Assembly (NCBI GenBank): GCA_949373145.1
Contig: CASICI010000011.1
Location: 1-64,000, forward strand
Direction: 5' to 3'
DNA: 64,000 nt
Source: an uncultured Phycisphaerales bacterium
Lineage (GTDB): Bacteria > Planctomycetota > Phycisphaerae > Phycisphaerales > SM1A02
Shown here: positions 1-64,000 of the stretch, piece by piece
How the letters are laid out: each line of letters starts with the position of its first letter
Numbering within the stretch: the first letter of the stretch is position 1
Translations under genes and position numbers: made by a program
The notes under the pieces: generated by a model
Told to the model about the DNA's origin: nothing
Seen by the model: only the letters and a program-made list of their open reading frames with translations
The model's database searches: none

Positions 1-665
1 TTCTTGATTCATCAGTGGCCATGTTCGGGCCGCAGGAATTTTCGCATCGGTGCCAGCGTTTGATCGAGATCATGTCCTGCAGCGATCTTGAATCGATGAA
101 CGCCGTCTTGCTGACCACCTGGCAGGGCCATTCGCGATTGAATCGATCGGGCGGTCATGTCGAAGTCGACTCCCGCATTCAGGCGTCAAGCGTCTCCAAT
201 GAGGAGAAGATGATGCTCAGAGATTTCACGACGTATCTCGTCGATGACATCCTCGCCAAGGTCGACCGTGCATCGATGGGGGTTTCACTTGAAGCGCGTG
301 TGCCTCTGCTTGATCACCGAGTCGCGGAAATGGCCTGGGGACTTCCATTGTCATCCAAGATCGATCGTGGAAACGGAAAATACATCCTTCGTGACATCCT
401 CTCCCGTCATGTGCCGGTGAAACTGTTCGATCGCCCCAAGATGGGCTTTTCGATTCCTCTGGCGACATGGCTTCGGGGCCCGCTTCGAGACTGGGCTGAT
501 GCCACCCTCGAAGATGGATCTCTCGAGGATGTCGGGCTTGATCCGAGAATCATCAAGCAGGTCTGGAATTCTTTCCTGCGTGGTGAGTCCGCTTCGAAAA
601 ATGGAATCTGGTCCATGTTGATGTTGTCGGGATGGCTTCGGGCACGTGCTGAAAACGGGTCTTGA
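1..665 (+). CDS. asnB: Asparagine synthetase (glutamine-hydrolysing) family, C-terminal part, cut by window edge
   Basis: The reading frame is open to the left edge (first full codon at base 3), so the N-terminal glutaminase domain lies outside the window. The visible ~220 residues match the C-terminal end of the class B asparagine synthetase domain, which adenylates aspartate and amidates it. Support comes from the segments [16 protein letters not shown] and [14 protein letters not shown], both typical of the family. It ends 8 bp from the convergent stop of a glycosyltransferase and sits next to polysaccharide genes. AsnB paralogues in such clusters often amidate sugar or peptide acids rather than make free asparagine, so the substrate here is uncertain. 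Confidence 0.85.
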
Positions 666-673
666 CCGATCGC

Positions 674-1816
674 TCACGGTTCGGTGATTCTCTCGATGAA
701 TCGAGAGCAGGCCTGTTCCACGCCGTATCGTTCCTCTGCCAGAGACCGTGCGGACACCGACATCTTCCGGGCGAGGGGTGTGATCCTCGGCGAGTGCGGT
801 CACCGCGTCGCACAGAGCATCGGCGTCGCCCACCGGAACGATACGGCCTTCCTTCCCGTCGGTGATCAGATCCGAGCATCCCGCGGCATCGCTGACGATC
901 ACGGGTCTTCCGCAAGCCAGAGCTTCAATCGCCGCTCGGGGGCGACCCTCGTGATGTGAAGGCAGCACCAGCGCCCGGCATTCCGAGACGAGTGAAGTGA
1001 GGTCGTCCACGAAGCCCCGATACTCGATGATCCCACGATCATGCAGGTCTCTGACTTCCTCCTCCGTGATCGCGCCCCGGTGTCTGTCCGTCTCTCCGGC
1101 GACGATGAATCTCATCCTCGAGCCGGCATCATGCAGTCGAATCGCGGCATCGAGAAACATGCGCGCGCCCTTGGCGGGAAGCAGTCGTCCGACGAAGCAG
1201 AACGCAGGTTCCGTCTGGAAGAGGAGTCTGCGAGAATTGCTCGAGGTCGACACCGTCCGAATCAAGGTCATGAATCGGCATGTCACGCAGTGAGCCGTTT
1301 CGAAGTCGTGATTCGTTGTCCGGATTCAGCACCCAGATCTCGTTGGCACACGAAAGGCCTTTCCGGATCATGCGCCTGCCGATCATGCCCATGAATCGCT
1401 CGAACGGACTTGTCGGGTAGTACATCGCACCCAGTCCGGTCATGAACCCGACCCGCTTTGAAATTCCCATCGCCCGGCCCACTGGCAGTGCGTATGCCAC
1501 GGCCTTGGCGGCTCGTGCGATCATCACGTCCGGGCTCGCCTTCTCGATCAATCGTTCGAGGTCCGAACGAGTCCGACGATCCTCCATGGGATTGAGTCCG
1601 GTCCGGTTCAGATGGAATTCGGAGACCTGAGCGCCAAGTGCCTCCAGTGCCCGGCGATTTTCATCGGAGAAACGGCCGCTGGCGACGGTGACGGTCGATC
1701 CCTTTTCGATCAGTTTTCGAGATCAGTTCGCTGCGAAAACGGACGATCGCGAAATCATCCACGTCTATGTAGAGGATCCTTCCGGGTGTCTCTTGCGATG
1801 CGGCCTGATGCGTCAT
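674..1816 (-). pseudogene. GT4-type glycosyltransferase, interrupted by three frameshifts as read
   Basis: Three reading frames join into one glycosyltransferase of about 380 residues. Piece 1 (1816 to about 1714) carries ILYIDVDDFAIVRFRSELI; piece 2 (about 1712 to 1215) carries the acceptor-domain region with GRAMGISKRVGFMTG; piece 3 (about 1225 to 740) carries FCFVGRLLPAKG and ALACGRPVIVSDAAG, the GT-B donor-site signature of family GT4. A last shift near 735-750 restores the C-terminus AEERYGVEQACSRFIERI before the stop at 676-674. The first shift is at a T4 run (1714-1717). ATG 1816 follows GGAAGCAGG. The enzyme would extend a lipid-linked glycan at the membrane. It may be a pseudogene, but the intact motifs suggest either sequence error or recent loss. 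Confidence 0.75.
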
Positions 1817-1899
1817 GTACCTGCTTCCGTCGTCCTCTCGTGTGACATGGTAGGAGTGTTGCGCTTTTTTTGCTTCCAAACAGAAGATATACTGCGTTG

Positions 1900-2496
1900 A
1901 TGAAGCGCACCTTCGATGTCATTGCAAGCATCATTCTAATCCTCCTGCTCTTTCCTCTCATGGCGGGAGTCATGCTTGCCGTGTTGTGCTCGCTCGGCTG
2001 GCCGGTTCTCTTCTCCCAGGATCGGCCCGGCATCGAGGGGCGAGTCTTTCGAATGCACAAATTCAGGACCATGTCGAACTCTCGGGATTCTTCCGGGAAT
2101 CTGCTCGCCGATGAACAACGTCTCGGGCGGTTTGGTTCGTTTCTCAGAAGGACGAGCCTGGACGAACTTCCGGAACTCTTCGACGTTCTTCGAGGACGAA
2201 TGAGCCTTGTCGGGCCACGCCCACTTCTCCCAGAGTACATGGCTCTCTACAACGCGGATCAGGCCAGAAGGCACGAGGTCAAACCCGGGGTCACCGGATG
2301 GGCCCAGGTCATGGGTCGAAACAGTCTCAGCTGGGAGGAGAAGTTCATGTACGACGTCTGGTACGTTGAAAACAGAACGTTTCTACTGGATCTCAAGATT
2401 CTCCTGCGTACCGTCGGCCAGGTTCTCAAGACCAGTCAGACCACTGGAAGTGGATCGGTGACGATGACGAAATTCACTGGGAGTGAAAAACAATGA
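1900..2496 (+). CDS. PglC/WcaJ-type phosphoglycosyl transferase (bacterial sugar transferase)
   Basis: This 198-residue protein matches the small monotopic phosphoglycosyl transferases, which move a sugar-1-phosphate from a UDP-sugar to undecaprenyl phosphate and so start glycan assembly on the inner membrane. It starts with a hydrophobic re-entrant helix (residues ~4-35), then KFRTM, the catalytic Asp-Glu pair in SLDELPELF, and SLVGPRPLLPEY, followed by KPGVTGWAQV. The length equals PglC rather than the longer WbaP type. ATG 1900 is chosen because the hydrophobic segment begins there; an in-frame TTG lies 30 bp upstream. Its stop overlaps the next start by 4 bp (ATGA), indicating translational coupling with the acetyltransferase. 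Confidence 0.92.
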   Translation: MKRTFDVIASIILILLLFPLMAGVMLAVLCSLGWPVLFSQDRPGIEGRVFRMHKFRTMSNSRDSSGNLLADEQRLGRFGSFLRRTSLDELPELFDVLRGRMSLVGPRPLLPEYMALYNADQARRHEVKPGVTGWAQVMGRNSLSWEEKFMYDVWYVENRTFLLDLKILLRTVGQVLKTSQTTGSGSVTMTKFTGSEKQ

Positions 2497-3124
2497 GCGC
2501 CCTTCTGATCATTGGTGCAGGTGGCAATGGGCGCGTCATAGCCGACATCGCCTCCTCGTTGAATCGCTGGGAACGAATCCAGTTCCTTGATGATGCGCCA
2601 GACTTCGACAAGCTTGATCCAAAATTTCCGGTGATCGGACGATGTGACGATCTGGAGACCATCATTGAGTCGTTCGAGGATGTGGTGGTCGGATTCGGAG
2701 ACAATGCGATGCGTTCGCATTGGTCCGAACGTGCACTGAGGTGCGGCTGTGAATTGTCGACGATCATCGCGCCCTCGGCAGTTGTCAGCGATCGAGCGTC
2801 GATCGGGTCCGGTTCGGTCGTGATGCCTCATGCCGTGGTCAACACGGGCGTGGTCACAGGTTCCTCCGCATTGATCAAACACCGGTGCCACCGTCGATCA
2901 TGATTGCCGGCTTGGGGATTTCGTCCACAATCTCACCTGGCGCCAACCTTGGTGGCACCGTGCATGTCGGAGACAGGTCCTGGCTCGGAATAGGATGTGC
3001 CGTGCGTCATTCGATTCGAATCGGGTCGGATGTGGTGGTCGGCGCGGGTGCGGCCGTGGTCTGTGATGTCCGGGATTCCGTCACCGTCGTGGGCGTTCCT
3101 GCGAGAGTCGTCACCGGGGGGTGA
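2493..3124 (+). CDS. PglD/NeuD-type sugar O/N-acetyltransferase, two frameshifts as read
   Basis: Two frames join into one ~209-residue left-handed beta-helix acetyltransferase. The N-terminus LLIIGAGGNGRVIADIA is the Rossmann-like UDP-sugar binding half; the second half holds hexapeptide repeats (GSGSVVMPHAVV, VHVGDRSWLGIGCAV). Removing one A from the run at 2877-2879 and one from the AA near 2931-2932 restores INTGATVDHDCRLGDFVHIS followed by PGANLGG, where His in DHD is the expected general base of PglD/NeuD enzymes. As read, frame 1 stops at 2903 and frame 2 runs to 3124. PglD acetylates the 4-amino group of a UDP-4-amino-sugar. Its position between PglC- and PglF-type genes supports an N,N'-diacetylbacillosamine-like product. 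Confidence 0.8.
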
Positions 3125-3161
3125 CCATTCTCCACCCGCCTCCGAGTGGTACACTCGAACC

Positions 3162-5070
3162 ATGCGCTCGCAGCTCACAGGCCTGACTCGTTGGAAGAAG
3201 CAAGCTCTTGCCATGACGGCCGACGGGGCCCTTGTCGTCCTCATGGTCTGGCTCGCCTTCGTCCTTCGACTGGGCGTGGTCTGGCCTCCCATGCTCGAGG
3301 CCTACGCCTGGCTGCTGGTGGCGATGCCACTTGTGACACTTCCCATCTTTCGCTTCATGGGTATCTATCGAACGGTGGTCCGTCAGATAGGAAATCACTT
3401 TCTCCATGCGGCTCTCAAGAGTGTGGTTCTGTCCACCCTGTGCATGGCCTTGTTTGTCTTTCTTTCGAACGAAGTCTTCGGATTCTCTCGTTCCGTTCCC
3501 GTGATCTACGGGATGCTTCTGATCGCCGCGATCGGCTTGCTGCGCATGCTTCTGCAAAGCTGGTTCGTCGTCTCCGCCGGTTCCGATTCCAAACCGGTGA
3601 TCATCTACGGTGCTGGCGAGGCCGGGTCTCAGCTTCAGGCGGCACTCCGTGTGTCGGGTGGATACAAGGTCGTCGCGCACGTCGATGACGACCCTTCCAT
3701 GTGGCGGACCGTTCTCGGCGAGTGTTCCGTGCATGATCCCTCCAGAATTCGAAAACTCGTGCTTCGAAACCGATGTCGCGAGATCTTCCTGGCGATCCCA
3801 TCCAGCTCCGCCGCGTCAACGTCGTGAGATCATGGCGCGCCTCGCGCCGCTCCCCGTCAAGGTCAGGACGGTGCCTGCGCTCGTCGAAATCGTCGAAGGT
3901 GATGCGGATGTCGCCGATCTCCGAGCAATTTCGATCGATGACATACTCGGGAGGGATTCCGTCGATCCCGACCCCGAACTTCTCGGTGGGTGCGTGCGGG
4001 GCAAGGTGGTCCTGGTGTCCGGGGCGGGCGGTTCGATCGGCTCCGAATTGTGCCGCCAGATTCTCGCGCTTGCGCCGCATCGTCTCGTCCTTCTGGACCG
4101 ATCCGAATTCGCACTCTACGACATTCATCAGGAACTGGTCTCGCACGCCGAATCCTGTGGATTCAAGGGTGAACTGGTACCCGTGCTCTGCAATGCCGGT
4201 GACGACGATCGTGTCCTGCGGGTCCTCAAGGGATTCGAGGTCGAGACCATCTATCATGCCGCCGCCTACAAGCACGTGCCGTTGGTCGAGTACAACGTCG
4301 CCGCCGGGGTCGAGAACAACACGCTCGTGACCTGGCGACTCGCTGAAGCTGCCGAGCGTGCCGGTGTCGCCAACTTCGTGCTCATCTCGACTGACAAGGC
4401 GGTTCGCCCGACCAATGTGATGGGGGCGTCCAAGAGACTCGCGGAACTCGTCCTTCAGGCTCTTCAGGCACGACACAACACCACGCGATTCTGCATGGTG
4501 CGTTTCGGAAACGTCCTGGACTCCTCGGGCTCGGTGGTCCCGTTGTTCAAGCGGCAGATCGAACAGGGCGGCCCCATCACCGTCACCGATCCTGAAGTGG
4601 TCCGCTACTTCATGACCATTCCCGAAGCGGCAGGTCTTGTCCTGCAGGCAGGATCGATGGGTGATGGTGGGGATGTCTTTCTTCTGGACATGGGCTCGGA
4701 AGTCAAGATCGTGGAGCTTGCTCGCTTGATGATCCGCCTTGCCGGACTCACGGAGAAGCTGCCGTCACGTCGGCATGGTGACATCGAGATCGTCTTCACC
4801 GGGCTGCGGCCGGGTGAAAAGCTCTATGAAGAATTGTTGATCGGTGGCGACGTCACCAAGACACGACATCCGATGATCATGTCCGCGAACGAAGCGTTGA
4901 TCGAGTGGTCCGAACTCCAGCCCGCACTCAAGAAGCTCGAGCTGGCATGTGCCAATTCCGATGCGGCGCATATTCACGAAATCCTTCATGAACTGGTCGA
5001 AGGGTTCGCTCCAACGGCTGAGATGTCCGATCTCATCGCTTCATCGGAACATTCCAAGACGTCCATCTGA
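3162..5070 (+). CDS. PglF/CapD/WbpM-type membrane UDP-N-acetylglucosamine 4,6-dehydratase, one frameshift as read
   Basis: The N-terminal part (3162-3827) has four hydrophobic helices and a first nucleotide-binding fold starting PVIIYGAGEAGSQL. The C-terminal part (about 3816-5070) has the SDR core: VVLVSGAGGSIGSEL for NAD binding, YHAAAYKHVPLVE, and STDKAVRPTNVMGASKR. In WbpM/PglF-type enzymes the usual Tyr of YxxxK is replaced by Met, as here (MGASK). Dropping one base near 3815-3818 joins AIPSSSAA to QRREIMARL in one frame. The enzyme makes UDP-4-keto-6-deoxy-GlcNAc, the first step to bacillosamine, legionaminic acid or similar sugars. ATG 3162 is followed directly by the membrane region. 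An internal ATG at 3832 would start the soluble part alone. Confidence 0.88.
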
Positions 5071-5184
5071 CGATGAGGTGATCTCACGTCTTCCGTTATC
5101 GGACGGCTCCGAGAGACGAACTTCACCTCTTTGTCAGTGTGCACTTCGGTACTCTTCCTTTAACTGCTACGGTGGTTGATCAAT

Positions 5185-5236
5185 CCGCTTGCTTGCCGGC
5201 GCCGGAGGAGACGCTGGCCCGTGAGCGGGTTTTTTT
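5185..5236 (+). terminator. Rho-independent terminator after the glycan genes
   Basis: An outer stem CCGCT (5185-5189) / AGCGG (5224-5228) and an inner stem GCCGGCG (5195-5201) / CGCTGGC (5212-5218, one G-T pair) are followed by seven T (5230-5236). It lies 115 bp after the dehydratase stop. The rest of 5071-5308 shows no gene. Confidence 0.7.
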
Positions 5237-5308
5237 ATGCCTGTACATGTCCGCTGCCCATGAGTCGCCCTGTCATACTGACTGGCGTCCATCATCGAGG
5301 TGTCCAGC

Positions 5309-6797
5309 ATGAATCCACTTCATCTTTTCAATCGGTCCACCCCTGTACGGTGCCTGGTGTGCTGGGTCCTTCTCGGATTCGCACTGTCTCAGACCGCCTT
5401 TGGTGGCATGCCAACCGACTGCACGGCACTCGAGCGGTCCGATGAAGACATTCAGTCCCAGGATGATCGCCTGATTCTCATCCAGTCGGTGTCTCTGCTT
5501 CGTCCGGTCGATGGAACGTTGGTCGCCTCGCCTCCGACGGATCTGATCATCCGAAACGGTCTCATCGATGAAGTGGGTGATGACCTGAGTTCGAAGGTGT
5601 CGCCGTCGACCTATCGGTTTCGTCGACCGGGACGCTGGCTGCTTCCATCGCCGGTTGCATATGTCGGTGACAGCGGGTCCGATTCGTTGCACTTCGATGA
5701 TCTGATCCATGCAGGCCTCGCCGGATTCGGCGCGCTTGATCGTGGATGCCGATCCCGTGCACATCGACATCATCAGAAAGCGCGCCCTTCTCGATTCGAA
5801 GGCACTTCCCGACATCACATCTCGGGGGGACATGCCACTTCCACCCCACGCTCTGGAATTCACCTCAATCGACGAGATCACGCTCTTCAATGGGAAAACG
5901 CCTGAAAAAGACGGTGTGGTCGCCAGATCATCCCTCCGCCCGGATGATCCTTTCCATCCCGGCGCGCCCGCTCAATTTTCTCTTGTTGCCCGAAGACCCC
6001 CGGGAGCATCCCGAGTCGATCTCCAACCCCGACGCGGTTCTTGTCGGGGGTGAGACACTCCTCAAATCAGAACGCCTCGTGCGCCTTGACGAGCACGCTC
6101 GATTCACTCCGGACCTGTTTTCATCGGGCGACCACGCTGCGAGTTCGGTTTACGAGGTTCTGATCGACGGCATTCCTCGCGACCTGGTTCGCCTTCGGAT
6201 CACGACGCCAGGGGAGGGGCGCATGCACCTGGAACTGGATGGCGTGACGACTTCTCCGATCACCAGTTCGACCTCGATCAGACTGGAGTGGCCGGAGGGA
6301 ACGGTCACGCATCGTGCCACCATTCAGAACCACGTCTTCGATGTTTCTTTCAGAAGCGATTCCTCCGGTGGGACTCTTGTGGTCACCCGTGATGGTGAGC
6401 CGTTTCCGGAGAGCCCCATTCAACTCAAGGCGGGGATCGATATCTTCCGGACACGTTGTTGATTCTGCTTGATGCCCTGCTGGATCCGACGCAGGGAAAG
6501 ACCCGACGGGTCGTCGAGCTCGACATCTATGGCGGACCTCTTCGCGTCCACTGGTCGCCACGGCATCCCTTGCGTTCCGCTTCGAGCGACACCGCGCCCC
6601 TGGCTTCCGGCCTGACCCGTCGGGAACTCCTCTTTCTGGCAGGTGCTCCGAAGGGTGAATTGATGACTCTGTCCTCATCCGAGGACGGTCCAGCCCTGAT
6701 CTGGGTCGTTCTGGACACCAAGAGACGTCTTGTCTGGGCTCTCTACCCATCTCCATCGGGAATGACCGAATGGCGGCTGAAAAAGCCCATGTCCTGA
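5309..6797 (+). pseudogene. Secreted protein of unknown function with an amidohydrolase-like N-terminus, three frameshifts as read
   Basis: Four overlapping frames read as one exported protein of about 495 residues. ATG 5309 opens a signal peptide (hydrophobic LVCWVLLGFALSQTAFG). Residues ~50-110 resemble the start of imidazolonepropionase-like amidohydrolases (a TDLIIRNGLIDEVG segment followed by RPGRWLLPSP), but no metal-binding HxH motif was seen. Shifts fall near 5735-5750, 5955-5975 and 6440-6450; adding one C at the last gives IFPDTLLILLDALLDPTQG. The C-terminal region (YGGPLRVHWSPRHP, then WVVLDTKRRLVWALY) is not recognised. Function cannot be assigned; it may be a beta-rich domain attached to a degenerate hydrolase. 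Confidence 0.5.
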
Positions 6798-7012
6798 TCA
6801 GGATGCACTAAAAATGATTTTTTCCGGTTCTTTGCGCCATAAACCAGTCCTTGGAACGTCATGACACCATGGACCACTTTTTTCGCTGAGACGTTGTCTA
6901 GAATGCTTCCTCAGCGCAATCCTGATGAGTGCGTGTCTGCACACATCGCGAATCGTGCCGACTATTGAAGAATCAAAGAGCTGACGAGAATTCAGCCGCA
7001 AAGGAGCCCCAC

Positions 7013-8842
7013 GTGCACACTGTAAGCTTTCGAAACTTGATCTCCATGCGATCGAGGAATCTCTTTGTTCTTGGACTCCTCGGGGCCAGTGCCTGGTGCC
7101 TGAGTGGTGGTCTTGGGTCGCAGTTTCAGCTGACTCAGGAGGCTTCCGCTCAAGGAGATCGCGGTGGTGAACGCGGTGAACGCGGTGAACGCGGTGGCCG
7201 TGGCGGCGGTGAACGTGGTGGTCGTGGCGGCGGTGAACGTGGTGGTCGCGGCGGCGGCGGCGGCGGCTGGGGCGGCCGCGGTGGCGGCGGTGGCGGCATG
7301 CGCGACATTCAAGAAATGCTTCAGCCTGATTTCATGCGTCGTGATGTTCCAATCTTCGTTGATCAACTTCAACTCGATGACACGCAGGAAATCGTCCTCG
7401 AAACCCTTTTCGATGATTACGAGTCCGACTTCGAGCTTCGTTCCGGTGAGATTCAGACGGAGCTCCGTGATCTCGGTCGTCAGATGTTCCAGTCCATGAT
7501 GCCTCAGGGGTTCCAGGAGCGCATGGGCGAGCAGTGGCGTGACATCCGTGACGAAATGCAGGAAATCGAAGCCGAGGAGGGTGAGATCACACCCGAGCGT
7601 CGTCGAGAGCTCATTCGTGAGCGCATGACCAACATGCAGGAAGAACTTCAAGCCGAGCGCGAAGAGCAGGGCATGGGTTCGGAAATGAATGCAGCGGTCG
7701 CCGCGATCTTCGACATGCTTCAGGAATGGACCGTCGAGAAGGCTGCAATGCGTAATCGCTTCGTCGACAGCCTGAAAACACAGCTTGGCGACGACCAACT
7801 CGCCGCCTGGGCCGCTTTCAATCGATTCCTCGTGCGAGAAAAGAGTCTCCCTCGTTCACGCCTGTCCGGTGAAGGGGCCAATCTCTTCTTCGCAATCGAT
7901 GAATTCGAACTCGAAGAGGCGGATTTCGATCGTGTCGAATCACTTTTCGACGATTACGAGATCTCACTGCACGAAGCACTCGTCAGCCGGGACCGTTTCC
8001 TCGAGACTTCGGCACCCAAGCTCTACCGTGCGCTTCAGCAGGGAAGTGCGGACGAAGCCAAGCGAATCGTCGAACGTCAGGTGGACTATCGCAAGGCCAT
8101 TCGTGATGTCAATGAACGCTACATTCAGATCTTTTCAGCGGCTGTCGCGGAAAACGATCAGGCAGTGGGCGCTGCGTTCGCCAAGGCCATGAACCAGGCC
8201 GCGCACGAAAGCATCTATCGAGCGACCAGGACCACACGTGCCTTCGAGATTGCCATGGCGATGGATCTGACCTCAGAGGTGATGATCGCAGTCAATGATC
8301 TTTCCACCGCCTATGAGACCGAACTGACGTCGATGAACGAAAAGATCTACCGCGCCGTTCGCAAGAAGGAACCCATGGATCAGCTCGCAGAAGTCGATCG
8401 CATGAGTTCCTTCCTTTCCGGAAACTTCATGGGTGCCATGGGCAACCGTTGGGGTGGCGGCGATGAAGAGGACCCTGTCCGTGAGGCGTATGAAAAGCGC
8501 GGCGAACTTGATACCTCCTACTTTGAACGCCTCTCCGCACTGCTCACTCCCGAGCAACTCGAGGAGCTTCCCGCTCCTCGCGGAGGTCGACGTGGTGAAG
8601 GCGGCCGAGGAGATCGTGGCGATCGTGAGCGAGGCGCTCAGGGCGGCGGAAATCAGAATTTCAACATGGACCGAATGCCCGAAGAAGTCCGCAAGCGCCT
8701 GACCGAGCGTTACGACACCGATGGTGACGGCACCCTGTCAGAGTCTGAAATGGAAGCTGTTCGTGAACAGTTCCGTGGTCGCGGCGGCGGCGGCGGCGGC
8801 GGCGGTCGAGGCGGCCGAGGCGGCCCCGGCGGCGGCAGCTGA
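7013..8842 (+). CDS. Secreted Gly/Arg-repeat protein with C-terminal EF-hand
   Basis: GTG 7013 is chosen because AAGGAG (7001-7006) lies 6 bp upstream; ATG 7046 is an alternative without a Shine-Dalgarno. The 609-residue product has a signal peptide (NLFVLGLLGASAWCLSGG, cleavage probably after ASAQ), then about 45 residues of GERGGRGGG repeats, a long helical acidic region rich in Glu, Arg and Gln with two related blocks (LFDDYESDFELRS and LFDDYEISLHEAL), a second Gly/Arg stretch, one EF-hand loop (DTDGDGTLSESEME), and a final Gly/Arg tail. The helical region recalls periplasmic CpxP/Spy-like LTxxQ proteins (LLTPEQLEEL near residue 520), a weak resemblance only. Probably an envelope or matrix protein; function unknown. 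Confidence 0.75.
   Translation: MHTVSFRNLISMRSRNLFVLGLLGASAWCLSGGLGSQFQLTQEASAQGDRGGERGERGERGGRGGGERGGRGGGERGGRGGGGGGWGGRGGGGGGMRDIQEMLQPDFMRRDVPIFVDQLQLDDTQEIVLETLFDDYESDFELRSGEIQTELRDLGRQMFQSMMPQGFQERMGEQWRDIRDEMQEIEAEEGEITPERRRELIRERMTNMQEELQAEREEQGMGSEMNAAVAAIFDMLQEWTVEKAAMRNRFVDSLKTQLGDDQLAAWAAFNRFLVREKSLPRSRLSGEGANLFFAIDEFELEEADFDRVESLFDDYEISLHEALVSRDRFLETSAPKLYRALQQGSADEAKRIVERQVDYRKAIRDVNERYIQIFSAAVAENDQAVGAAFAKAMNQAAHESIYRATRTTRAFEIAMAMDLTSEVMIAVNDLSTAYETELTSMNEKIYRAVRKKEPMDQLAEVDRMSSFLSGNFMGAMGNRWGGGDEEDPVREAYEKRGELDTSYFERLSALLTPEQLEELPAPRGGRRGEGGRGDRGDRERGAQGGGNQNFNMDRMPEEVRKRLTERYDTDGDGTLSESEMEAVREQFRGRGGGGGGGGRGGRGGPGGGS
7161..7298 (+). repeat. In-frame tandem repeats encoding Arg-Gly-Gly runs
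   Basis: The segment has three 9-bp units of the type GCGGTGAAC, then a 24-bp unit at 7202-7225 repeated at 7226-7249 with one mismatch, then GGC/GGT glycine codons. All units are multiples of three, so slippage would change length without breaking the frame. Confidence 0.8.
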
Positions 8843-8886
8843 TCATGCCTTGACCAATCTTTCGGTTGGACATTCGACAAGAACTC

Positions 8887-8915
8887 ATGCGGGCGACCTT
8901 TCAGGTCGCCCGCAT
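8887..8915 (+). terminator. Strong hairpin after the Gly/Arg-repeat gene
   Basis: A perfect 13-bp stem (8887-8899 with 8903-8915) closes a TTC loop. No long T run follows (ATTGTCGTT), so it is either a terminator with a poor U-tract or an mRNA 3' stabiliser. Confidence 0.55.
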
Positions 8916-8995
8916 TGTCGTTGAAAGGAACATCCTGCCGATAGTTTCATAGAGTTCTTCCGCCCACTCCTCCATCGGATGTCCCGAGGTGTCTT

Positions 8996-9943
8996 TTGAG
9001 CAGCCCTGTGATCACTCAAGAGTTGATTGATTCGATGTACGCCGATTCCACGACCTGTCGATTGGGTGGCATGGCGCCCCCAAGTGCCAAGGCCACCACT
9101 TCTCTGGTCGACAACCTCCGTTTTTTGATGTTCCCAGGGTTCGCAGGGACGTTTTCTCAGGATAAAGCCACCTTCGAAACTCGAACTCGTGACCTTCTCT
9201 CCAGCATCTCTCTGGAATTGTCGGGGCTTTGTGAAGCGGCGCTCAGATACCGAAGCTCTTCCGATGATCCCACCACACGTTTCGAGATGTCCGGAGCACA
9301 CGACATGGCGGAACCCACTCCGGAAGAGTCTGTCTTGATCACACGGAACGCGAAGGATGCCACCGAGGCCTTTCTGGCACGCCTTCCTGAAGTCAGGCGA
9401 CTTCTGGGCCTCGATGTCAGGGCTGCCTTCGACGGGGATCCGGCGGCACGACACGCCGATGAAGTCATTCTCTGTTACCCCTCGATCAGGGCCTTGACCG
9501 TCTTCCGGTTAGCCCATGAACTCAGAATCATCGGGATTCCTCTGCTTCCCAGAATGATGTGTGAGCTTGCACACATGGAAACCGGTATCGACATCCATCC
9601 CGGTGCCACGATCGGCGAGAGTTTCTTCATCGATCATGGAACCGGTGTCGTCATCGGCGAGACCGTGGTGATTGGAGCGCGTTGCAAGCTTTATCAAGGT
9701 GTCACCCTGGGGGCGCGGAGTTTTCCTCGCGATGAACACGGTCGAATCACCAAAGGGCTTCATCGTCATCCGACACTTGGGGATGATGTGGTGGTCTATG
9801 CCGGAGCCACGATTCTGGGGGGTGACACCGTCATTGGAGCGCGTACCGAGGTTGCCGGCGGGGTCTTCGTGACCTCCAGTGTTCCGCCCGATCATGTGGT
9901 CGCAGCACCGAAGGCCAAAACGCGAATTATCAGTCGTAAGTGA
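8996..9943 (+). CDS. cysE: Serine O-acetyltransferase
   Basis: This 315-residue protein acetylates L-serine with acetyl-CoA, the first step of cysteine synthesis in the cytoplasm. The C-terminal half carries the left-handed beta-helix with the CysE signatures ETGIDIHPGATIGESFFIDH, GTGVVIGETVVIGARC and YQGVTLGA, including the Asp and His of the catalytic pair. The N-terminal helical domain is longer than in E. coli CysE, as in SatA/EpsC-type enzymes. The start is TTG 8996, with GAGGTG 6 bp upstream; no ATG is available in frame near it. It lies 66 bp before aconitase but is not obviously functionally linked to it. Confidence 0.9.
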   Translation: MSSPVITQELIDSMYADSTTCRLGGMAPPSAKATTSLVDNLRFLMFPGFAGTFSQDKATFETRTRDLLSSISLELSGLCEAALRYRSSSDDPTTRFEMSGAHDMAEPTPEESVLITRNAKDATEAFLARLPEVRRLLGLDVRAAFDGDPAARHADEVILCYPSIRALTVFRLAHELRIIGIPLLPRMMCELAHMETGIDIHPGATIGESFFIDHGTGVVIGETVVIGARCKLYQGVTLGARSFPRDEHGRITKGLHRHPTLGDDVVVYAGATILGGDTVIGARTEVAGGVFVTSSVPPDHVVAAPKAKTRIISRK

Positions 9944-10009
9944 CGATTTGGTCGTGTTATGATGGGTTTCTTTAGTTTTGCACCCGTCCAGCTTCTTTCA
10001 GGAGGTCAC

Positions 10010-12757
10010 ATGTCACCGACCGGCGAACCCTTTGCATCAAAGTCCACCCTCGACACGCCCATGGGACCCAAGACGATTCATCGCCTTGATGCGCTCAAGG
10101 ATGTCGGTGACATCAGCAAGCTTCCCTACAGCATCAAAGTGCTGCTTGAATCATGCCTCCGCAACTGTGATGGCATGATCGTCACTGAAGAGCACGTCCG
10201 TGCCCTCGCCACGTATGACGCGAAAAACGTTGGTGAACAGGAAATCGCATTCAAGCCTGCCCGTGTCGTGCTCCAGGATTTCACGGGCGTTCCGTGTCTG
10301 GTGGACCTCGCCGCAATGCGTGATGCGATCAGAAATCTCGGTGGAGATCCCGTCAAGGTGAACCCCCTCGTCCCCTGCGATCTGGTGATCGACCACTCGG
10401 TTCAGGTCGATGATTTCAACTCCGGGATCGCCCTCACGATCAACAGCGAAAAGGAATTCGAACGAAATCAGGAGCGATATGAATTCCTCAAATGGGGGCA
10501 GGGCGCATTCGACAACTTCCGTGTCGTCCCTCCCGCGACGGGAATCGTCCATCAGGTGAATCTCGAGTACCTCGCCAAGGTGACCTGGGAGAATGAAAAC
10601 GTCCTCTATCCGGATTCGCTGGTCGGAACGGACAGTCACACCACCATGATCAACGGACTGGGCGTGGTCGGGTGGGGTGTCGGTGGCATTGAAGCCGAGG
10701 CGGTCATGCTCGGACAGCCGATCTACATGCTCATTCCTGAAGTCATCGGAATGCGTCTCACGGGAAAGCTTCCGGATGGAGCGACCGCGACCGACCTCGT
10801 GCTGCGCGTCACCGAGCTTCTGCGCGAGCAGGGTGTCGTGGGCAAGTTCGTCGAGTTCTTCGGTTCAGGTCTTGCTGAAATGCCACTGGCAAACCGGGCG
10901 ACCATCAGCAACATGGCACCGGAATACGGCGCCACGATGGGGTTCTTCCCCGTCGACGACCGTACCCTCGAGTACATGCGTCTTTCAGGCCGCTCCGAGG
11001 ATCTGATCAAGACGGTCGAGCTCTACTCCAAGGCTCAGGGACTCTGGCGCGAAGAGGGTGTCGAGCCCGAATACACCGAGGTCCTCGAACTGGACATGTC
11101 AACGATCGAGCCAGCACTGGCCGGCCCCAGAAGGCCTCAGGACAGAATTTCGTTGTCTGAAATGCAACCGGAATGGCACCGATGCCTCGTCGACACCTTC
11201 GGTCGGACCGATTCGACGGAACAGACCAACGACAGTCGTTGGGTTTCCGAAGGCGGAATCGACGATGGCGCGAGCCAGTCGGCATCCGTGGTGGCGCCAC
11301 CCAAGGCGGCCGTCGCTCTTGGTGATGTCGGATTTGAAATGCGTGATGGTGATGTCGTCGTCGCCGCCATCACGAGTTGCACCAACACCAGCAACCCCGA
11401 GGTGATGGTCGCTGCCGGTCTGCTCGCCAAGAAAGCCAATGCGTTGGGCCTGACTCGCCGCCCCTGGGTGAAGACGTCTCTTGCGCCGGGCTCGAAGGTG
11501 GTCACTGATTATCTCGAGAAGGCCGATCTCATGGATGATCTCGAGGCCTGCGGGTTCTATCTGGTGGGCTATGGATGCACCACCTGCATTGGGAATTCGG
11601 GCCCGATCGCCAATGAGATCTCCGACGCGATCAACGAGCATGATCTGGTCGCGACCAGCGTCTTGTCGGGAAATCGAAACTTCGAAGGGCGAATCCACCC
11701 GGACGTTCGAGCAAACTACCTGGCATCGCCTCCTCTGGTGGTGGCGTATGCCATCGCCGGAACCGTCGACATCGACCTTCAGAACGATCCTCTCGGTCAG
11801 GATACGAACGGGAACGACGTGTTCCTCGCTGACATCTGGCCCAGCACCGAAGAGGTTCTGGCCACGGTGGGGACATCCGTCACCCGAGAGCAGTTCCAGC
11901 ATCAGTACGCAAACGTCTTCGAAGGTTCGGAAGAGTGGCAGGGAATCGCTCCGGGTACGGGCGACATGTACGCCTGGGACGAATCCTCGACCTACGTCCA
12001 GAATCCACCTTTCTTCGAAGGCATGACGCGCGAAAGTGGTTCGATCACATCGATCCAGGGTGCGCGGTGCCTTCTGAAGCTGGGTGATTCGGTGACGACA
12101 GACCACATCTCACCTGCAGGTGCGATCAAGGTTGATTCGCCCGCAGGACGATATCTGACCGAAAACGATGTCCCTGTTTCGCTCTTCAACTCCTTCGGAT
12201 CGCGCCGCGGAAACGATCGGATCATGACCCGGGGCACGTTTGCCAACATTCGTATCCGCAACCTCCTCGCCCCGGGGACGGAAGGCGGTGTCACCACCGA
12301 CTTCACGGATGGAGAGGTCAAGAGCGTCTACGAGGCAGCCTTGAACTATCAGGCCGCATCGACGCCTCTGGTCGTTCTTGCGGGCGTCGATTACGGCATG
12401 GGATCATCCCGAGACTGGGCCGCGAAGGGCACCTCTCTGCTCGGTGTCAGAGCCGTCATCGCCAAGAGTTTCGAACGTATCCACCGCTCCAACCTCGTTG
12501 GGATGGGCGTGCTTCCTTTGGTCTTCGAGGATGGTGTTGATTGTGACTCACTGGGACTCAAGGGTGACGAATCGTTCGACATCGAGGTCCCCGAGGACCT
12601 CCAGCCTCGCCAGGCCATCAAGGTGAAGGCGACCGGAGTCGATGGATCTGTCAAGGAATTCAACACCACGGTTCGCGTTGATACCCCGGTGGAAGTCACG
12701 TACTACCGCAATGGGGGAATCCTCCAGACGGTTCTGCGGCAGATGGCAGAAGCCTGA
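10010..12757 (+). CDS. acnA: Aconitate hydratase, AcnA/IRP type
   Basis: The 915-residue enzyme interconverts citrate and isocitrate in the TCA cycle. Three cysteines that bind the [4Fe-4S] cluster are visible in SCTNTSNP (about residue 456) and [10 protein letters not shown] (about 522 and 525). The swivel domain carries [11 protein letters not shown] 10010 is preceded by AGGAGGT with good spacing, so the 17-residue upstream extension is rejected. TATGAT at 9958-9963 could be a -10 element but no good -35 was found. A clear terminator follows the gene, so it is likely a single-gene transcript. Confidence 0.97.
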
Positions 12758-12783
12758 CCGCTCAGACAAAGCTCGAGTGAATC

Positions 12784-12824
12784 AAACAGCCCGCATCCCC
12801 CGGAAGGTGGTGCGGGCTGTTTTG
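12784..12824 (+). terminator. Rho-independent terminator of acnA
   Basis: A 12-bp stem (12784-12795, AAACAGCCCGCA, with 12811-12822, TGCGGGCTGTTT) ends in a short T run. It lies 26 bp after the aconitase stop. Confidence 0.8.
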
Positions 12825-13292
12825 GAGAAACGCTGGCCGTGTGAAATGAATCACGATGGGGCGGTCAGCGACGAAGGCGAAGACGATGGTTCGCGAGATT
12901 CAAATCGTGCCGGATTGAAACTGGAGTCGCGTCAGATCGATCTTCAGCCTGCGGAGGTCTTGTGGCCGCGATGTCATTTTGAAGTGAACCGAGGCCGGTC
13001 TCTGCGACGATGCGGGCGATGATCTGACGTTCCACATCAGGGCTGCAAAATCCTTTGGAGGCCTGGGAGAGCTTCAAATCTGAGATCCGGGATGCGTTCG
13101 TCAAGTGGTGATTCATCATGGACATCCCTTTCACAAGGAGCAATCGGAGGAGGCTCAGGCACGGAAGGCACGGTGTCTCGGTGACTGTGGATCCTCAAAA
13201 GGTGATACTCGTCTGCGCTGATCGTGTTCGAAAATGAAGGCGGATTTGCCTGAGTTTCAATTCGAATCGTGGTTTAGGCGTAGACAGGGATC
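12825..13292. other. 470-bp stretch with no convincing gene
   Basis: Only short frames occur here. A 92-codon minus-strand frame (12865-13143) has no good ribosome site and no recognisable motif. No tRNA cloverleaf or riboswitch was recognised. It presumably holds the promoter of the ComF-like gene. Confidence 0.5.
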
Positions 13293-14216
13293 ATGACTCC
13301 TGAACAAAAAGGGATTGGTTCTGTCTCCACCACGGTTCGGCGATGGGAATCGGCGTTGGTCGGTCACCACCGAACGCCAGCGGATGACGTTGTCAGGGTG
13401 AGCGCGTGGGCACCCGATGACAGTGCGTCCTATTGCCCCAGGTGTGGGGGTGGTCTCGATTGGTCGATTCAAACGTGTGCGTGTTCAGGCAGAACGCTGG
13501 CGACACGGCATGGAACTCTGGTTCGATTGTCGAGCTATCAGGAACCTGTTTCGGAATGGATCAGGATGATGAAATACCAGTCATGGGTCTCGATGGCGAA
13601 AGTGCTTGGAGAGTTGCTTGGAAAGTCGATTCTCCAGTGCAGTGCGTTCGAACATGAAGAGACGCCGTGGCTGGTGCCGGTCCCCATGCCCTGGTCGCGG
13701 CGGTTTGTTCGCGGAATGGATCACGCGGCGTTACTTTGCAAGGGTGTCGCGAAAACAACTGGTTTTCAAGTGTTTCAGCCATTGAAGCAGATCAACGGGC
13801 GCATCCAGTCTGGTGCTACGGTGTCGCAAAGATCGAGAAAACGTGATCCATTCAGGGTCTCATTGAATGGCCGGATGTTGAAGAAGCGACTCAAGCATCG
13901 GCGAGTGATCGTCATAGACGACGTTCGAACGACAGGAAGAACGATCGGACTGGTGGCACGTGCCTTGGAAGGGTGTGGGGCGGTGGTGATCGGTGCTGGA
14001 GTTCTGGCCGTGGCAGACATGCGAGAGTCGGCAACGAAAGGAGTCCGATCAAAGCTCATCACGGGGCGAGACAGTCCACAAAGAGAAAGAAATGGGGAAA
14101 ACCTTCCATCCAATGGAATTGTTTCAAACTCCAGACGTCAACTTGAAATGGATGTGAAACCGAGTGGTATGAACGGCAGGGTGGCAATGGGCAAGAAGTC
14201 GGGGGACCGAGAATAA
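13293..14216 (+). CDS. ComF family phosphoribosyltransferase-like protein
   Basis: The 307-residue protein has a zinc-ribbon-like start (CPRCGGG and a later CAC pair, residues ~48-70) and a type I phosphoribosyltransferase fold with the PRPP-binding motif VIVIDDVRTTGRTI near residue 208, preceded by WLVPVPMPWSRRFVRGMDHA. This layout is that of ComF, which in competent bacteria helps take up transforming DNA; in most other bacteria its role is unknown. The tail after residue ~255 (rich in Arg, Asn and Ser) has no counterpart that I recognise. ATG 13293 follows CAGGGATC. It stands just upstream of the rRNA promoter region. Confidence 0.8.
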   Translation: MTPEQKGIGSVSTTVRRWESALVGHHRTPADDVVRVSAWAPDDSASYCPRCGGGLDWSIQTCACSGRTLATRHGTLVRLSSYQEPVSEWIRMMKYQSWVSMAKVLGELLGKSILQCSAFEHEETPWLVPVPMPWSRRFVRGMDHAALLCKGVAKTTGFQVFQPLKQINGRIQSGATVSQRSRKRDPFRVSLNGRMLKKRLKHRRVIVIDDVRTTGRTIGLVARALEGCGAVVIGAGVLAVADMRESATKGVRSKLITGRDSPQRERNGENLPSNGIVSNSRRQLEMDVKPSGMNGRVAMGKKSGDRE

Positions 14217-14390
14217 TCAGCCTGGCCGCATCCAAAGAGAGCTTTTGGTCACATCAGCAGAAACACTGTCATGGCAAAGTGACTTTGAAGGTGAGATGCA
14301 GAGTGAGATCGAGTATGGAAATAGGGGCTCAGCCAGGATGAATCGAGGGGTAAAAAGCCGAGATTGATCCCAAGTTCTTCCCTCCTTGGG

Positions 14391-14418
14391 TTGACAGCAC
14401 GCTCAGGCCCGCTAAAGT
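14391..14418 (+). promoter_or_regulatory. Sigma-70-type promoter of the 16S rRNA gene
   Basis: A perfect -35 TTGACA (14391-14396) and a -10 TAAAGT (14413-14418) are separated by 16 bp. A start near 14425 would give a leader of about 380 nt before 16S. The rest of 14217-14806 shows no coding gene; the leader holds a hairpin of CACTTGTC (14430-14437) with GACAAGTG (14469-14476). Confidence 0.7.
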
Positions 14419-14763
14419 ACCCGGCTCACCACTTGTCGCGCTTCGGCACGGCAAAGAGTGGTTTCTTTGACAAGTGAGTAGACGAGATCGCCGCGAGGAT
14501 GTGACCGCCCCGGAGCACGACACTAAGTGTTCCGACGGTGGGAAACCCAATGGGTACGTTTGTTACAGCACAACGTACCTCGGGACATCCTTGTGACGCC
14601 AATATGAAGTCAATTCAAAACAAGATTCCATTCGATGGCCTAGCCATCGTGGTGGAGGATGTCCTTTTTTTTCGATGGAATTAGCCTTCCATCGACATCG
14701 ATGATTTGAGATCGATGAGACCGGCTGAAGAGATACGTCTCTTTGGCTGCCAGGCCAAATCTT

Positions 14764-14779
14764 CGAATTTCTGGATTCC
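14764..14779 (+). other. 5' strand of the 16S precursor processing stem
   Basis: CGAATT (14764-14769) and TCTGGATTCC (14770-14779) are complementary to AATTCG and GGAATCCAGA downstream of the 16S gene. Such a stalk is the usual RNase III target in rRNA precursors. Confidence 0.6.
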
Positions 14780-14806
14780 GTTTCGGCGGAGTCCATTCAA
14801 AGAAAA

Positions 14807-16307
<1,501 letters not shown>

Positions 16308-16318
16308 GATTACTTAGA

Positions 16319-16351
16319 CAGGAATCCAGAGCAATCTGGTTCCTGAATTCG
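16319..16351 (+). other. 3' strand of the 16S processing stem, with local hairpin
   Basis: GGAATCCAGA (16321-16330) and AATTCG (16346-16351) pair with the upstream strand at 14764-14779. The same bases could also form a local hairpin (AGGAATCCAGA / TCTGGTTCCT around GCAA), so the two folds compete. Confidence 0.6.
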
Positions 16352-16438
16352 TCAACACACCTCGTTCGATCGTGCTTCGGCACGAACGAGGATCTGCATG
16401 GTGACATGCAGGTACGGTTGATCTCGTCATACTCAATT

Positions 16439-16477
16439 CAGCGGTCGTCCTTCGGGGCGGCCGCTGTTCTTTTTTGC
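16439..16477 (+). terminator. Rho-independent terminator directly after 16S
   Basis: A 12-bp stem (CAGCGGTCGTCC with GGGCGGCCGCTG, two G-T pairs) closes a stable TTCG tetraloop and is followed by GTTCTTTTTT. It ends the 16S transcript without a 23S gene. Confidence 0.85.
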
Positions 16478-16557
16478 CTGCCTTTGGTCTTCTCAAGGTG
16501 AGATCCGGCTCTGTTTTCTTATGATCGGTGTGACCACGTACGACATGAAGGGTCACC

Positions 16558-18501
16558 ATGCAGGATTTGAACAATCAGACACCAGGCGTTTTCGATTCCT
16601 TGGGACGTCGATGTTTCCTTGGAGCCTTGGGTGGATTGGCCGCATCGGCCGTCTGGACTCCTACGCATCGCCTCTTTGCCTCGTCTGCTCCCGTTGGCTG
16701 TCCCGTACCTCCTGACTTTCCTTCCGACATCGAGGTGTATCTCCAGTCATTCGAAAACTGGACGGGTGAAATCTCAATCGATCAACTTTGGACCTGCGCG
16801 CCATCAGATGCCTCAGATGTGGTCCGCCTCGCCAATTGGGCCCATGCTGCTGGTTTCAGACTTCGCCCCCGTGGATTCAAGCACAACTGGTCACCACTGG
16901 TCGTGACACCCGAGACCACATGTTCGACTGAAGTCGTGCTCATGGACATGACCTCGGGATTCTCTTCGATGTCGATGGAAACCGATGGTCCACCTGCGGT
17001 ACGCGTTGGAGCCGGAACCTCGATGGACGACCTGCTTCAATTTCTTGAAGAACAGGGTTACGGCGTCACTTCATGTCCCGCACCTGGTGACATCTCGATT
17101 GGTGGTGTCCTTGCCATTGGCGGTCATGGCACGGGAATTCCCTCCGCCGATGAATCACGCCAGAGTGGACAGACGTTCGGTTCCATGAGTAATCGAGTTC
17201 TGTCCTTGAGTGCCATTGTCTGGGACGACGCCTCTGGACTGTACGAGCGACGCACCTTTGATCGAAACGATCCCGAGATCATGTCACTTCTGGTGAACCT
17301 CGGCCGCGTCGTTCTCACCGAAGTGGTCCTCCAGGTCGAATCGAACGTCTCTTTGCGCTGTGAAAGCTACATGAGCATCTCAGCCAGCGAACTGTTCGCC
17401 CCCAACGGCGCAGGCGGACGAACCTTCGAAAGTTTTCTCGACGAGAGCGGGCGGGTCGAGGCGATCTGGTATCCGTTCACGCAGAACCCCTGGTTGAAGG
17501 TCTGGACGGTCACTCCGAACAAGCCATTCTGGGCCCGTGAGGTCGACACCCCCTACAACTATCCTTTCTCCGACAATCTTTCCAACGATGCCGTGACTTT
17601 GATCAATCAGATTCTTGATGGTGCGCCCGGGCTCACCCCGACGTTTGGAAGTCTGATGTGGACCATCACGAACCTTGGTCTGACCTTTGATGGTGCCTGG
17701 GACATGTGGGGGAAGTCGAAGAACCTTCTTCATTACATCAAGCCCACGACTCTGCGTACCAGTGCCAATGGATACGCGATTCTCACTCGTCGCGACAACA
17801 TACAGGCGGTTCTCAATCAATTCTCGGCGAAGTACCTCGAACTGATGAACGCCTATGCCGATCAGGGTCGGTACCCGATCAATGGTCCCGTTGAAATTCG
17901 TGTGACCGGTCTCGAGCGCCCCGATGAGGTCGAACGGTCCGAGTCACAACCACCCGGACTCTCAGCGGTCACCCCACGTGACGATCACCCTGAATGGGAC
18001 GTGGCCGTCTGGCTTGATCTGCTTACTGTTCCAGAGACACCCGATGCCGGTCCTTTTTACCGCGATTTGGAATCCTGGCTGTTCGCCCAATTCAGTGAGA
18101 CGAACAACACCTCGATTCGAGTCGAATGGTCGAAGGGCTGGGGGTACACGAACGATGGCCCCTGGACGAATGATCAGGTCGTCAATGATCTTGTTCCGGA
18201 CTCATTCCGAAATGGTCGGCCTGACAGTGGAGACTGGGACGCGATGATTGCACAGATGGAGACCTTCGATCCACATGGGGTCGTGGTCAACGATTTTCTT
18301 CTTCAACTACTTGAGGCGAATTCAAGCACGAAGTGCCCTGGCGATCTGAACTCCGACGGCGTCGTCGACGGAACCGATCTCGCACCTCTTCTGGCTGATT
18401 GGGGTGCCAACGGGAGTTCTGCAGACCTCAATGATGATGGCACCGTGGATGGCATCGACCTCGCCGAACTGTTGAGTTCCTGGGGCATCTGCCCTCCCTG
18501 A
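16558..18501 (+). CDS. Exported cholesterol oxidase-like FAD enzyme with dockerin-like tail
   Basis: The 647-residue protein starts with a twin-arginine signal (GRRCFLGALGGLAASAVW). Residues ~50-260 form a vanillyl-alcohol-oxidase-type FAD domain with RPRGFKHNWSPL (His is a candidate for covalent FAD linkage) and GDISIGGVLAIGGHGTG; residues ~270-570 resemble the substrate-binding domain of class II cholesterol oxidases (Brevibacterium type). The C-terminus has two dockerin-like loops, DLNSDGVVDGTDLAPLLADW and DLNDDGTVDGIDLAELLSSW. The enzyme probably oxidises a sterol or bulky alcohol outside the cytoplasm; the substrate is not established. The TAT signal fits a protein folded with cofactor before export. 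Confidence 0.8.
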   Translation: MQDLNNQTPGVFDSLGRRCFLGALGGLAASAVWTPTHRLFASSAPVGCPVPPDFPSDIEVYLQSFENWTGEISIDQLWTCAPSDASDVVRLANWAHAAGFRLRPRGFKHNWSPLVVTPETTCSTEVVLMDMTSGFSSMSMETDGPPAVRVGAGTSMDDLLQFLEEQGYGVTSCPAPGDISIGGVLAIGGHGTGIPSADESRQSGQTFGSMSNRVLSLSAIVWDDASGLYERRTFDRNDPEIMSLLVNLGRVVLTEVVLQVESNVSLRCESYMSISASELFAPNGAGGRTFESFLDESGRVEAIWYPFTQNPWLKVWTVTPNKPFWAREVDTPYNYPFSDNLSNDAVTLINQILDGAPGLTPTFGSLMWTITNLGLTFDGAWDMWGKSKNLLHYIKPTTLRTSANGYAILTRRDNIQAVLNQFSAKYLELMNAYADQGRYPINGPVEIRVTGLERPDEVERSESQPPGLSAVTPRDDHPEWDVAVWLDLLTVPETPDAGPFYRDLESWLFAQFSETNNTSIRVEWSKGWGYTNDGPWTNDQVVNDLVPDSFRNGRPDSGDWDAMIAQMETFDPHGVVVNDFLLQLLEANSSTKCPGDLNSDGVVDGTDLAPLLADWGANGSSADLNDDGTVDGIDLAELLSSWGICPP

Positions 18502-18655
18502 TCAATTCATCAGAGGCGTTGTGTGCCGTTAAACCTCGCCTTTGCCAAAAAAAGAGCTTTTTTCTTCTGAACGACCAAACCAGGGCTGTCCCGCTGGCGA
18601 ACAGTGGGCAGGTTCTTCATTGAACCTTTCCAGGGGCCTGTTGAAAGGACAAGAG

Positions 18656-20533
18656 ATGAGTCTCAAATCCATGCACCGTCTGGTGCCATGTCGTCTTGCT
18701 GTTGGTGCTTTGTTGTTCAGTACCGGATCGTTCGTCACTGCCGAGCCGGCCCAATCCACTGATGTGCTGGTTCGTTTTCTGGAGGATTCCGCCTGGGATG
18801 GCGGGTATTCAGGTCGCATACGAATTGAAAACAATGGTGCACCACTCGTCGGTGGATGGGAATTGACCTATCTCGGTGGACCTGACATCGCGTCCTTGTG
18901 GAATGCCACCTGGTCGAACACGTCAGGGCGAACAACGCTTTCCAATCTTGACTGGAATGGTTCGATTGCAACGGGTGAGTTCATTGAAATAGGGTTCCAA
19001 GGCATCGGCTCTCTGGTCGAAACCGTGCGTGATCCACAATTCAATGGTTCACCAGTCGAAATCAGATACGGCGATGGTGATGGAGATCAGGGTGATGATG
19101 GCAATGGCGAGGGGGACGGTGCGCCACCAGATCCCGATTTCGATCTCGATGGCCGTGTGACGGGGGCTGATCTTTCACAGTTGTTGTCGAATTGGGGCGG
19201 TACGGCCACACGCTTCGACCTTGATCAAAGTGGAGTCGTGGATGGTGGCGACCTCACCCTTCTGTTGGCCGCCTGGTCGACCGGTGACGGTGGTGGCGGC
19301 GGTGACGACGGTGATGGCGGCGGTGACGGTGACGGCGGTCCCGGAATCGAGCAAAAAGTCGTTGGCTACTACATCGAATGGGGCGTCTATGGTCGGGACT
19401 ATCAGCCAGCCGACATGCCTCTCGAGAAGTTGACCCACGTCAATTACGCCTTCGCAGACATCGGCACTGATGGTCGCATCAAGATCGGCGACCCCTACGC
19501 TGCCATTGAGAAACTCTACCCCGGTGACAGTTGGGACCAGCCTTATGCCGGTACCTACAACCAGCTCAACAACGTCCTGCGTGCCGAGCATCCGCACATC
19601 CAGACATTGATCTCCGTGGGTGGCTGGACCTGGAGTGGTCGGTTCTCAGATGTGGCTCTGACCGAATCAAGTCGCAGCCTCTTCGCTGAAAGCTGTGTCG
19701 AATTCATCAGAAGCTACAACTTCGACGGTGTCGACATCGACTGGGAATATCCCGTCGAAGGTGGACTGTCCTCCAACACGAAGCGACCTGAGGATGGCGT
19801 CAACTACACCCTCCTGCTCGAGGAACTTCGTCGTCAGTTGGACATCGCCGCCGAAGAGGACGGTCGTCCCTATCTTCTGACGATCGCCTCGCCCGCCGGA
19901 TGGGACAAGATCCGACATCTCGAGATCGATCGTCTTTCCGACATTCTCGATTTCATCAATGTGATGACCTATGACCTTCGTGGTGCCTGGGATCTGACCA
20001 CGACCGCACACCATGCCAGCATGTTCGAGAACCCTTCTGACCCGTCCGACGCCAACAGCGTCGCCGCGAAGTACAACGTCTCCTGGGTCGTCGATGAATT
20101 CCTCGCTCAGGGTGCGAGTCCGGAGAAGATCGTGCTTGGCATTCCTTTCTACGGACGTGCCTGGGGTGGTGTCTCCGATCCTCTCGGCAACGGCGGACTC
20201 TATCAGCCGGGTTCTCTGGTCCCACCCGGTACCTGGGACGACTGGTCCAGTGGTGCCACCGGAGTCAATGACTTCTTCGAGATCGAGGACATGATTTCTT
20301 CTGGAGCCTACACACGTTACTGGGATGACATCGCGAAGGTTCCCTACCTGTATTCACCCTCGATGCATCAGGGACACTTCATCTCGTACGAAGACGCGGA
20401 GTCACTCACGTACAAGATCGAGTACCTGCTCGAACTCGGACTGGGCGGCGTCATGTTCTGGGAGGTCACGGCCGACCGGAACGACACCCTGCTCGATGTC
20501 ATCATCGAAAACATGGAACCCGTCATTCCCTGA
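18656..20533 (+). CDS. Secreted GH18 chitinase with CBM2-like and dockerin-like modules
   Basis: ATG 18656, preceded by AAGGA, opens a signal peptide (RLAVGALLFSTGSFVTAEPA), giving a 625-residue protein. Residues ~35-135 resemble a cellulose/chitin-binding CBM2 domain (WELTYLGGPDIASLWNATW). A Gly/Asp-rich linker then carries two dockerin-like loops (DLDGRVTGADLSQLLSNW and DLDQSGVVDGGDLTLLLAAW). The GH18 barrel follows (~240-625), with SVGGWTWSGRFS and the catalytic motif DGVDIDWEYP, whose final Glu is the proton donor, then MTYDLRGAWD. It should cleave chitin or related GlcNAc polymers outside the cell. A terminator follows, so it is probably transcribed alone or with the oxidase upstream. 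Confidence 0.9.
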   Translation: MSLKSMHRLVPCRLAVGALLFSTGSFVTAEPAQSTDVLVRFLEDSAWDGGYSGRIRIENNGAPLVGGWELTYLGGPDIASLWNATWSNTSGRTTLSNLDWNGSIATGEFIEIGFQGIGSLVETVRDPQFNGSPVEIRYGDGDGDQGDDGNGEGDGAPPDPDFDLDGRVTGADLSQLLSNWGGTATRFDLDQSGVVDGGDLTLLLAAWSTGDGGGGGDDGDGGGDGDGGPGIEQKVVGYYIEWGVYGRDYQPADMPLEKLTHVNYAFADIGTDGRIKIGDPYAAIEKLYPGDSWDQPYAGTYNQLNNVLRAEHPHIQTLISVGGWTWSGRFSDVALTESSRSLFAESCVEFIRSYNFDGVDIDWEYPVEGGLSSNTKRPEDGVNYTLLLEELRRQLDIAAEEDGRPYLLTIASPAGWDKIRHLEIDRLSDILDFINVMTYDLRGAWDLTTTAHHASMFENPSDPSDANSVAAKYNVSWVVDEFLAQGASPEKIVLGIPFYGRAWGGVSDPLGNGGLYQPGSLVPPGTWDDWSSGATGVNDFFEIEDMISSGAYTRYWDDIAKVPYLYSPSMHQGHFISYEDAESLTYKIEYLLELGLGGVMFWEVTADRNDTLLDVIIENMEPVIP

Positions 20534-20558
20534 CCAGGTCGCAAACAGTTTTTTCATG

Positions 20559-20598
20559 ACATGGGCGCCCATCACTGGATGGGGGCCCATGTCTTTTT
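20559..20598 (+). terminator. Rho-independent terminator after the chitinase gene
   Basis: A 14-bp stem with one mismatch (20559-20572 with 20579-20592) is followed by CTTTTTC. Confidence 0.8.
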
Positions 20599-20706
20599 CA
20601 TGACTCGATCGTTTCGTCGGCTGTGAGATGAATTCGGTGTACCCTCGATGCACATGTCTTCGGGATGTATTTACTCAGATCACCCTTGCGATGAAACGAG
20701 AACGCC

Positions 20707-22230
20707 ATGTCTGAATCAGATTCGTCCACAACTCGACCCTCGCGTCGGGATGCCATCGTCGCGGGCACTGCCGGTGCCATGGCTCCTTTCATGTTTCTTG
20801 GGTCCGCCCAAGGTCGATCGAAGCCGCCTCAAGACGACGCGGCACCCGCCGGTTCCGGTGTGATGCCCTCGGCCCCGAAGCCTGATTATGTGTTCGACAT
20901 CGAGAGCAGATCCGTCGCTCCACTGGGAACTCCCACGGATGCGATTCTGGTCAACGGAACAAACCCCGGAACCGAGATCCGCTACACCGAGGGTGACATG
21001 TTCAAGGTTCTCCTGAACAACACGATGCAGAATCCCTGCACCGTTCACTGGCATGGCATGATCGTTCCCAACTACATGGATGGTGTGCCCAAGATCACGC
21101 AGTATCCGCTTGCGCCCGGTCAGTCGGTCTTCATGGAGTATCCGCTCCGGCAGACGGGTTCCTACTGGTACCACTCTCATTACGGACTGCAGGAACAGCA
21201 GGGGCTTCGTGGCCCGCTCATCATCGAGGAGAAACGTCCTGTTCATGACTACGACAAGGACATCACCGTCTTCATGACCGACTGGCTCGACCAGTCTCCC
21301 TACGGCATCATTCCCCAGATCCGAAACGAGCAGACGCAGACCAGTGCGGTGAAGACCCCCGTCGCTGGCGGCGAACCCTTTCCCGGTGAGAAACCATTCG
21401 GTATCGATGTCGATTACCCGGGCTATCTGATGAACGGAAAGTCGCTCGAGGATCCCTGGACGATGCAGGTGCGTCAGGGTGATCGTCTTCGACTCCGGCT
21501 CATCAACGGAAGCACGGCGACTTTCTTCCGGGTCGATCTCGAGGATCACGACATGGAGATCATCGCGGCGGATGGTCAACCCGTCGTCCCGACGACGGCA
21601 GGGAACGTCGTCATTGCGATCGCAGAACGCTACGACGTTCTGGTCACGATCAAGAAATCCGGTTCATTCACCTTGAATGCCGCGGCACTCGGAACCAAGC
21701 GAAAGGTCGCCGGCGTCCTTCATACCCCGGGCGCTTCGAAGAAACCGACCATCGGGCGTCCGACCTGGCGGGGTGTTTCCGGCGGCATCGCCGACTACGC
21801 AGCTTTGAAATCGCCGTATCCCACGATTCTTCCGGAAGGCCCCGTGCGTACCTTCGAGATCGATCTCGGTGGGAAGATGTCCGGGTACCTCTGGTCGATG
21901 GCGAACGAGTACTACCCTGAGATGTTCGTGCCTGAAGGGGACGCTTCACCGCTCCAGATTCGATACAAGGATCGAGTCAGGGTTCGATTCACCAACTCGA
22001 CGATGATGTACCACCCGATGCATCTGCATGGCCACTTCTACCGTCTGCTTTCAAAGCCCGGAGCATGGGATGAGACCCACGCCCCGTTGAAGGACACCGT
22101 CGCGGTGGGACCGGGACAGAAGATCGACATCGAGTTCTACGCCGACAATCCCGGCCAGTGGTTCTTCCATTGCCACAATCTCTATCACCTCGCGGCGGGC
22201 ATGGCTCGCGAGGTCGTCTACATGGCGTGA
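20707..22230 (+). CDS. Exported multicopper oxidase (laccase/CopA type)
   Basis: The 507-residue protein begins with a likely twin-arginine signal (SRRDAIVAGTAGAMAPFMFL). It has three cupredoxin domains with all copper ligand motifs: HWHG (about residue 113), HSHYG, HPMHLHGH, and the type 1/type 3 motif HCHNLYHLAAGM, where Met is the axial ligand. It should oxidise phenols, metals or copper(I) in the periplasm with reduction of oxygen to water. Similarity in layout is to CopA-type oxidases, but the Met-rich copper-resistance insert is absent. It ends 25 bp from the convergent stop of the next gene. The substrate is not determined. Confidence 0.9.
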   Translation: MSESDSSTTRPSRRDAIVAGTAGAMAPFMFLGSAQGRSKPPQDDAAPAGSGVMPSAPKPDYVFDIESRSVAPLGTPTDAILVNGTNPGTEIRYTEGDMFKVLLNNTMQNPCTVHWHGMIVPNYMDGVPKITQYPLAPGQSVFMEYPLRQTGSYWYHSHYGLQEQQGLRGPLIIEEKRPVHDYDKDITVFMTDWLDQSPYGIIPQIRNEQTQTSAVKTPVAGGEPFPGEKPFGIDVDYPGYLMNGKSLEDPWTMQVRQGDRLRLRLINGSTATFFRVDLEDHDMEIIAADGQPVVPTTAGNVVIAIAERYDVLVTIKKSGSFTLNAAALGTKRKVAGVLHTPGASKKPTIGRPTWRGVSGGIADYAALKSPYPTILPEGPVRTFEIDLGGKMSGYLWSMANEYYPEMFVPEGDASPLQIRYKDRVRVRFTNSTMMYHPMHLHGHFYRLLSKPGAWDETHAPLKDTVAVGPGQKIDIEFYADNPGQWFFHCHNLYHLAAGMAREVVYMA

Positions 22231-22255
22231 TGGCTTGCCGCTCAATCGCCTCGGT

Positions 22256-24588
22256 TCACCCGTCGATCACGATCTCGGCTGAAAACATCCCCCGGGGATC
22301 GCCTCGTTCCTCGAGTGTTCGGTGGAGGGTCCCGATCGTTCTTGACGGGACGGATTCGTGGAGGATCTCGCCCGACCGTTTCACTCGAACGGGTGTGTCG
22401 AGGTCGAACAGCTCGTCATCCAGGCGGATGCGTACCTGACCAGAATCTTCGTTGAGCGTGACCGTCTGCCCAGCGAGCCATTGGTTGGACGCGGTGGCGG
22501 TGATCGTCTTCCCGCGAACGGGTTCGCCCACTGCGAGCCAGTAGGAACGGTCGTGGGTCACGTCATCCTGCCGCCAGACGATGTGATTCGGCCGAAGGTT
22601 TCGTGTCCGTTTCGCCATCCAGAGGACCGCGCTCGCATCCTCTCGATCCATCCAGTGGCCCTTGTCTTCATGGATCTCGACCCAGTGGTCGTATCCATCA
22701 GGATCTTCCGCCTGAAGTTCGGCCAGGCGTGTCTTCCATTGTGCGGCGACCTCGTTGCGTTTGAACGGGGTGTCATTGGCACCCATGTGCAGCGTGAATG
22801 CCGTGTTGCGCAGTGAGTCCGCGCGCGCGTCGTTCGGGTGTCCAGCCATCATGGCCGCCGCCGCCCAGCGGTCGGCCATGCGGGGTGCGAGCTGGTAGAC
22901 GCCATCGCCACCCGCGCTGTAGCCCATGATGTAGATCTTGTCGGGGTTCACGTCTTCGAACACGATCAGATTCTCGATCACACGATCGAACATCTGATCG
23001 ATGTGCCCCTGATGCCAGAGATTCCAGGTGTTCGTCGGAGCGCGGGGTGCAAGGTAGACACCTTCCTCCGGTTGGTAGAGTCTCTTCTGGTTGTTCCACT
23101 GCTGCGTGTTGAGCGCCTCCGGTGCTCCGCCGCCGCCATGCATCGAGATCCACAGGCTCCGTCCGTCCTTCGGCTTCTCTCCATACGTGGTGTACCAGAA
23201 CGGCATGGTGTGATTTCCGATCGTGATCGAACGGTCCTTCATCTCACGCCGACGTTCCGCTCGAATGATTCTGCGGTGGTCGTCCCACAACATCCGGCGC
23301 GCCTTCTCATCATCCATCTTCGTCAACGGGACCGAAGCGAAGGTCTGATCTTCCAGATCACCATCCCCCGGCCCAGCGAGCCATTTTCGCAGGCTGTCTA
23401 TGGCGTCCTTCGAGGCCTTCGGGTCCATTTCTTGAACCATCGGGGCTTCGATCGGTGCGGTTGGAATCATGATCGTCATCAACTGTTCGTCTCTCACGAT
23501 TTCGGTCGTCATCCGAGCGCCTTCCGTCTCCCAGGTGATTCGGGTGTCGTTCGGAAGGATCAGTTCAACGTGGTCGTTTGAATCGAAGCCTTCATCTCTG
23601 CTTCGCAAGTCGAACGTTCTGCCTTCATCCGTGGTGACCGTGAAATCACGTGCGATTCTTCCTCCGTTCTCGTCGAGAATACGGAATCTCGCTCTGACCG
23701 AACCCTCCGGAAGATCCGTCGCCGATGCGGTGTAGCGATCAGTGACATCCACGGCATTGATGCTGCGATCATCAGGTCGCCAGACCATGGGGAAGTGAAG
23801 TGGTGTCTTGCGCCAGGTCACGGAGTAGATCGCCTTGCGTGGATCCTGCCGGTTCGCCTTCGAGGCACGGCCGGTGAACCATGCCTTGTTCAGTTCGTCG
23901 CCCGTCGGTTCGGCGGCACCCGTGAACTGCCACCCGTCATCCCAGATCTCCGCCCAGGAATGATTGCCGCTTTCATCGGACCACAAGGCCGTGCCGGTGA
24001 ATCGTGCAGGGATCCCCACCGAACGACACGCGTCCACCAGCAGGATGGTGAGTCCGGTGCACGAGGCCAGCCCGGTTTCCATCGACTCGGACGGGACTCT
24101 GGTCCGGTCTTTTGCGACCGGTCGAATACTTGACGCCCAGTTCCGGGAACAACGTTCTGATTGAGGGTGGTCGCGGCTTCCGAGATCGTGGTGCTGTCCC
24201 CGATCAGCGCGCCAGCCGTTTCACGGAGTTCACGCCTCCATCGTTCACGCGTTTCGTTCACGCAGGCATAGGGGAGTATGGCGTCCCGGTACAGTTCGAG
24301 ATCCACCTGGTCATGCCAGGGTGCGCTCTCCCACGCGTCTCGTGCCAGCCTGATGTTCTCAAGAAGAAATCCGGCATCGAGTGACTCGAGATCGCTCGCG
24401 GGCATGTGTTCGAGCATCCAGAGGAGATCCGCTCGATGTGTGTCATCCACCTTTTCGATGGCACTCTCTATTTCCGAGCGGTTCGCGCCCGCACGATCAA
24501 GCGCGTCCTCGATCACCTGTCCCCACGCGAAGGTGACGGAAACGGCGAGCATCAGTGCGGTGAGCGTGATGAGTCTGGGCGAATTCAT
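22256..24588 (-). CDS. Exported transglutaminase-like/esterase fusion protein, one frameshift as read
   Basis: Two frames join into a ~777-residue protein. ATG 24588, with a GGAGG site, opens a signal peptide (LITLTALMLAVSVTFAWGQ). A transglutaminase-like domain follows, with the Cys in SESMETGLASCTGL and the His in GNHSWAEIWDDGW, then a beta-rich linker, then an alpha/beta-hydrolase domain with the nucleophile elbow GYSAGGDGVYQL and LWISMHGGGG, similar to LpqC/PHB-depolymerase-like esterases, and a C-terminal beta domain. The shift lies at the T4 run 24110-24113; one more A on the coding strand restores KDRTRVPSESMETG. It may break or trim a polymer with both peptide and ester bonds, an inference. 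It is probably the last gene of a three-gene operon. Confidence 0.75.
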
Positions 24589-24694
24589 TGGTGGATCCTC
24601 CGGGGTGCGTGTCGCCTTGGTGCGACGAGTGCCGAGGTGCTGCGTTCCACCGATGATAACGATCCGGTGTGTTCAGACCATCGACGCTCCTCTG

Positions 24695-26767
24695 TCAGTC
24701 GGAAGTCCCGATCGATATGTCCGTGATGACGTTCTTGGACCCCGAAAGAAGCGTCTTCATCAATGTGTCGTCATCGATGGTCAGCGAGTTTCCATCGCGT
24801 CGCACGGATTCGGCAGAGACTCTGATGGTGATCGAGTCCTTGCCGTTCTCGATCGTCCAGGACTGGTTTCGTGCCGCATCCGTGGGAAAACGCGCCTCGC
24901 TCGCTCTGAGGACGATCGGGCTGCCTGCATTCAATGTGAACGGTTCGATCCTTTCGACGCCGTAGACGCCCGCCATCAACTGTTCCGCGGTGCCCTGTGC
25001 CATCACTCCATCTTGCACGACCTGGATGGTGGCCAGCGTGGGTGTCCTGATGGCCGACTCGAATCGCGCGATTTTGACGACAGGTTCCGACCCGTCCTTT
25101 GCTTGATAGGTGACTCTGCAGCTGATCGTCGTCCCGACATCGGTACGAGTGATGTGGTGCACCGGCATCTTCGACGAATCGCCGAGAGAATCTCCATTTC
25201 TCATCCACTGGTAGTCGATGGATTCGAGTGCACCGGAAGTCCGATCGACCACGTAGAGAGTCGAACCGACGGTTCCCGTCACCTGGTCCGACTTCACCTG
25301 AGGATCGCTTTCGATATGGAGAGGGACGATACCCGTGCGCAATGTGGAGAGAAGATCCTTCAGAAGATACTCCTTCCAGGTGCGGGACATCGTCTTCAGA
25401 AAGATGTCGAGCGTTGCATCACTCTGTCTCTGGGACAATGAGATGTTGTCGTAGTACCGCTGCGCGGTCTGGTAGTTCCGAGTGTCCCGTTGTCCGTGGA
25501 GTCGGGCGAGTTCCTTGAAGAGAGTGCCCGACTGTTGGTCGAGACTGATCCACTGGTTCCATCCCCCGGTCTGTTCCGGGTCGAGATATTTCCTGACATC
25601 CGGGCCGATCTCCTCGAAGTTTCGGACGTTCAGTCGCAGGTAGCGGAAGATGATGGCATCGAGTCCGTTCCACACCACGGCTCCATCCGCGTCTGCACTT
25701 GCCAGCCATCGGCATGTTCTCTCCAGCCATGATGTCCTGTCCTTCCAGTACATCTGGTATTTCAGATTGGACTCTCCATCATGCGAGAGGGTCTTGTTTC
25801 CGGAGGTGAACGCTCCGACCACGCCATAGACGGGTCTGGTTGAATTCTCCTTGAGAAGGCGGAAGTTCTCGACGAGATACGTTTCGGTCTTGCTGGGAGG
25901 AAATGCATCCTGGTCGTTCCAGTCAAGGGGGCCATAGGCGTCGTAGCAGACCACGGTATGGAAGTCTGGGGCCTCGAGAAGTGAACCCATCGCTTCAGGG
26001 AAGTTCTCACGAATCGTCTTTCGAACCGACTCCGACAGATCATGAAGGTAGTACCGCTGCGATCGTTCGCCTTGTCCATTCTTCACGGCTGGAGCGGTGC
26101 GTGCATCGTTCTGTCCCACCACACGTGCTGTACTTCCTCCGGCATAGACCGTGAAGAACGCCGTTGGGAATCGCGCCTTGAGGGTTCGCAGTATCTCCAC
26201 GACCTGATCCCGATAGGCGATCCATGCCGTGCGATATCGTGGGGAGGTGGTGTCGGACCAGTAGGTGAGCCCCATCTCTCTCACCGTTGTCGCTCCATTC
26301 TCCCAGTCGATCAGGAACGAGTAGCCGCCGAGATCCTTCGGAAGCCTTCCGGTCGCCTGGAAACCTTCGATTCGTCTGACATACGACTCGGGTCTCATGC
26401 GTGGAAGCGGATCCGTTCCGTTCCAGTCATGTACATCGAAGTCACGCCATGACCGAAGCGTGTTCGAGGCCTCCGGGAAAGCGTCCGGATAGATCGTCCA
26501 GAGTCGGTTGTTCTCGGGCAGTGCTGCGATCGCCTGGAACATCATGTTGTTCGGGAAACGATTGGGATCACTGGCCATGCCGTAGTAGGCAGGGCGCGCG
26601 TCGTTCTTGCCCGTATCGCTCAGATTGAACAGGACCACGCCCGGCGACTCGACCTGGGCTTTCTTTGATTCCTTCGTTTTCTCGACATCTGGTGCCACCA
26701 CATCGCCACATGCCACCCCCCAGAGGAGGTGGCATGTCATGAGCGAGGCGATCAGTGCGGTGTTCAT
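24695..26767 (-). CDS. Secreted protein of unknown function with possible glycosidase-like barrel
   Basis: The 690-residue protein has a short signal or lipoprotein-type start (ALIASLMTCHLLWGVACG); the Cys context is a poor lipobox. The first ~450 residues alternate strands and helices, with FLIDWENGATTVREMG, EILRTLKARFPTAFFTVYAGG and HTVVCYDAYGP. This pattern is reminiscent of hyaluronidase-like glycoside hydrolase barrels, where a D-x-E motif is catalytic, but identity is not claimed. Residues ~520-600 resemble an Ig-like domain (YQWMRNGDSLGDSSKM, then ISCRVTYQ). It lies 21 bp after a lipoprotein gene and 106 bp before the transglutaminase-esterase gene on the same strand, so the three are likely cotranscribed. 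Confidence 0.6.
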   Translation of the reverse strand: MNTALIASLMTCHLLWGVACGDVVAPDVEKTKESKKAQVESPGVVLFNLSDTGKNDARPAYYGMASDPNRFPNNMMFQAIAALPENNRLWTIYPDAFPEASNTLRSWRDFDVHDWNGTDPLPRMRPESYVRRIEGFQATGRLPKDLGGYSFLIDWENGATTVREMGLTYWSDTTSPRYRTAWIAYRDQVVEILRTLKARFPTAFFTVYAGGSTARVVGQNDARTAPAVKNGQGERSQRYYLHDLSESVRKTIRENFPEAMGSLLEAPDFHTVVCYDAYGPLDWNDQDAFPPSKTETYLVENFRLLKENSTRPVYGVVGAFTSGNKTLSHDGESNLKYQMYWKDRTSWLERTCRWLASADADGAVVWNGLDAIIFRYLRLNVRNFEEIGPDVRKYLDPEQTGGWNQWISLDQQSGTLFKELARLHGQRDTRNYQTAQRYYDNISLSQRQSDATLDIFLKTMSRTWKEYLLKDLLSTLRTGIVPLHIESDPQVKSDQVTGTVGSTLYVVDRTSGALESIDYQWMRNGDSLGDSSKMPVHHITRTDVGTTISCRVTYQAKDGSEPVVKIARFESAIRTPTLATIQVVQDGVMAQGTAEQLMAGVYGVERIEPFTLNAGSPIVLRASEARFPTDAARNQSWTIENGKDSITIRVSAESVRRDGNSLTIDDDTLMKTLLSGSKNVITDISIGTSD

Positions 26768-26788
26768 CTGTTGTTCGTGACTTCGAAT

Positions 26789-27466
26789 TTAGTCGGTGAA
26801 GCCTTCGGTTCGTCCGGCACCATCCGCTGCGAATGGATGGAACTGTCCGATGTGGTTGCCCCACATGGTGGCACTCGTGCCATTGAACCCCATGGGGGCA
26901 CCGGTACCGCCTCCACCGTAGTAGTGGTGCTGAACGACGTTGCCGTTGTAGGTGTGACTGTTCGGACCGAGCCCGCCACCGCGAAGGGCGCCGCCGTAGG
27001 CGATGCCACCGCGAGCGTTGGGATTCTCGTTGTCCGGAGTCTCGAATCCACCCTTGCTGTACCCACTGGGCGCGGCGGAGCCTCCGTAGGTGTAGTGCAC
27101 GTGATGGACGACGTGGTGCACCACATTCGGTCCGTAGTGCATGGTCCCTCTTGAAGGATCGTAAAGAACGCCTGGTCGGTTGTCGTAGCCGACGCCGGGA
27201 GGCATGGCGCCCTGCTGTGTCGCAGGATCGGGCTTGCCCGTCACTTCGGTGTTGCTGCCGATCCGCTGGCTCTTGTTCTGATTGACCAGTGCTTCAGCCT
27301 GTTCTCTGGTCATCTTGACCTGTTCGCTCTGACCGGTCTGCACCTGGCCTTCATCCTGACCCCGAACCAAGCCCGGGCTCACGGTGTGATGACCGGTGCC
27401 CTGGCACGCTGTCAGAGGGAGAAGCAGAACAAGGGTTCCTGTGATCTTGAGTAGAGTCGGATTCAT
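26789..27466 (-). CDS. His/Gly/Tyr-rich lipoprotein
   Basis: The 225-residue protein has a clear lipoprotein signal (LLKITGTLVLLLPLTAC, lipobox LTAC). After a charged helical stretch (QVKMTREQAEALVNQN) the rest is low-complexity, rich in Gly, His, Tyr and Asn, with VVHHVVHHVHYTYGG and VVQHHYYGGGG. Clusters of His suggest metal binding or a surface role, which is speculation. It heads a likely operon with the two downstream minus-strand genes and is divergent from transketolase, with 160 bp between the start codons. Confidence 0.65.
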   Translation of the reverse strand: MNPTLLKITGTLVLLLPLTACQGTGHHTVSPGLVRGQDEGQVQTGQSEQVKMTREQAEALVNQNKSQRIGSNTEVTGKPDPATQQGAMPPGVGYDNRPGVLYDPSRGTMHYGPNVVHHVVHHVHYTYGGSAAPSGYSKGGFETPDNENPNARGGIAYGGALRGGGLGPNSHTYNGNVVQHHYYGGGGTGAPMGFNGTSATMWGNHIGQFHPFAADGAGRTEGFTD

Positions 27467-27625
27467 GGGGGTATCCCTTTTTCGACTTGAAGGCCCAGTG
27501 GGGGCCGTGGTTGTTCATGAGTGTGGTCTGGACATACGCTGGGTTTGTATCGGCAACTATAAACGTCTCACTCCGAATTCCATAGGATGTACCCGTCAGA
27601 GATCATTTTCACGGAGAAATCAAAC

Positions 27626-29749
27626 ATGACTCAAGTCAATCCACGCCTCCCGATGCCCATGGCTGGAACCCCCGGTGATGTCTCGGAAATCGATGCACTT
27701 TCGATCAACACCATCCGGACCCTTTCCATGGATGCGGTCCAGGCGGCGAATTCAGGGCATCCTGGTACTCCGATGGCGTTGGCACCGGTCGCTTACACCC
27801 TCTGGCAGGACCATCTTCGATTCGATCCCGCGGATCCACTGTGGCCGAATCGCGATCGATTCGTCCTGAGCAACGGTCATGCGTCGATGCTCCTCTACTC
27901 GCTGCTCTTTCTCAGCGAAGTCGAGGCGGTCAACACCAGATACGAGACCACCGGCCGGCCGTCGGTGACTCTTGACGACATCCGTTCATTCAGGCAGTTC
28001 GGAAGTCGCTGCCCGGGGCATCCCGAATATCGCTGGACCTCCGGAGTCGAGACCACGACCGGACCTCTCGGTCAGGGGATCGCGACCAGCGTCGGCATGG
28101 CCGCGTCGGCACGTTGGATGGGAGATCACTTCAATCGTGACGGTTTCGAGATGTTCGATTTCGACGTCTATGCGATCTGCGGGGACGGCTGCCTCATGGA
28201 AGGAATCAGCAGTGAAGCGGCATCACTCGCGGGGCATTTGAAGCTCTCCAACCTCTGCTGGATCTACGACAACAACCACATCACGATCGAAGGTCACACC
28301 GAGCTGGCGTACACGGACGACGTCGCCACCCGCTTCCTGGGATACGGCTGGAACGTCACCCGAGTCGGTGATGCCAATGATCTGGATTCCCTCAATCGAG
28401 CGATGGAAGTCTTCAAGTCGACCGATGACCGACCGACTCTGATCATCGTCGACAGTCACATCGGCTGGGGCTCACCCCACAAGCAGGACACCAGTGCGGC
28501 TCATGGCGAAGCGCTTGGTCTCGAAGAGATCGCGCTGACCAAGAAGTTCTACAACTGGCCCTCTGAAGAACCGTTCTTCGTACCCGAAGGTGTCAAGGAA
28601 CGTTTCCAGGAGAAGATGGGCGCTCGTGGTGCCGGTCTGCGCTCGGACTGGTTCGCGCGGTATGAAAAGTACAAGGCCGCGCACCCCGAGATGGCCGCAC
28701 AGCTCTACGCCATGCAGCATCGTGAGCTTCCCGAGAACTGGGATGCCGGCCTCGATGACTTCCCCGCGGATGAAAAGGGGATGGCATCACGCGTCTCCAG
28801 TGGGAAGGTGCTCAACGCAGTCGCCGAACATGTTCCCTGGATGGTCGGCGGCGCCGCGGATCTCTCGCCCTCGACCAAGACCCGTCTCGAGTTCGACGGA
28901 GCGGGTGACTTCCAGTCACCCGACTGGGGTGGCAGCTACGGTGGCAACAACATGCATTTCGGCATTCGCGAGCACGGCATGGCCGCGTTCTGCAATGGCA
29001 TGGCGACCTGCAAGATCAGGCCGTTCGGGTCCACGTTCTTCATCTTCAGCGATTATGCCCGAGGTTCGGTCAGGCTCAGTGCGCTCATGGAGCTGCCGGT
29101 GGTCTACATCTTCACGCACGATTCGATCGGGCTGGGAGAAGACGGACCGACCCACCAGCCGATCGAACAGCTTGCCTCACTTCGTGCCATGCCGGGCCTG
29201 CTGACCATGCGTCCCTGTGATGCCAACGAAGTCCTCGAGTGCTGGCGGGTGGTCATGCCCATGCAACGAGAACCGGTCGCGTTCGCGTTGTCACGCCAGA
29301 ATCTTCCGACGCTTGATCGCAACAAATACGCCCCGGCGTCGGGATGCGCGAACGGCGCGTATGTCCTGGCCGACTGTGATGGGACGCCCGAGGTCATTCT
29401 GATGGCGACCGGAAGCGAAGTGCACCTCTGCCTCGAAGCGCACGAGCGATTGATCGCCGATGGGATCGCTTCGCGAGTCGTCAGCATGCCGTGCTGGGAA
29501 CTCTTCGAACGGCAGAGCGCCGACTACCGTGAGAGCGTGCTTCCCGACGCCGTCGATGCCCGCGTGGCCGTCGAGCAGGCCGCGACCTTCGGCTGGGAAC
29601 GATACACCGGTCGTGATGGTGCGATCGTGGGCATGACGACCTTCGGTGCTTCGGCTCCGATCGCCGCCTTGCAGGAAGACTTCGGCTTCGAACCGGACAA
29701 CGTCGTGGCCTCCGCCATGGCACAGATTGAAAGGGTGCGTGGACAATGA
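27626..29749 (+). CDS. tkt: Transketolase
   Basis: The 707-residue enzyme uses thiamine diphosphate to move two-carbon units between sugar phosphates in the pentose phosphate pathway. Visible motifs are AANSGHPGTPMALAP, the cofactor motif GDGCLMEGISSEA ending in the ...NN of WIYDNNHITIEG, and the pyrimidine-domain segment FGIREHGMAA. ATG 27626 is chosen for the GGAG 9 bp upstream and the good N-terminal fit. Its stop overlaps the rpiB start by 4 bp (ATGA), so the two pentose phosphate genes are translationally coupled. Confidence 0.96.
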   Translation: MTQVNPRLPMPMAGTPGDVSEIDALSINTIRTLSMDAVQAANSGHPGTPMALAPVAYTLWQDHLRFDPADPLWPNRDRFVLSNGHASMLLYSLLFLSEVEAVNTRYETTGRPSVTLDDIRSFRQFGSRCPGHPEYRWTSGVETTTGPLGQGIATSVGMAASARWMGDHFNRDGFEMFDFDVYAICGDGCLMEGISSEAASLAGHLKLSNLCWIYDNNHITIEGHTELAYTDDVATRFLGYGWNVTRVGDANDLDSLNRAMEVFKSTDDRPTLIIVDSHIGWGSPHKQDTSAAHGEALGLEEIALTKKFYNWPSEEPFFVPEGVKERFQEKMGARGAGLRSDWFARYEKYKAAHPEMAAQLYAMQHRELPENWDAGLDDFPADEKGMASRVSSGKVLNAVAEHVPWMVGGAADLSPSTKTRLEFDGAGDFQSPDWGGSYGGNNMHFGIREHGMAAFCNGMATCKIRPFGSTFFIFSDYARGSVRLSALMELPVVYIFTHDSIGLGEDGPTHQPIEQLASLRAMPGLLTMRPCDANEVLECWRVVMPMQREPVAFALSRQNLPTLDRNKYAPASGCANGAYVLADCDGTPEVILMATGSEVHLCLEAHERLIADGIASRVVSMPCWELFERQSADYRESVLPDAVDARVAVEQAATFGWERYTGRDGAIVGMTTFGASAPIAALQEDFGFEPDNVVASAMAQIERVRGQ

Positions 29750-30216
29750 AGATCGTCATGGGATCCGATCATGCTGGATTCGAATTGAAGAACGAGCTCA
29801 AGGCGCTGGTGTCATCACTCGGCCACGATGTTCACGACGTGGGTGCGCTCGAATACGACGCGCTCGACGACTACCCGGATTTCGCGGAGAAGCTCGCGCT
29901 CGAGATCATCGAGGGACGTGCCGAACGTGGCATCCTTCTCTGCGGCAGCGGCGTCGGTGCGAGCATCGCCGCCAACAAGTTTCCCGGGATCCATGCCGCC
30001 AACTGCGAGGATTACTATTCCGCGCATCAGGGTGTGGAGCACGACAAGATGAACGTGCTGGTGATGGGCGGTCGCATCATCGGTGGATCCGTCGCGTCCG
30101 ACATGGTTCGTGCGTATCTTTCCGCCGAGTTCTGTGCGGAGGAACGCCATCTTCGACGCACGGCAAAGGTCAAAGCGATCGAAGAGCGTTACATGGGTTC
30201 GACCAGGCCTTCTTGA
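29746..30216 (+). CDS. rpiB: Ribose-5-phosphate isomerase B
   Basis: The 156-residue protein interconverts ribose 5-phosphate and ribulose 5-phosphate. The RpiB/LacA family signatures are present: MGSDHAGFELK at the N-terminus, the catalytic Cys in ILLCGSGVGASIAANK, and MNVLVMGGRIIG. The length is normal. It is coupled to transketolase through an ATGA overlap, which fits a shared pathway. Confidence 0.95.
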   Translation: MKIVMGSDHAGFELKNELKALVSSLGHDVHDVGALEYDALDDYPDFAEKLALEIIEGRAERGILLCGSGVGASIAANKFPGIHAANCEDYYSAHQGVEHDKMNVLVMGGRIIGGSVASDMVRAYLSAEFCAEERHLRRTAKVKAIEERYMGSTRPS

Positions 30217-30420
30217 TCGGCTTGAAACACCGCTCCAACGTCTTCGATCTGCAGTCTTTCCACCGTGCGGACGGCACGCCCCGGTACCTGATGCTTCGGA
30301 CATGCCGCTGGGGTTGCAGTTGTGACCGCCGGCAGACGACGTTTCCATTTCAAACGAGGGCTGAGATCACCGAGGTCGTTTTTGAACATCGGATCGGTGT
30401 CGTGCGTAGCAACCCTTCGG

Positions 30421-30837
30421 ATGAACACCTGGATTCAAGCACATTCCATCCTTCTGCTGAGCGGCCTCGGCGTCCTCGGACTCGTCACGTTCGTGGGCTC
30501 TCTGATCGCCCTGCCGATTCTCATCGCCCGGCTTCCGGTGGATCATTTCATCGTTGATCGCGCGCGGGTGCGTCCCTGGAGATCCTCGCATCCCGTGCGA
30601 AGCACGGTGTTGCTCTGCCTGCGCAATCTTCTCGGCGTGGTTCTGATCGCCGGCGGGCTGCTGATGCTCGTTCTGCCGGGGCAGGGGATCCTGACGATCG
30701 TGATCGGTCTGCTCATGATCGACGTCCCGAAAAAACGGGCTTTCCAGGCCTGTGTACTGGCCTGGAAGCCCGTCAATCGTGGGATCAACTGGATGCGCCG
30801 CAAGGCGCACCAGCCTGAATTCATGCTGCGTGCGTGA
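30421..30837 (+). CDS. Small membrane protein, PGPGW-like family
   Basis: The 138-residue protein has two long hydrophobic segments (SILLLSGLGVLGLVTFVGSL and LLGVVLIAGGLLMLVLPGQG), with the short motif LPGQGILTIVIGLLMID typical of the PGPGW family of putative transmembrane proteins. Function is unknown. ATG 30421 is chosen because the upstream 33 codons have no membrane character. The 200 bp between rpiB and this gene show nothing recognisable. Confidence 0.65.
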   Translation: MNTWIQAHSILLLSGLGVLGLVTFVGSLIALPILIARLPVDHFIVDRARVRPWRSSHPVRSTVLLCLRNLLGVVLIAGGLLMLVLPGQGILTIVIGLLMIDVPKKRAFQACVLAWKPVNRGINWMRRKAHQPEFMLRA

Positions 30838-30872
30838 GGAACTCGAGCTCCGACGCATCAGCGTGCGACCAC

Positions 30873-31733
30873 TCACTCGGTTTCGAGCAATTCCACATCG
30901 AAGACGAGCGTCGCTCGTGGGGGAATGGTGCGACCGTTGCCGTTGGGTCCGTAGCCGAGATCGAAGGGAATGATCAGCTTGCGCTTTCCGCCGACCTTCA
31001 TCGATCCCACGCCTTCGGTCCAGCCCTTGATGACTCGGTTGAGCGGGAAGCTGGTCGGTTCCCCGCGATCGACCGAGCTGTCGAACTTGGTTCCATCGAC
31101 GAGCCATCCGGTGTAGTGGACGCTGACGTTGGCGCTGCTGCTGCTGGGAGCGGCGCCGGTGCCTTCGACCATGTCGATGTAACGAAGTCCCGAGTCGGTG
31201 GTCTTCATCGGTTTGTCGCTGGCGTCTCCGGGAAGACCGGATGACGAGGTGTTCTCGATGATCTTGCCGGTGACGGCGTCGACCTTCATGTCATGTTTCA
31301 TGTTGTTTCCAAAGATGGTGACCATGATCGCGGGCGGGTCCGACATGAGGTCGAGCGTCGCATTCGAGCATCGTCCGGGCGTGTTTTCAAGTGAGGTCTT
31401 GATCGCATCGGTCAGTGTGACGTTGGGAGCGGTGATCGCGCCCGTCTTGCCGTCGACGAGGACGCGCATGGGAATGCCGGCCTTGTCGATGAAGATCTCG
31501 AATCGGACATCGGATCCGCTCGTGAGCGCCGTGGCACGGATGACGGTCGCCTTGCCTTCATCAGACGCCTTCGTGATCGCGTCCATCATGCTGAGGCTGG
31601 CGGTCTCGAGTTTGGCCTGCTCTTCGGCAGGGGGTGCTGGGAGCTGTGAGTAGTCTGTGTTCTGAGCCTGTGTCATCGTCGTGATTCCTGCAGCCGCCAT
31701 GAGGGCGACAAGTGCCATTTTTCGTGTCTTCAT
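30873..31733 (-). CDS. Exported PepSY-FKBP peptidyl-prolyl isomerase
   Basis: ATG 31733 opens a signal peptide ([20 protein letters not shown]), giving a 286-residue protein. The middle part (~45-160) has two PepSY-like halves, with [19 protein letters not shown] and [12 protein letters not shown]. The C-terminal ~110 residues form an FKBP domain with [36 protein letters not shown] and [20 protein letters not shown], the active-site pattern of FkpA-type isomerases. It should catalyse proline isomerisation of envelope proteins; PepSY domains often bind or inhibit proteases. It is divergent from a small lipoprotein gene 82 bp away. Confidence 0.85.
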
Positions 31734-31815
31734 GATCAAGATCCTCCGTTCGATGGAATTGGTAAGGACCGATAGGATAGACTCGTCACGTCCACTTGTC
31801 CTGCGGAGCATGCTT

Positions 31816-32094
31816 ATGAAGAACACTTGTCTTCAGATCACCTTTCTCTCGGCTCTTTTTCTGGGTGTTTCACCCGGCTGCGAGCAGCAGGATCGACCCG
31901 TTGCGACCTCCGCACCCGATCCCGCCCCCACTGGGGACGAGGAAGTCGATACCAATGCCCTGAGAGCACCCGGGACCACCGGGTACTACAACGCACTCGG
32001 GGGTGCGAAACGGACGGCAGAGCGACTCACCGACAAGGTGGACGACTACAACCGCGAGCTCGATGACAAGATGGACGATCTCTTCGATCAGTGA
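31816..32094 (+). CDS. Small putative lipoprotein
   Basis: ATG 31816 has CGGAG 8 bp upstream and opens a signal sequence ([18 protein letters not shown]) ending in a Cys with a weak lipobox. The mature part is ~70 residues, with a Pro/Asp-rich stretch and a charged helix ([20 protein letters not shown]). No family recognised. It is convergent with the aminopeptidase gene 7 bp away. Confidence 0.6.
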
Positions 32095-32101
32095 GACCGG
32101 T

Positions 32102-33223
32102 TCACTTCAGCTGATCGGGGTTCAGGCATTCCAGGTCCTCGACCACGAAGATGCCGTCCTTGCGCACCAGTTCTCCATCGAAATGGATCTCTCCACCCCC
32201 GTAGTCGGCGCGCTGGATGAGAACGTTGTCCCAGTGAATCTCTGAACGGTTCCCATTGTCGGCCTCTTCATACGCCTGACCGGGTGTGAAGTGGATGCTG
32301 CCCGCGATCTTCTCATCGAACAGCGTGTCCTTCATCGGATGGAGGACGTAGGGATTGAAGCCGATCGCGAATTCACCCACGTAGCGTGCGCCCTCGTCGG
32401 TGTTCAGGATCGTCTCCAGCTTGTCGGCATTCCGGTCACTGTGTGATTCCACGATCTTTCCCTTTGAAAACACCAGTCTGATGTTCTCGAACGAGATGCC
32501 GTTGTAGAGCGTGGGGGTGTTGTAGTGCATGATCCCCTCGACCGAATCACGCACCGGGGCGGTGAAGCATTCGCCGTCCGGAATGTTGTGCGAACCGCAG
32601 CATGGGATGCTCGGGATGTCCTTGATCGAGAAGCTCAGGTCGGTGTCGCCGGGTCCGACCAGTCTGACCTGGTCGGTTCGATCCATCCGAGCGGTGAGTT
32701 TCTCGGCGGCGGTCTGCATGCGTTGGTAATCCGCGGTGCAGACGTTGAAGTAGAAGTCTTCGAACGCGCTGGTACTCATCTGCGCCAGCTGGGCCATGCC
32801 CGCGTTCGGCCATCTCAGGACGCACCATCTCGTCTTCTTGACTCGCTCGTCGAAGTGGACCGGTTTCATGTAGAGCTGGCCGCGCGCCTTCATCCGATCT
32901 TCGGGAACGTCTGAAAGCTCGCTGGCGTTGGCCGATCCTCGCAGGCCGATGTAGGCATCCATCTTCTTCATTCTGAAGACGTCGATGTCCGCCATGGCGG
33001 TGATCTGATCGTCCGAGATGTCCATGAGCTGGGCTCGCTGGATCCGGCTCTGGTGGGGTGCGACGTGGACATGACCCCCGGCGGCTCTGCCTTGTTCGAT
33101 CAAGGCGATGATCATCTCCTCCGGAATGTCCCAGGTCTCGACGAGCAGATGTTCGCCTTTCTGGAGCTTGGTGGAGTGTTCGATCAGGGTCCTGGCGAGT
33201 CGGTCGTATCGTTCGTCGTTCAT
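32102..33223 (-). CDS. M29 family metallo-aminopeptidase
   Basis: The 373-residue protein matches thermophilic (AmpS/AmpT-type) M29 aminopeptidases, cytoplasmic enzymes with two metal ions that remove N-terminal residues. The signature HNIPDGECFTAPVRDSVEG contains the first metal-binding Glu; GEFAIGFNPYV, the His of SIHFTPG and the final EIHWDNV supply the others. Its ATG overlaps the stop of the HAD gene by 4 bp (ATGA), so it is the third gene of a coupled operon with threonine aldolase and the phosphatase. Confidence 0.9.
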   Translation of the reverse strand: MNDERYDRLARTLIEHSTKLQKGEHLLVETWDIPEEMIIALIEQGRAAGGHVHVAPHQSRIQRAQLMDISDDQITAMADIDVFRMKKMDAYIGLRGSANASELSDVPEDRMKARGQLYMKPVHFDERVKKTRWCVLRWPNAGMAQLAQMSTSAFEDFYFNVCTADYQRMQTAAEKLTARMDRTDQVRLVGPGDTDLSFSIKDIPSIPCCGSHNIPDGECFTAPVRDSVEGIMHYNTPTLYNGISFENIRLVFSKGKIVESHSDRNADKLETILNTDEGARYVGEFAIGFNPYVLHPMKDTLFDEKIAGSIHFTPGQAYEEADNGNRSEIHWDNVLIQRADYGGGEIHFDGELVRKDGIFVVEDLECLNPDQLK

Positions 33224-33912
33224 CGTTGGTGTTCCTTCACAAGTCCGGACAGAAGTTCCGGAGTCAGTTCCTTCAGTTCATGAATGACTCGCTCCGCAGC
33301 GGCGAGTTCCTTCGCATCGTGGCCGGTCGAGAGGATGCCGATCGCGGGCATGCCCGCGCGGTGCGCCGCCTCGATTCCGGCGGCGGCGTCCTCCACCACG
33401 ATGCAGTGTTCGGGCGGGCATCCGAGTCTTTCTGCGGCAAGCAGGAAACCATCCGGTTCGGGTTTTCCGCGCGTCACATCGCACCCGCAGACGATCGCTT
33501 TCAGGCAGGTCTCGATACCGAGTTCACGGTTGCACAGTTCGATGTTCTCTCCGGGAGCGCTCGAGCCGATCGCAAGACGAAAGCCGACATCGTGGAGTCG
33601 GCTCATCATGTCCCGTGCCCCGATCATCTCGGGGAAGTTCTCGCTGATGATCGCCCGAAAGGCGGCTTCCTTCTCGTCGGCGATCGTTCCGGAGCGTTCA
33701 TCGTCCGGAACGTCCCTGCCGGCGCGGACCCAGTTTTCACCGATGATCTCCGGGTTTCTTCGACCGAAGTCCCTGATGAAATCAGTCGGTCCGTATTCGA
33801 TGCCATGCGTGTCCATGGTCGATTTCCAGGAGGCATAGTGGGCATCGTGGCTGTCGGTCAGCGTGCCATCCATGTCGAAGATGACACCGATCATGTCGTT
33901 CGCGATCGTCAT
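33220..33912 (-). CDS. HAD-family phosphatase, beta-phosphoglucomutase-like
   Basis: The 230-residue protein has all HAD motifs: GVIFDMDGTLTDSHD (nucleophile Asp), AIGSSAPGENIE (motif II), the Lys of RGKPEPDGFLLAAERLG, and VVEDAAAGIEAAHRAGM (motif III/IV). The cap domain is of the alpha-helical type seen in beta-phosphoglucomutase and phosphoglycolate phosphatase. The substrate is not clear. ATG 33912 lies at the stop of the threonine aldolase gene and is chosen because the upstream 55 codons lie inside that gene. It is coupled to the M29 peptidase. Confidence 0.88.
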   Translation of the reverse strand: MTIANDMIGVIFDMDGTLTDSHDAHYASWKSTMDTHGIEYGPTDFIRDFGRRNPEIIGENWVRAGRDVPDDERSGTIADEKEAAFRAIISENFPEMIGARDMMSRLHDVGFRLAIGSSAPGENIELCNRELGIETCLKAIVCGCDVTRGKPEPDGFLLAAERLGCPPEHCIVVEDAAAGIEAAHRAGMPAIGILSTGHDAKELAAAERVIHELKELTPELLSGLVKEHQR

Positions 33913-34982
33913 CGAGGCGCCTTCTCCGAGGTCAGTCCCAGGTTCGACGAGACCGTGCGACAGACTTCTGCCGCCTGCAGGATCTTCGAGCGGTCGACAT
34001 CGAGATGTGTCACCGCCCTCACCATGTACGGTCCCAGAGGGATCATCTGAACGCCGGCACGGGCCAGTTCGGCGCAATACTGCGCGCCGTCTGGTCCGGT
34101 CTCTTCAAGAGCGAAGAAGACCATGTTCGTCGGCGTGGCCTCCGGATCGAGTCTCAATGTGATCCCCGGAACGCCTTGCAATTCCCGTGCAAGCAGTTTG
34201 GCGTTCTCATGATCCTCCACCAGTCGTTCCAGATGATGATCCAATGCATGGATGGCGGCCGCGGCCAGCATGCCCGCCTGACGCATCGAGCCACCCAGCA
34301 TCTTTCTGAATCGTCTCGCACGCGTGATCATCTTCTCTGGTCCGACCAGCGCGGATCCCACCGGTGCGCCCAGTCCCTTCGAGAAGCAGACCGAGACGCT
34401 GTCGGCGGACGTCGCGAAGGTCCTGGCGTCGTATCCGCAGGCCGCCACCGCATTGAAGAGTCGTGCGCCGTCCACATGGACATGCAGTCCGTGGTTTCTC
34501 GCCTGAAAGGCGACATCCTCGAAATCCTCCAGACGCCAGGGGATGCCTCCACCACGGTTGTGCGTGTTCTCGACCACGAGCATTCTGTCGAATGGATTGT
34601 GATCGTCGACACCTCGCATGGCTGCCTTGATGTCGTCCGCGGTGAAGATCCCGCCTTCGCCTTCAAGCATCGCGATCATGCATCCGGACAGAGCGGCAGG
34701 ACCACCGGTCTCGTAATGGATGATGTGACTGTCCCGGTGGGCGATGATCTCATCGCCGCCTTCGCAGATGGATCGAATCGCAAGTTGATTGGCCATCGTT
34801 CCACTGGGGGTGAACAGAGCGGCTTCCTTGCCCAGCAGATCGGAGATCTTTCGCTCAAGCGCCTTCACCGTGGGATCGTCGCCCAGAACGTCATCCCCAA
34901 GTTCCGCCGAGTGCATGGCGGCATGCATGGCGTCGGTGGGGCGGGTCACGGTATCACTGCGCAGGTCGATGCTCTCTGTCAT
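33909..34982 (-). CDS. L-threonine aldolase
   Basis: The 357-residue PLP enzyme of the beta-eliminating lyase/GLY1 family cleaves threonine or allo-threonine to glycine and acetaldehyde. IDLRSDTVTRPTDAM at the N-terminus and FTPSGTMANQLAI are family hallmarks; the PLP Lys lies in SVCFSKGLGAPVGS and the His/Asp pair in HVDGARLFNA. It is the first gene of a three-gene operon in which all junctions overlap by 4 bp. Confidence 0.93.
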   Translation of the reverse strand: MTESIDLRSDTVTRPTDAMHAAMHSAELGDDVLGDDPTVKALERKISDLLGKEAALFTPSGTMANQLAIRSICEGGDEIIAHRDSHIIHYETGGPAALSGCMIAMLEGEGGIFTADDIKAAMRGVDDHNPFDRMLVVENTHNRGGGIPWRLEDFEDVAFQARNHGLHVHVDGARLFNAVAACGYDARTFATSADSVSVCFSKGLGAPVGSALVGPEKMITRARRFRKMLGGSMRQAGMLAAAAIHALDHHLERLVEDHENAKLLARELQGVPGITLRLDPEATPTNMVFFALEETGPDGAQYCAELARAGVQMIPLGPYMVRAVTHLDVDRSKILQAAEVCRTVSSNLGLTSEKAPR

Positions 34983-35003
34983 TCAAGGACTGTAGCACTT
35001 CGA

Positions 35004-35756
35004 TCAGTCCGAGAGTGGCTCGACCGCGGCAACCTTGGTGTCCTTGTCGGAGAGGGGGATCATGGTCAGCCCACCCGACGCTTCGGCGGTCAAATCGAAG
35101 ACCTGACCTCGTGTGACCGGCTTGTAGACGGCTTCCCCTTGAGCGACTCGAACGCCCCATCTTCGAGCTTCCTCGGCATCGGTGGCGAGCTTCCAGAAGC
35201 TTCGCCAGACCGCTCGCTCGAAACGCGCTTCATCGCTCAGCGCGTAGCCGTCTGGAATGCCTCCGGGGGTGTCGATCAGCAGTCCGTCTCGTGGCGACAT
35301 TCGATCCGAATAGACCCTTCTCAAAAGGATCAGACTTCTCCCGGCGAAAGGGTCTCCCTGGGCGACCTGTTCATGATCGAACCGGACGGTCCAGGCATCC
35401 ACGAAGAGGACGTCACCCGGGATGGTGTATTCGCGTCTTCCGAGTTCGGTTCCCTGCTCATCCACTTCGATGAAACGGAGATCGGTGCTGAGCACCTCGC
35501 CCTCGGCGTTCGAGTTCTGGTTGAGAATCTCGATTCGCGCCAGCCGACTGGTCCTCCCCAGACGCTCGATCATCGCATCACGGGTCTCGATTTCAGCGTC
35601 CATCTTCTGCTCGAGCATCGCCACTTCGGCCCTGAGGGCCTGTTCTCGGCCCTGAATTCCGTACCAAAGACACAATGAGACCACTCCGCCGAAAACGATC
35701 GTCAGCAGGAGTATTCTCACCAGGGAGCCGAAAGATGGTGCGGTCGCTACGCTCAT
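35004..35756 (-). CDS. Membrane-anchored protein with coiled coil, unknown function
   Basis: The 250-residue protein has one N-terminal membrane helix (SLVRILLLTIVFGGVVSLCL), a coiled coil (~37-70, REQALRAEVAMLEQKMDAEI) and a beta-rich domain facing the periplasm. No family recognised. It ends 21 bp upstream of the threonine aldolase start on the same strand and may be cotranscribed with that operon; it is divergent from the large secreted gene at 35814. Confidence 0.6.
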   Translation of the reverse strand: MSVATAPSFGSLVRILLLTIVFGGVVSLCLWYGIQGREQALRAEVAMLEQKMDAEIETRDAMIERLGRTSRLARIEILNQNSNAEGEVLSTDLRFIEVDEQGTELGRREYTIPGDVLFVDAWTVRFDHEQVAQGDPFAGRSLILLRRVYSDRMSPRDGLLIDTPGGIPDGYALSDEARFERAVWRSFWKLATDAEEARRWGVRVAQGEAVYKPVTRGQVFDLTAEASGGLTMIPLSDKDTKVAAVEPLSD

Positions 35757-35813
35757 GTCATTCCTATCGGCATTCCACGGGAGAAGTCGCCGTCAAACGC
35801 CGATAGTTCCTTT

Positions 35814-38483
35814 ATGAACATGCTGTACACGCTCATTTTGACCATTCTGGCCCCCTTCGTGACCCCGGTCACGGCTCAGGATGCCGTGGCGCCCGACCGA
35901 TTCCTGGTGGCGCAGCAACGAAAAGTCGCGTTTTTCGGCTTTGAAGAGGTTGGTAGCTTCTTCACGCCACTTCCAGCGCCCTTTTTTCGGGTGCTGACCT
36001 CCGTCACCAGCCGTCCTGGATTCCCTCCCTTCGGTTCGGTGGGCGTTGATGAGTCCGTGGCGTTTTCTGGTGACTGGTCCCTCGCATTCGACGTCGATGG
36101 GGCGTCGATCGCTGTGGCAGTGCCCACGGCCCGGATTCCGATCTATCCCCAGAGTGAATACGAGGTTCGGGTCCGTGTTCGAACGTCCGGGCTCGCTCAT
36201 GCAGGGGCGTCGCTGGTGGTTCGACTTCATGATCTCGACGGGAGAGAGATTCCCGGAACGAAACGTGAATCGGTCCCCGTCCGCACCAACGGCGAGTGGA
36301 CGATGCTGTCGGTTCGTCCGCCCACCGACATTCAATCCGCGGCCGATCTCACCTTCGAGCTCCACCTCAAGCAGGATGAGAGACCGGATCTTTCCGGCAA
36401 GGTCTGGTTTGATGAGATCGAGGTCTGGCAGCTTCCTCGCATGAGCCTGACGGCTCGACCGATCTCCGGGGTCACCCGGTTGCCCGAGCGGCCGACCCTG
36501 AAAGCGTCCTTGAACGACCTCGCCACCGGAACGCTGACTGCGGTCCTCAGCGTCTTCGACCTCGACGGTACGCTTCGCGTGGAACGTCGTGAGCCGATCT
36601 CCCGAGGAAGAACATCTCTGGTTCTGAACTTCGACGATCTTCCGGTGGGGTGGTATCGAGGACGTCTGTCCCTTCTCGATGGCGACACCCTGCTTGCCCG
36701 CGAGGATCAGGCGCTCGCGATTCTTCCTGAATCCAGCCGCAGCACCCTGACCTACGAGGCACCCCATTTCGGTGTGTCCTTTTCCGATTCCTTCGAGGAT
36801 CCGGCTGCTTCCGAACTGGAGTTCGCGTCGGTGCTTCGCCCTGATTACGTTTCGGTTCCGGTCTGGCAGTCGGGACGCCCCGCTCGTCTGGATTCCGAAC
36901 GTTCCAGAGGCATGGACGCCTTCGTCGATGCCCTGCATGCGTCCGGAATCGAGCCCGTGTTCGAACTTTCGGGACTTCCTTCCGATCTCACTCTGCAGAA
37001 CATCGGGCGGACGGGTGATGACGACGTCCTCGAGCTGATCGGTCGCGGTGATCTCAAGGTCCTTGATCTTCTGTCCAACTGGATGGCTCAGTACGGCGAC
37101 GAGGTTTCTCGTTGGCGAGTCGATTCCCCCGGCCGGGTGAGTCCGCTTCAGATCGATTCAGCTCTGGGTGAGATCGATCAACGCACTCGTACCTTCGTGG
37201 CGGCTCCGATCCTCGAGCTCGACGTGGATATTCTCGATTCTCGGTCGGACTCCGACGACTCCAAAACCTTCGAGACAGAATTCCTTCCGATGCGTTTCCT
37301 CGGTGACGGCTTCGATGGTCCGCTTCGCAATGGCGAGTCAAGTGGTCTTCTGGTGATCGATTCCGGACGTGCTTTTCAAGATGATCGAATGCGAGCCACT
37401 CGCGTGGCCCGTGATCTCGTCGAAGCGTGGGCCCGTGGAGTGGACTATCTCGAGCTTGAAGCGCCCTGGAACCAGAGAAGTGGCGCCTTCTCTCTCAAGG
37501 GCCTCGATGCCGCCGGATACGTCTTTCACATGATCGCGTCACGGTTGTCGGCTCGCGGGCCACAGATTCCAGTTCCCCTGGGACGAGGACTGAATGCCTA
37601 TCTCCTCAAGGGGGAGTCCGAAGAACCCATGATCGTGGCCTGGGCGACCGAAGGCTCCGCCACCATGGAACTCGCTCCGGAATTCGGTTCGATCCGCATC
37701 ACCTCGATCGATGGGACCACTTCATCCCTGCTCGATGCCCGAGGTCCCCGTCTGATTCAGCTCGACGATGCGCCCGTCTTTCTGACCGGATTCGACAAGA
37801 AGATCGCACGGTTTCGAGCCGAAGCGTCGATGACGCCGGAATTCATCGAAGCCTCCACCGGTGTCCATGAATGCATGTTCAGCCTGCACAATCCCTGGAC
37901 CGAAGCCATCGAAGTCCGTCTTCGCCCCGTCGGGCCCGCCAGTTTCCGTTTTCAGCCCATGAGCCGTCGTGTCACGATCCAGCCCGGAGCTCGAGAGCGA
38001 GTGGGGTTCGAATTCACGTTTCCCAGAACCCAGGTCGATGGCGCGCTTGATCTGCGATTGAGTGCCGAGATCATCGGTGCCCAGGAACAGACCGCCCAGT
38101 TGCTGGTTCCGACGAGTGTCCAATCAAGTCGCATGGCGTTGGAAAGTTCCTGGCGTCTTTCGCGTGATGCCGGCGGACGTGACAATGGAGTCCTCGTCAG
38201 TCTTTCCGCCTACAACAGCGGCAGCACTCCCTTGCTGCTCGAGGCGTTCTGCTCCGCGGTCGGATTCGCACCGATGCGCAAGGCGATGCCTGAAATCCTT
38301 CCCGGTGAGACGACCACCCGAACCTTCTTCTATCCGGATGGCCAGAACGTTCTGCCCGGGCGCGAGATCCTGGTGGGGCTTTCGGAACTCGAATCAGATG
38401 GGTATCTGGTCCGTCGGCTCGCGATCACCGAGGATGTGGGTTCCCTGTTGGTGACGGAACCGGTTCTCGATGACATGGAGTGA
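35814..38483 (+). CDS. Large secreted beta-rich protein of unknown function
   Basis: The 889-residue protein has a signal peptide (MLYTLILTILAPFVTPVTAQ). Residues ~45-210 look like a jelly-roll carbohydrate-binding domain (SGDWSLAFDVDG, YEVRVRVRTSGLAHAG, KVWFDEIEVWQ). A middle part (~300-600) has barrel-like features (FGVSFSDSF, VPVWQSGRPARLD, GVDYLELEAPWNQRSG), and the last ~250 residues are beta-sandwich-like (TIQPGARERVGFEFTFP). The layout resembles extracellular glycan-active proteins, but no catalytic pair was identified. It ends 11 bp from the convergent 38495 gene. Confidence 0.6.
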   Translation: MNMLYTLILTILAPFVTPVTAQDAVAPDRFLVAQQRKVAFFGFEEVGSFFTPLPAPFFRVLTSVTSRPGFPPFGSVGVDESVAFSGDWSLAFDVDGASIAVAVPTARIPIYPQSEYEVRVRVRTSGLAHAGASLVVRLHDLDGREIPGTKRESVPVRTNGEWTMLSVRPPTDIQSAADLTFELHLKQDERPDLSGKVWFDEIEVWQLPRMSLTARPISGVTRLPERPTLKASLNDLATGTLTAVLSVFDLDGTLRVERREPISRGRTSLVLNFDDLPVGWYRGRLSLLDGDTLLAREDQALAILPESSRSTLTYEAPHFGVSFSDSFEDPAASELEFASVLRPDYVSVPVWQSGRPARLDSERSRGMDAFVDALHASGIEPVFELSGLPSDLTLQNIGRTGDDDVLELIGRGDLKVLDLLSNWMAQYGDEVSRWRVDSPGRVSPLQIDSALGEIDQRTRTFVAAPILELDVDILDSRSDSDDSKTFETEFLPMRFLGDGFDGPLRNGESSGLLVIDSGRAFQDDRMRATRVARDLVEAWARGVDYLELEAPWNQRSGAFSLKGLDAAGYVFHMIASRLSARGPQIPVPLGRGLNAYLLKGESEEPMIVAWATEGSATMELAPEFGSIRITSIDGTTSSLLDARGPRLIQLDDAPVFLTGFDKKIARFRAEASMTPEFIEASTGVHECMFSLHNPWTEAIEVRLRPVGPASFRFQPMSRRVTIQPGARERVGFEFTFPRTQVDGALDLRLSAEIIGAQEQTAQLLVPTSVQSSRMALESSWRLSRDAGGRDNGVLVSLSAYNSGSTPLLLEAFCSAVGFAPMRKAMPEILPGETTTRTFFYPDGQNVLPGREILVGLSELESDGYLVRRLAITEDVGSLLVTEPVLDDME

Positions 38484-38494
38484 GCTTCCGCGCG

Positions 38495-39067
38495 TCACAG
38501 AGCTCGTTCGGGGGCTCGGCCCATCAACGACTCGAAGATGATTCGAGTGATCTCCCAGCGGCCCTGCTCGTCCTCATCGACTTCGAAACTCCAGGTGGTG
38601 GGTACCAGGCCGTAGCTGCCGCTGGTCGACGTCCTGCAGGACAGGAAGACCAGTGCGCCACCCTGGCCGTTCGATTCACCTCTGAGGCGGATCACCCAGT
38701 TTTCCGTGATTCGATTGCGCCCCGAGAGGGTCTTGAAAGACGCCTGAACCGCCGAAAACGGTTGCCCAGGTCTGGTCACGCTGCCAAGGTGAAGTGATGC
38801 CTCCGGCGAGATGCGCTGCAACATCCCTTCGACATCACCTGCCTCCGCCGCATCGACCAGTTCCGAGACCACCCGTTCTCCGTGTTCCGCGGAGGTCGTC
38901 ACCAGTGCATCCAGCGCAAAGACCAGACCTGCCAGGCCCACGGCTGCGAGGCTGGCGATCAGCACTCGGCTCTCTCCGGTTCGAAGGAAGCCGATGATGA
39001 GAATGAGCCCCACGACCCCTGAAATGATCCCGATGGGCCAGGGGTTCTCTAGAAAATAGTGACTCAT
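38495..39067 (-). CDS. Membrane protein with SnoaL/NTF2-like domain
   Basis: The 190-residue protein has two N-terminal membrane helices (IGIISGVVGLILIIGFL and VLIASLAAVGLAGLVFALDA), then a ~120-residue domain with the pattern of NTF2-like folds (LVDAAEAGDVEGMLQRISPE near its start and WSFEVDEDEQGRWEITRI near its end). Function unknown. Divergent from the Maf-fusion operon. Confidence 0.55.
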   Translation of the reverse strand: MSHYFLENPWPIGIISGVVGLILIIGFLRTGESRVLIASLAAVGLAGLVFALDALVTTSAEHGERVVSELVDAAEAGDVEGMLQRISPEASLHLGSVTRPGQPFSAVQASFKTLSGRNRITENWVIRLRGESNGQGGALVFLSCRTSTSGSYGLVPTTWSFEVDEDEQGRWEITRIIFESLMGRAPERAL

Positions 39068-39204
39068 GGACGTCTCCAGTGGGCATGTTTCTCCAGTTCA
39101 AATGGACTGGGGACCGATAATTACACTATATGGAATCCGATTCGTCGGGTCGTCATGGTTGATCGTTCGCCTGACGTTTTTCACTTCATGCATTTCAAGG
39201 CAGC

Positions 39205-42200
39205 TTGCGCGTGTCCTCAAACGACATCGACAGACAGTCACATTCCGACGGCTCCGGGGCCACGTCGCATGACAGCGAGAGACTCACACGAAATCTCGCC
39301 TGTCTCGCCGTGTCCGCACCGGAGGTTGCCGCGCAGATCGAGCAGGCGAATGGAAGTCCGGTCACCTTTCAGACGGCCGCCGATGGTGCCACCGTCGGTC
39401 TGGTGTCCGAAGGGCGCAGACTGGCCAGTCTGCACCAGCCCCTGGTCGAAGCACGCAACTGGGCCGAGCGAGTCGATCCCGCGGAGACTGCCTGTGTTCT
39501 CGTCCTCGGTTTCGGAGTCGGTCACCATGTCGAGGCTCTGCTCACCCGCTTGAATCGGACCGGTGTGGTCCTCGTTCATGAGCCCGACGTCGCACGACTT
39601 CGAACGATCCTCTCCAACATCGACTGCACGAAGTGGATGGATCCCAGATTCGTTCGCTGGATCACGGACGCCGAAGACGAGGTTCAGTTCACCAGATGTT
39701 TCAGCGACATCGAGACGCAGATGGTCGCCGGTACGAAGATCCTCGAGCATGCACCGTCGCTTCGTGGATTCGAAGATCAGGTTCGAACGATCAGTGCCCG
39801 TCTGACGGATGCGGTCAACAGTGCAAGAACGACGATGACCACGACTTTGATGCGCAGTGCTGGGACCGTTCGAAACGAACTTATGAACGTCGATCATTAC
39901 GCGCTTGGTTCGGGGATCGGTGCACTCTCCGGTCTGGCGCAGGGGCGGCTCGGTGTGGTGGTGAGTGCGGGTCCCAGTCTTCAGAAGAACATCAAGATGC
40001 TCGGGCGAAGCGGTGTTCGAGATCGATGCATGATCATCGCGGCGCAGACGGCCCTGCGTCCTCTTCTCGACGCGGGCATCAAGCCGCATTTCGTCACGGC
40101 GCTTGATTACCACCACATATCGAAGCGTTTCTATGAAGGTCTCAGCAAGAAGGACGTCGAAGGAATCACCCTGATCGGTCTGCCCCAAGCGCACCCGGTC
40201 ATCGCCGACAGTTGGCCCGGAGCGATCCGGTGGTGCCGTGCGATCGTCCTCGAACACATACTCGGGGATACGGGTCCCGATGTTCAGTCACTTGAATCAG
40301 CCACCACCGTGGCGCATCTTTCCTACCACTTCGCCCGTCATCTCGGGTGTGATCCGGTGGCCTTCATCGGTCAGGACCTCGGCTTCACCGATGGACTCTA
40401 CTACGCACGTGGCACCGCGATCGATGATGTCTGGTCGACCGAGCTCAATCCCTTCAACACCATCGCCAAGATGGAGTGGGAACGGATCGTCCGGCATAGA
40501 GGCATGCTTCATCGTCTGGAGGACATCAACGGCCGTTCGATCCTGACTGACCGGCAGATGCTCACCTATCTGAGACGTTTCGAGACCCACTTCACCGCGG
40601 ATGTGCAGAAGGGTCTCACCATCATCGACGCCAGCGAAGGCGGCGTTCGCAAGGCCTCGACCGAAGTCGCGTCGTTGCGTGCCACGCTCCGTGCCCATGC
40701 ACCCAGAGGAAGTGACTCCATCGCGGCCATTCCGATGCCGGACAAGGCGACGGATTCCAGGCAGGCGGATCGGGTGCGCGACCGACTGAACGCGCTTCTG
40801 AACGATGTTCACGCCCTGAATGCGGTCTCACGTGACACCGCGGGACTGCTTGACCGGCTGGCAGCCTGTCTCGAAGACGATGCCCGATCCCGCAAGGTGT
40901 TCGATGCGATCGAAGTGAAACGTCATGCGGTCGATGATCTTTCAGAGGCCTTTGAATTCGTCAATCAGATCAATCAGCTCGGCGCCTTCAAGCGATACCT
41001 CGCGGATCGCAGGATCGACATTCAATCGAACGACGATCCTCGTGACATGCAGCGTCTTCAGATTCAGCGCGATCTCGTCAACGTCGAGTTCCTGGCACAG
41101 GCGGGGGATGATGCCGCGGACATGCTCGAGGATTCGATCAAGCTGCTCGGTTCAGGAAAGACCTCCGCGCCCGACGCTCCTCGATCGAGGAATCGTGTCG
41201 AAGCCGCTCCGGTCGATCTCGATCCGGGTGCGAAGCGACCGACCGAGCGCGTCAGCGCCTTCATTCCGATCGATCCCATGATGGGTGGGGCCGGGAGTCG
41301 TCGAAGTCTGCGCAAGTCGATCGTCTCCCAGAGCGTGCTCCAGTCCACCTTGGAACGGATCGCTTCCTCGGAGTTGTTGGACTCGATCATCCTGCTGGTT
41401 CCTGATGAATGTGATCTCATCGAGGAACTCGATCTGTCCAGAGTCAGACTTCCGGTCACGGTCGAACGTTGCGGTTCGTCGGCATTCGGTGCCGAGCACG
41501 AGGTGATTCTCACCGCACGCATGTTCGCCGATCGATGCTGGCGGGGAGGCATCGCGGGAATGACCGTCTTCGATGAGAATCTCTCCGCGGAGCACACCGC
41601 CCGGGTGATGTCCAGAGATGGAATCAATGGTGCGGTGATCTGCGGGCCGGACTGGCCGCTGGTCGAAGTGCTGGGACAGGGGGGCATCGACGCGCTCATC
41701 GAACGCTGGCGCGAACACGATGGTCGAAAGGAATTCATCTTCACCCAGGCACCTCCCGGACTTGGAGCCTGTCTGGCATCAGCCGATCTGATCGGTCGTC
41801 TTCAGCCGAACAACCGCCTCGCCACGTTCGGCGCCATGCTCGGCTACCGACCGGAACGTCCCGAGCATGATCCCATCGCGCGCGAAGGGAATGTGCCGAT
41901 CGATGCCCAGGTCCGACGTTCGCAGGTGCGTGGCATCTTCGATTCCGCTCGGTGTCGTCTCAGAATCCGACGTGCACTGCAGCCATTCATGCAGTCCGAG
42001 ATGAATGAAACGATGCCGCTTTCGAATCGTGAGATCGTGGATCAGCTCGAGACCATGCGACGTGGCGGGCTGCCGTCCTTCACTCCGCGGCACGTGCAGA
42101 TCGAACTGTGCACCGGGCGACTTGGTTCGGGTTCGTGCAGTCCGCATCGCTACGGCACGATCCAACGCGAACCGATTACCATGTCCCGTTTCAAGCGAAT

Positions 42201-42924
42201 CATCTCCGATCTCGGGGACGGGAACGATTCCCTGGTGACGCTGGGTGGAATCGGTGATCCACTGCAGCACCCCGGGTGCGTCGACTTCATTCGCATGGCG
42301 CTCGACGCGGGCATCATCGGTGTTCATCTCAGAACCGAACTTCAATGTTCTCCGGCCGTCCTACGCGACCTCGCGACCTCCGGCGTGGGCGTGGTCTCCG
42401 TGGAGTTGAACGCCGATTCACCGGAAACCTACCACCGGGCGATGGGGCATGACGGATATGCCACGGTGATGGCCAACATCGAGGAACTCATTCGATCCCG
42501 ACGGTCCATTCGTGGCTCCGGCCCCGGGGCGCTTGCGCTCCCCTGGATCGTTCCGCGGATTCAGCGATGCTACGACACCTACGAGGACATCGAGCCGTTC
42601 TTCGAACGGTGGCAGCGCGTGCTCGGCACGCCGGTGATCGATCCTCAGATCGTGATCGATCCGCTGGAGAAGATTGGTCCGAACACTCTGGCGGATGCAT
42701 CGAATCCCGAGCGGACCATGATCAGTGAATCCTTCCGCCGCATGACGATCCACAGCGATGGCTGGGTTCCCACATCGGAGCTCGATCTCAACGGAACACG
42801 ATGTGTCGGCAACGTCGATGAGCACTCGATCATGGAGCTCTGGCGAAAAGTGATTCACGAGCGTCGCCGTGCGCTCCGTGAAGACGGACCCCGTGCCTTT
42901 CAATTGAGGACTTATCAACCGTGA
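39205..42924 (+). CDS. Maf-type flagellin glycosyltransferase fused to cytidylyltransferase-like and Cys-poor radical-SAM/SPASM-like domains
   Basis: The 1,239-residue protein has three parts. Residues ~90-420 match Maf (DUF115/MAF_flag10): VLVLGFGVGHHVEALL, then GVVVSAGPSLQKNI, PHFVTALDYHHI and VAFIGQDLGFTDG. Residues ~680-920 resemble SpsF-like cytidylyltransferases (VSAFIPIDPMMGGAGSRRSL, and GPDWPLVEVL in the place of the metal-binding region), but the nucleotide loop is degenerate. Residues ~960-1220 follow the radical-SAM plus SPASM pattern (TLGGIGDPLQHPG, PWIVPRIQRC, IHSDGWVP, GNVDEHSIMELW), but the CxxxCxxC triad reads G-x3-C-x2-H and the SPASM cysteines are missing. Maf proteins transfer sialic-like sugars to flagellin. 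The start is TTG 39205 or GTG 39211. It overlaps neuA by 4 bp. Confidence 0.8.
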   Translation: MRVSSNDIDRQSHSDGSGATSHDSERLTRNLACLAVSAPEVAAQIEQANGSPVTFQTAADGATVGLVSEGRRLASLHQPLVEARNWAERVDPAETACVLVLGFGVGHHVEALLTRLNRTGVVLVHEPDVARLRTILSNIDCTKWMDPRFVRWITDAEDEVQFTRCFSDIETQMVAGTKILEHAPSLRGFEDQVRTISARLTDAVNSARTTMTTTLMRSAGTVRNELMNVDHYALGSGIGALSGLAQGRLGVVVSAGPSLQKNIKMLGRSGVRDRCMIIAAQTALRPLLDAGIKPHFVTALDYHHISKRFYEGLSKKDVEGITLIGLPQAHPVIADSWPGAIRWCRAIVLEHILGDTGPDVQSLESATTVAHLSYHFARHLGCDPVAFIGQDLGFTDGLYYARGTAIDDVWSTELNPFNTIAKMEWERIVRHRGMLHRLEDINGRSILTDRQMLTYLRRFETHFTADVQKGLTIIDASEGGVRKASTEVASLRATLRAHAPRGSDSIAAIPMPDKATDSRQADRVRDRLNALLNDVHALNAVSRDTAGLLDRLAACLEDDARSRKVFDAIEVKRHAVDDLSEAFEFVNQINQLGAFKRYLADRRIDIQSNDDPRDMQRLQIQRDLVNVEFLAQAGDDAADMLEDSIKLLGSGKTSAPDAPRSRNRVEAAPVDLDPGAKRPTERVSAFIPIDPMMGGAGSRRSLRKSIVSQSVLQSTLERIASSELLDSIILLVPDECDLIEELDLSRVRLPVTVERCGSSAFGAEHEVILTARMFADRCWRGGIAGMTVFDENLSAEHTARVMSRDGINGAVICGPDWPLVEVLGQGGIDALIERWREHDGRKEFIFTQAPPGLGACLASADLIGRLQPNNRLATFGAMLGYRPERPEHDPIAREGNVPIDAQVRRSQVRGIFDSARCRLRIRRALQPFMQSEMNETMPLSNREIVDQLETMRRGGLPSFTPRHVQIELCTGRLGSGSCSPHRYGTIQREPITMSRFKRIISDLGDGNDSLVTLGGIGDPLQHPGCVDFIRMALDAGIIGVHLRTELQCSPAVLRDLATSGVGVVSVELNADSPETYHRAMGHDGYATVMANIEELIRSRRSIRGSGPGALALPWIVPRIQRCYDTYEDIEPFFERWQRVLGTPVIDPQIVIDPLEKIGPNTLADASNPERTMISESFRRMTIHSDGWVPTSELDLNGTRCVGNVDEHSIMELWRKVIHERRRALREDGPRAFQLRTYQP

Positions 42925-43649
42925 CTCAGACAGATGATGTGAATTCGATCACCGCCGTGATCGTCGGTCGGCGTGGCAGCAAGGGATTTCCCAACAAGAA
43001 CTCCCGAGTTCTTGGTGGAAGACCGATGGTGGTGCATTCGATCGAGCAGGCGAGGCAGGCCGCATGCATCGATCATGTGATCGTCTCGACTGATGGCGAG
43101 GAGATCGCTGCCGCCGCGCGTGCGGAGGGTGTCGAGGTCATCATGCGACCGCCATCGCTTGCATCCGACGAGGCGTCGGTCGATTCCGCGGTCCGCCACG
43201 CGATCGAGTCGTCCGGAGTCGCTTCTCGAAGAGTGGTGATTCTCTACGCGAACGTTCCGATCAGACCGCGTGACCTGATCGACGATGCGGTGCAGCATCT
43301 CGAGAAGACCGGAGCGGACAGTGTTCAAAGCTACGAGTCAGTCGGAAAACATCACCCATGGTGGATGGTGCGCGTCGGTGAGAATGACTCGATCAGTGCA
43401 TGGCATCAGAACGACGTCTATCGCAGACAGGATCTTCCGCCAGCCTATTTTCCCGATGGCGGTGTGATCGCCCTCACTCGCGAATCACTCTTCACGGTGG
43501 AGCCCGATGCACCGCATGCGTTTTTGGGACGTGACCGCCGTGCGATCGTCAATGCGATCGGTTCCGTCATCGACATCGACGACGAGATCGACATGTTGGT
43601 GGCTGAAGCGATCATCAAACGCCGGGAGACCGTCGAGGGTGGTCCATGA
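42921..43649 (+). CDS. neuA: CMP-nonulosonic acid (sialic/legionaminic) cytidylyltransferase
   Basis: The 242-residue enzyme joins a nonulosonic acid to CMP using CTP, producing the donor for glycosyltransfer. The N-terminal nucleotide motif AVIVGRRGSKGFPNKNSRVL matches the family (normally A-R-x-G-S-K-x-x-x-K-N), followed by VIVSTDGEEIAAAA, RPPSLASDEASVDSAV and DIDDEIDMLVAEA. GTG 42921 overlaps the stop of the Maf fusion (GTGA), and its end overlaps neuB. Which acid it uses (Neu5Ac, legionaminic or pseudaminic) cannot be told from the sequence. Confidence 0.9.
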   Translation: MTQTDDVNSITAVIVGRRGSKGFPNKNSRVLGGRPMVVHSIEQARQAACIDHVIVSTDGEEIAAAARAEGVEVIMRPPSLASDEASVDSAVRHAIESSGVASRRVVILYANVPIRPRDLIDDAVQHLEKTGADSVQSYESVGKHHPWWMVRVGENDSISAWHQNDVYRRQDLPPAYFPDGGVIALTRESLFTVEPDAPHAFLGRDRRAIVNAIGSVIDIDDEIDMLVAEAIIKRRETVEGGP

Positions 43650-44710
43650 CATCCACCGATGATCCACTGACGGGTGAAGCACCGACGCCCTGCGGCACCT
43701 CCCATCCATTCGTGATCGCCGAGATCGGTGTGAATCACGATGGTGACCCCGCCCGCGCGGAAGCCCTCGTCGATGCCGCGGCCGAGGCCGGCGCGGATGC
43801 CGTGAAGTTTCAATGGTTCGAGCCCCGACGTCTCTTGTCACGAAGTGCCGGACTCGCCGCCTATCAGACAGCCGCGGGCGAGCTGGATCCCATCACCATG
43901 CTCGATCGGCTTCGACTCGATGCCGACGGACTCGAACGTGCCCGGCTGCGAGCCGTCCACCACGGACTCCGTTCCGTGGTCACCGTCTTCTCCCCCGAAC
44001 TGGTGGGGGAGGCGGATCGATTGGCGTGGGATCTGTACAAGACGGCTTCACCTGATGTCGTGAATCGACCGCTGTTGGAAGCCGTGGCCTCCACCGGCAG
44101 ACCCATGATCATCAGCACCGGTGGCGCCACGGTGACCGAAGTCCGTCAGGCCCTCGAATGGATCCCCGAAATTCGTCCCACCCTGCTTCACTGCGTCAGC
44201 AGTTATCCCACGCCCATTGAATCGACCGCCCTCGGAGGCATCGGCGCACTGGCCCGTGCGTTCGCAACGACCGTCGGATACAGCGACCACACCGTGTCCG
44301 TCCATACCGGTGGGCTGGCCGTGGCGGCAGGTGCCCGTGTTCTGGAAAAACATCTCACCTGGAATCGTGATGCCGAAGGTCCTGATCACGGGGCGTCGAT
44401 CGAACCCGAGAACTTCCGAGAGTACGTTCGATTCGCACGACGGTCCGCGATCATGCTGGGCGCGTCTGACAAGATTCCATTGCCTCTTGAACGAGACGTC
44501 ATGGCGACCTCGCGACAGTCCGTCGCGGTACGGCGTGATGTTCCCGCCGGTCAGGTGCTCGTCTCCGGGGATCTCACGACCATGCGTCCCGGGACAGGTG
44601 TTCCGGCCGCCTCGCTCTCGACGTTCGTCGGGTGCAGGACTCGCCGTGCCCTTGAGGGCGGGACGCTCCTCGAGCCTGCTTCAGTGGAAAGACCGGAGGC
44701 GGCATCATGA
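43646..44710 (+). CDS. neuB: Nonulosonic acid synthase (NeuB/LegI family)
   Basis: The 354-residue enzyme condenses phosphoenolpyruvate with a ManNAc-type sugar. FVIAEIGVNHDGDPARA, AAAEAGADAVKFQWFEP, YKTASPDVVNRPLL and TVGYSDHT form the NeuB barrel signatures, with metal-binding His and Glu. The C-terminal ~65 residues are the SAF/antifreeze-like domain (SVAVRRDVPAGQVLVSGDL). Its ATG overlaps the neuA stop and its stop overlaps the neuC start by 4 bp. The family includes NeuB, LegI and PseI; the subtype is not resolved. Confidence 0.93.
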   Translation: MTSTDDPLTGEAPTPCGTSHPFVIAEIGVNHDGDPARAEALVDAAAEAGADAVKFQWFEPRRLLSRSAGLAAYQTAAGELDPITMLDRLRLDADGLERARLRAVHHGLRSVVTVFSPELVGEADRLAWDLYKTASPDVVNRPLLEAVASTGRPMIISTGGATVTEVRQALEWIPEIRPTLLHCVSSYPTPIESTALGGIGALARAFATTVGYSDHTVSVHTGGLAVAAGARVLEKHLTWNRDAEGPDHGASIEPENFREYVRFARRSAIMLGASDKIPLPLERDVMATSRQSVAVRRDVPAGQVLVSGDLTTMRPGTGVPAASLSTFVGCRTRRALEGGTLLEPASVERPEAAS

Positions 44711-45819
44711 ACCATCGTCGAGTCCTCGTCGTCACCGGAAGCCGGGCTGAATTCGGCCTGCTGTCCTCGACGCTCGACGCACTTCATGAACACTCCGCCA
44801 TCGAGTGTTCGCTGGTGGTCGCTGGTTCACATCTGATCGGAAACGAGCCGACGGTTCGCGAGATCGAATCGAGGTACCCCATCGTCGGATTGGTCGAGAT
44901 GCAGCTCGACTCAGAACCACGGACCCGCGGTTCGTACGGATTCTCATTGGCCCGAGGTGTCGAAGGATTCACCACTCTGTTCACGCGTCACGAACCCGAC
45001 GTCGTGCTGATTCTCGGCGATCGAATCGAGATCTTCGCGGCGGCCAGTGCGGCTTCGCTTCTTGGAATCAGGGTGGCGCACGTTCATGGAGGTGATGTGG
45101 CCGTCGGTGTCGCTGACGATTCGATGCGACATGCGACCACCAAGCTTTCGCATCTCCACCTTGCAGCCACCCGACTCAGTGCGGAAAGAATTCTCGCGAT
45201 GGGGGAGCATCCCAAGTCCGTCTTCGTGGTGGGTTCACCTGCGGTCGACGGACTGGATTCGATCCCCCCGCTGGACGAGTCCACCTGGGTCTCTCAAGGA
45301 TCACCGGATATTCTGGTGCAGATGCATCCCACCGGACACTCGGACGAGGTCGAACATGGTCTGGCTCTGAGTCTCTTCGAATCACTTTCCGACGCCGGAC
45401 GTCTGGTCGTGATGGCGCCCAACGTCGATCCCGGCAGTGACGGCATTCGTCGTGCCATTCTTGAAAGTGGTCTGCCACTGATCGAACATCTGCATCGCAC
45501 TGAATTCGTCGGTCTGCTTCGACGTCTTCGACTCTTCGTCGGAAACAGCAGTGCCGGCCTTCTGGAATGTGCTGCATTGGGCGTTCCCGTTCTCGATGTC
45601 GGTGATCGACAGTCGGGACGCGAGCGAGGTGTGAACGTGACGCATGTCGATGTCGTTACCGGACCTGAGTTCGAGCGGGCATTGAACGAAGCCTCCGGTG
45701 GCTCGAAGTCACGGATCGACGAGAGATTCGGTCCCGGCGATACCGGTCGAAAGATCGCCGATCTGCTCGCCGACCTCGATTTCGAAGACATCCCGGTTCG
45801 AAAACGCTGGTATTCATGA
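44707..45819 (+). CDS. neuC: UDP-GlcNAc-type 2-epimerase, hydrolysing (NeuC/LegG family)
   Basis: The 370-residue GT-B fold enzyme hydrolyses a UDP-GlcNAc-type sugar with 2-epimerisation, giving the ManNAc-type substrate of NeuB. VVTGSRAEFGLLSSTLDAL, VLILGDRIEIFAAASAA, VAHVHGGDVAVGVADDSMRH and LFVGNSSAGLLECAALGVPV are characteristic of NeuC rather than WecB (SRAEFG and HGGD). It is the last gene of the four-gene operon, all joined by 4-bp overlaps. Confidence 0.93.
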   Translation: MNHRRVLVVTGSRAEFGLLSSTLDALHEHSAIECSLVVAGSHLIGNEPTVREIESRYPIVGLVEMQLDSEPRTRGSYGFSLARGVEGFTTLFTRHEPDVVLILGDRIEIFAAASAASLLGIRVAHVHGGDVAVGVADDSMRHATTKLSHLHLAATRLSAERILAMGEHPKSVFVVGSPAVDGLDSIPPLDESTWVSQGSPDILVQMHPTGHSDEVEHGLALSLFESLSDAGRLVVMAPNVDPGSDGIRRAILESGLPLIEHLHRTEFVGLLRRLRLFVGNSSAGLLECAALGVPVLDVGDRQSGRERGVNVTHVDVVTGPEFERALNEASGGSKSRIDERFGPGDTGRKIADLLADLDFEDIPVRKRWYS

Positions 45820-45934
45820 TCCCAGCCCCGGAACCCTCTCGAATCATCGAATGACACCTCAAGAACCTCCGTGGTCTGGCCGACACAGATCATGTCGTTC
45901 TGAATCCATCCACCATGGACATCCGGGGTACATC

Positions 45935-46828
45935 ATGTGTGACGCTCATCTCGATTCAAATGCCCACCAGGTCGCTCAGGAGATCGTTGGTGGAATCGCG
46001 CACATGTCGACGCTTCCCGAAGTGACGATGCAGATCATCGACATCATCGAGGATCCCAACAGCTCCGCGAAAGATCTGCATCAAATCGTTTCCAGTGATC
46101 CCGCGCTGTCCAGTCGAATCCTCAAGGTCGTCAATTCCTCGTTCTACGGGATGCCACGACAGATCGCATCGATCAATCGTTCGATCTCTTTGCTCGGTCT
46201 GAATGCAGTGAAGAATCTCGCGATCGCGGCAAGTCTCGGGCACATCTTTCGATTCGAGGGGACACTTCCTCACTTCGAGGTCCGAGATCTCTGGGAACAC
46301 AGCATGAAGACCGCGGCCGCCTCCTGTCTGGTCGCACGTCATACCGGTTCACAATCCACCGATGAGGCCTTTCTTGCAGGACTGCTGCACGACATCGGCT
46401 TTCTCGTGGAACTCCAGCATGACTCCGCAGAGTTCACTTCGATGATGGAACAGGTCAGCGTCGACGGGGATGGCACTCCCAAGGTCGATCTTCTCGAACT
46501 GGAACGAGCCACCTTCAGAACGAATCATCAGTCGATCGGGGCCGTCCTCTGTGAACAGTGGAAGTTTCCTCGGTCGCTCGTCTCGGCCACGGCGCACCAC
46601 CACGACCCTTCGGTTCTCAGTGGCGACGAGTCCCTCGTTCCCTGGTTCGTGCACGTTGGAGACCATCTGGTCGCCCATCTTCCAGGTGGATTCCGCCTGG
46701 ACCTCATGCACACCGCCGTTCATGAGAACGCGCTGGAGGCACTGCGCATGGATGAAGAGGGTTTTCAGGCGATTTTCGATCAAATCAACGGTGTGTCCGG
46801 TGAGATCGCATTTTCCATGGCAGCCTGA
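45935..46828 (+). CDS. HDOD domain signalling protein
   Basis: The 297-residue protein is almost entirely an HDOD domain (~20-215): LPEVTMQIIDIIEDPNSSAK, ILKVVNSSFYGMPRQIASI and SISLLGLNAVKNLAIAAS are typical. A later HD-like segment reads FLAGLLHDIG and ATAHHHDP. HDOD proteins take part in regulation, often near chemotaxis or second-messenger genes; no catalytic role is assumed. ATG 45935 is chosen because the domain starts just after it. It follows the nonulosonic acid operon at 115 bp. Confidence 0.85.
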   Translation: MCDAHLDSNAHQVAQEIVGGIAHMSTLPEVTMQIIDIIEDPNSSAKDLHQIVSSDPALSSRILKVVNSSFYGMPRQIASINRSISLLGLNAVKNLAIAASLGHIFRFEGTLPHFEVRDLWEHSMKTAAASCLVARHTGSQSTDEAFLAGLLHDIGFLVELQHDSAEFTSMMEQVSVDGDGTPKVDLLELERATFRTNHQSIGAVLCEQWKFPRSLVSATAHHHDPSVLSGDESLVPWFVHVGDHLVAHLPGGFRLDLMHTAVHENALEALRMDEEGFQAIFDQINGVSGEIAFSMAA

Positions 46829-46862
46829 GGTCCACTCTCGCCCGAGTGCCTAACATGTTCCA

Positions 46863-47582
46863 ATGTCCGGCTCGTTCCTCATAGATTTCGGAAATCCGAT
46901 CGCACTGTTCCCCTTGGTGGGCGTGGTGCTGTATCCCCACACCGTTCGTGATCTGCACATCTTCGAACCTCGCTATCGCCAGATGATCGAGCATGCGGTC
47001 TCTCCCGCGATCGATGGGGATCTCGGGCAGTCGCTTCCAATCGCCATGTCGGTGCTCGAGAAGGGTGTCGTGTCCTGCGACTCCCTCGGAATGCCACCGT
47101 TGCGCAGAGTCGCCTGTATCGGTCGTCTGCTCAAGGATCACAAACTTCCCGATGGACGCCATTTCATCCGCCTGCACGGGGTCTGTCGTGCTGAGATACG
47201 ACATGTCGAAGAGCCTCAGGGAGACCGGCTCTATCGACGAGCCTTCCTGAAGCCCATCAACCAGGCGGCCACCAACATTCCCAAGAGCTGCAGAGGACGT
47301 CTTCACGACCTGCTCTCAAGTGAACGACTGGTCCGGATGCGACTTGCCGACGAGGTCCGAGGGTACGTAGAAAAGGATGACATCTCACTCGAGACCGTGG
47401 TCGAGATCGCTTCCTTCGTGCTCGTTCAGGATGAATCGATCCGCTACCGACTGCTTGCCGAACGGGACCCGTCGCGCAGAGCTCTGATCCTCTTCGGAGA
47501 ATTGGAACGTCTGGATCAACTCGTCGAATTGTGCGATCTCCAGCAGTGGAAGGACTGGCCGAAGGGGCTCAGCTGGAATTGA
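46863..47582 (+). CDS. Lon N-terminal (substrate-binding) domain protein
   Basis: The 239-residue protein matches the stand-alone Lon_N (LON substrate-binding) family: PIALFPLVGVVLYPHTVRDL, IFEPRYRQMIEHAV and a helical C-terminal half. No protease or ATPase domain follows. Role unknown, perhaps substrate recognition. It is 34 bp after the HDOD gene and may be cotranscribed with it. Confidence 0.85.
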   Translation: MSGSFLIDFGNPIALFPLVGVVLYPHTVRDLHIFEPRYRQMIEHAVSPAIDGDLGQSLPIAMSVLEKGVVSCDSLGMPPLRRVACIGRLLKDHKLPDGRHFIRLHGVCRAEIRHVEEPQGDRLYRRAFLKPINQAATNIPKSCRGRLHDLLSSERLVRMRLADEVRGYVEKDDISLETVVEIASFVLVQDESIRYRLLAERDPSRRALILFGELERLDQLVELCDLQQWKDWPKGLSWN

Positions 47583-47604
47583 AACGGATCATGATCCGAA
47601 TCGA

Positions 47605-48288
47605 TCAAAATCCCACTGGCCTCGTGCCTTCCGGGAGTGGAAGGCCCTCCTCGTCCTTCGTCCTCACGGGCGGTTTCACCTTCTCGAGTGCCGCGTCCCA
47701 TGTCCTGATCTTGTCCGCATAGGGCGCCAGCACCGCCGTTGGATCACCCACGATGCGGATCGATTTGATCCAGTCACCCTTCTGAGTCGCGCTGACCACA
47801 TCGATTCCATCCACGACCTCGCCGAACGAGGGGTAACTCAGATTCCAGGGCGACTGTTCGGTCTTCGACACGAAGAAACGAGTGGGGTGAGGAATGGAGT
47901 TCTCGACCATCTTGGGATCGTCCATGAGCGTCCACGCGATGATGCCCGGTCGGTCAAAGAGAAGTTCCGTGGTGAAATTCGGGACGATCGTGTAATTGGG
48001 GGTTCTGTACTTGGTGTTTGCAACACTGAAACTTGCGGGATTCGCGTTCGCGACTTCCGAGCCGTGATAGAACCCGCTTTGCACGAGATTGACGAAGTTC
48101 GCCACCGCCACCGGTGTCAGGTCCGATCGAAGCAGGACCGTGAATTCACCACGTTGGGTGCTGATGACCGCCTTCAGTTCGGGGGGGGGCTCTGCCACGG
48201 TCTCCCGGCTGGAGATGCTGTCATCACATCCTGTGGTGAACAGGAAGGAGCCGGTACAGAGGAGCGTCAAGAGGTTTCGAATGGTCAT
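47605..48288 (-). CDS. Cyclophilin-type peptidyl-prolyl isomerase lipoprotein
   Basis: ATG 48288 opens a lipoprotein signal (LLTLLCTGSFLFTTGC). The 227-residue product has the cyclophilin core, RGEFTVLLRSDLTPVAVANF and LVQSGFYHG at the start, then the PGIIAW segment and SFGEVVDGIDVVS at the end. The usual active-site run FxxQ is not clearly present (TRFFVSKTEQ may replace it), so activity is uncertain. Codons ~34-36 contain a run of nine C (G9 at 48181-48189), giving three prolines. Convergent with the Lon_N gene. Confidence 0.85.
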   Translation of the reverse strand: MTIRNLLTLLCTGSFLFTTGCDDSISSRETVAEPPPELKAVISTQRGEFTVLLRSDLTPVAVANFVNLVQSGFYHGSEVANANPASFSVANTKYRTPNYTIVPNFTTELLFDRPGIIAWTLMDDPKMVENSIPHPTRFFVSKTEQSPWNLSYPSFGEVVDGIDVVSATQKGDWIKSIRIVGDPTAVLAPYADKIRTWDAALEKVKPPVRTKDEEGLPLPEGTRPVGF

Positions 48289-48336
48289 TCCCACAGGATA
48301 CACGGCGGGAGGGTCTTCATCGCAAAAAGACCAAGG

Positions 48337-49509
48337 TCATCCCACCAGCTTCGCGCCATCGGCGGCATGAGTCTCGAAAACTTTCGGAACGCGGTCGAAT
48401 GCCGAGGCATAGGTCGGCATCAGCTCCGCCTTGAGGTCTTCGATCGCATCAGGGTGGCACAATGACACCACGCACCCTCCGAAACCCCCTCCCGTCATTC
48501 GTGAGCCGTAGACTCCGGATGACTTCAAGCCGTCGGCGACATCCACGATGAGGTCCAGCTCCGGGCAGGAGACTTCGAAGTCATCGCGAAGCGAGCGGTG
48601 ACTTTCGCCGAGGAGTTGGCCCGCCAGCGGAAGGTCACCCGCTTCGACCGCGGTCACGAAGCGTTCGACGCGGTCGATTTCCGTGATCACATGTCTCGCC
48701 CGCGAGCGGATGTCCGTCGGAAGTGCCTGTTCATGAAAATCCGATCGGCGCACCTCCGACAGCGTCGTGACTCCGAGACGACGTGCCGAGTCTTCGCAGG
48801 CCTGCCTGCGATCGGCGTACGACCCATCGGCCAGGGTGTGTCTGACACCGGTGTCGATGATCACGATTCGCAGACGTTCCGAACCGGGAAGCGAGATCTG
48901 GCGACATGTTCTTCGCGTGCAGTCGATCAGACAGGCATGGTCCGCTTTCGCGGCGGCGCTCACGAACATGTCCATGATTCCACATGGAGTTCCTGCGAAA
49001 CGATGCTCGGACGACATGGCCTCTTCGGCAAGCGTTCGTGGATCGGTCTGGCATCCGAGCAGCGCGCGTGCGGCAAGAAGCATCCCAACCTCCAGTGCGG
49101 CGCTCGAGGAAAGACCCGCTCCGATCGGTATGTCGCTCGCGATCGTGCAGTTCAGCGGTGAGGCATCGAGGCCCTTTTCAAGAAGGGTTGCCAGTGGGCC
49201 GAGGATGTAGTCGAGATGGTTGTCTTCGGCACCGTGTCCGAGTGGACGGTACGACTGAATATCCTCGATGCGATGCGTCCGACCGACATCGAGCGCGTCG
49301 ATGGTGATCGCCCGGCCTCCATCCTTCGGTCTTCCCGCCGCAACGATGGTGGCGTGGTCGATTGCGATCGGAAGCACCTGTCCTCCGTTGTAATCGATGT
49401 GTTCCCCGATTAGATTGACTCGGCCGGGCGCGCGAACGATCAGTTCCGGCGTGGTCTGGTGAGTCGCCTCGTAGGCACGTACCGCTTTTTCGATGGTCGC
49501 TTCATTCAT
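48337..49509 (-). CDS. galK: Galactokinase
   Basis: The 390-residue GHMP kinase phosphorylates galactose at C1. RAPGRVNLIGEHIDYNGGQV (galactokinase signature), the ATP loop PIGAGLSSSAALEVG and TGGGFGGCVVSL are present. ATG 49509 is chosen because it fits the usual N-terminus. No galE or galT lies nearby, so it is an isolated Leloir gene, or a paralogue using another sugar. Confidence 0.92.
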   Translation of the reverse strand: MNEATIEKAVRAYEATHQTTPELIVRAPGRVNLIGEHIDYNGGQVLPIAIDHATIVAAGRPKDGGRAITIDALDVGRTHRIEDIQSYRPLGHGAEDNHLDYILGPLATLLEKGLDASPLNCTIASDIPIGAGLSSSAALEVGMLLAARALLGCQTDPRTLAEEAMSSEHRFAGTPCGIMDMFVSAAAKADHACLIDCTRRTCRQISLPGSERLRIVIIDTGVRHTLADGSYADRRQACEDSARRLGVTTLSEVRRSDFHEQALPTDIRSRARHVITEIDRVERFVTAVEAGDLPLAGQLLGESHRSLRDDFEVSCPELDLIVDVADGLKSSGVYGSRMTGGGFGGCVVSLCHPDAIEDLKAELMPTYASAFDRVPKVFETHAADGAKLVG

Positions 49510-49569
49510 GGCGACCACCAGACTATCGTGAACCCCGCACATCAGTCTCTTTCACTGCGAGTTTCCGCC

Positions 49570-50259
49570 ATGCTTGTGATCTTCGACATCGACGGCACCC
49601 TCTGTCGGACCTCCCAGTTGGATGATGACTGCTGGCGCCTCGCGGCCCGGGAGATTCTCGGCATCTCGTCCATGTCCACGGACTGGAACGACTATCCGCA
49701 CTCCACGGATGAATCGATCGCATCCGCACTCCACGAACGTGTTCACGGCGTTGAAGCAGGTCGGCAGGACATCGATGCCCTTCGTGATCGTTTCGTCTCG
49801 ATTCTTCAGGAGGCCCAGGAGACATCCCAGGATCAAATGAGGCAGACCCCGGGAGCATCTGAATTCATCGCTCGGCTGCGTTGCGAGGGGCACGGCGTCG
49901 CCATCGCGACCGGAGGGTGGACCCCCTCGGCTCGATTCAAACTTCAGTCCTGTGGAATCGAGCACGAGTCGATTCCATCGGCCTTCGCTTGTGATGCCCA
50001 TCCTCGAGCCGACATCATCGAGATCGCCCGGAAGCGTGCGATCGAACAAGGCGTTCATTCCGGGAATGATCCCTCGGTCGTCTATGTGGGTGATGGCTTG
50101 TGGGATCTCATTGCCGCCCGACAGCTCGGCATCGGTTTCGTTGGTCTTGCCAGCGGACAGCGAGAGTCGCTTCTGCGTGAAGCCGGGGCGAATGATGTCT
50201 TCCCGGATTTCGTCGACGCGGAACGATTTCTCGAGGCGTTGCGCGAAACCTCGCCTTGA
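49570..50259 (+). CDS. HAD-family hydrolase
   Basis: The 229-residue protein has HAD motifs: LVIFDIDGTLCRTSQ, AIATGGWTPSA (motif II) and VYVGDGLWDLIAARQLG (motif IV). The helical cap resembles phosphoglycolate-phosphatase-like enzymes. The substrate is unknown. It is divergent from galactokinase and precedes lemA. Confidence 0.82.
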   Translation: MLVIFDIDGTLCRTSQLDDDCWRLAAREILGISSMSTDWNDYPHSTDESIASALHERVHGVEAGRQDIDALRDRFVSILQEAQETSQDQMRQTPGASEFIARLRCEGHGVAIATGGWTPSARFKLQSCGIEHESIPSAFACDAHPRADIIEIARKRAIEQGVHSGNDPSVVYVGDGLWDLIAARQLGIGFVGLASGQRESLLREAGANDVFPDFVDAERFLEALRETSP

Positions 50260-50347
50260 GCCCGCCGTACCGGTTGCTCTCGAGCCTCTCTCGTGGGATC
50301 CTGTACGTGCCGTCTTCCGGTCGAACGCCGTCTCAAGGAGCTCCATC

Positions 50348-50914
50348 ATGGGTTTTTTACTGATCCCGATCATCGTCATCGTCGTCATCGTGCTTTTCAT
50401 CGCAGTCTGGTTCTTCGGGATGTACAACGGGCTCGTCCGCGCTCGGATCGGTTCCGAGACCGCATGGTCGGACATCGATGTCCAGTTGAAGCGACGTCAT
50501 GATCTGATTCCCAATCTCGTCGAGACCGTGAAGGGCTACGCATCGCACGAGAAGGAGACTCTGGAAAACGTCATCAAGGCGCGCAACGGCGCCGTGAGCG
50601 CCGATGGTGTCGGTGCGACCGGGCAGGCCGAAGGCATGTTGTCCTCCGCCCTCGGCAAACTCTTCGCACTCTCGGAGTCCTACCCGGACCTCAAGGCGAA
50701 TCAGAACTTCCTTCAACTTCAGGAGGAGCTGACCAGCACCGAGAACAAGATCGGATTCTCGCGGACCAACTACAACCGAATGACCGCCAACTACAACGAG
50801 AAACTGGAGACGATCCCCACGAACATCGTCGCCAACATGTTCAATTTCCAGCATCGGGATCTCTTCGAAGTCGAATCGGCTGAAGAGCGCGAGCCGACTC
50901 AGGTCAAGTTCTGA
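50348..50914 (+). CDS. lemA: LemA family membrane protein
   Basis: The 188-residue protein has one N-terminal membrane helix (LIPIIVIVVIVLFIAVWFF), then the LemA helical domain with YNGLVRARIGSETAWSDIDV, RHDLIPNLVETVKGYA and ENKIGFSRTNYN. ATG 50348 has AAGGAG 7 bp upstream. LemA is commonly paired with an M48 protease, as here. Confidence 0.93.
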   Translation: MGFLLIPIIVIVVIVLFIAVWFFGMYNGLVRARIGSETAWSDIDVQLKRRHDLIPNLVETVKGYASHEKETLENVIKARNGAVSADGVGATGQAEGMLSSALGKLFALSESYPDLKANQNFLQLQEELTSTENKIGFSRTNYNRMTANYNEKLETIPTNIVANMFNFQHRDLFEVESAEEREPTQVKF

Positions 50915-50965
50915 TTCATCGTCGTCCGCACCCAGCCTCTGTCTGCCGTTTGGATACCTCGTTTC

Positions 50966-52069
50966 ATGCCGAAGCCACAGCCCCCAGTCGCCGCGCCGGA
51001 AGCCGTCGTTCACGAAGAACGCGAGCCGCTGAAGGGCTTTTCGGGAAATCTCACCTACACCGATCTGATCGCACGAAACAAGCGCAACAGTGCCTTGATC
51101 GTGCTGATCATGTTTCTTCTGATCACGCTTTTCGGAGCGTCGGTGGGAGCCATTCTCGCTGCGTGGGGAGGCAGCTCCCAGCAGACATCGGCAGGGATGA
51201 ATGAATCGACGGGGCTCCAACTCGCGACCGTCGTCACGGGGCTCGTGGCCGGCAGTGTGGTCGGTTTCGTGCTTGCGATCATCGCGACGCTCTGGAGCTG
51301 GTTCGGAGGGTCCAACGCGATTCTTCGGATGACCGGTTCCAAGCAGCTGCAGAAGTCGGATGACCCTCAGCTGTTCAACGTGGTCGAGGAACTCGCGATC
51401 GCCGCCGGGATTCCCATGCCCGAGGTGTATCTCATCGCCGATCCTGGAATGAATGCCTTCGCCACCGGGCGCGATCCCGCTCATGGCGTCGTCGCGATCA
51501 CCACCGGCTTGCGGGCCAACCTCACCCGGGACGAACTCGCCGGCGTGATGGCGCATGAGATCAGTCACATCCGTCACTACGACATCAGATTGGGCATGCT
51601 GATGGCGACCCTGGCCGGCATCATCATCTTCGCCGCCGATGCCGGCACTCGTGTGGCGTTCTACAGCGCGGTCTTCGGTGGTGGTCGCGGCGGAAATCGC
51701 AGCAGTGGGAACAACGGCGGTGCCAATCCTCTTGCGATTCTGATCGTGGTGCTTGCGGTGATCTTCGCGATTCTGGCCCCGATCTGTGCGGTGATGGTCC
51801 GATTCGCGATGAGCCGCCAGCGGGAATATCTCGCTGATGCAGGTGCGGTCGAACTCACTCGCTACCCACAGGGGCTCGTCGGTGCACTCAGAAAGCTCGG
51901 TGCACAGCGACAACCGCTCAAGCATGTGGGTCAGTCGACCGCTCCACTTTTCATCGTCAATCCTCTGAAGAAAGCCGTCCGAGGGGGTCGTCACGACATC
52001 TCGACCAAGTTTTCGACGCACCCGCCGCTCTCCGACCGGATCGCACGTCTGCAGGCACTCGAGCCCTGA
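50966..52069 (+). CDS. htpX: HtpX-like M48 metalloprotease
   Basis: The 367-residue membrane protease has the zinc motif HEISH in LAGVMAHEISHIRHYD and the third-ligand region SRQREYLADAGAVEL. Hydrophobic helices lie at ~43-70, ~88-112, ~205-225 and ~245-270, so the active site faces the cytoplasm. It likely degrades misfolded membrane proteins. The 50-bp spacing to lemA supports joint expression; the pair recurs in many bacteria. Confidence 0.92.
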   Translation: MPKPQPPVAAPEAVVHEEREPLKGFSGNLTYTDLIARNKRNSALIVLIMFLLITLFGASVGAILAAWGGSSQQTSAGMNESTGLQLATVVTGLVAGSVVGFVLAIIATLWSWFGGSNAILRMTGSKQLQKSDDPQLFNVVEELAIAAGIPMPEVYLIADPGMNAFATGRDPAHGVVAITTGLRANLTRDELAGVMAHEISHIRHYDIRLGMLMATLAGIIIFAADAGTRVAFYSAVFGGGRGGNRSSGNNGGANPLAILIVVLAVIFAILAPICAVMVRFAMSRQREYLADAGAVELTRYPQGLVGALRKLGAQRQPLKHVGQSTAPLFIVNPLKKAVRGGRHDISTKFSTHPPLSDRIARLQALEP

Positions 52070-52169
52070 TCGTGCCGACATCCGTCATATTCCTCGGTTC
52101 TTCCTGAAAAAAACCGGTCTGGTCCGTGGTTTCGGTTGTTGAATTCCATCCGGAACCGATGATGGGGGC

Positions 52170-53207
52170 ATGGCACGAGACCGAGTCGTCACACCTGAGC
52201 AGCAGTCCGAAGATCGCGAGCCCGCACCCGTCCAGCACGAGGGGGGGCCGGCGCTTCGTCCCGTGCACATGACCGAGTATGTCGGGCAGCCTGATCTCGT
52301 CGAACGACTGTCGATCGCACTGGAAGCGGTCAGGCAGCGCAAGGACACGATGGAGCATGTGCTTCTTCACGGACCTCCAGGACTGGGAAAGACCACGCTC
52401 GCACACGTGATCGCCACCGAGATGGGGACACGTCTCTACACCACGAGCGGTCCCGCTCTGTCGAAGGCGGGAGATCTCATCGGCACGCTCACGCGGATGT
52501 CGGAAGGTGATGTGCTTTTCATCGATGAGATCCATCGAATGCCGGCCGCCGTCGAGGAATACATCTATCCTGCGATGGAGGATTTCAAGGTTGATTTCAC
52601 GGTCGACAGTGGCATGCACGCCAAGGTCATCACCGTAGGACTCAAGCCATTCACGCTCATCGGTGCGACCACTCGCGCAGGTCTGCTGACGCAGCCACTG
52701 CGCAGTCGATTCGGCATCTCGCACCACCTCGACTACTACGGCACCGATGAACTTCTTGTCATTCTCAAACGTGCGGCCGACAAGCTCTCGATGTCCGATG
52801 TCGCAGCCGATGCACTCAAGGAGATCAGCATCAGGAGTCGCGGGACACCACGGGTGGCGCTTCGCCTTCTTCGGCGGGTCAGGGACTTCGCCCAGGTTCG
52901 CGCGAGTGGAAAGGTCTCAGGCAAGGTCGTGATCGAAGCCCTCGCCCTCGAAGGCGTCGATGATCATGGGCTTGACGAACTGGACCGAAAATACCTTCGT
53001 TCGATTCTCGAGACCTATGGCGGCGGTCCGGTCGGCCTTGAAGCGATCGCGGCGACGATGGGCGATGATTCGTCCACACTCGAGGATGTGGTCGAGCCCT
53101 ATCTGCTTCAGTCCGGTTTCCTGGCTCGGACCCGGCAGGGTCGATGTCTCACCGCAAGTGGTTACAAACTGCTCGGTGCATCAGCCCCCCGTGATCTCTT
53201 CGAGTGA
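52170..53207 (+). CDS. ruvB: Holliday junction branch migration ATPase RuvB
   Basis: The 345-residue AAA+ motor drives branch migration with RuvA during recombination. HGPPGLGKTTLAHVIA (Walker A), LFIDEIHRMPAAVEEY (Walker B), GATTRAGLLTQPLRSRFG (sensor 1 and arginine finger) and LEGVDDHGLDELDRKYL are present. A G7 run at 52240-52246 sits in the N-terminal part without breaking the frame. ruvA and ruvC are not in the window. Confidence 0.96.
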   Translation: MARDRVVTPEQQSEDREPAPVQHEGGPALRPVHMTEYVGQPDLVERLSIALEAVRQRKDTMEHVLLHGPPGLGKTTLAHVIATEMGTRLYTTSGPALSKAGDLIGTLTRMSEGDVLFIDEIHRMPAAVEEYIYPAMEDFKVDFTVDSGMHAKVITVGLKPFTLIGATTRAGLLTQPLRSRFGISHHLDYYGTDELLVILKRAADKLSMSDVAADALKEISIRSRGTPRVALRLLRRVRDFAQVRASGKVSGKVVIEALALEGVDDHGLDELDRKYLRSILETYGGGPVGLEAIAATMGDDSSTLEDVVEPYLLQSGFLARTRQGRCLTASGYKLLGASAPRDLFE

Positions 53208-53321
53208 GTGCACCCAGTACAGCGAACCATCACTGTGACAGGCGTCCATGCTGTGGGTGAAACGACGACCGTGGGCTTCTTCCGGTGCCCTTCACGTCGG
53301 TTTCGAATGAACGTGTCCGGA

Positions 53322-56300
53322 TCATCCGCCGCCGGCGGGCAGTCCGAATCGAAGACTCACGGAAGGTGAGTCTCGAATCACGTCGTATCCAGCTTCGAAT
53401 TGAAGATCGAAGTCATTGAACGTGCGGGTGACCGTGCCCGAAATGGCGCGCATCTCGTTCGCGAGCAGGTCGTACTGTGGCGTGCATCCGATGAGATATC
53501 GTCTGCCAAGCTTGTACGCGATGCCCGCCTGAAGCAGTTCGGTCTGACCGGCCTGGATGTAACGGTATTCAAGGTAGGTGCTGACTGCGGGTGAGTGCTC
53601 TATTTGAAATCCGACGGATCCCGTCATCAGCCCGTCGTAGTTCTCGAGAACCTGCGAGCCATCGGAGAGTATCTTCACCCCGGTGAGGGTGTCGACCAGA
53701 TATTTGGCGGACCCACCGACCGAAAAGGTGTCGCTCAGATTCCAGTTGAGGTTGCCGTAGAGATGGCTTCCCCACTGTGAGAGTTCCGGACGCCAGTCGA
53801 CCCAGGTGGGGTTTGGGCTTTGTGCATAGGTCCATGGTGTCCTGGCGTCTGCAAGCGTGAAGACGTCCGCTCCATCATTCAACTGGGCACCCATGTCCAG
53901 ATCGATCCAGTCCACGGATCGTCGCCTGCCGCCACCGCCACGCTTGGTCTGGAAGATCTGTCGCACGCCCGCTCTGATCGCGCTGCCTCCACTGATGGCT
54001 TCGACTTCCTGGTCGTAGACCGGAAGCCCGCCGTCGTTGAGACTGTCGACCCCGACCCAGGCGTGTGCGTAGGGGCGGATCACCTGACGCAGTCGGTCCA
54101 GGTCGAACGTGCTGTTTCTGACCGTGTTCCATGACTGGATGAGCGTGGTGTTGGTCTTCAGTCCCGCCGACCCGAAGAATCGAAGGTTCTTCGCGTCCGG
54201 GTTGTAGGTCTCGAATTTCTGATTGAGGTATCCCGTGGCGCGTGCCGAGACGTAGGGCACCACGTTCGTGGCTCCGTAGTCGAGAGGAAGGCTCATCTCC
54301 TGGCGCGTGTCGAAGCGTGTCACGAAGTCGCTGTTGTACCCGGCTTTGCCGTAGTAGAGATCATGGATCGATTCGTCCGGATTGGTGGTGGCGAAGGCCG
54401 CATTCGGCACACCCAGTTCGTTCGGCGTGCCGTCGGTGACCTTGATTCGCATGAGCGACGCCGAGTACTCGCTGGTCCAGCTCACGGCATCGCTGAACAG
54501 GCTGTCCGCGTATCTTCGGTAGGCGAGTTCCGGGGCCTTGTCGACGTAGTACGGCCGACTGGCCATCTGGTAGTTGTTGCTCACGAACGGCATCAAGGAG
54601 TAGTTGGTCGAGAGTGTGAGCTCGGTGTTGTTGCTTCTGTAGTCGAGCGAGATCCCGCTCATGTATTCGAGCCTGCTGTCGAAGTCCTCGATGCGCCAGG
54701 CACTCGACCAGGTGGGATCACTCATCCAGGCGAGTTCGGCTCGAAGTGTCAGGTTGTTCGAAATCGCCATGCTGTACGAGCCTTCCACCTCGCCGCGAAA
54801 CGACTCTTCGATGTCCACCGAGACACCCGCACTGGTGCGGTCGATTCCGCCGGTGTCGTACAGACCGTAGGCCTTGAACTCACCTCGATAGTCGGTGCCT
54901 TCGGCTTTGAACTCGAGTCCCAGCCCCGGACCACGCTTGGTGAAGCCGTCGAGAAGAAGATCGGCTTCCATTCCATCGATGGGTGGTTCCATTCCCAGCA
55001 ATGAGAAGAGATTCCAGGTCGTCTCGATCTCCATCCCATACTCGTCGTCGTAGCCCAGTCGCAGACTCTTGAACGGGATGGCATCCGCTTCGCCGGAGAA
55101 TTCCGGCCAGTAGAAGAAGGGGATGCCGCCGGCCTCGATCGTGAGATCCTCACCTTCGATGTAGGTGACTCGCTCGCCCTGTCCTCCCGGACCCCCTGAT
55201 TGAAGTGCCGTCGTGTCCGCGGGTCGACGCGTGATCGTGACTCGATCGAGACCGATCGCCAGTTGCGGCACCATGAAACTGCTGGTGGAGATCTTCGCCT
55301 TTTCCGCGACCCACTCGTCGGCGGAGAGTTGTCGCATCTCCTTTGCCCGTGCGAACACGGGTTTGTCGGCCGCGAATCTGTTGTAGGTCCTGAGAAGGGC
55401 ATCGAGCATCAGGGCGCGATCGTTTCTGATGTCGTAGTACACCGCTCGTGCATGGACGTCGTAGCGGCCGTCGGTCGCGATCACTTCCTCTTCGAGGTAG
55501 ATCCCCTCGACGTCGTTGATCGAGATCTGGCGCTCTCCCGCGCCCATTCCGGCGACGGTGTCCTTGCGAAGAAAGATCACGCCTGCGCCGGCGCTCAGCT
55601 GGAGTGGCGCGAAATCGTCGTTCGAACCCATGGGGTCGTAATCGACCAGAAAGCGCCCATCCGCGATGATGGTGTCGTCGGATTCGTCGATCTCGATCTG
55701 ATTCGCGGTGAATGACACCATGCCGCTGGGTTGGAAGATCGCGATCGATGCGACCTGTTCGGGAGGAAGCTCGACTTCCTTCGGCAACCGTGCGAGTGCT
55801 TCCGCTTCACTGTCGGGAAGAACCGGCGATGCACCCGGGACGGGTGTCGGAAGCACCGGGCGCGGTGCTTCGAGTGCCTGTGGTCTCACGCTGAGTGCGG
55901 GAAGCGGCGCGGCGAGCAGACCTCTGAGATATCGAGCCAGTCGTTTTTCCCCACGCCGCAGAATCGTGTTGATCTCCGGCGGCGTGCGATTGATGATCGC
56001 GGTCGACAGTTTGATCGATCCTCGAGCCGAGCCGACGATCAGAACGTCGTCTCCCGTGACTCCGAGACCGGCTCTGCGAGTCGGTTCCTCGACTCTGGGG
56101 AAGTACACCGCGAGTTGGTTGACCAGTCCTTCGGAAGAGGGCAGACGATTGATCCAGACGACCGCTTCAGCGGCGGTGAAGGCATAACCGCCGACGTCGA
56201 TCTGGACATCGCCTTCCAACTGGATTCTGGTGGTGTCATCGACCTGCCAGCTCCAGCATTGCTGGGCGACCACCCTGATGTCGGAGTTGATGGGTTGAAT

Positions 56301-56480
56301 CGGAAGGACGAATCCCCCGAGTCGGTCTCCCGTCACCGTGACCGTCTTGCCTGGCTCTGCTTGCGCGGATTGGGCATTCGCGACCTGGGCCTCGGCTGTC
56401 TGACACAAGGCGACCAGGCACCCACCGAGAACGGTGAGTGCGTGTCTTGCGAATGAGGTTCTTTTCGGGCATCCTTGCAC
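53322..56480 (-). CDS. lptD: LptD-like outer-membrane LPS-assembly protein
   Basis: The 1,052-residue protein has a signal peptide (HALTVLGGCLVALCQTAEAQ), an OstA/LptA-like part at ~65-110 (RIQLEGDVQIDVGGYAFTAA), a Pro/Ala-rich insert at ~195-225, a second OstA-like stretch and a beta-barrel from ~470 to the end with many alternating strands (LRLGYDDEYGMEIETTWNLF, YGLYDTGGIDRT). LptD inserts lipopolysaccharide into the outer membrane. The final residues are not aromatic, unlike typical barrels. The start is GTG 56480, weakly supported. Its presence indicates a diderm envelope. Confidence 0.75.
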   Translation of the reverse strand: MQGCPKRTSFARHALTVLGGCLVALCQTAEAQVANAQSAQAEPGKTVTVTGDRLGGFVLPIQPINSDIRVVAQQCWSWQVDDTTRIQLEGDVQIDVGGYAFTAAEAVVWINRLPSSEGLVNQLAVYFPRVEEPTRRAGLGVTGDDVLIVGSARGSIKLSTAIINRTPPEINTILRRGEKRLARYLRGLLAAPLPALSVRPQALEAPRPVLPTPVPGASPVLPDSEAEALARLPKEVELPPEQVASIAIFQPSGMVSFTANQIEIDESDDTIIADGRFLVDYDPMGSNDDFAPLQLSAGAGVIFLRKDTVAGMGAGERQISINDVEGIYLEEEVIATDGRYDVHARAVYYDIRNDRALMLDALLRTYNRFAADKPVFARAKEMRQLSADEWVAEKAKISTSSFMVPQLAIGLDRVTITRRPADTTALQSGGPGGQGERVTYIEGEDLTIEAGGIPFFYWPEFSGEADAIPFKSLRLGYDDEYGMEIETTWNLFSLLGMEPPIDGMEADLLLDGFTKRGPGLGLEFKAEGTDYRGEFKAYGLYDTGGIDRTSAGVSVDIEESFRGEVEGSYSMAISNNLTLRAELAWMSDPTWSSAWRIEDFDSRLEYMSGISLDYRSNNTELTLSTNYSLMPFVSNNYQMASRPYYVDKAPELAYRRYADSLFSDAVSWTSEYSASLMRIKVTDGTPNELGVPNAAFATTNPDESIHDLYYGKAGYNSDFVTRFDTRQEMSLPLDYGATNVVPYVSARATGYLNQKFETYNPDAKNLRFFGSAGLKTNTTLIQSWNTVRNSTFDLDRLRQVIRPYAHAWVGVDSLNDGGLPVYDQEVEAISGGSAIRAGVRQIFQTKRGGGGRRRSVDWIDLDMGAQLNDGADVFTLADARTPWTYAQSPNPTWVDWRPELSQWGSHLYGNLNWNLSDTFSVGGSAKYLVDTLTGVKILSDGSQVLENYDGLMTGSVGFQIEHSPAVSTYLEYRYIQAGQTELLQAGIAYKLGRRYLIGCTPQYDLLANEMRAISGTVTRTFNDFDLQFEAGYDVIRDSPSVSLRFGLPAGGG

Positions 56481-56519
56481 GCCGGAATGGTACCAGAACG
56501 GTCAAAAACGAGATGTCCG

Positions 56520-57494
56520 TCAGACCTTGTAGCGGGGGGGGTGGGACGCCAGTCCGCTCAGTTCCTTCATCGTCGTCATCGCCAGAAAACCCGTGAATGC
56601 AAGCCCCAGCAACAGCATGGCGGCTCCGTACATGCCTGCAGCGAGAAGCCAGCTCGCGGCATACAGACTTTGCCACATGGCACCGTATCGTGTGAGCTTT
56701 TCAGTGGCTTGACGAGGCTCCCCTCGAGCGATCTTGATCCTTGAAATCCAGATGAACGAGGCCACTGCCAGAATCGGCCAGATGATCCCGCTCCAGCTGC
56801 TGAGCGGCCACCATCCGATCTCATGGCCCTGATACCACCCGGTCATCAGAATGATCACCGACCAGGTGAGGTAGGCCACCCCGATGATGGTGAAGGAGCG
56901 CCGGCTCAGAGTCGGTCGTTTTCGACCGATCAGATGAACCGAGAGGCTGATCACCATCGCATGGGTCATCGTGAGCCAGACCGGAAAGGTGAAAGTCAGC
57001 TCGTAATTGGGAATGAGCATGTGCATCGCACTCACCAGTCCGATCGCCACCACTCCGACAGCCGGGACGTGTTTTCCCGCCACGTTGTAGAAAAGAATCC
57101 CCAGAGCGACCATCAAGGCGAATGCCAGGGCCCAGGTTCCGAATGGAAGAGCCGCGATGAGCGCGGCGAGAAGGGCGGAAGTGATGAGGATCCCAGCCGT
57201 TCCGGGACGAATCCGACCCGAGGGAATCGGCTTGTCGGGTGAAAAGGTGCTGTCGTGTCGGGCATCCAGAAGGTCGTTCAGCGAGGCGCCGAACGTGAAC
57301 AGACCGGTGGCGATGACCGCACTCAGCCCCAGAGCCACCCAGAGGGGCATCTTGGTCACGCTCAAATAGGGGTAGATTCCGCTTTCCCGGGTGAAAAGCA
57401 CCGTGAACCAGACATCTCCCACCGCACCGACGGCCATGGCCAGTCGAGTGAGCTGAACCGTGCCGAAGAGCCTGGTCGTGAGCGATCGTCCCAT
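56520..57494 (-). CDS. UbiA-family prenyltransferase-like membrane protein
   Basis: About nine hydrophobic segments span the 324-residue protein. The first Asp-rich motif is intact (NDLLDARHD, residues 73-81) and is followed by PDKPIPSGRI, as in UbiA enzymes, which attach prenyl chains to aromatic or other acceptors. The second Asp-rich motif is not recognisable: the matching loop is IGRKRPTLSRRSF. Either the acceptor chemistry differs or activity is lost. ATG 57494 is chosen by the N-terminal fit; an ATG at 57548 is possible. A G8 run lies at 56534-56541. Confidence 0.8.
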   Translation of the reverse strand: MGRSLTTRLFGTVQLTRLAMAVGAVGDVWFTVLFTRESGIYPYLSVTKMPLWVALGLSAVIATGLFTFGASLNDLLDARHDSTFSPDKPIPSGRIRPGTAGILITSALLAALIAALPFGTWALAFALMVALGILFYNVAGKHVPAVGVVAIGLVSAMHMLIPNYELTFTFPVWLTMTHAMVISLSVHLIGRKRPTLSRRSFTIIGVAYLTWSVIILMTGWYQGHEIGWWPLSSWSGIIWPILAVASFIWISRIKIARGEPRQATEKLTRYGAMWQSLYAASWLLAAGMYGAAMLLLGLAFTGFLAMTTMKELSGLASHPPRYKV

Positions 57495-57583
57495 GATGGG
57501 TAGAGTAACGACTGAAAGACCTTTCAAGCGCCCCCAAGTGCTGCGCATCCTTTAGGATGCCGCGCCACCGAGGAGATTTCACG

Positions 57584-58201
57584 ATGAGAGACATTCCACG
57601 TATGAACATCGACGCCACCGGACTCAGGATAGGCATGGTCACCAGCGCCTATCACGAGGAGATCACCGCGCGCATGCGTGAGGCGGCGATCACCGCATTC
57701 GTCGAAGCCGGCGGGCAGGAGGACGATCTCTACGAGGTCGCCGCGCCGGGTGCCTTCGAACTCGTGGTGCTGGCCGATGCGCTCGCTCGAAAGGATCTGG
57801 ACGGCGTGGTGGTTCTGGGTTGCGTCATCAAGGGTGACACCATGCATGATCAATACATCTGCAATTCGACGTCACAGATGCTCGCGCACATCTCCTTCGA
57901 ACATGAGATCCCGGTCGGGTTCGGTCTGCTCACGCTCTTCTCCAAGGAGCAGGGCATGGATCGAGCCGGTGGAGAGAAGGGGAACAAGGGCGAGGAGACC
58001 ATGAACGCCGTGATCGCCACCGCGCTCGGACTTCAAGCCATCGAGGAGGATCTTCCTGATGCCGCTCTTCGGCATCTGGAAGAGGACGATCTGGATGAGG
58101 ACGAGTCCGAAGAGGAATACGAGTACGAGGTCGTCGAGGAGTACGAGGACGGCGAAGAGGCTCCCGAAGAGGAACTCGAGTACGAGGAGGAAGAAGCTTG
58201 A
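57584..58201 (+). CDS. ribH: 6,7-dimethyl-8-ribityllumazine synthase with acidic C-terminal tail
   Basis: The 205-residue protein carries out the penultimate step of riboflavin synthesis. [36 protein letters not shown] (His 88 is the catalytic position) and [13 protein letters not shown] are family signatures. The core ends near residue 153; residues 154-205 are an added tail, nearly all Glu, Asp and Tyr. ATG 57584 has AGGAG 8 bp upstream. Its stop overlaps the nusB TTG start, a pairing common in bacteria. Confidence 0.94.
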
Positions 58202-58656
58202 CTGACGTGACTCGTACTGCAAGACGATGTGCCCTTCAGGTGCTCTATCAGATGGACGCCATCGACCTCGCGGATCAACTTCCGTTCGCCGAGGAACAGC
58301 GCATCAGAAGCACGCTTGTCGAGGGTGGAAGTTCCGATGAGGCCCGGAATCTCGGAGTCGAACTCGCCAAAGGGGCCTGGGCCGATCGTCTGCGCTGCGA
58401 TGCGTTGGTCGAACCCTGCACCCCCGAATGGCCCACACATCGGCAACCCATGATCGACCGCAACATTCTCAGGCTGGCACTGCATGAGATCGCCGTCGCC
58501 GATGTGCCACCCAAGGTGGCCATCAACGATGCCGTGGAACTTGCGAAGGAATACGGCGGCGAGAAGTCGCCCGGTTTCGTGAATGCTGTTCTGGACCGCA
58601 TCTGGAAGGCGGACGAGCCCGAACAAGAGTCCGCCGTCGATGGGGAAGACTCATGA
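58198..58656 (+). CDS. nusB: Transcription antitermination factor NusB
   Basis: The 152-residue all-helical protein binds boxA of rRNA transcripts with S10. [51 protein letters not shown] and [11 protein letters not shown] are the family motifs. The TTG start overlaps the ribH stop (TTGA). Confidence 0.94.
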
Positions 58657-58707
58657 GTCGCCTGGATGCCATGGTCGCCCGATCATTGGTGCGGGAGTTC
58701 TGAACCG

Positions 58708-59634
58708 ATGGGCATCTTCAAATCAACGCTCTCCCGCATTCGCTCCGGTCTGACCAAGACCGCTTCCTCACTGGGTGGGGGTCTTCGGTCCCTGCTCACC
58801 GGTCGAAAGATCGATGATGCTCTTCTCGATCAGATCGAGACCAGTCTCCTCGCGGCGGATGTCGGTTTTCAGGCCACCACTGAAATCGTCGACGCATTGC
58901 GTGAAGACTGGCGTGCCGGTCGCATCAGCACCGGTGATGAAGTGCTGGTCCATCTGAAGGACACGTTGAAGTCCCGCTGGGGTGATGTCGACCGTTCGAT
59001 CGCCGTCGCCGAGGGATGCCCCACGGTCATTCTGGTCGTCGGTGTCAATGGAGTGGGAAAGACCACGAGTGTCGCGAAGATCGCCCACAGCCTTCGCAAG
59101 GAGGGTCGTTCGGTCCTTCTCGCCGCGGCAGACACCTTTCGCGCCGGTGCGGTCGCGCAACTTTCGATCTGGTCGGAGCGACTCGGTGTCGAGATCGTCA
59201 AGGGTGACCAGGGGGCGGACCCTGCTTCGGTCGCATTCGATGCTGCGGAAGCCGCGGTTGCACGTGATGTCGACGTGTTGCTGGTCGATACCGCAGGACG
59301 ACTTCACAACCAGACCGACCTGATGCGTCAGCTGGTCAAGATCCGTGACGTCATCCGCCGCAAGATTCCCGGAGCACCTCACGAGGTTCTTCTCGTGCTC
59401 GACGCCACCAGTGGACAGAACGGTCTGGTTCAAGCCCGGTCCTTTGGTGACGCGGTCGATGTCACCGGTGTCTTTCTCAGCAAGCTGGACGGCACCGCCC
59501 GTGGAGGCATCGTCGTCGCGATTCGTGACGAACTCGAGGTCCCCGTCAAACTCGTCGGGCTCGGAGAGCGGCCTGAAGACGTCGAACCCTTCGATCCCGA
59601 AGCGTTCATCGACGCGATCTTCGCAGAGGGCTGA
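58708..59634 (+). CDS. ftsY: Signal recognition particle receptor FtsY
   Basis: The 308-residue SRP-type GTPase targets ribosomes with nascent membrane proteins to the translocon. VVGVNGVGKTTSVAKIAH (G1), DTFRAGAVAQLSIW, LLVDTAGRLHNQTDLM (G3) and LSKLDGTARGGIVV (G4-region) are visible, with the NG-domain N helices before them. The acidic A domain is short. ATG 58708 has GGGAG 10 bp upstream. Confidence 0.95.
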   Translation: MGIFKSTLSRIRSGLTKTASSLGGGLRSLLTGRKIDDALLDQIETSLLAADVGFQATTEIVDALREDWRAGRISTGDEVLVHLKDTLKSRWGDVDRSIAVAEGCPTVILVVGVNGVGKTTSVAKIAHSLRKEGRSVLLAAADTFRAGAVAQLSIWSERLGVEIVKGDQGADPASVAFDAAEAAVARDVDVLLVDTAGRLHNQTDLMRQLVKIRDVIRRKIPGAPHEVLLVLDATSGQNGLVQARSFGDAVDVTGVFLSKLDGTARGGIVVAIRDELEVPVKLVGLGERPEDVEPFDPEAFIDAIFAEG

Positions 59635-59701
59635 AAACGTCGATATCAGTCCGGAATCCGGGTGCTATAGTTGATTCATCCCACACATGGAGTCTTTTCG
59701 G

Positions 59702-60457
59702 ATGTCTCACCTCGAACCCAGCAACCCCAGCCGACCGACCCGACGTGGATTCACCCTCGTCGAGATGATCATCACCATCGGCATCATCGGCTTGTTGCTC
59801 GGGCTGACGTTCCCCGCACTGAGGACCTTTCAGCGTCAGGCACAAAACGTGCAGTGCCTGAGCAACCTCAGGCAGTTGGGGACCATCGTCCAGACCTACA
59901 TGAACCAGACCGGGGGCCTCCCACCCATGGTCGATTTCATTCCCGCCGCAACCGACAACGGACCAGTCGGTGGTCTGCCGCAGGCTCTGCGGGGCTTCAT
60001 CGACAAGGACAACAAGTGCTGGTGCTGTCCTTCCGACCGCGATGATCAGGGGTCGCTCTCGACCGGAACAAGCTACTTCTACATGCCGGGTCTTCTTCGG
60101 TACTCGCCCAACGTCCAGATCCAGGTCCAGCAGGCCCTCATTCCCTACTACCTCGATCCGATGGTCACCGAAGCACAGCTCGAACGTCGTCGCACCGAGA
60201 TGGAATGTCGAATCGTCACGGCCTTCTACCGCCAGGACGGCCGGCGCATGCCGATGCTGCAGGACAGTGTCGATCGACACCCCGGGACCCGCATCCCAAG
60301 AAACGCCCTCTTCTTCGATGGATCCGTGGGCATGAGCACCGATACCGCCGAGATTCTCGAAGGCGCCGAGGATGACGATGGAGATCTCGATGAGGAACCC
60401 GGAATGACGGATTCGCTCAGTTTCCTCGAACCGAATATCATGTCACCATCATCATGA
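59702..60457 (+). CDS. Type IV prepilin-like (pseudopilin) protein
   Basis: The 251-residue protein has a prepilin leader ending in RRGFTLVEMIITIGIIGLLL, where cleavage after the Gly and methylation of Phe are expected, then a globular part with four closely spaced Cys (LSNLRQLG nearby, and KCWCCPSD). The pattern matches planctomycete H-X9-DG-type pseudopilins (LFFDGSVG near the end), large paralogous families of unknown function. ATG 59702 has GGAG 9 bp upstream; 59687 is possible. It overlaps the next gene by 4 bp. Confidence 0.85.
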   Translation: MSHLEPSNPSRPTRRGFTLVEMIITIGIIGLLLGLTFPALRTFQRQAQNVQCLSNLRQLGTIVQTYMNQTGGLPPMVDFIPAATDNGPVGGLPQALRGFIDKDNKCWCCPSDRDDQGSLSTGTSYFYMPGLLRYSPNVQIQVQQALIPYYLDPMVTEAQLERRRTEMECRIVTAFYRQDGRRMPMLQDSVDRHPGTRIPRNALFFDGSVGMSTDTAEILEGAEDDDGDLDEEPGMTDSLSFLEPNIMSPSS

Positions 60458-61174
60458 GTCAGCTCAACGACATCATCCAGGATCTTCAGTGGAAACTCGG
60501 CGAAAGACGCCGTGAGTTCACCATCGGCGTGTCCGGTCTGCTGCTTGCGCTGCTCGCGGGTCTGCTGGTCTGGTGGGCGTTCTTCGTCCGCTGGCAGCCG
60601 CCGCCGAGCATCTTCGATTCACCGGTTCAGGACGTGCTTGGCTATCTGGCGATGGATGACTTCAGCCAGCTTCCCATGGAAGATCGCATCCAGTTCCTGC
60701 TCGAGTTCTCCGACCGATTCCGCGGCATGGAACAGTCCGACTCGGCCACCATGGCCGCGTTCCTCGCCGGCATCACCGGTCCGGTTCGAGAGACCGCGAC
60801 TCAGAACATCCGGGTGCTCGCCAAGGACATCATGGTCGACGGCGCCGCCGACTATGTGAACATTCCCTTCGCCGCAACGAGGCGCCTTTCTCGACGAGTG
60901 GGTTCTGAAGTGGACCGCACTCGGAGAGCGCGCCGTCACCGGTGAAGAACCCTCTGGCACCGACGAAGAACGCCTCGAAGACATGCGAGCCAACGCCGAA
61001 CGCGACACCACTCGTGAGATGGACGACTCGCGCATTCCAGACCTCACCACCGTCGGCGCGGTGCGGTTCATGGACTTCTGGTCCAGTGAAGTCGAGACCA
61101 GCGCCAGCCCTCGCGAGCAGGGCCAGATCGTGGTCTTCATGCGCGATCTGCGCAAGCACTTCACCGGGAACTGA
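60454..61174 (+). CDS. Single-pass membrane protein, unknown, one frameshift as read
   Basis: Frame 1 (60454-60945) and frame 2 (about 60870-61174) join into one ~240-residue protein. It has one membrane helix (TIGVSGLLLALLAGLLVWWAF) and a helical domain facing the periplasm; changing one base count near 60865-60880 gives QRGAFLDEWVLKWTALGERA in frame. No family recognised. Coupled to the prepilin gene by ATGA, so a role with it is likely. Its end overlaps the convergent FG-GAP gene by 14 bp. Confidence 0.65.
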
Positions 61175-62459
61175 TGTCCGTTCCATTCGTCGAGTCTTCC
61201 GTGATGGTGACTCCTTGATCGAACAGCCACGCGCCGATCGACGCTGAAGTCTCATCCGCCTGATCCGCTCGACCCACGATGATGGCAGCGTTGTCGATCG
61301 AGACGTTGAATCCGAAACGCACCGGTTGTTCGTCCTGTTGTGAGGACGCTCGGAGGCGATCGATCAACGACCAGCCCCAGTGACTTCTTCGATGGATGGT
61401 GATCATCCCATTCGAGCGTGCCGCCGTCTGGTGCTCCGGGGAGCCTATGACCAGGAGATCTCCGGAGGCTGACAGCGACGTGCCGAATCGATCCCCCGGC
61501 CGACCTTCGGGGTCGATGAGTCTGTCGATCAATTCCCATCGTCCCGTTCGACCGGTGAAGACGTGGATCGCGCCCTGATCCTGAAGGGTTCCGGGTGCGG
61601 ACACCAGGAGTTCATGTTCATGAAATATCAACGCACTTCCGAAGAGGTCCCGTGACTGCAGACGATCCGGCACCAGCTTCTGACGCATGCTCCACTTGTC
61701 GCCGCGTTTCTCGTAGCACCACACGGCCCCGGTCTTCTCGCCATGGTCGTCGTCGCCCCATGCGCCGACCGCGAGATGATTCCCCTTCAGAGCGAGACTG
61801 CTTCCGAAGTAGTCGGAGGTTTCGGCGTCAGGGGCGACGATTCGACCGCTGAGCGTCCAGTCATCGTCGCTGCGCTCGAAGATGAAGACGCAACCGGCAT
61901 CACGATCCACCTTGTCGCAACGCGGTGCTCCGATCGCGATGACGTCCTTCTGAATCGCGATCGCGTGTCCGAAGGCGGCATCGGTTTCCGCTGATGGATC
62001 CGCGAACGAACGTTCGACCACCCAGCCATCTTCCGTCTTGAGATACAGCCAGGCCCGTCCGGCGCCCCAGTTGGTCTCAGAGTCATCTGGTGCCCCGATC
62101 AGAATGTGTTGTCCATGACCTCTGAGTGTGAATCCGAACCCATCCGGCCAGGTCCGTTCCGGTGCCATCAGGACCGAGCAAGGATCGTCTGCCGGATGTC
62201 GCCTGTCGTACAGACGGACCTTGCCGGGTCGCAAGGTCCCATCGCGGCCACGATCGGTCGCAATCGCAAGCACCTCGTCGTGCACCAGCACGCCCGATGA
62301 TCCAAAGCGTCGCTCGTCACCGTGCGTCTCTTCGGTCGGCATGTGCCATGTGTGGTGCACCACGAATTCATCCGAATCACCGTGCGTCGATGACAATGCA
62401 GGCATCCCGCCAGAACCCAGCAGGAGCAGAACGATCATGAAGTCTTTCATCGTGGACAT
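61161..62459 (-). CDS. Secreted FG-GAP repeat beta-propeller protein
   Basis: ATG 62459 has a perfect AAGGAGG site and opens a signal peptide (MIVLLLLGSGGMPALSS). The ~430-residue product has about six or seven repeats of the pattern FG-x(3)-AL/SL-x-G-x-x-LAVGA (FGHAIAIQKDVIAIGAPRCD, FGSSLALKGNHLAVGAWGDD, FGSALIFHEHELLVSAPGTL, FGTSLSASGDLLVIGSPEHQ), an integrin-alpha-like propeller. Each D-rich loop could bind calcium. Probably an adhesion or structural surface protein. Confidence 0.85.
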   Translation of the reverse strand: MSTMKDFMIVLLLLGSGGMPALSSTHGDSDEFVVHHTWHMPTEETHGDERRFGSSGVLVHDEVLAIATDRGRDGTLRPGKVRLYDRRHPADDPCSVLMAPERTWPDGFGFTLRGHGQHILIGAPDDSETNWGAGRAWLYLKTEDGWVVERSFADPSAETDAAFGHAIAIQKDVIAIGAPRCDKVDRDAGCVFIFERSDDDWTLSGRIVAPDAETSDYFGSSLALKGNHLAVGAWGDDDHGEKTGAVWCYEKRGDKWSMRQKLVPDRLQSRDLFGSALIFHEHELLVSAPGTLQDQGAIHVFTGRTGRWELIDRLIDPEGRPGDRFGTSLSASGDLLVIGSPEHQTAARSNGMITIHRRSHWGWSLIDRLRASSQQDEQPVRFGFNVSIDNAAIIVGRADQADETSASIGAWLFDQGVTITEDSTNGTDISSR

Positions 62460-62571
62460 GAGCCCTCCTTGCACGGAGGGTAGGCGTCATTCGATGCCAT
62501 CTCTCAAGTGACGCGAAAGGGCTGTGTTCCGAGTCTCAAAAAGTGCACGCAGTGGAAGTTGGGGGGTCGTT

Positions 62572-63417
62572 TCAGCCACCGCGTGCCGACTCGTCCCGTT
62601 CCCACACGTCGAATCGACGCTTCTTGAACTGTTGGTTCGCCCGAATTCGAGTGGCCATCTTGAGTGTGATGTAGATCGACGAGGAAATCGGATGACGGAA
62701 CAGGCTTGCGAGCATCGAACCCTTGGTCGTGCCTTCTCCCTGCTCTTCGCGTGGTGCGTATCCCTTGGCCGTCAGTTCCAGCGCGCCCAGCCGTGAGCGG
62801 GTCTTGATGGCGATCAATCCCTTGAGATTCGTGGGAGCGAACACGTTGAACGTGCAGTTTGTCAGGGTGCGCCGTTCCGCTCGAGTGAAAAGCTGATGCG
62901 CGAAACCATCATCCGCAATGATTGGTGGGAACCAGTCGAAACGGGCACGCCCTTCCTCGGACATCGCGTAAAAGCCCGTACCGAGCATGTGGCCGTCCGA
63001 ATGATAGGGAGTGCGCCTCCAGGCTTCGTAGAAGTTTCGGATGATGAATCCCGAGTCGGTCGTCACGAAGTGAGCCGTCGGGCTGACGGCCAGGCACCCG
63101 TTCTTCAAGGCGTCATGGCAGCGGGCCAGGCAGTCGACGGACAATTCGATGTCTGCATCCAGATACACCCTCGGAAACAACGTGCAGGCCTTGTCCCCGG
63201 CATTGAGCGCATTGATCTTCGAGCCTTCCTCGAGTTCGATCACCGTGACCCTGTCTCCGAAACCACGTGCGATTTCAGCGGTGTCGTCATGGCAGCCGTT
63301 CGGAACCACCACGATCTCAAGCTGGTCGAGTTCCTGTTGTTTGAACAGACGCTCGATGCACCGGCCGATCACCGCGGCCTCGTTGTATGCAGGTATGACT
63401 ACGCTGAAGCATTTCAT
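62572..63417 (-). CDS. Family 2 glycosyltransferase
   Basis: The 281-residue protein has the GT-A nucleotide-sugar domain of GT2: SVVIPAYNEAAVIGRCIERL, VVPNGCHDDTAEIARGF, the DxD-like VYLDADIELS and a DDGFAHQLF acceptor motif. No membrane helix is obvious. It lies 25 bp after the acetyltransferase gene and is probably in an operon with it, making a surface polysaccharide. Confidence 0.88.
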   Translation of the reverse strand: MKCFSVVIPAYNEAAVIGRCIERLFKQQELDQLEIVVVPNGCHDDTAEIARGFGDRVTVIELEEGSKINALNAGDKACTLFPRVYLDADIELSVDCLARCHDALKNGCLAVSPTAHFVTTDSGFIIRNFYEAWRRTPYHSDGHMLGTGFYAMSEEGRARFDWFPPIIADDGFAHQLFTRAERRTLTNCTFNVFAPTNLKGLIAIKTRSRLGALELTAKGYAPREEQGEGTTKGSMLASLFRHPISSSIYITLKMATRIRANQQFKKRRFDVWERDESARGG

Positions 63418-63442
63418 GTTCTGGTCCCGCTCGCGGATGCGC

Positions 63443-64000
63443 TCACTCGTTTTCCTGCTCGCTGTCGGGTCGGGTTCGGGTGCCGATCACACGTGCCGGC
63501 ACCCCTCCGACGATCGACCAGGGTTCCACATCATGGGTGATCACGGCGTTGGCGGCGGCGATCGCATGTTTCCCGATCGTCACGCCCGGCATGACCATCA
63601 CCATCGCCCCCAGCCACACATCGTCCTCGATCCGGACGTCATCCTCGAGCATCGGCTGGGCGTTCGCTGGCACCCCCAGGTTGAACCCGTAACTCGCACA
63701 GGTCATCAGGCAGAAGGGTCCGATGAGCACGTCTTCACCGATGGAGATCCGACCGCTGTGCTGCCCTGCAAGCAGCGTCGTGCCATGAGCGATGACCGTG
63801 CGCTCTCCGACCTCGATTCGCTCTCCGTTTCCAATCAACGTGGTCGGCGCCACATGGGCGGTCTTTGCACGCTTCATCTTCCTCATGCCTTCGAGGTGGT
63901 GGTTGCTCTTGAAGTGCAAAGTGCGAATCAGGTGGATGAACAGTGAGGGGCGCAACAAGTTCGTCACCAGCTTGAGGACCCGCGCGACCTTGCCTTGCTT
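63443..64000 (-). CDS. Hexapeptide-repeat acyltransferase, possibly continuing beyond the window
   Basis: A left-handed beta-helix protein of the maltose/galactoside O-acetyltransferase type: ISIGEDVLIGPFCLMTC, VWLGAMVMVMPGVTIGKHAI and WSIVGGVPARVIG. The frame is open to the right edge, although a GTG at 63967 could start a 174-residue product. It likely acetylates a sugar of an exported polysaccharide; the acceptor is unknown. Confidence 0.8.
   Translation of the reverse strand, partial: KQGKVARVLKLVTNLLRPSLFIHLIRTLHFKSNHHLEGMRKMKRAKTAHVAPTTLIGNGERIEVGERTVIAHGTTLLAGQHSGRISIGEDVLIGPFCLMTCASYGFNLGVPANAQPMLEDDVRIEDDVWLGAMVMVMPGVTIGKHAIAAANAVITHDVEPWSIVGGVPARVIGTRTRPDSEQENE

Follow-up and report, generated by a model that had tools for sequence, protein, structure and literature searches.

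A Maf flagellin glycosyltransferase fused to a spiro-SPASM relative without cluster cysteines in the Phycisphaerales

Introduction

Maf glycosyltransferases transfer nonulosonic acid to flagellin in the cytoplasm. How Maf selects its acceptor is still poorly understood (PMC11339370). The Aeromonas Maf binds flagellin on its own (PMC4065374), and the literature searched yielded no accessory protein for Maf. FlmG of Caulobacter, which is described as belonging to another class of cytoplasmic O-glycosyltransferase, likewise glycosylates flagellin and bears an attached flagellin-binding domain, in which its substrate specificity resides (PMC7591256). Its resemblance to the Maf fusion described here is by analogy only.

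Spiro-SPASM proteins (TIGR04321), an orphan family of spirochaetes, consist of a cytidylyltransferase-like part followed by radical-SAM and SPASM parts. Neither a function for spiro-SPASM nor any paper on it was found in the open-licence literature searched. The pseudo-SAM/SPASM protein TIGR04347 would, judging by its name, have a SPASM-type radical-SAM fold that is counted as pseudo-SAM. Maf, spiro-SPASM, and pseudo-SAM proteins are known families; no description of the fusion of Maf with a spiro-SPASM relative, or of the graded loss of cluster cysteines reported here, was found in the open-licence literature searched, and no paper on Maf combined with radical SAM was found there either.

Results

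The window (the whole stretch of 64,000 nucleotides analysed, from an uncultured member of the Phycisphaerales) contains a single open frame of 1,239 codons, at 39205 to 42924 on the forward strand, in which a Maf half precedes cytidylyltransferase-like and radical-SAM/SPASM parts (Table 1). The Pfam MptE-like/Maf domain was detected at residues 224 to 396 (E value of 1.4e-31; 110 bits, above the curated cut-off of 34.6), and the Maf core motifs AGPSL (residues 255 to 259) and GQDLGFTDG (residues 389 to 397) are kept. Pfam matched Radical_SAM to residues 989 to 1098 below the curated cut-off (E value of 8e-6) and SPASM very weakly, and did not find CTP_transf_3 in the fusion protein. The best NCBIfam match was spiro-SPASM TIGR04321 at residues 959 to 1216 (E value of 2e-11), with a score of 43 bits that falls below the cut-off of 250 bits. 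An 889-codon frame upstream (35814 to 38483) had no Pfam match.

Structure prediction bore out the preliminary description of three domains in one frame, with Maf, cytidylyltransferase-like, and radical-SAM/SPASM folds. Maf 5mu5, from Magnetospirillum, was the top structural match of the full-length model (residues 26 to 1225; pLDDT of 88, pTM of 0.80), with an E value of 1.5e-17 and a TMt of 0.47. A model of residues 671 to 1239, built from 61 sequences (pLDDT of 92, pTM of 0.93), gave for the region from about residue 680 to the end the folds that had been named, not unrelated ones. The closest solved fold for the first part of this C-terminal half was the Leptospira cytidylyltransferase 6oew, with further matches to KdsB and IspD (Table 1) and to NeuA (Z of about 14). 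The last part best matched the radical-SAM/SPASM enzymes SuiB, MoaA, SkfB, and BtrN, with Z of about 20. The identification of the middle cytidylyltransferase fold rests on predicted structure because Pfam alone would miss it. This pseudo-domain has the family-specific conserved motifs WRGG (residues 779 to 782), DE (790 to 791), DW (816 to 817), and PG (851 to 852), and the GxGDPxxHP motif of the radical-SAM barrel is kept at residues 1015 to 1023.

Table 1. Features of the fusion gene and the genes that follow it (positions in the window)
Feature	Position	Strand	Description
Fusion gene	39205..42924	+	1,239 codons, TTG start; alternative start GTG at 39211
Maf flagellin glycosyltransferase half	39205..41109	+	Residues ~1-635; Pfam MptE-like; structural match 5mu5
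Flexible linker	41164..41232	+	Residues 654-676; pLDDT <50 in full-length model (model residues 629-651)
Cytidylyltransferase-fold pseudo-domain	41245..41994	+	Residues ~681-930; 6oew Z 19.5, KdsB/IspD Z 14-15
Radical-SAM fold without cluster cysteines	42070..42708	+	Residues ~956-1168; SuiB, MoaA, SkfB Z ~20
SPASM remnant, no cluster ligands	42709..42921	+	Residues ~1169-1239; Pfam SPASM E 0.097
CMP-nonulosonate (PseF/NeuA-like) cytidylyltransferase	42921..43649	+	CTP_transf_3 E 1.4e-23; PseF E 7.6e-28, below cut-off
NeuB-family nonulosonate synthase	43646..44710	+	4-base overlap with preceding gene
NeuC-type UDP-GlcNAc 2-epimerase	44707..45819	+	TIGR03568, 289.5 bits, cut-off 235.9; 4-base overlap with preceding gene

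The PseF/NeuA-like gene shares 4 bases with the end of the fusion gene, and the run of 4-base overlaps through NeuB and NeuC suggests a single transcript for CMP-nonulosonate supply. Many other members of the order likewise have NeuB near the fusion gene, and at one distant unfused locus the gene order was Maf, homologue of the C-terminal half, NeuB, and NeuC. Flagellin genes are present in the genome bearing the fusion gene. The N-terminal half is like described Maf proteins (PF01973) in sequence, predicted fold, core motifs, and the nonulosonate genes in its operon; the fusion protein differs from them in bearing about 560 extra residues of what would be a retired spiro-SPASM protein.

The preliminary description had the two C-terminal domains coming from separate sugar enzymes that were joined here. 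This was not the case. Homologues from the phylum and spirochaete spiro-SPASM proteins aligned jointly across all three domains, and this full-length homology indicates that the cytidylyltransferase-like and radical-SAM/SPASM parts were inherited as one pre-existing protein, homologous to spiro-SPASM. The joint alignment and the existence of stand-alone homologues rule out the independent fusion of two unrelated enzymes. Among 22 spirochaete genomes, reached with a spirochaete flagellin query, 21 had a TIGR04321 protein above the cut-off. A profile of the phylum's unfused homologues matched all 16 of the spirochaete proteins fetched, the best cases spanning from profile position 18 to 45 through position 570. 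In the other direction, the best TIGR04321 score of a stand-alone relative in the phylum was 159 bits (cut-off of 250). In contrast to the fusion protein, the spirochaete proteins stand alone and do not adjoin Maf; in them Pfam detected Radical_SAM and SPASM along with traces of CTP_transf_3. TIGR04347 matched unfused relatives weakly (E value of 2e-11 at best) and gave no match to the window protein at an E value of 1.

Several further features of the spirochaete loci were observed. A protein of about 330 to 345 amino acids is encoded directly behind spiro-SPASM at loci L250 (9701 to 10684), L252 (7757 to 8779), L251 (5796 to 6785), and L264 (7415 to 8452); the two that were tested, from L250 and L252, had no Pfam or NCBIfam match. 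This gene is followed by a cytidylyltransferase gene, which at L250 shares one frame with a methyltransferase. At spirochaete locus L266 (4834 to 8526, reverse strand) a 1,231-codon frame has Maf in its second half preceded by about 600 unassigned residues, which is a different fusion.

Seven aligned cysteine positions were compared in 35 fused proteins, 28 unfused proteins of the same phylum, 16 spirochaete proteins, and 4 paralogues. The paralogues, which are ordinary radical-SAM/SPASM proteins, all had the complete set. The radical-SAM triad was complete in none of the 63 proteins from the phylum (0/35 fused and 0/28 unfused), so that the relatives with all three cluster cysteines that had been sought were not found among them, compared with 10 of the 16 spirochaete proteins. 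All four SPASM cysteines were present in 0/35 fused proteins, 25/28 unfused proteins of the phylum, and 16/16 spirochaete proteins. The reported loss of the radical-SAM and SPASM cysteines is supported: no fused protein in the comparison keeps either complete set. On these sequences the loss was apparently stepwise: the radical-SAM cluster disappeared before fusion, and loss of the SPASM cluster falls inside the fused clade. Since the triad is present in 10/16 spirochaete proteins, its loss occurs within that family too; the six proteins that have lost it are those of L250 (Treponema putidum), L254, L257, L259, L261, and L264.

In the fusion protein the canonical radical-SAM cysteine columns correspond to R972, G976, and S979, an alignment that is somewhat uncertain in this loop, and the SPASM columns correspond to I1173, S1191, and two deleted columns. 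The string G974-x3-C978-x2-H981 that had been read as the altered cluster motif does exist, but its register is off by two from the aligned columns, and C978 is not conserved. Sequence error, chimeric assembly, and chance are ruled out by 34 further fused relatives with the same absence of cysteines, some of them from single-contig genomes. A noncanonical cluster built from other cysteines was also considered and rejected: none of the cysteine columns is shared by all fused proteins, and the best-kept one (27/35) falls where the window protein has no cysteine. The cytidylyltransferase loop is degenerate, as had been described: the CTP-binding loop of the GSxRxPxK type is absent from the fusion protein, which by alignment has lost the catalytic loop of 6oew, and from all relatives examined. 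It is intact in the product of the gene that follows the fusion gene.

Relatives of the C-terminal half were found in 120 of 151 genomes of the order, and none were found in plasmids or viral contigs. In four families of the order (f1 to f4) the C-terminal half is joined to Maf; in two others (f5 and f6) the homologue has a gene of its own, of about 550 to 620 codons, located behind a separate Maf gene. The Maf gene directly preceded the stand-alone homologue in all 20 unfused loci of the order, the pairs mostly overlapping or abutting and a few lying up to 0.3 kb apart. Elsewhere in the phylum, Maf lay directly before the homologue at 9 of the 12 loci whose homologue was full-length and cluster-less. 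The fused proteins grouped together on a tree of 70 sequences (support of 100/99) with one exception, L080, which consists of two overlapping frames resembling a frameshift. The fused and unfused labels on the tree need only two changes, one gain and this exception. This result indicates that the fusion happened once, and its tie to the loss of the SPASM cysteines is therefore a single observation.

Purifying selection acts on the C-terminal half as strongly as on Maf, with dN/dS of about 0.1. Values for close relatives within two fused genera were 0.07 to 0.12, similar to those of the Maf half, and two more distant pairs gave about 0.15; where dS exceeds 1 the values are only approximate. The C-terminal half and Maf were both present in 119 of the 151 genomes and both absent from 27. 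Three of the 5 discordant genomes had Maf without a detected C-terminal half, and these genomes are incomplete or fragmented. The C-terminal half was also strongly associated with flagellin and FlhA across genomes. The Fisher values for these co-occurrences take no account of common descent and do not represent probabilities of independent events. Four genomes of family f1 (G075, G084, G117, and G135) have flagellin and FlhA and lack Maf and the C-terminal half together.

Four other genomes (G008, G023, G120, and G138) have FlhA and the C-terminal half, and no flagellin match or NeuB was found in them. In the first three (loci L086, L091, and L269) Maf is cut to its central catalytic domain with the C-terminal half still attached; the contig of G138 is too short to judge. 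A similar truncation of Maf to the catalytic domain, fused to the C-terminal half, is present in G102 (L087), which has flagellin. The persistence of the Maf core and the C-terminal half as a unit argues for partnership of the C-terminal half with the catalytic core. Retention of the C-terminal half in four genomes without detectable flagellin or NeuB indicates that the acceptor there may be different from flagellin.

Discussion

The loss of the cluster cysteines and the degenerate cytidylyltransferase loop support the suggestion that the C-terminal half was converted to a noncatalytic role, and it may have become a scaffold that binds CMP-sugar or protein partners. We consider it fairly likely that the fusion joins a Maf sialyltransferase-like enzyme to a retired spiro-SPASM protein that serves as a noncatalytic protein partner of Maf and helps to place the acceptor. 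As expected of the Maf family, nonulosonic acid would be made and CMP-activated by the products of the next three genes and then transferred to flagellin by Maf. The C-terminal half would no longer make a radical or activate a sugar. It would most likely associate with the catalytic core of Maf through protein-protein contact, and would place flagellin or another flagellar export substrate at the active site; covalent fusion could have rendered the SPASM cluster dispensable. Acceptor positioning is preferred by analogy, given the precedent of FlmG and the connection with flagellar export. Several observations count against this explanation. Flagellin binding by the Aeromonas Maf alone (PMC4065374) means that an additional acceptor-binding domain is not obviously needed, and the spirochaete homologue is located away from Maf. 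The four genomes without detectable flagellin or NeuB still have the C-terminal half, and the fusion, having occurred once, offers a single case for its link to SPASM-cysteine loss.

A role on the donor side is unlikely. In this scheme the cytidylyltransferase fold, although incapable of making CMP-sugar, would still bind CMP-nonulosonate or serve as a dock for the genuine CMP-sugar synthetase from the next gene, and would hand the donor to Maf. The fold matches CMP-sugar synthetases, and D816, which aligns with the DxP acid, is kept in 34/35 fused proteins, 17/18 unfused proteins of the order, and 16/16 spirochaete proteins, yet the equivalent aspartate is not kept in members from other classes. 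A true cytidylyltransferase is encoded by the next gene here, and one is also found a short way downstream at the spirochaete loci examined; however, no member seen has kept the CTP-binding loop, and four genomes retain the C-terminal half without NeuB. Nonradical chemistry with, for example, bound SAM or nucleotide and no cluster appears improbable. Conservation of the GxGD/EP..HP motif and of barrel residues would fit such an enzyme, as would the new loop, conserved within families, that stands in place of the lost cluster loop, but catalytic ligands are missing from both canonical active sites in every fused member and no conserved cysteine set is left. That the C-terminal half is a neutral remnant decaying after an accidental gene fusion is very improbable and already contradicted: although cysteines were progressively lost and the most diverged members of family f2 have lost the SPASM end, the dN/dS is about 0.1, the frame stays open across four families of the order, and motifs other than the cysteines are conserved.

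A broader form of the partner explanation can be offered tentatively, at less than even probability. A former radical enzyme of flagellin-glycan metabolism, sharing ancestry with spiro-SPASM, might have been retired stepwise, losing the radical-SAM cluster first and the SPASM cluster at or after fusion, to become an obligatory, cofactor-free partner of Maf throughout the phylum. If so, the SPASM cluster of the unfused members would have a structural part in the Maf complex, for which covalent fusion was the replacement.

The gene pairing and the fusion tie relatives of spiro-SPASM to Maf glycosylation. The graded series of proteins with the triad and the SPASM cysteines, with the SPASM cysteines only, and with neither provides a probe of the role of an auxiliary iron-sulfur cluster once radical chemistry is gone.

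Follow-up and report, generated by a model that had tools for sequence, protein, structure and literature searches.

The four genes described here probably form an operon for flagellin O-glycosylation, in which a Maf glycosyltransferase is extended by an accessory module that does without radical chemistry. They lie in the window, the whole stretch of 64,000 nucleotides analysed from an uncultured Phycisphaerales bacterium (Table 1), and the new part is the Maf fusion, in which Maf is followed by two extra domains, the second of a pseudo-radical-SAM kind. In the proposed route, NeuC would convert a UDP-sugar into a free 2-epimerised HexNAc, NeuB would join this with phosphoenolpyruvate into a neuraminic- or legionaminic-type nonulosonic acid, and NeuA would activate the product with CTP to a CMP-sugar, from which the Maf domain would glycosylate flagellin at Ser/Thr residues in the cytoplasm, prior to export. 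These four enzyme activities are predicted from family and fold, and are very probable. The two extra domains would perform no radical chemistry and would recruit flagellin and/or the CMP-sugar or NeuA, analogous to the separate flagellin-binding domain that gives Caulobacter FlmG its specificity. The operon predicts a sugar coat for planctomycete flagella, and offers a simple genetic system for testing it.

Table 1. Features of the operon and of the gene that follows it, in window coordinates
Feature	Position	Strand	Evidence
Maf fusion gene	39205..42924	+	ORF, 1239 aa; PF01973 110 bits
Maf glycosyltransferase part, aa 1-645	39205..41139	+	AlphaFold2 model, 5mu5 fold match
Cytidylyltransferase-fold domain, about aa 681-930	41245..41994	+	AlphaFold2 model and fold matches
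Radical-SAM/SPASM-fold domain without cluster cysteines, about aa 955-1239	42067..42921	+	fold matches, PF04055, TIGR04321
ELCTGRLGSGSCSPHR, counterpart site of radical SAM CxxxCxxC	42103..42150	+	alignments
NeuA-like CMP-nonulosonate cytidylyltransferase	42921..43649	+	242 aa; CTP_transf_3 84 bits
NeuB-like nonulosonate synthase with SAF domain	43646..44710	+	354 aa; NeuB 206 bits
NeuC-like hydrolysing UDP-HexNAc 2-epimerase	44707..45819	+	370 aa; TIGR03568 289.5 bits
HDOD-domain protein	45698..46828 (ORF limits; candidate start)	+	PF08668 187 bits

Gene order and junctions

An earlier note on this DNA had proposed a compact operon for the synthesis, activation and transfer of a nonulosonic acid, a proposal borne out by the Maf fold, the NeuB type and a NeuC score above its curated cut-off. 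The 4-bp overlaps that it described are present at all three junctions between the Maf fusion, neuA, neuB and neuC, as read from the ORF coordinates and the junction bases. Genes are tightly packed in relatives generally, but of the 31 fused named loci having NeuA, NeuB and NeuC only 4 show exact 4-4-4 overlaps, so the exact 4-bp overlap is no conserved feature. The longest possible Maf fusion gene starts at TTG 39205, and the position of GTG 39211, used by the closest relatives (L007, L008), is the more likely true start. Behind NeuC, the HDOD protein is a frequent neighbour, with a match in 18 of the 34 named loci that have NeuC and room behind it. A promoter and terminator scan of 38400-47700 gave no more signals than shuffled sequences.

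NeuABC genes serve polysaccharides too, as in E. coli K1 and several plasmid loci, and a paper on freshwater planctomycetes mentions, as far as its excerpted text goes, only surface sialic acids (PMC6461901); on these grounds a polysaccharide, LPS or capsule, might be the main destination of the sugar, with the Maf gene as a passenger. This is highly improbable, given that Maf opens the operon and remains fused or adjacent, that NeuA, NeuB and NeuC all lie downstream of the Maf fusion in 31/36 fused loci, and that no capsule family was found among the ten operon-flanking proteins within the window. The sialic acids of that paper are those of freshwater Nemodlikiaceae, which belong to the same class as the window organism, and a MAG named in it, ZH-13MAY13-plancto70 (L079), holds the operon. 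The excerpted text makes no mention of Maf or of flagellin as acceptor; glycosylation of flagellin by the operon would explain its remark on surface sialic acids by a concrete acceptor.

The Maf part and the nonulosonic acid donor

The first gene had been read in the earlier note as a Maf fusion of two parts; the fused protein is real, but it has three (Maf, cytidylyltransferase-fold and radical-SAM/SPASM-like). In the AlphaFold2 model (pLDDT 86.4, pTM 0.77), the Maf part has an N-terminal Rossmann-like, a central MptE/sialyltransferase-like and a C-terminal helical domain, and comparison with the Maf of M. magneticum (5mu5; Z 23.8, rmsd 6.3, 536 residues aligned over 22-644) reveals the three-domain Maf fold over almost its whole length. 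Human ST8SiaIII also matches the model (Z 7.8-8.3). The MptE-like family PF01973 (Maf_flag10) scores 110 bits, above its cut-off of 34.6; NCBIfam FlagModPseD scores 41 bits against a cut-off of 670, which argues against the FlagModPseD subgroup only, because the model covers one subgroup. The window protein resembles the known Maf flagellin glycosyltransferases (Magnetospirillum 5mu5, Aeromonas caviae Maf1 and Clostridium botulinum CbMaf) in its nonulosonic acid donor genes and flagellar association, and differs from them in its two extra C-terminal domains, none being described in the excerpted text of PMC4065374 and PMC11339370. In Aeromonas, Maf acts prior to chaperone binding (PMC4065374).

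The best PDB matches of NeuA and NeuB are the N. meningitidis CMP-Neu5Ac synthetase (1eyr, E 1.4e-28) and N. meningitidis NeuB (2wqp), respectively. NeuC exceeds the curated cut-off of TIGR03568 (289.5 against 235.9 bits), and its PDB matches include 5xvs, a diacetylbacillosamine 2-epimerase (162 bits), and human GNE (145 bits). NeuA and NeuB do not reach the curated cut-off of any specific subfamily, among them N-acetylneuraminate synthase TIGR03569 on NeuB (274.9 against 399.65 bits), PseI (193.7 against 340.25) and PseF (97.7 against 205.7). NeuB nevertheless scores higher with NeuB_NnaB than with PseI (275 vs 194 bits), and in the NeuB tree, built from 52 of 88 rows (alternate planctomycete rows plus three picked individually, along with the window and reference sequences), the pair of PseI references makes up a separate clade (100/100), with the window NeuB outside it in a clade of its own, E. 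coli K1 NeuB with the Leg references, and N. meningitidis NeuB on a long branch. The tree agrees with the earlier assignment of NeuB to the sialic (NeuB/LegI) family and sets it outside the pseudaminic branch. Pseudaminic acid as the product is ruled out by the NCBIfam scores and the tree.

Both the Neu5Ac and Leg pathways resemble the operon in having NeuC-, NeuB- and NeuA-type enzymes together. The product is very probably a nonulosonic acid, neuraminic or legionaminic in type. By identity NeuB leans to the Leg side, at 39-42% with four plasmid-borne synthases of Leg type compared with 32-33% for the NeuB proteins of E. coli K1 and N. meningitidis; the NeuC values (33% for E. coli K1, 33-38% for Leg) do not separate the two. 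The Leg pathway differs in that LegB exceeds its cut-off in 0 and LegC in 3 of 61 related genomes, though NeuB is nearer to Leg-type synthases, and neither is over cut-off in the window organism's own genome. A Leg-type product could still be made, since this genome is incomplete (75.5%) and the missing steps could fall to other dehydratases. The dehydratase family PF02719, present in 55/61 genomes, does not decide between Neu and Leg because several of these genomes are without NeuB. The full route from a UDP-sugar, as claimed in the earlier note, holds for the families of NeuC, NeuB, NeuA and Maf; for a legionaminic product, the genes for earlier steps would have to lie outside the operon.

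The accessory part of the Maf fusion

Fold comparison was used for the accessory part because its sequence matches in the PDB were weak, the best at E 0.0026. The cytidylyltransferase-fold domain has no Pfam match in the window protein. Its AlphaFold2 model (pLDDT 88.9, pTM 0.90) is closest to 6oew, a Leptospira ‘Cytidylyltransferase’ (Z 19.4, rmsd 3.3, 226 aligned), with CMP-Kdo synthetases at Z 14.3-14.7, and in the alignment of accessory parts D155 is conserved and W156 invariant. The last domain matches SuiB (Z 21.1, rmsd 3.0, 264 aligned) and MoaA (Z 20.8, rmsd 2.9, 249 aligned), and thereby has the partial TIM barrel fold of radical SAM enzymes; PF04055 scores below cut-off. The cluster motif CxxxCxxC was found in 0/82, then 0/93 accessory-part sequences (distinct strings of at least 25 bits, the last 11 added by profile), which represent fewer independent genomes because the same genome sometimes contributed two sequences with different ends. 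An active radical SAM enzyme is rejected for this domain, as the motif is missing in all sequences. A SPASM-like cysteine pattern is kept in 39/93 sequences, and is gone in fused forms of the window protein's family. G356 and D357 of a GDPL motif are invariant in 26/26 accessory-part sequences, at the site where active enzymes carry GE(P).

Some of these features would suit a catalytic accessory part, with the middle domain as a further active nucleotidyltransferase, the radical-SAM-like domain modifying the sugar in some other way, or both: the Leptospira cytidylyltransferase as nearest fold, the conserved D155 and W156, the invariant GDPL residues and the cysteines kept in a minority of sequences. 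Catalysis is nonetheless rather unlikely in view of the missing CxxxCxxC, the separate NeuA encoded next door, and the loss of the SPASM cysteines as well in the fused forms. Judged from its anatomy, the accessory part is most likely a non-radical module binding flagellin or the CMP-sugar donor. The dN/dS estimates (0.07-0.09 for the cytidylyltransferase-fold domain and 0.10-0.11 for the radical-SAM-like domain, compared with 0.12-0.13 for Maf, 0.14-0.16 for NeuB and 0.26-0.51 for the relaxed linker) place both extra domains under purifying selection. The lost cluster cysteines, and the shortening of a few members (L024, L035), might suggest that the radical-SAM-like part is a decaying, functionless remnant, which is very unlikely against a dN/dS as low as in Maf and NeuB and an accessory module that is found throughout the class and also elsewhere in the phylum.

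In 63 of 68 named loci from planctomycetes, the accessory pair (both extra domains) either is fused to Maf or lies next to it. Of 11 loci inspected across the phylum, three (L136, L137, L140) have no Maf detected; at L099, where genes overlap by >400 bp, Maf was detected by profile search. In a scan of genome contigs for the accessory part, all loci were of Planctomycetota type. Two of the scan records are labelled Limnohabitans and Vicinamibacteraceae, taken as binning errors, and a few others ‘uncultured bacterium’.

By sequence, the accessory part is distantly homologous to spiro-SPASM, an uncharacterised family (TIGR04321) that matches 26/26 accessory-part sequences at E up to 0.01 (best 9e-39). 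The window protein is matched over the second domain only (E 2e-11, 43 bits, profile 228-483), and the relative L117 over both domains (positions 89-505 of 510). All accessory scores differ from spiro-SPASM proper in falling under the curated cut-off of 250 bits, the best in 392 phylum genomes being 158 bits. The phylum search returned 117/392 genomes at E 1e-10, ordinary radical SAM proteins included, and this is no count of the module because E. coli and B. subtilis controls also match TIGR04321. As a tentative proposal, on balance somewhat doubtful, the pseudo-radical-SAM/SPASM protein with its cytidylyltransferase-fold head may be a standing partner of Maf throughout Planctomycetota, joined to it as one protein in many Phycisphaerales, a SAM enzyme turned into a docking module for flagellin and the CMP-sugar, and spirochaete spiro-SPASM, being homologous, may do the same job in flagellin glycosylation. 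This would give the degenerate radical-SAM/SPASM lineage and, by homology, spiro-SPASM a testable role in docking acceptor or donor for a Maf transferase; if true, the Maf fusion names the function of a family so far known by sequence only. No description of a link between Maf and degenerate radical-SAM/SPASM or spiro-SPASM was found in the open-access literature. FlmG of Caulobacter parallels the proposal in being a cytoplasmic flagellin O-glycosyltransferase with a distinct domain for binding the acceptor and a donor that depends on NeuB; it differs in not belonging to the Maf family, in binding through an N-terminal TPR domain, and in using pseudaminic acid as its sugar (PMC7591256).

Flagellar genes and the acceptor

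The earlier note had seen no flagellar gene and suggested that the acceptor may not be flagellin. This is correct for the window, where Pfam scans of 45 proteins (4 + 1 + 10 + 30; likely genes, a subset of the window ORFs) gave no flagellar family above cut-off, but not for the genome. Contig C6 carries four Flagellin_N matches, with FlgK/FlgL/FliW/CsrA-like ORFs as neighbours, and FlhA is on a contig other than that of the operon. The genome has one MptE-like gene and one NeuB. The operon and the flagellins lie on different contigs.

Among 61 relatives, the Maf fusion matches in 49 genomes, flagellin in 49, NeuB in 45 and FlhA in 55. Maf co-occurs with flagellin (46/3/3/9 for both, Maf only, flagellin only and neither; Fisher p 2.4e-6, kinship ignored) and with FlhA (49/0/6/6, likewise; p 1.7e-5, kinship ignored), the export gene flhA being present in 49/49 genomes carrying the Maf fusion, and 6/6 genomes without flhA also being without Maf, NeuB and flagellin. 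NeuB and flagellin are both present in 15/15 further genomes tested. In other planctomycetes the genes are linked: G038 has a flagellar cluster with three flagellins, then Maf-neuA-neuB-neuC within about 7 kb; G090 has the order FliD-FliS-unknown-Maf-accessory-NeuA; and in G122 FliD-FliS precedes the accessory gene by about 3 kb. Flagellin is very probably the acceptor, as this co-occurrence and linkage suggest, and the idea of a non-flagellin acceptor is left unsupported.

The acceptor might instead be another surface protein (e.g. an envelope or S-layer-like one), with an indirect flagellar association, as the window without flagellar genes and three genomes with the Maf fusion and FlhA without a flagellin match (G003, G004, G028) could suggest. 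This is improbable in light of the FlhA co-occurrence and the linkage to flagellins or fliD-fliS; moreover, G003 and G004 are incomplete (92% and 79%) and are congeners of flagellin-bearing genomes. A further non-flagellin acceptor, besides flagellin, is possible. The flagellum can do without the operon, since G011 and G025 (96% and 91% complete) have flagellin and neither Maf nor NeuB. In G018 and G028, each 97% complete, the fusion is diverged and NeuB has no match at E 1e-10, and G014, G015 and G027 (74-82% complete) have the Maf fusion and no NeuB match. In G033, which has NeuB and no Maf match, the locus lies at a contig end, and the tail of the radical-SAM-like part is present.

Operon layout and predicted sugar product

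The window is part of contig C11 in a 2.10 Mb host genome (42 contigs, 75.5% complete) and carries a Maf fusion followed by NeuA-, NeuB- and NeuC-like genes. The earlier note had described these as one compact four-gene unit, and a 4-bp overlap was confirmed at each of its junctions. The fusion more likely starts at GTG 39211 than at 39205, because its two closest relatives begin there. A gene for an HDOD domain, a signalling-type domain, follows neuC, and an HDOD match is also present in 18 of the 34 named loci with room for one and in L131, a locus from a same-class relative (G115). NeuA and NeuB form a single protein in loci L051, L052, L053, L090, L094 and L099, with NeuC mostly encoded by the next gene. 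Between neuA and neuB of its Maf operon, L131 encodes a B12-binding radical SAM protein whose CxxxCxxC motif is intact, perhaps a sugar or peptide methylase.

Coordinates of features in the window and in loci of relatives
Feature	Sequence	Coordinates	Strand	Basis
CoA_binding_3 ORF	window	2997-3827
PF02719 (Polysacc_synt_2) dehydratase ORF	window	3610-5070
16S rRNA gene	window	14807-16301
Cholesterol-oxidase-type FAD protein	window	16558-18501
GH18 chitinase-type protein	window	18542-20533
Maf fusion, 1239 aa	window	39205-42924	+	ORF
NeuA-like gene	window	42921-43649	+	ORF
NeuB-like gene	window	43646-44710	+	ORF
NeuC-like gene	window	44707-45819	+	ORF
HDOD-domain gene	window	45698-46828
B12-binding radical SAM protein	L131	3690-5171	-
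~200-aa protein	L133	8404-9003
~200-aa protein	L134	2772-3386
~200-aa protein	L135	9364-10011

With 289.5 bits, NeuC exceeds the curated NeuC_NnaA cut-off of 235.9 bits. The NeuB scores, 275 bits with NeuB_NnaB and 194 bits with PseI, reach neither cut-off, and NeuA scores highest with the PseF model, yet far under its cut-off. Among solved structures, NeuB is nearest to Neisseria meningitidis NeuB, NeuA to the CMP-Neu5Ac synthetase of the same species, and NeuC to a diacetylbacillosamine 2-epimerase, with human GNE second. In the NeuB phylogeny proposed by the earlier note (52 proteins), the window NeuB stands apart from the PseI references: it belongs to a clade of 38 of the 40 planctomycete rows (support 98/87), and the two PseI references form a separate clade (100/100). 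Escherichia coli K1 NeuB groups with the legionaminic (Leg) references, so the tree does not separate neuraminic (Neu) from Leg types. The window NeuB is 39-42% identical to Leg-type synthases vs 32-33% to K1 and meningococcal NeuB. Among the 61 relatives, LegB is over its cut-off in none and LegC in three; a PF02719 dehydratase, a potential substitute, is present in 55, some of them without NeuB. The predicted product is therefore a nonulosonic acid of either neuraminic or legionaminic type. The dehydratase ORF of the window is overlapped in another frame by a CoA_binding_3 ORF, and several relatives have one frame of >630 aa; the stretch 2997-5070 may be a PglF/CapD-type gene that has been split or frameshifted.

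The accessory part of the Maf fusion

An AlphaFold2 model of the Maf part (aa 1-645, 27 sequences, pLDDT 86.4, pTM 0.77) resembles Magnetospirillum Maf (Z 23.8, 536 residues aligned) as well as the sialyltransferase ST8SiaIII (Z 7.8-8.3). The accessory part, C-terminal to Maf (aa 662-1239, 26 sequences, pLDDT 88.9, pTM 0.90), is modelled as two known folds. Model residues 19-303 resemble 6oew, a cytidylyltransferase from Leptospira (Z 19.4, rmsd 3.3, 16% identity, 226 residues aligned), as well as CMP-Kdo synthetases (Z 14.3-14.7). Residues 295-575 resemble enzymes of the radical SAM type, namely MoaA (Z 20.8, rmsd 2.9, 249 aligned) and SuiB (Z 21.1).

All 26 aligned accessory sequences match spiro-SPASM (NCBIfam TIGR04321, an uncharacterised family; best E 9e-39), no score seen reaching its 250-bit cut-off, and locus L117 matches it over both domains. 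The accessory part of the window protein is 81-82% identical to that of named Phycisphaerae and Planctomycetes records, so the host is placed among uncultured planctomycetes of the class Phycisphaerae. A scan of the genome contig collection with the accessory part gave 68 loci, all Planctomycetota-type (two under other bin names). Of these, 36 have it fused to Maf and 27 adjacent to Maf; it is cut off on the upstream side in 4 and lacks Maf in 1. NeuA, NeuB and NeuC all lie downstream in 31 of the 36 fused loci; none was found within the fetched stretch of 15 adjacent-form loci. Twelve of the 15 genomes tested for NeuB are of this adjacent form without local NeuA/B/C, and each has NeuB elsewhere.

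The CxxxCxxC motif is absent from 82 of 82 accessory sequences, and from 93 of 93 with 11 phylum-wide picks added. In Phycisphaerales the first cysteine is replaced by an arginine (R311 in the alignment, conserved in all 26 sequences), at what we take to be the first-cysteine site from the ELTNRC pattern. A SPASM-like cysteine pattern occurs in 39 of the 93, including all 11 picks, and is missing from the fusion proteins in the window's family. This suggests that the SAM cluster was lost first and the auxiliary cluster second. Comparison of the window with two congeners gives dN/dS values of 0.07-0.09 for the cytidylyltransferase-fold domain and 0.10-0.11 for the radical-SAM-like domain (Maf 0.12-0.13, NeuB 0.14-0.16, linker 0.26-0.51); the accessory part is therefore under purifying selection and not decaying.

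Flagellin as the candidate acceptor

The earlier note saw no flagellar gene nearby and suggested an acceptor other than flagellin; gene linkage and co-occurrence instead favour flagellin. Elsewhere in the host genome there are four Flagellin_N matches on contig C6, adjoined by FlgK-, FlgL-, FliW- and CsrA-like ORFs (named from reading of translations), and one FlhA. Among the 61 relatives, 49 have the Maf fusion, 49 flagellin, 45 NeuB and 55 FlhA. Counted as both/fusion only/other only/neither, the fusion co-occurs with flagellin (46/3/3/9, Fisher p 2.4e-6), NeuB (44/5/1/11, p 1.1e-7) and FlhA (49/0/6/6, p 1.7e-5), p values that ignore kinship. The three genomes with the fusion and no flagellin match (G003, G004, G028) all have FlhA; flagellin occurs without the fusion in G011, G025 and G033, the last being an assembly end. 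The fusion occurs without NeuB in G014, G015, G018, G027 and G028; two of these, G018 and G028, are 97% complete, and their fusion is diverged. G019 has three flagellin matches. Fifteen genomes from which the more distant or less typical of the named loci come were also tested, and all 15 have both NeuB and flagellin.

The operon of G038 starts ~7 kb after three flagellin genes within one flagellar cluster. In G090 (locus L134), from another class, the order is FliD, FliS, a 204-aa protein, Maf, the accessory protein and NeuA, and in G122 (L136), where Maf was not detected, FliD and FliS precede the accessory gene by ~3 kb, separated from it by other genes. A ~200-aa protein is encoded just upstream of Maf in L133, L134 (there between FliS and Maf) and L135, all from other planctomycete classes; the two scanned, of L134 and L135, gave no Pfam match.

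In the proposed mechanism, NeuC, NeuB and NeuA would supply a CMP-sugar, from which Maf would pass the sugar to flagellin in the cytoplasm. The cytidylyltransferase-fold domain may bind the CMP-sugar or NeuA. Because radical SAM/SPASM maturases bind peptide substrates, the pseudo-radical-SAM part may be a binding module akin to the flagellin-binding domain of Caulobacter FlmG; other roles are conceivable for both domains. FlmG, another transferase, is described as owing its specificity to that separate domain (PMC7591256). Aeromonas Maf1 is reported to bind flagellin directly and act ahead of the chaperone (PMC4065374), and CbMaf to be able to use CMP-Neu5Ac and to glycosylate Ser/Thr in the flagellin D1 loop (PMC11339370).

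Maf beside nonulosonate genes for flagellin is already known. The fusion of Maf with cytidylyltransferase-fold and degenerate radical-SAM domains, its Phycisphaerae spread and the spiro-SPASM tie were not found in the open-access literature searched. The nearest published statement is that freshwater Nemodlikiaceae put sialic acids on their surface and have flagella, in a paper that names MAG ZH-13MAY13-plancto70 (PMC6461901); this MAG carries the operon (L079).

Other genes in the window

The window contains a solitary full-length 16S rRNA gene; no 23S, 5S or tRNA gene was found in its 64 kb, so the rRNA genes of the host seem unlinked. A dockerin-bearing FAD protein of cholesterol-oxidase type adjoins a GH18 chitinase-type protein with CBM2.
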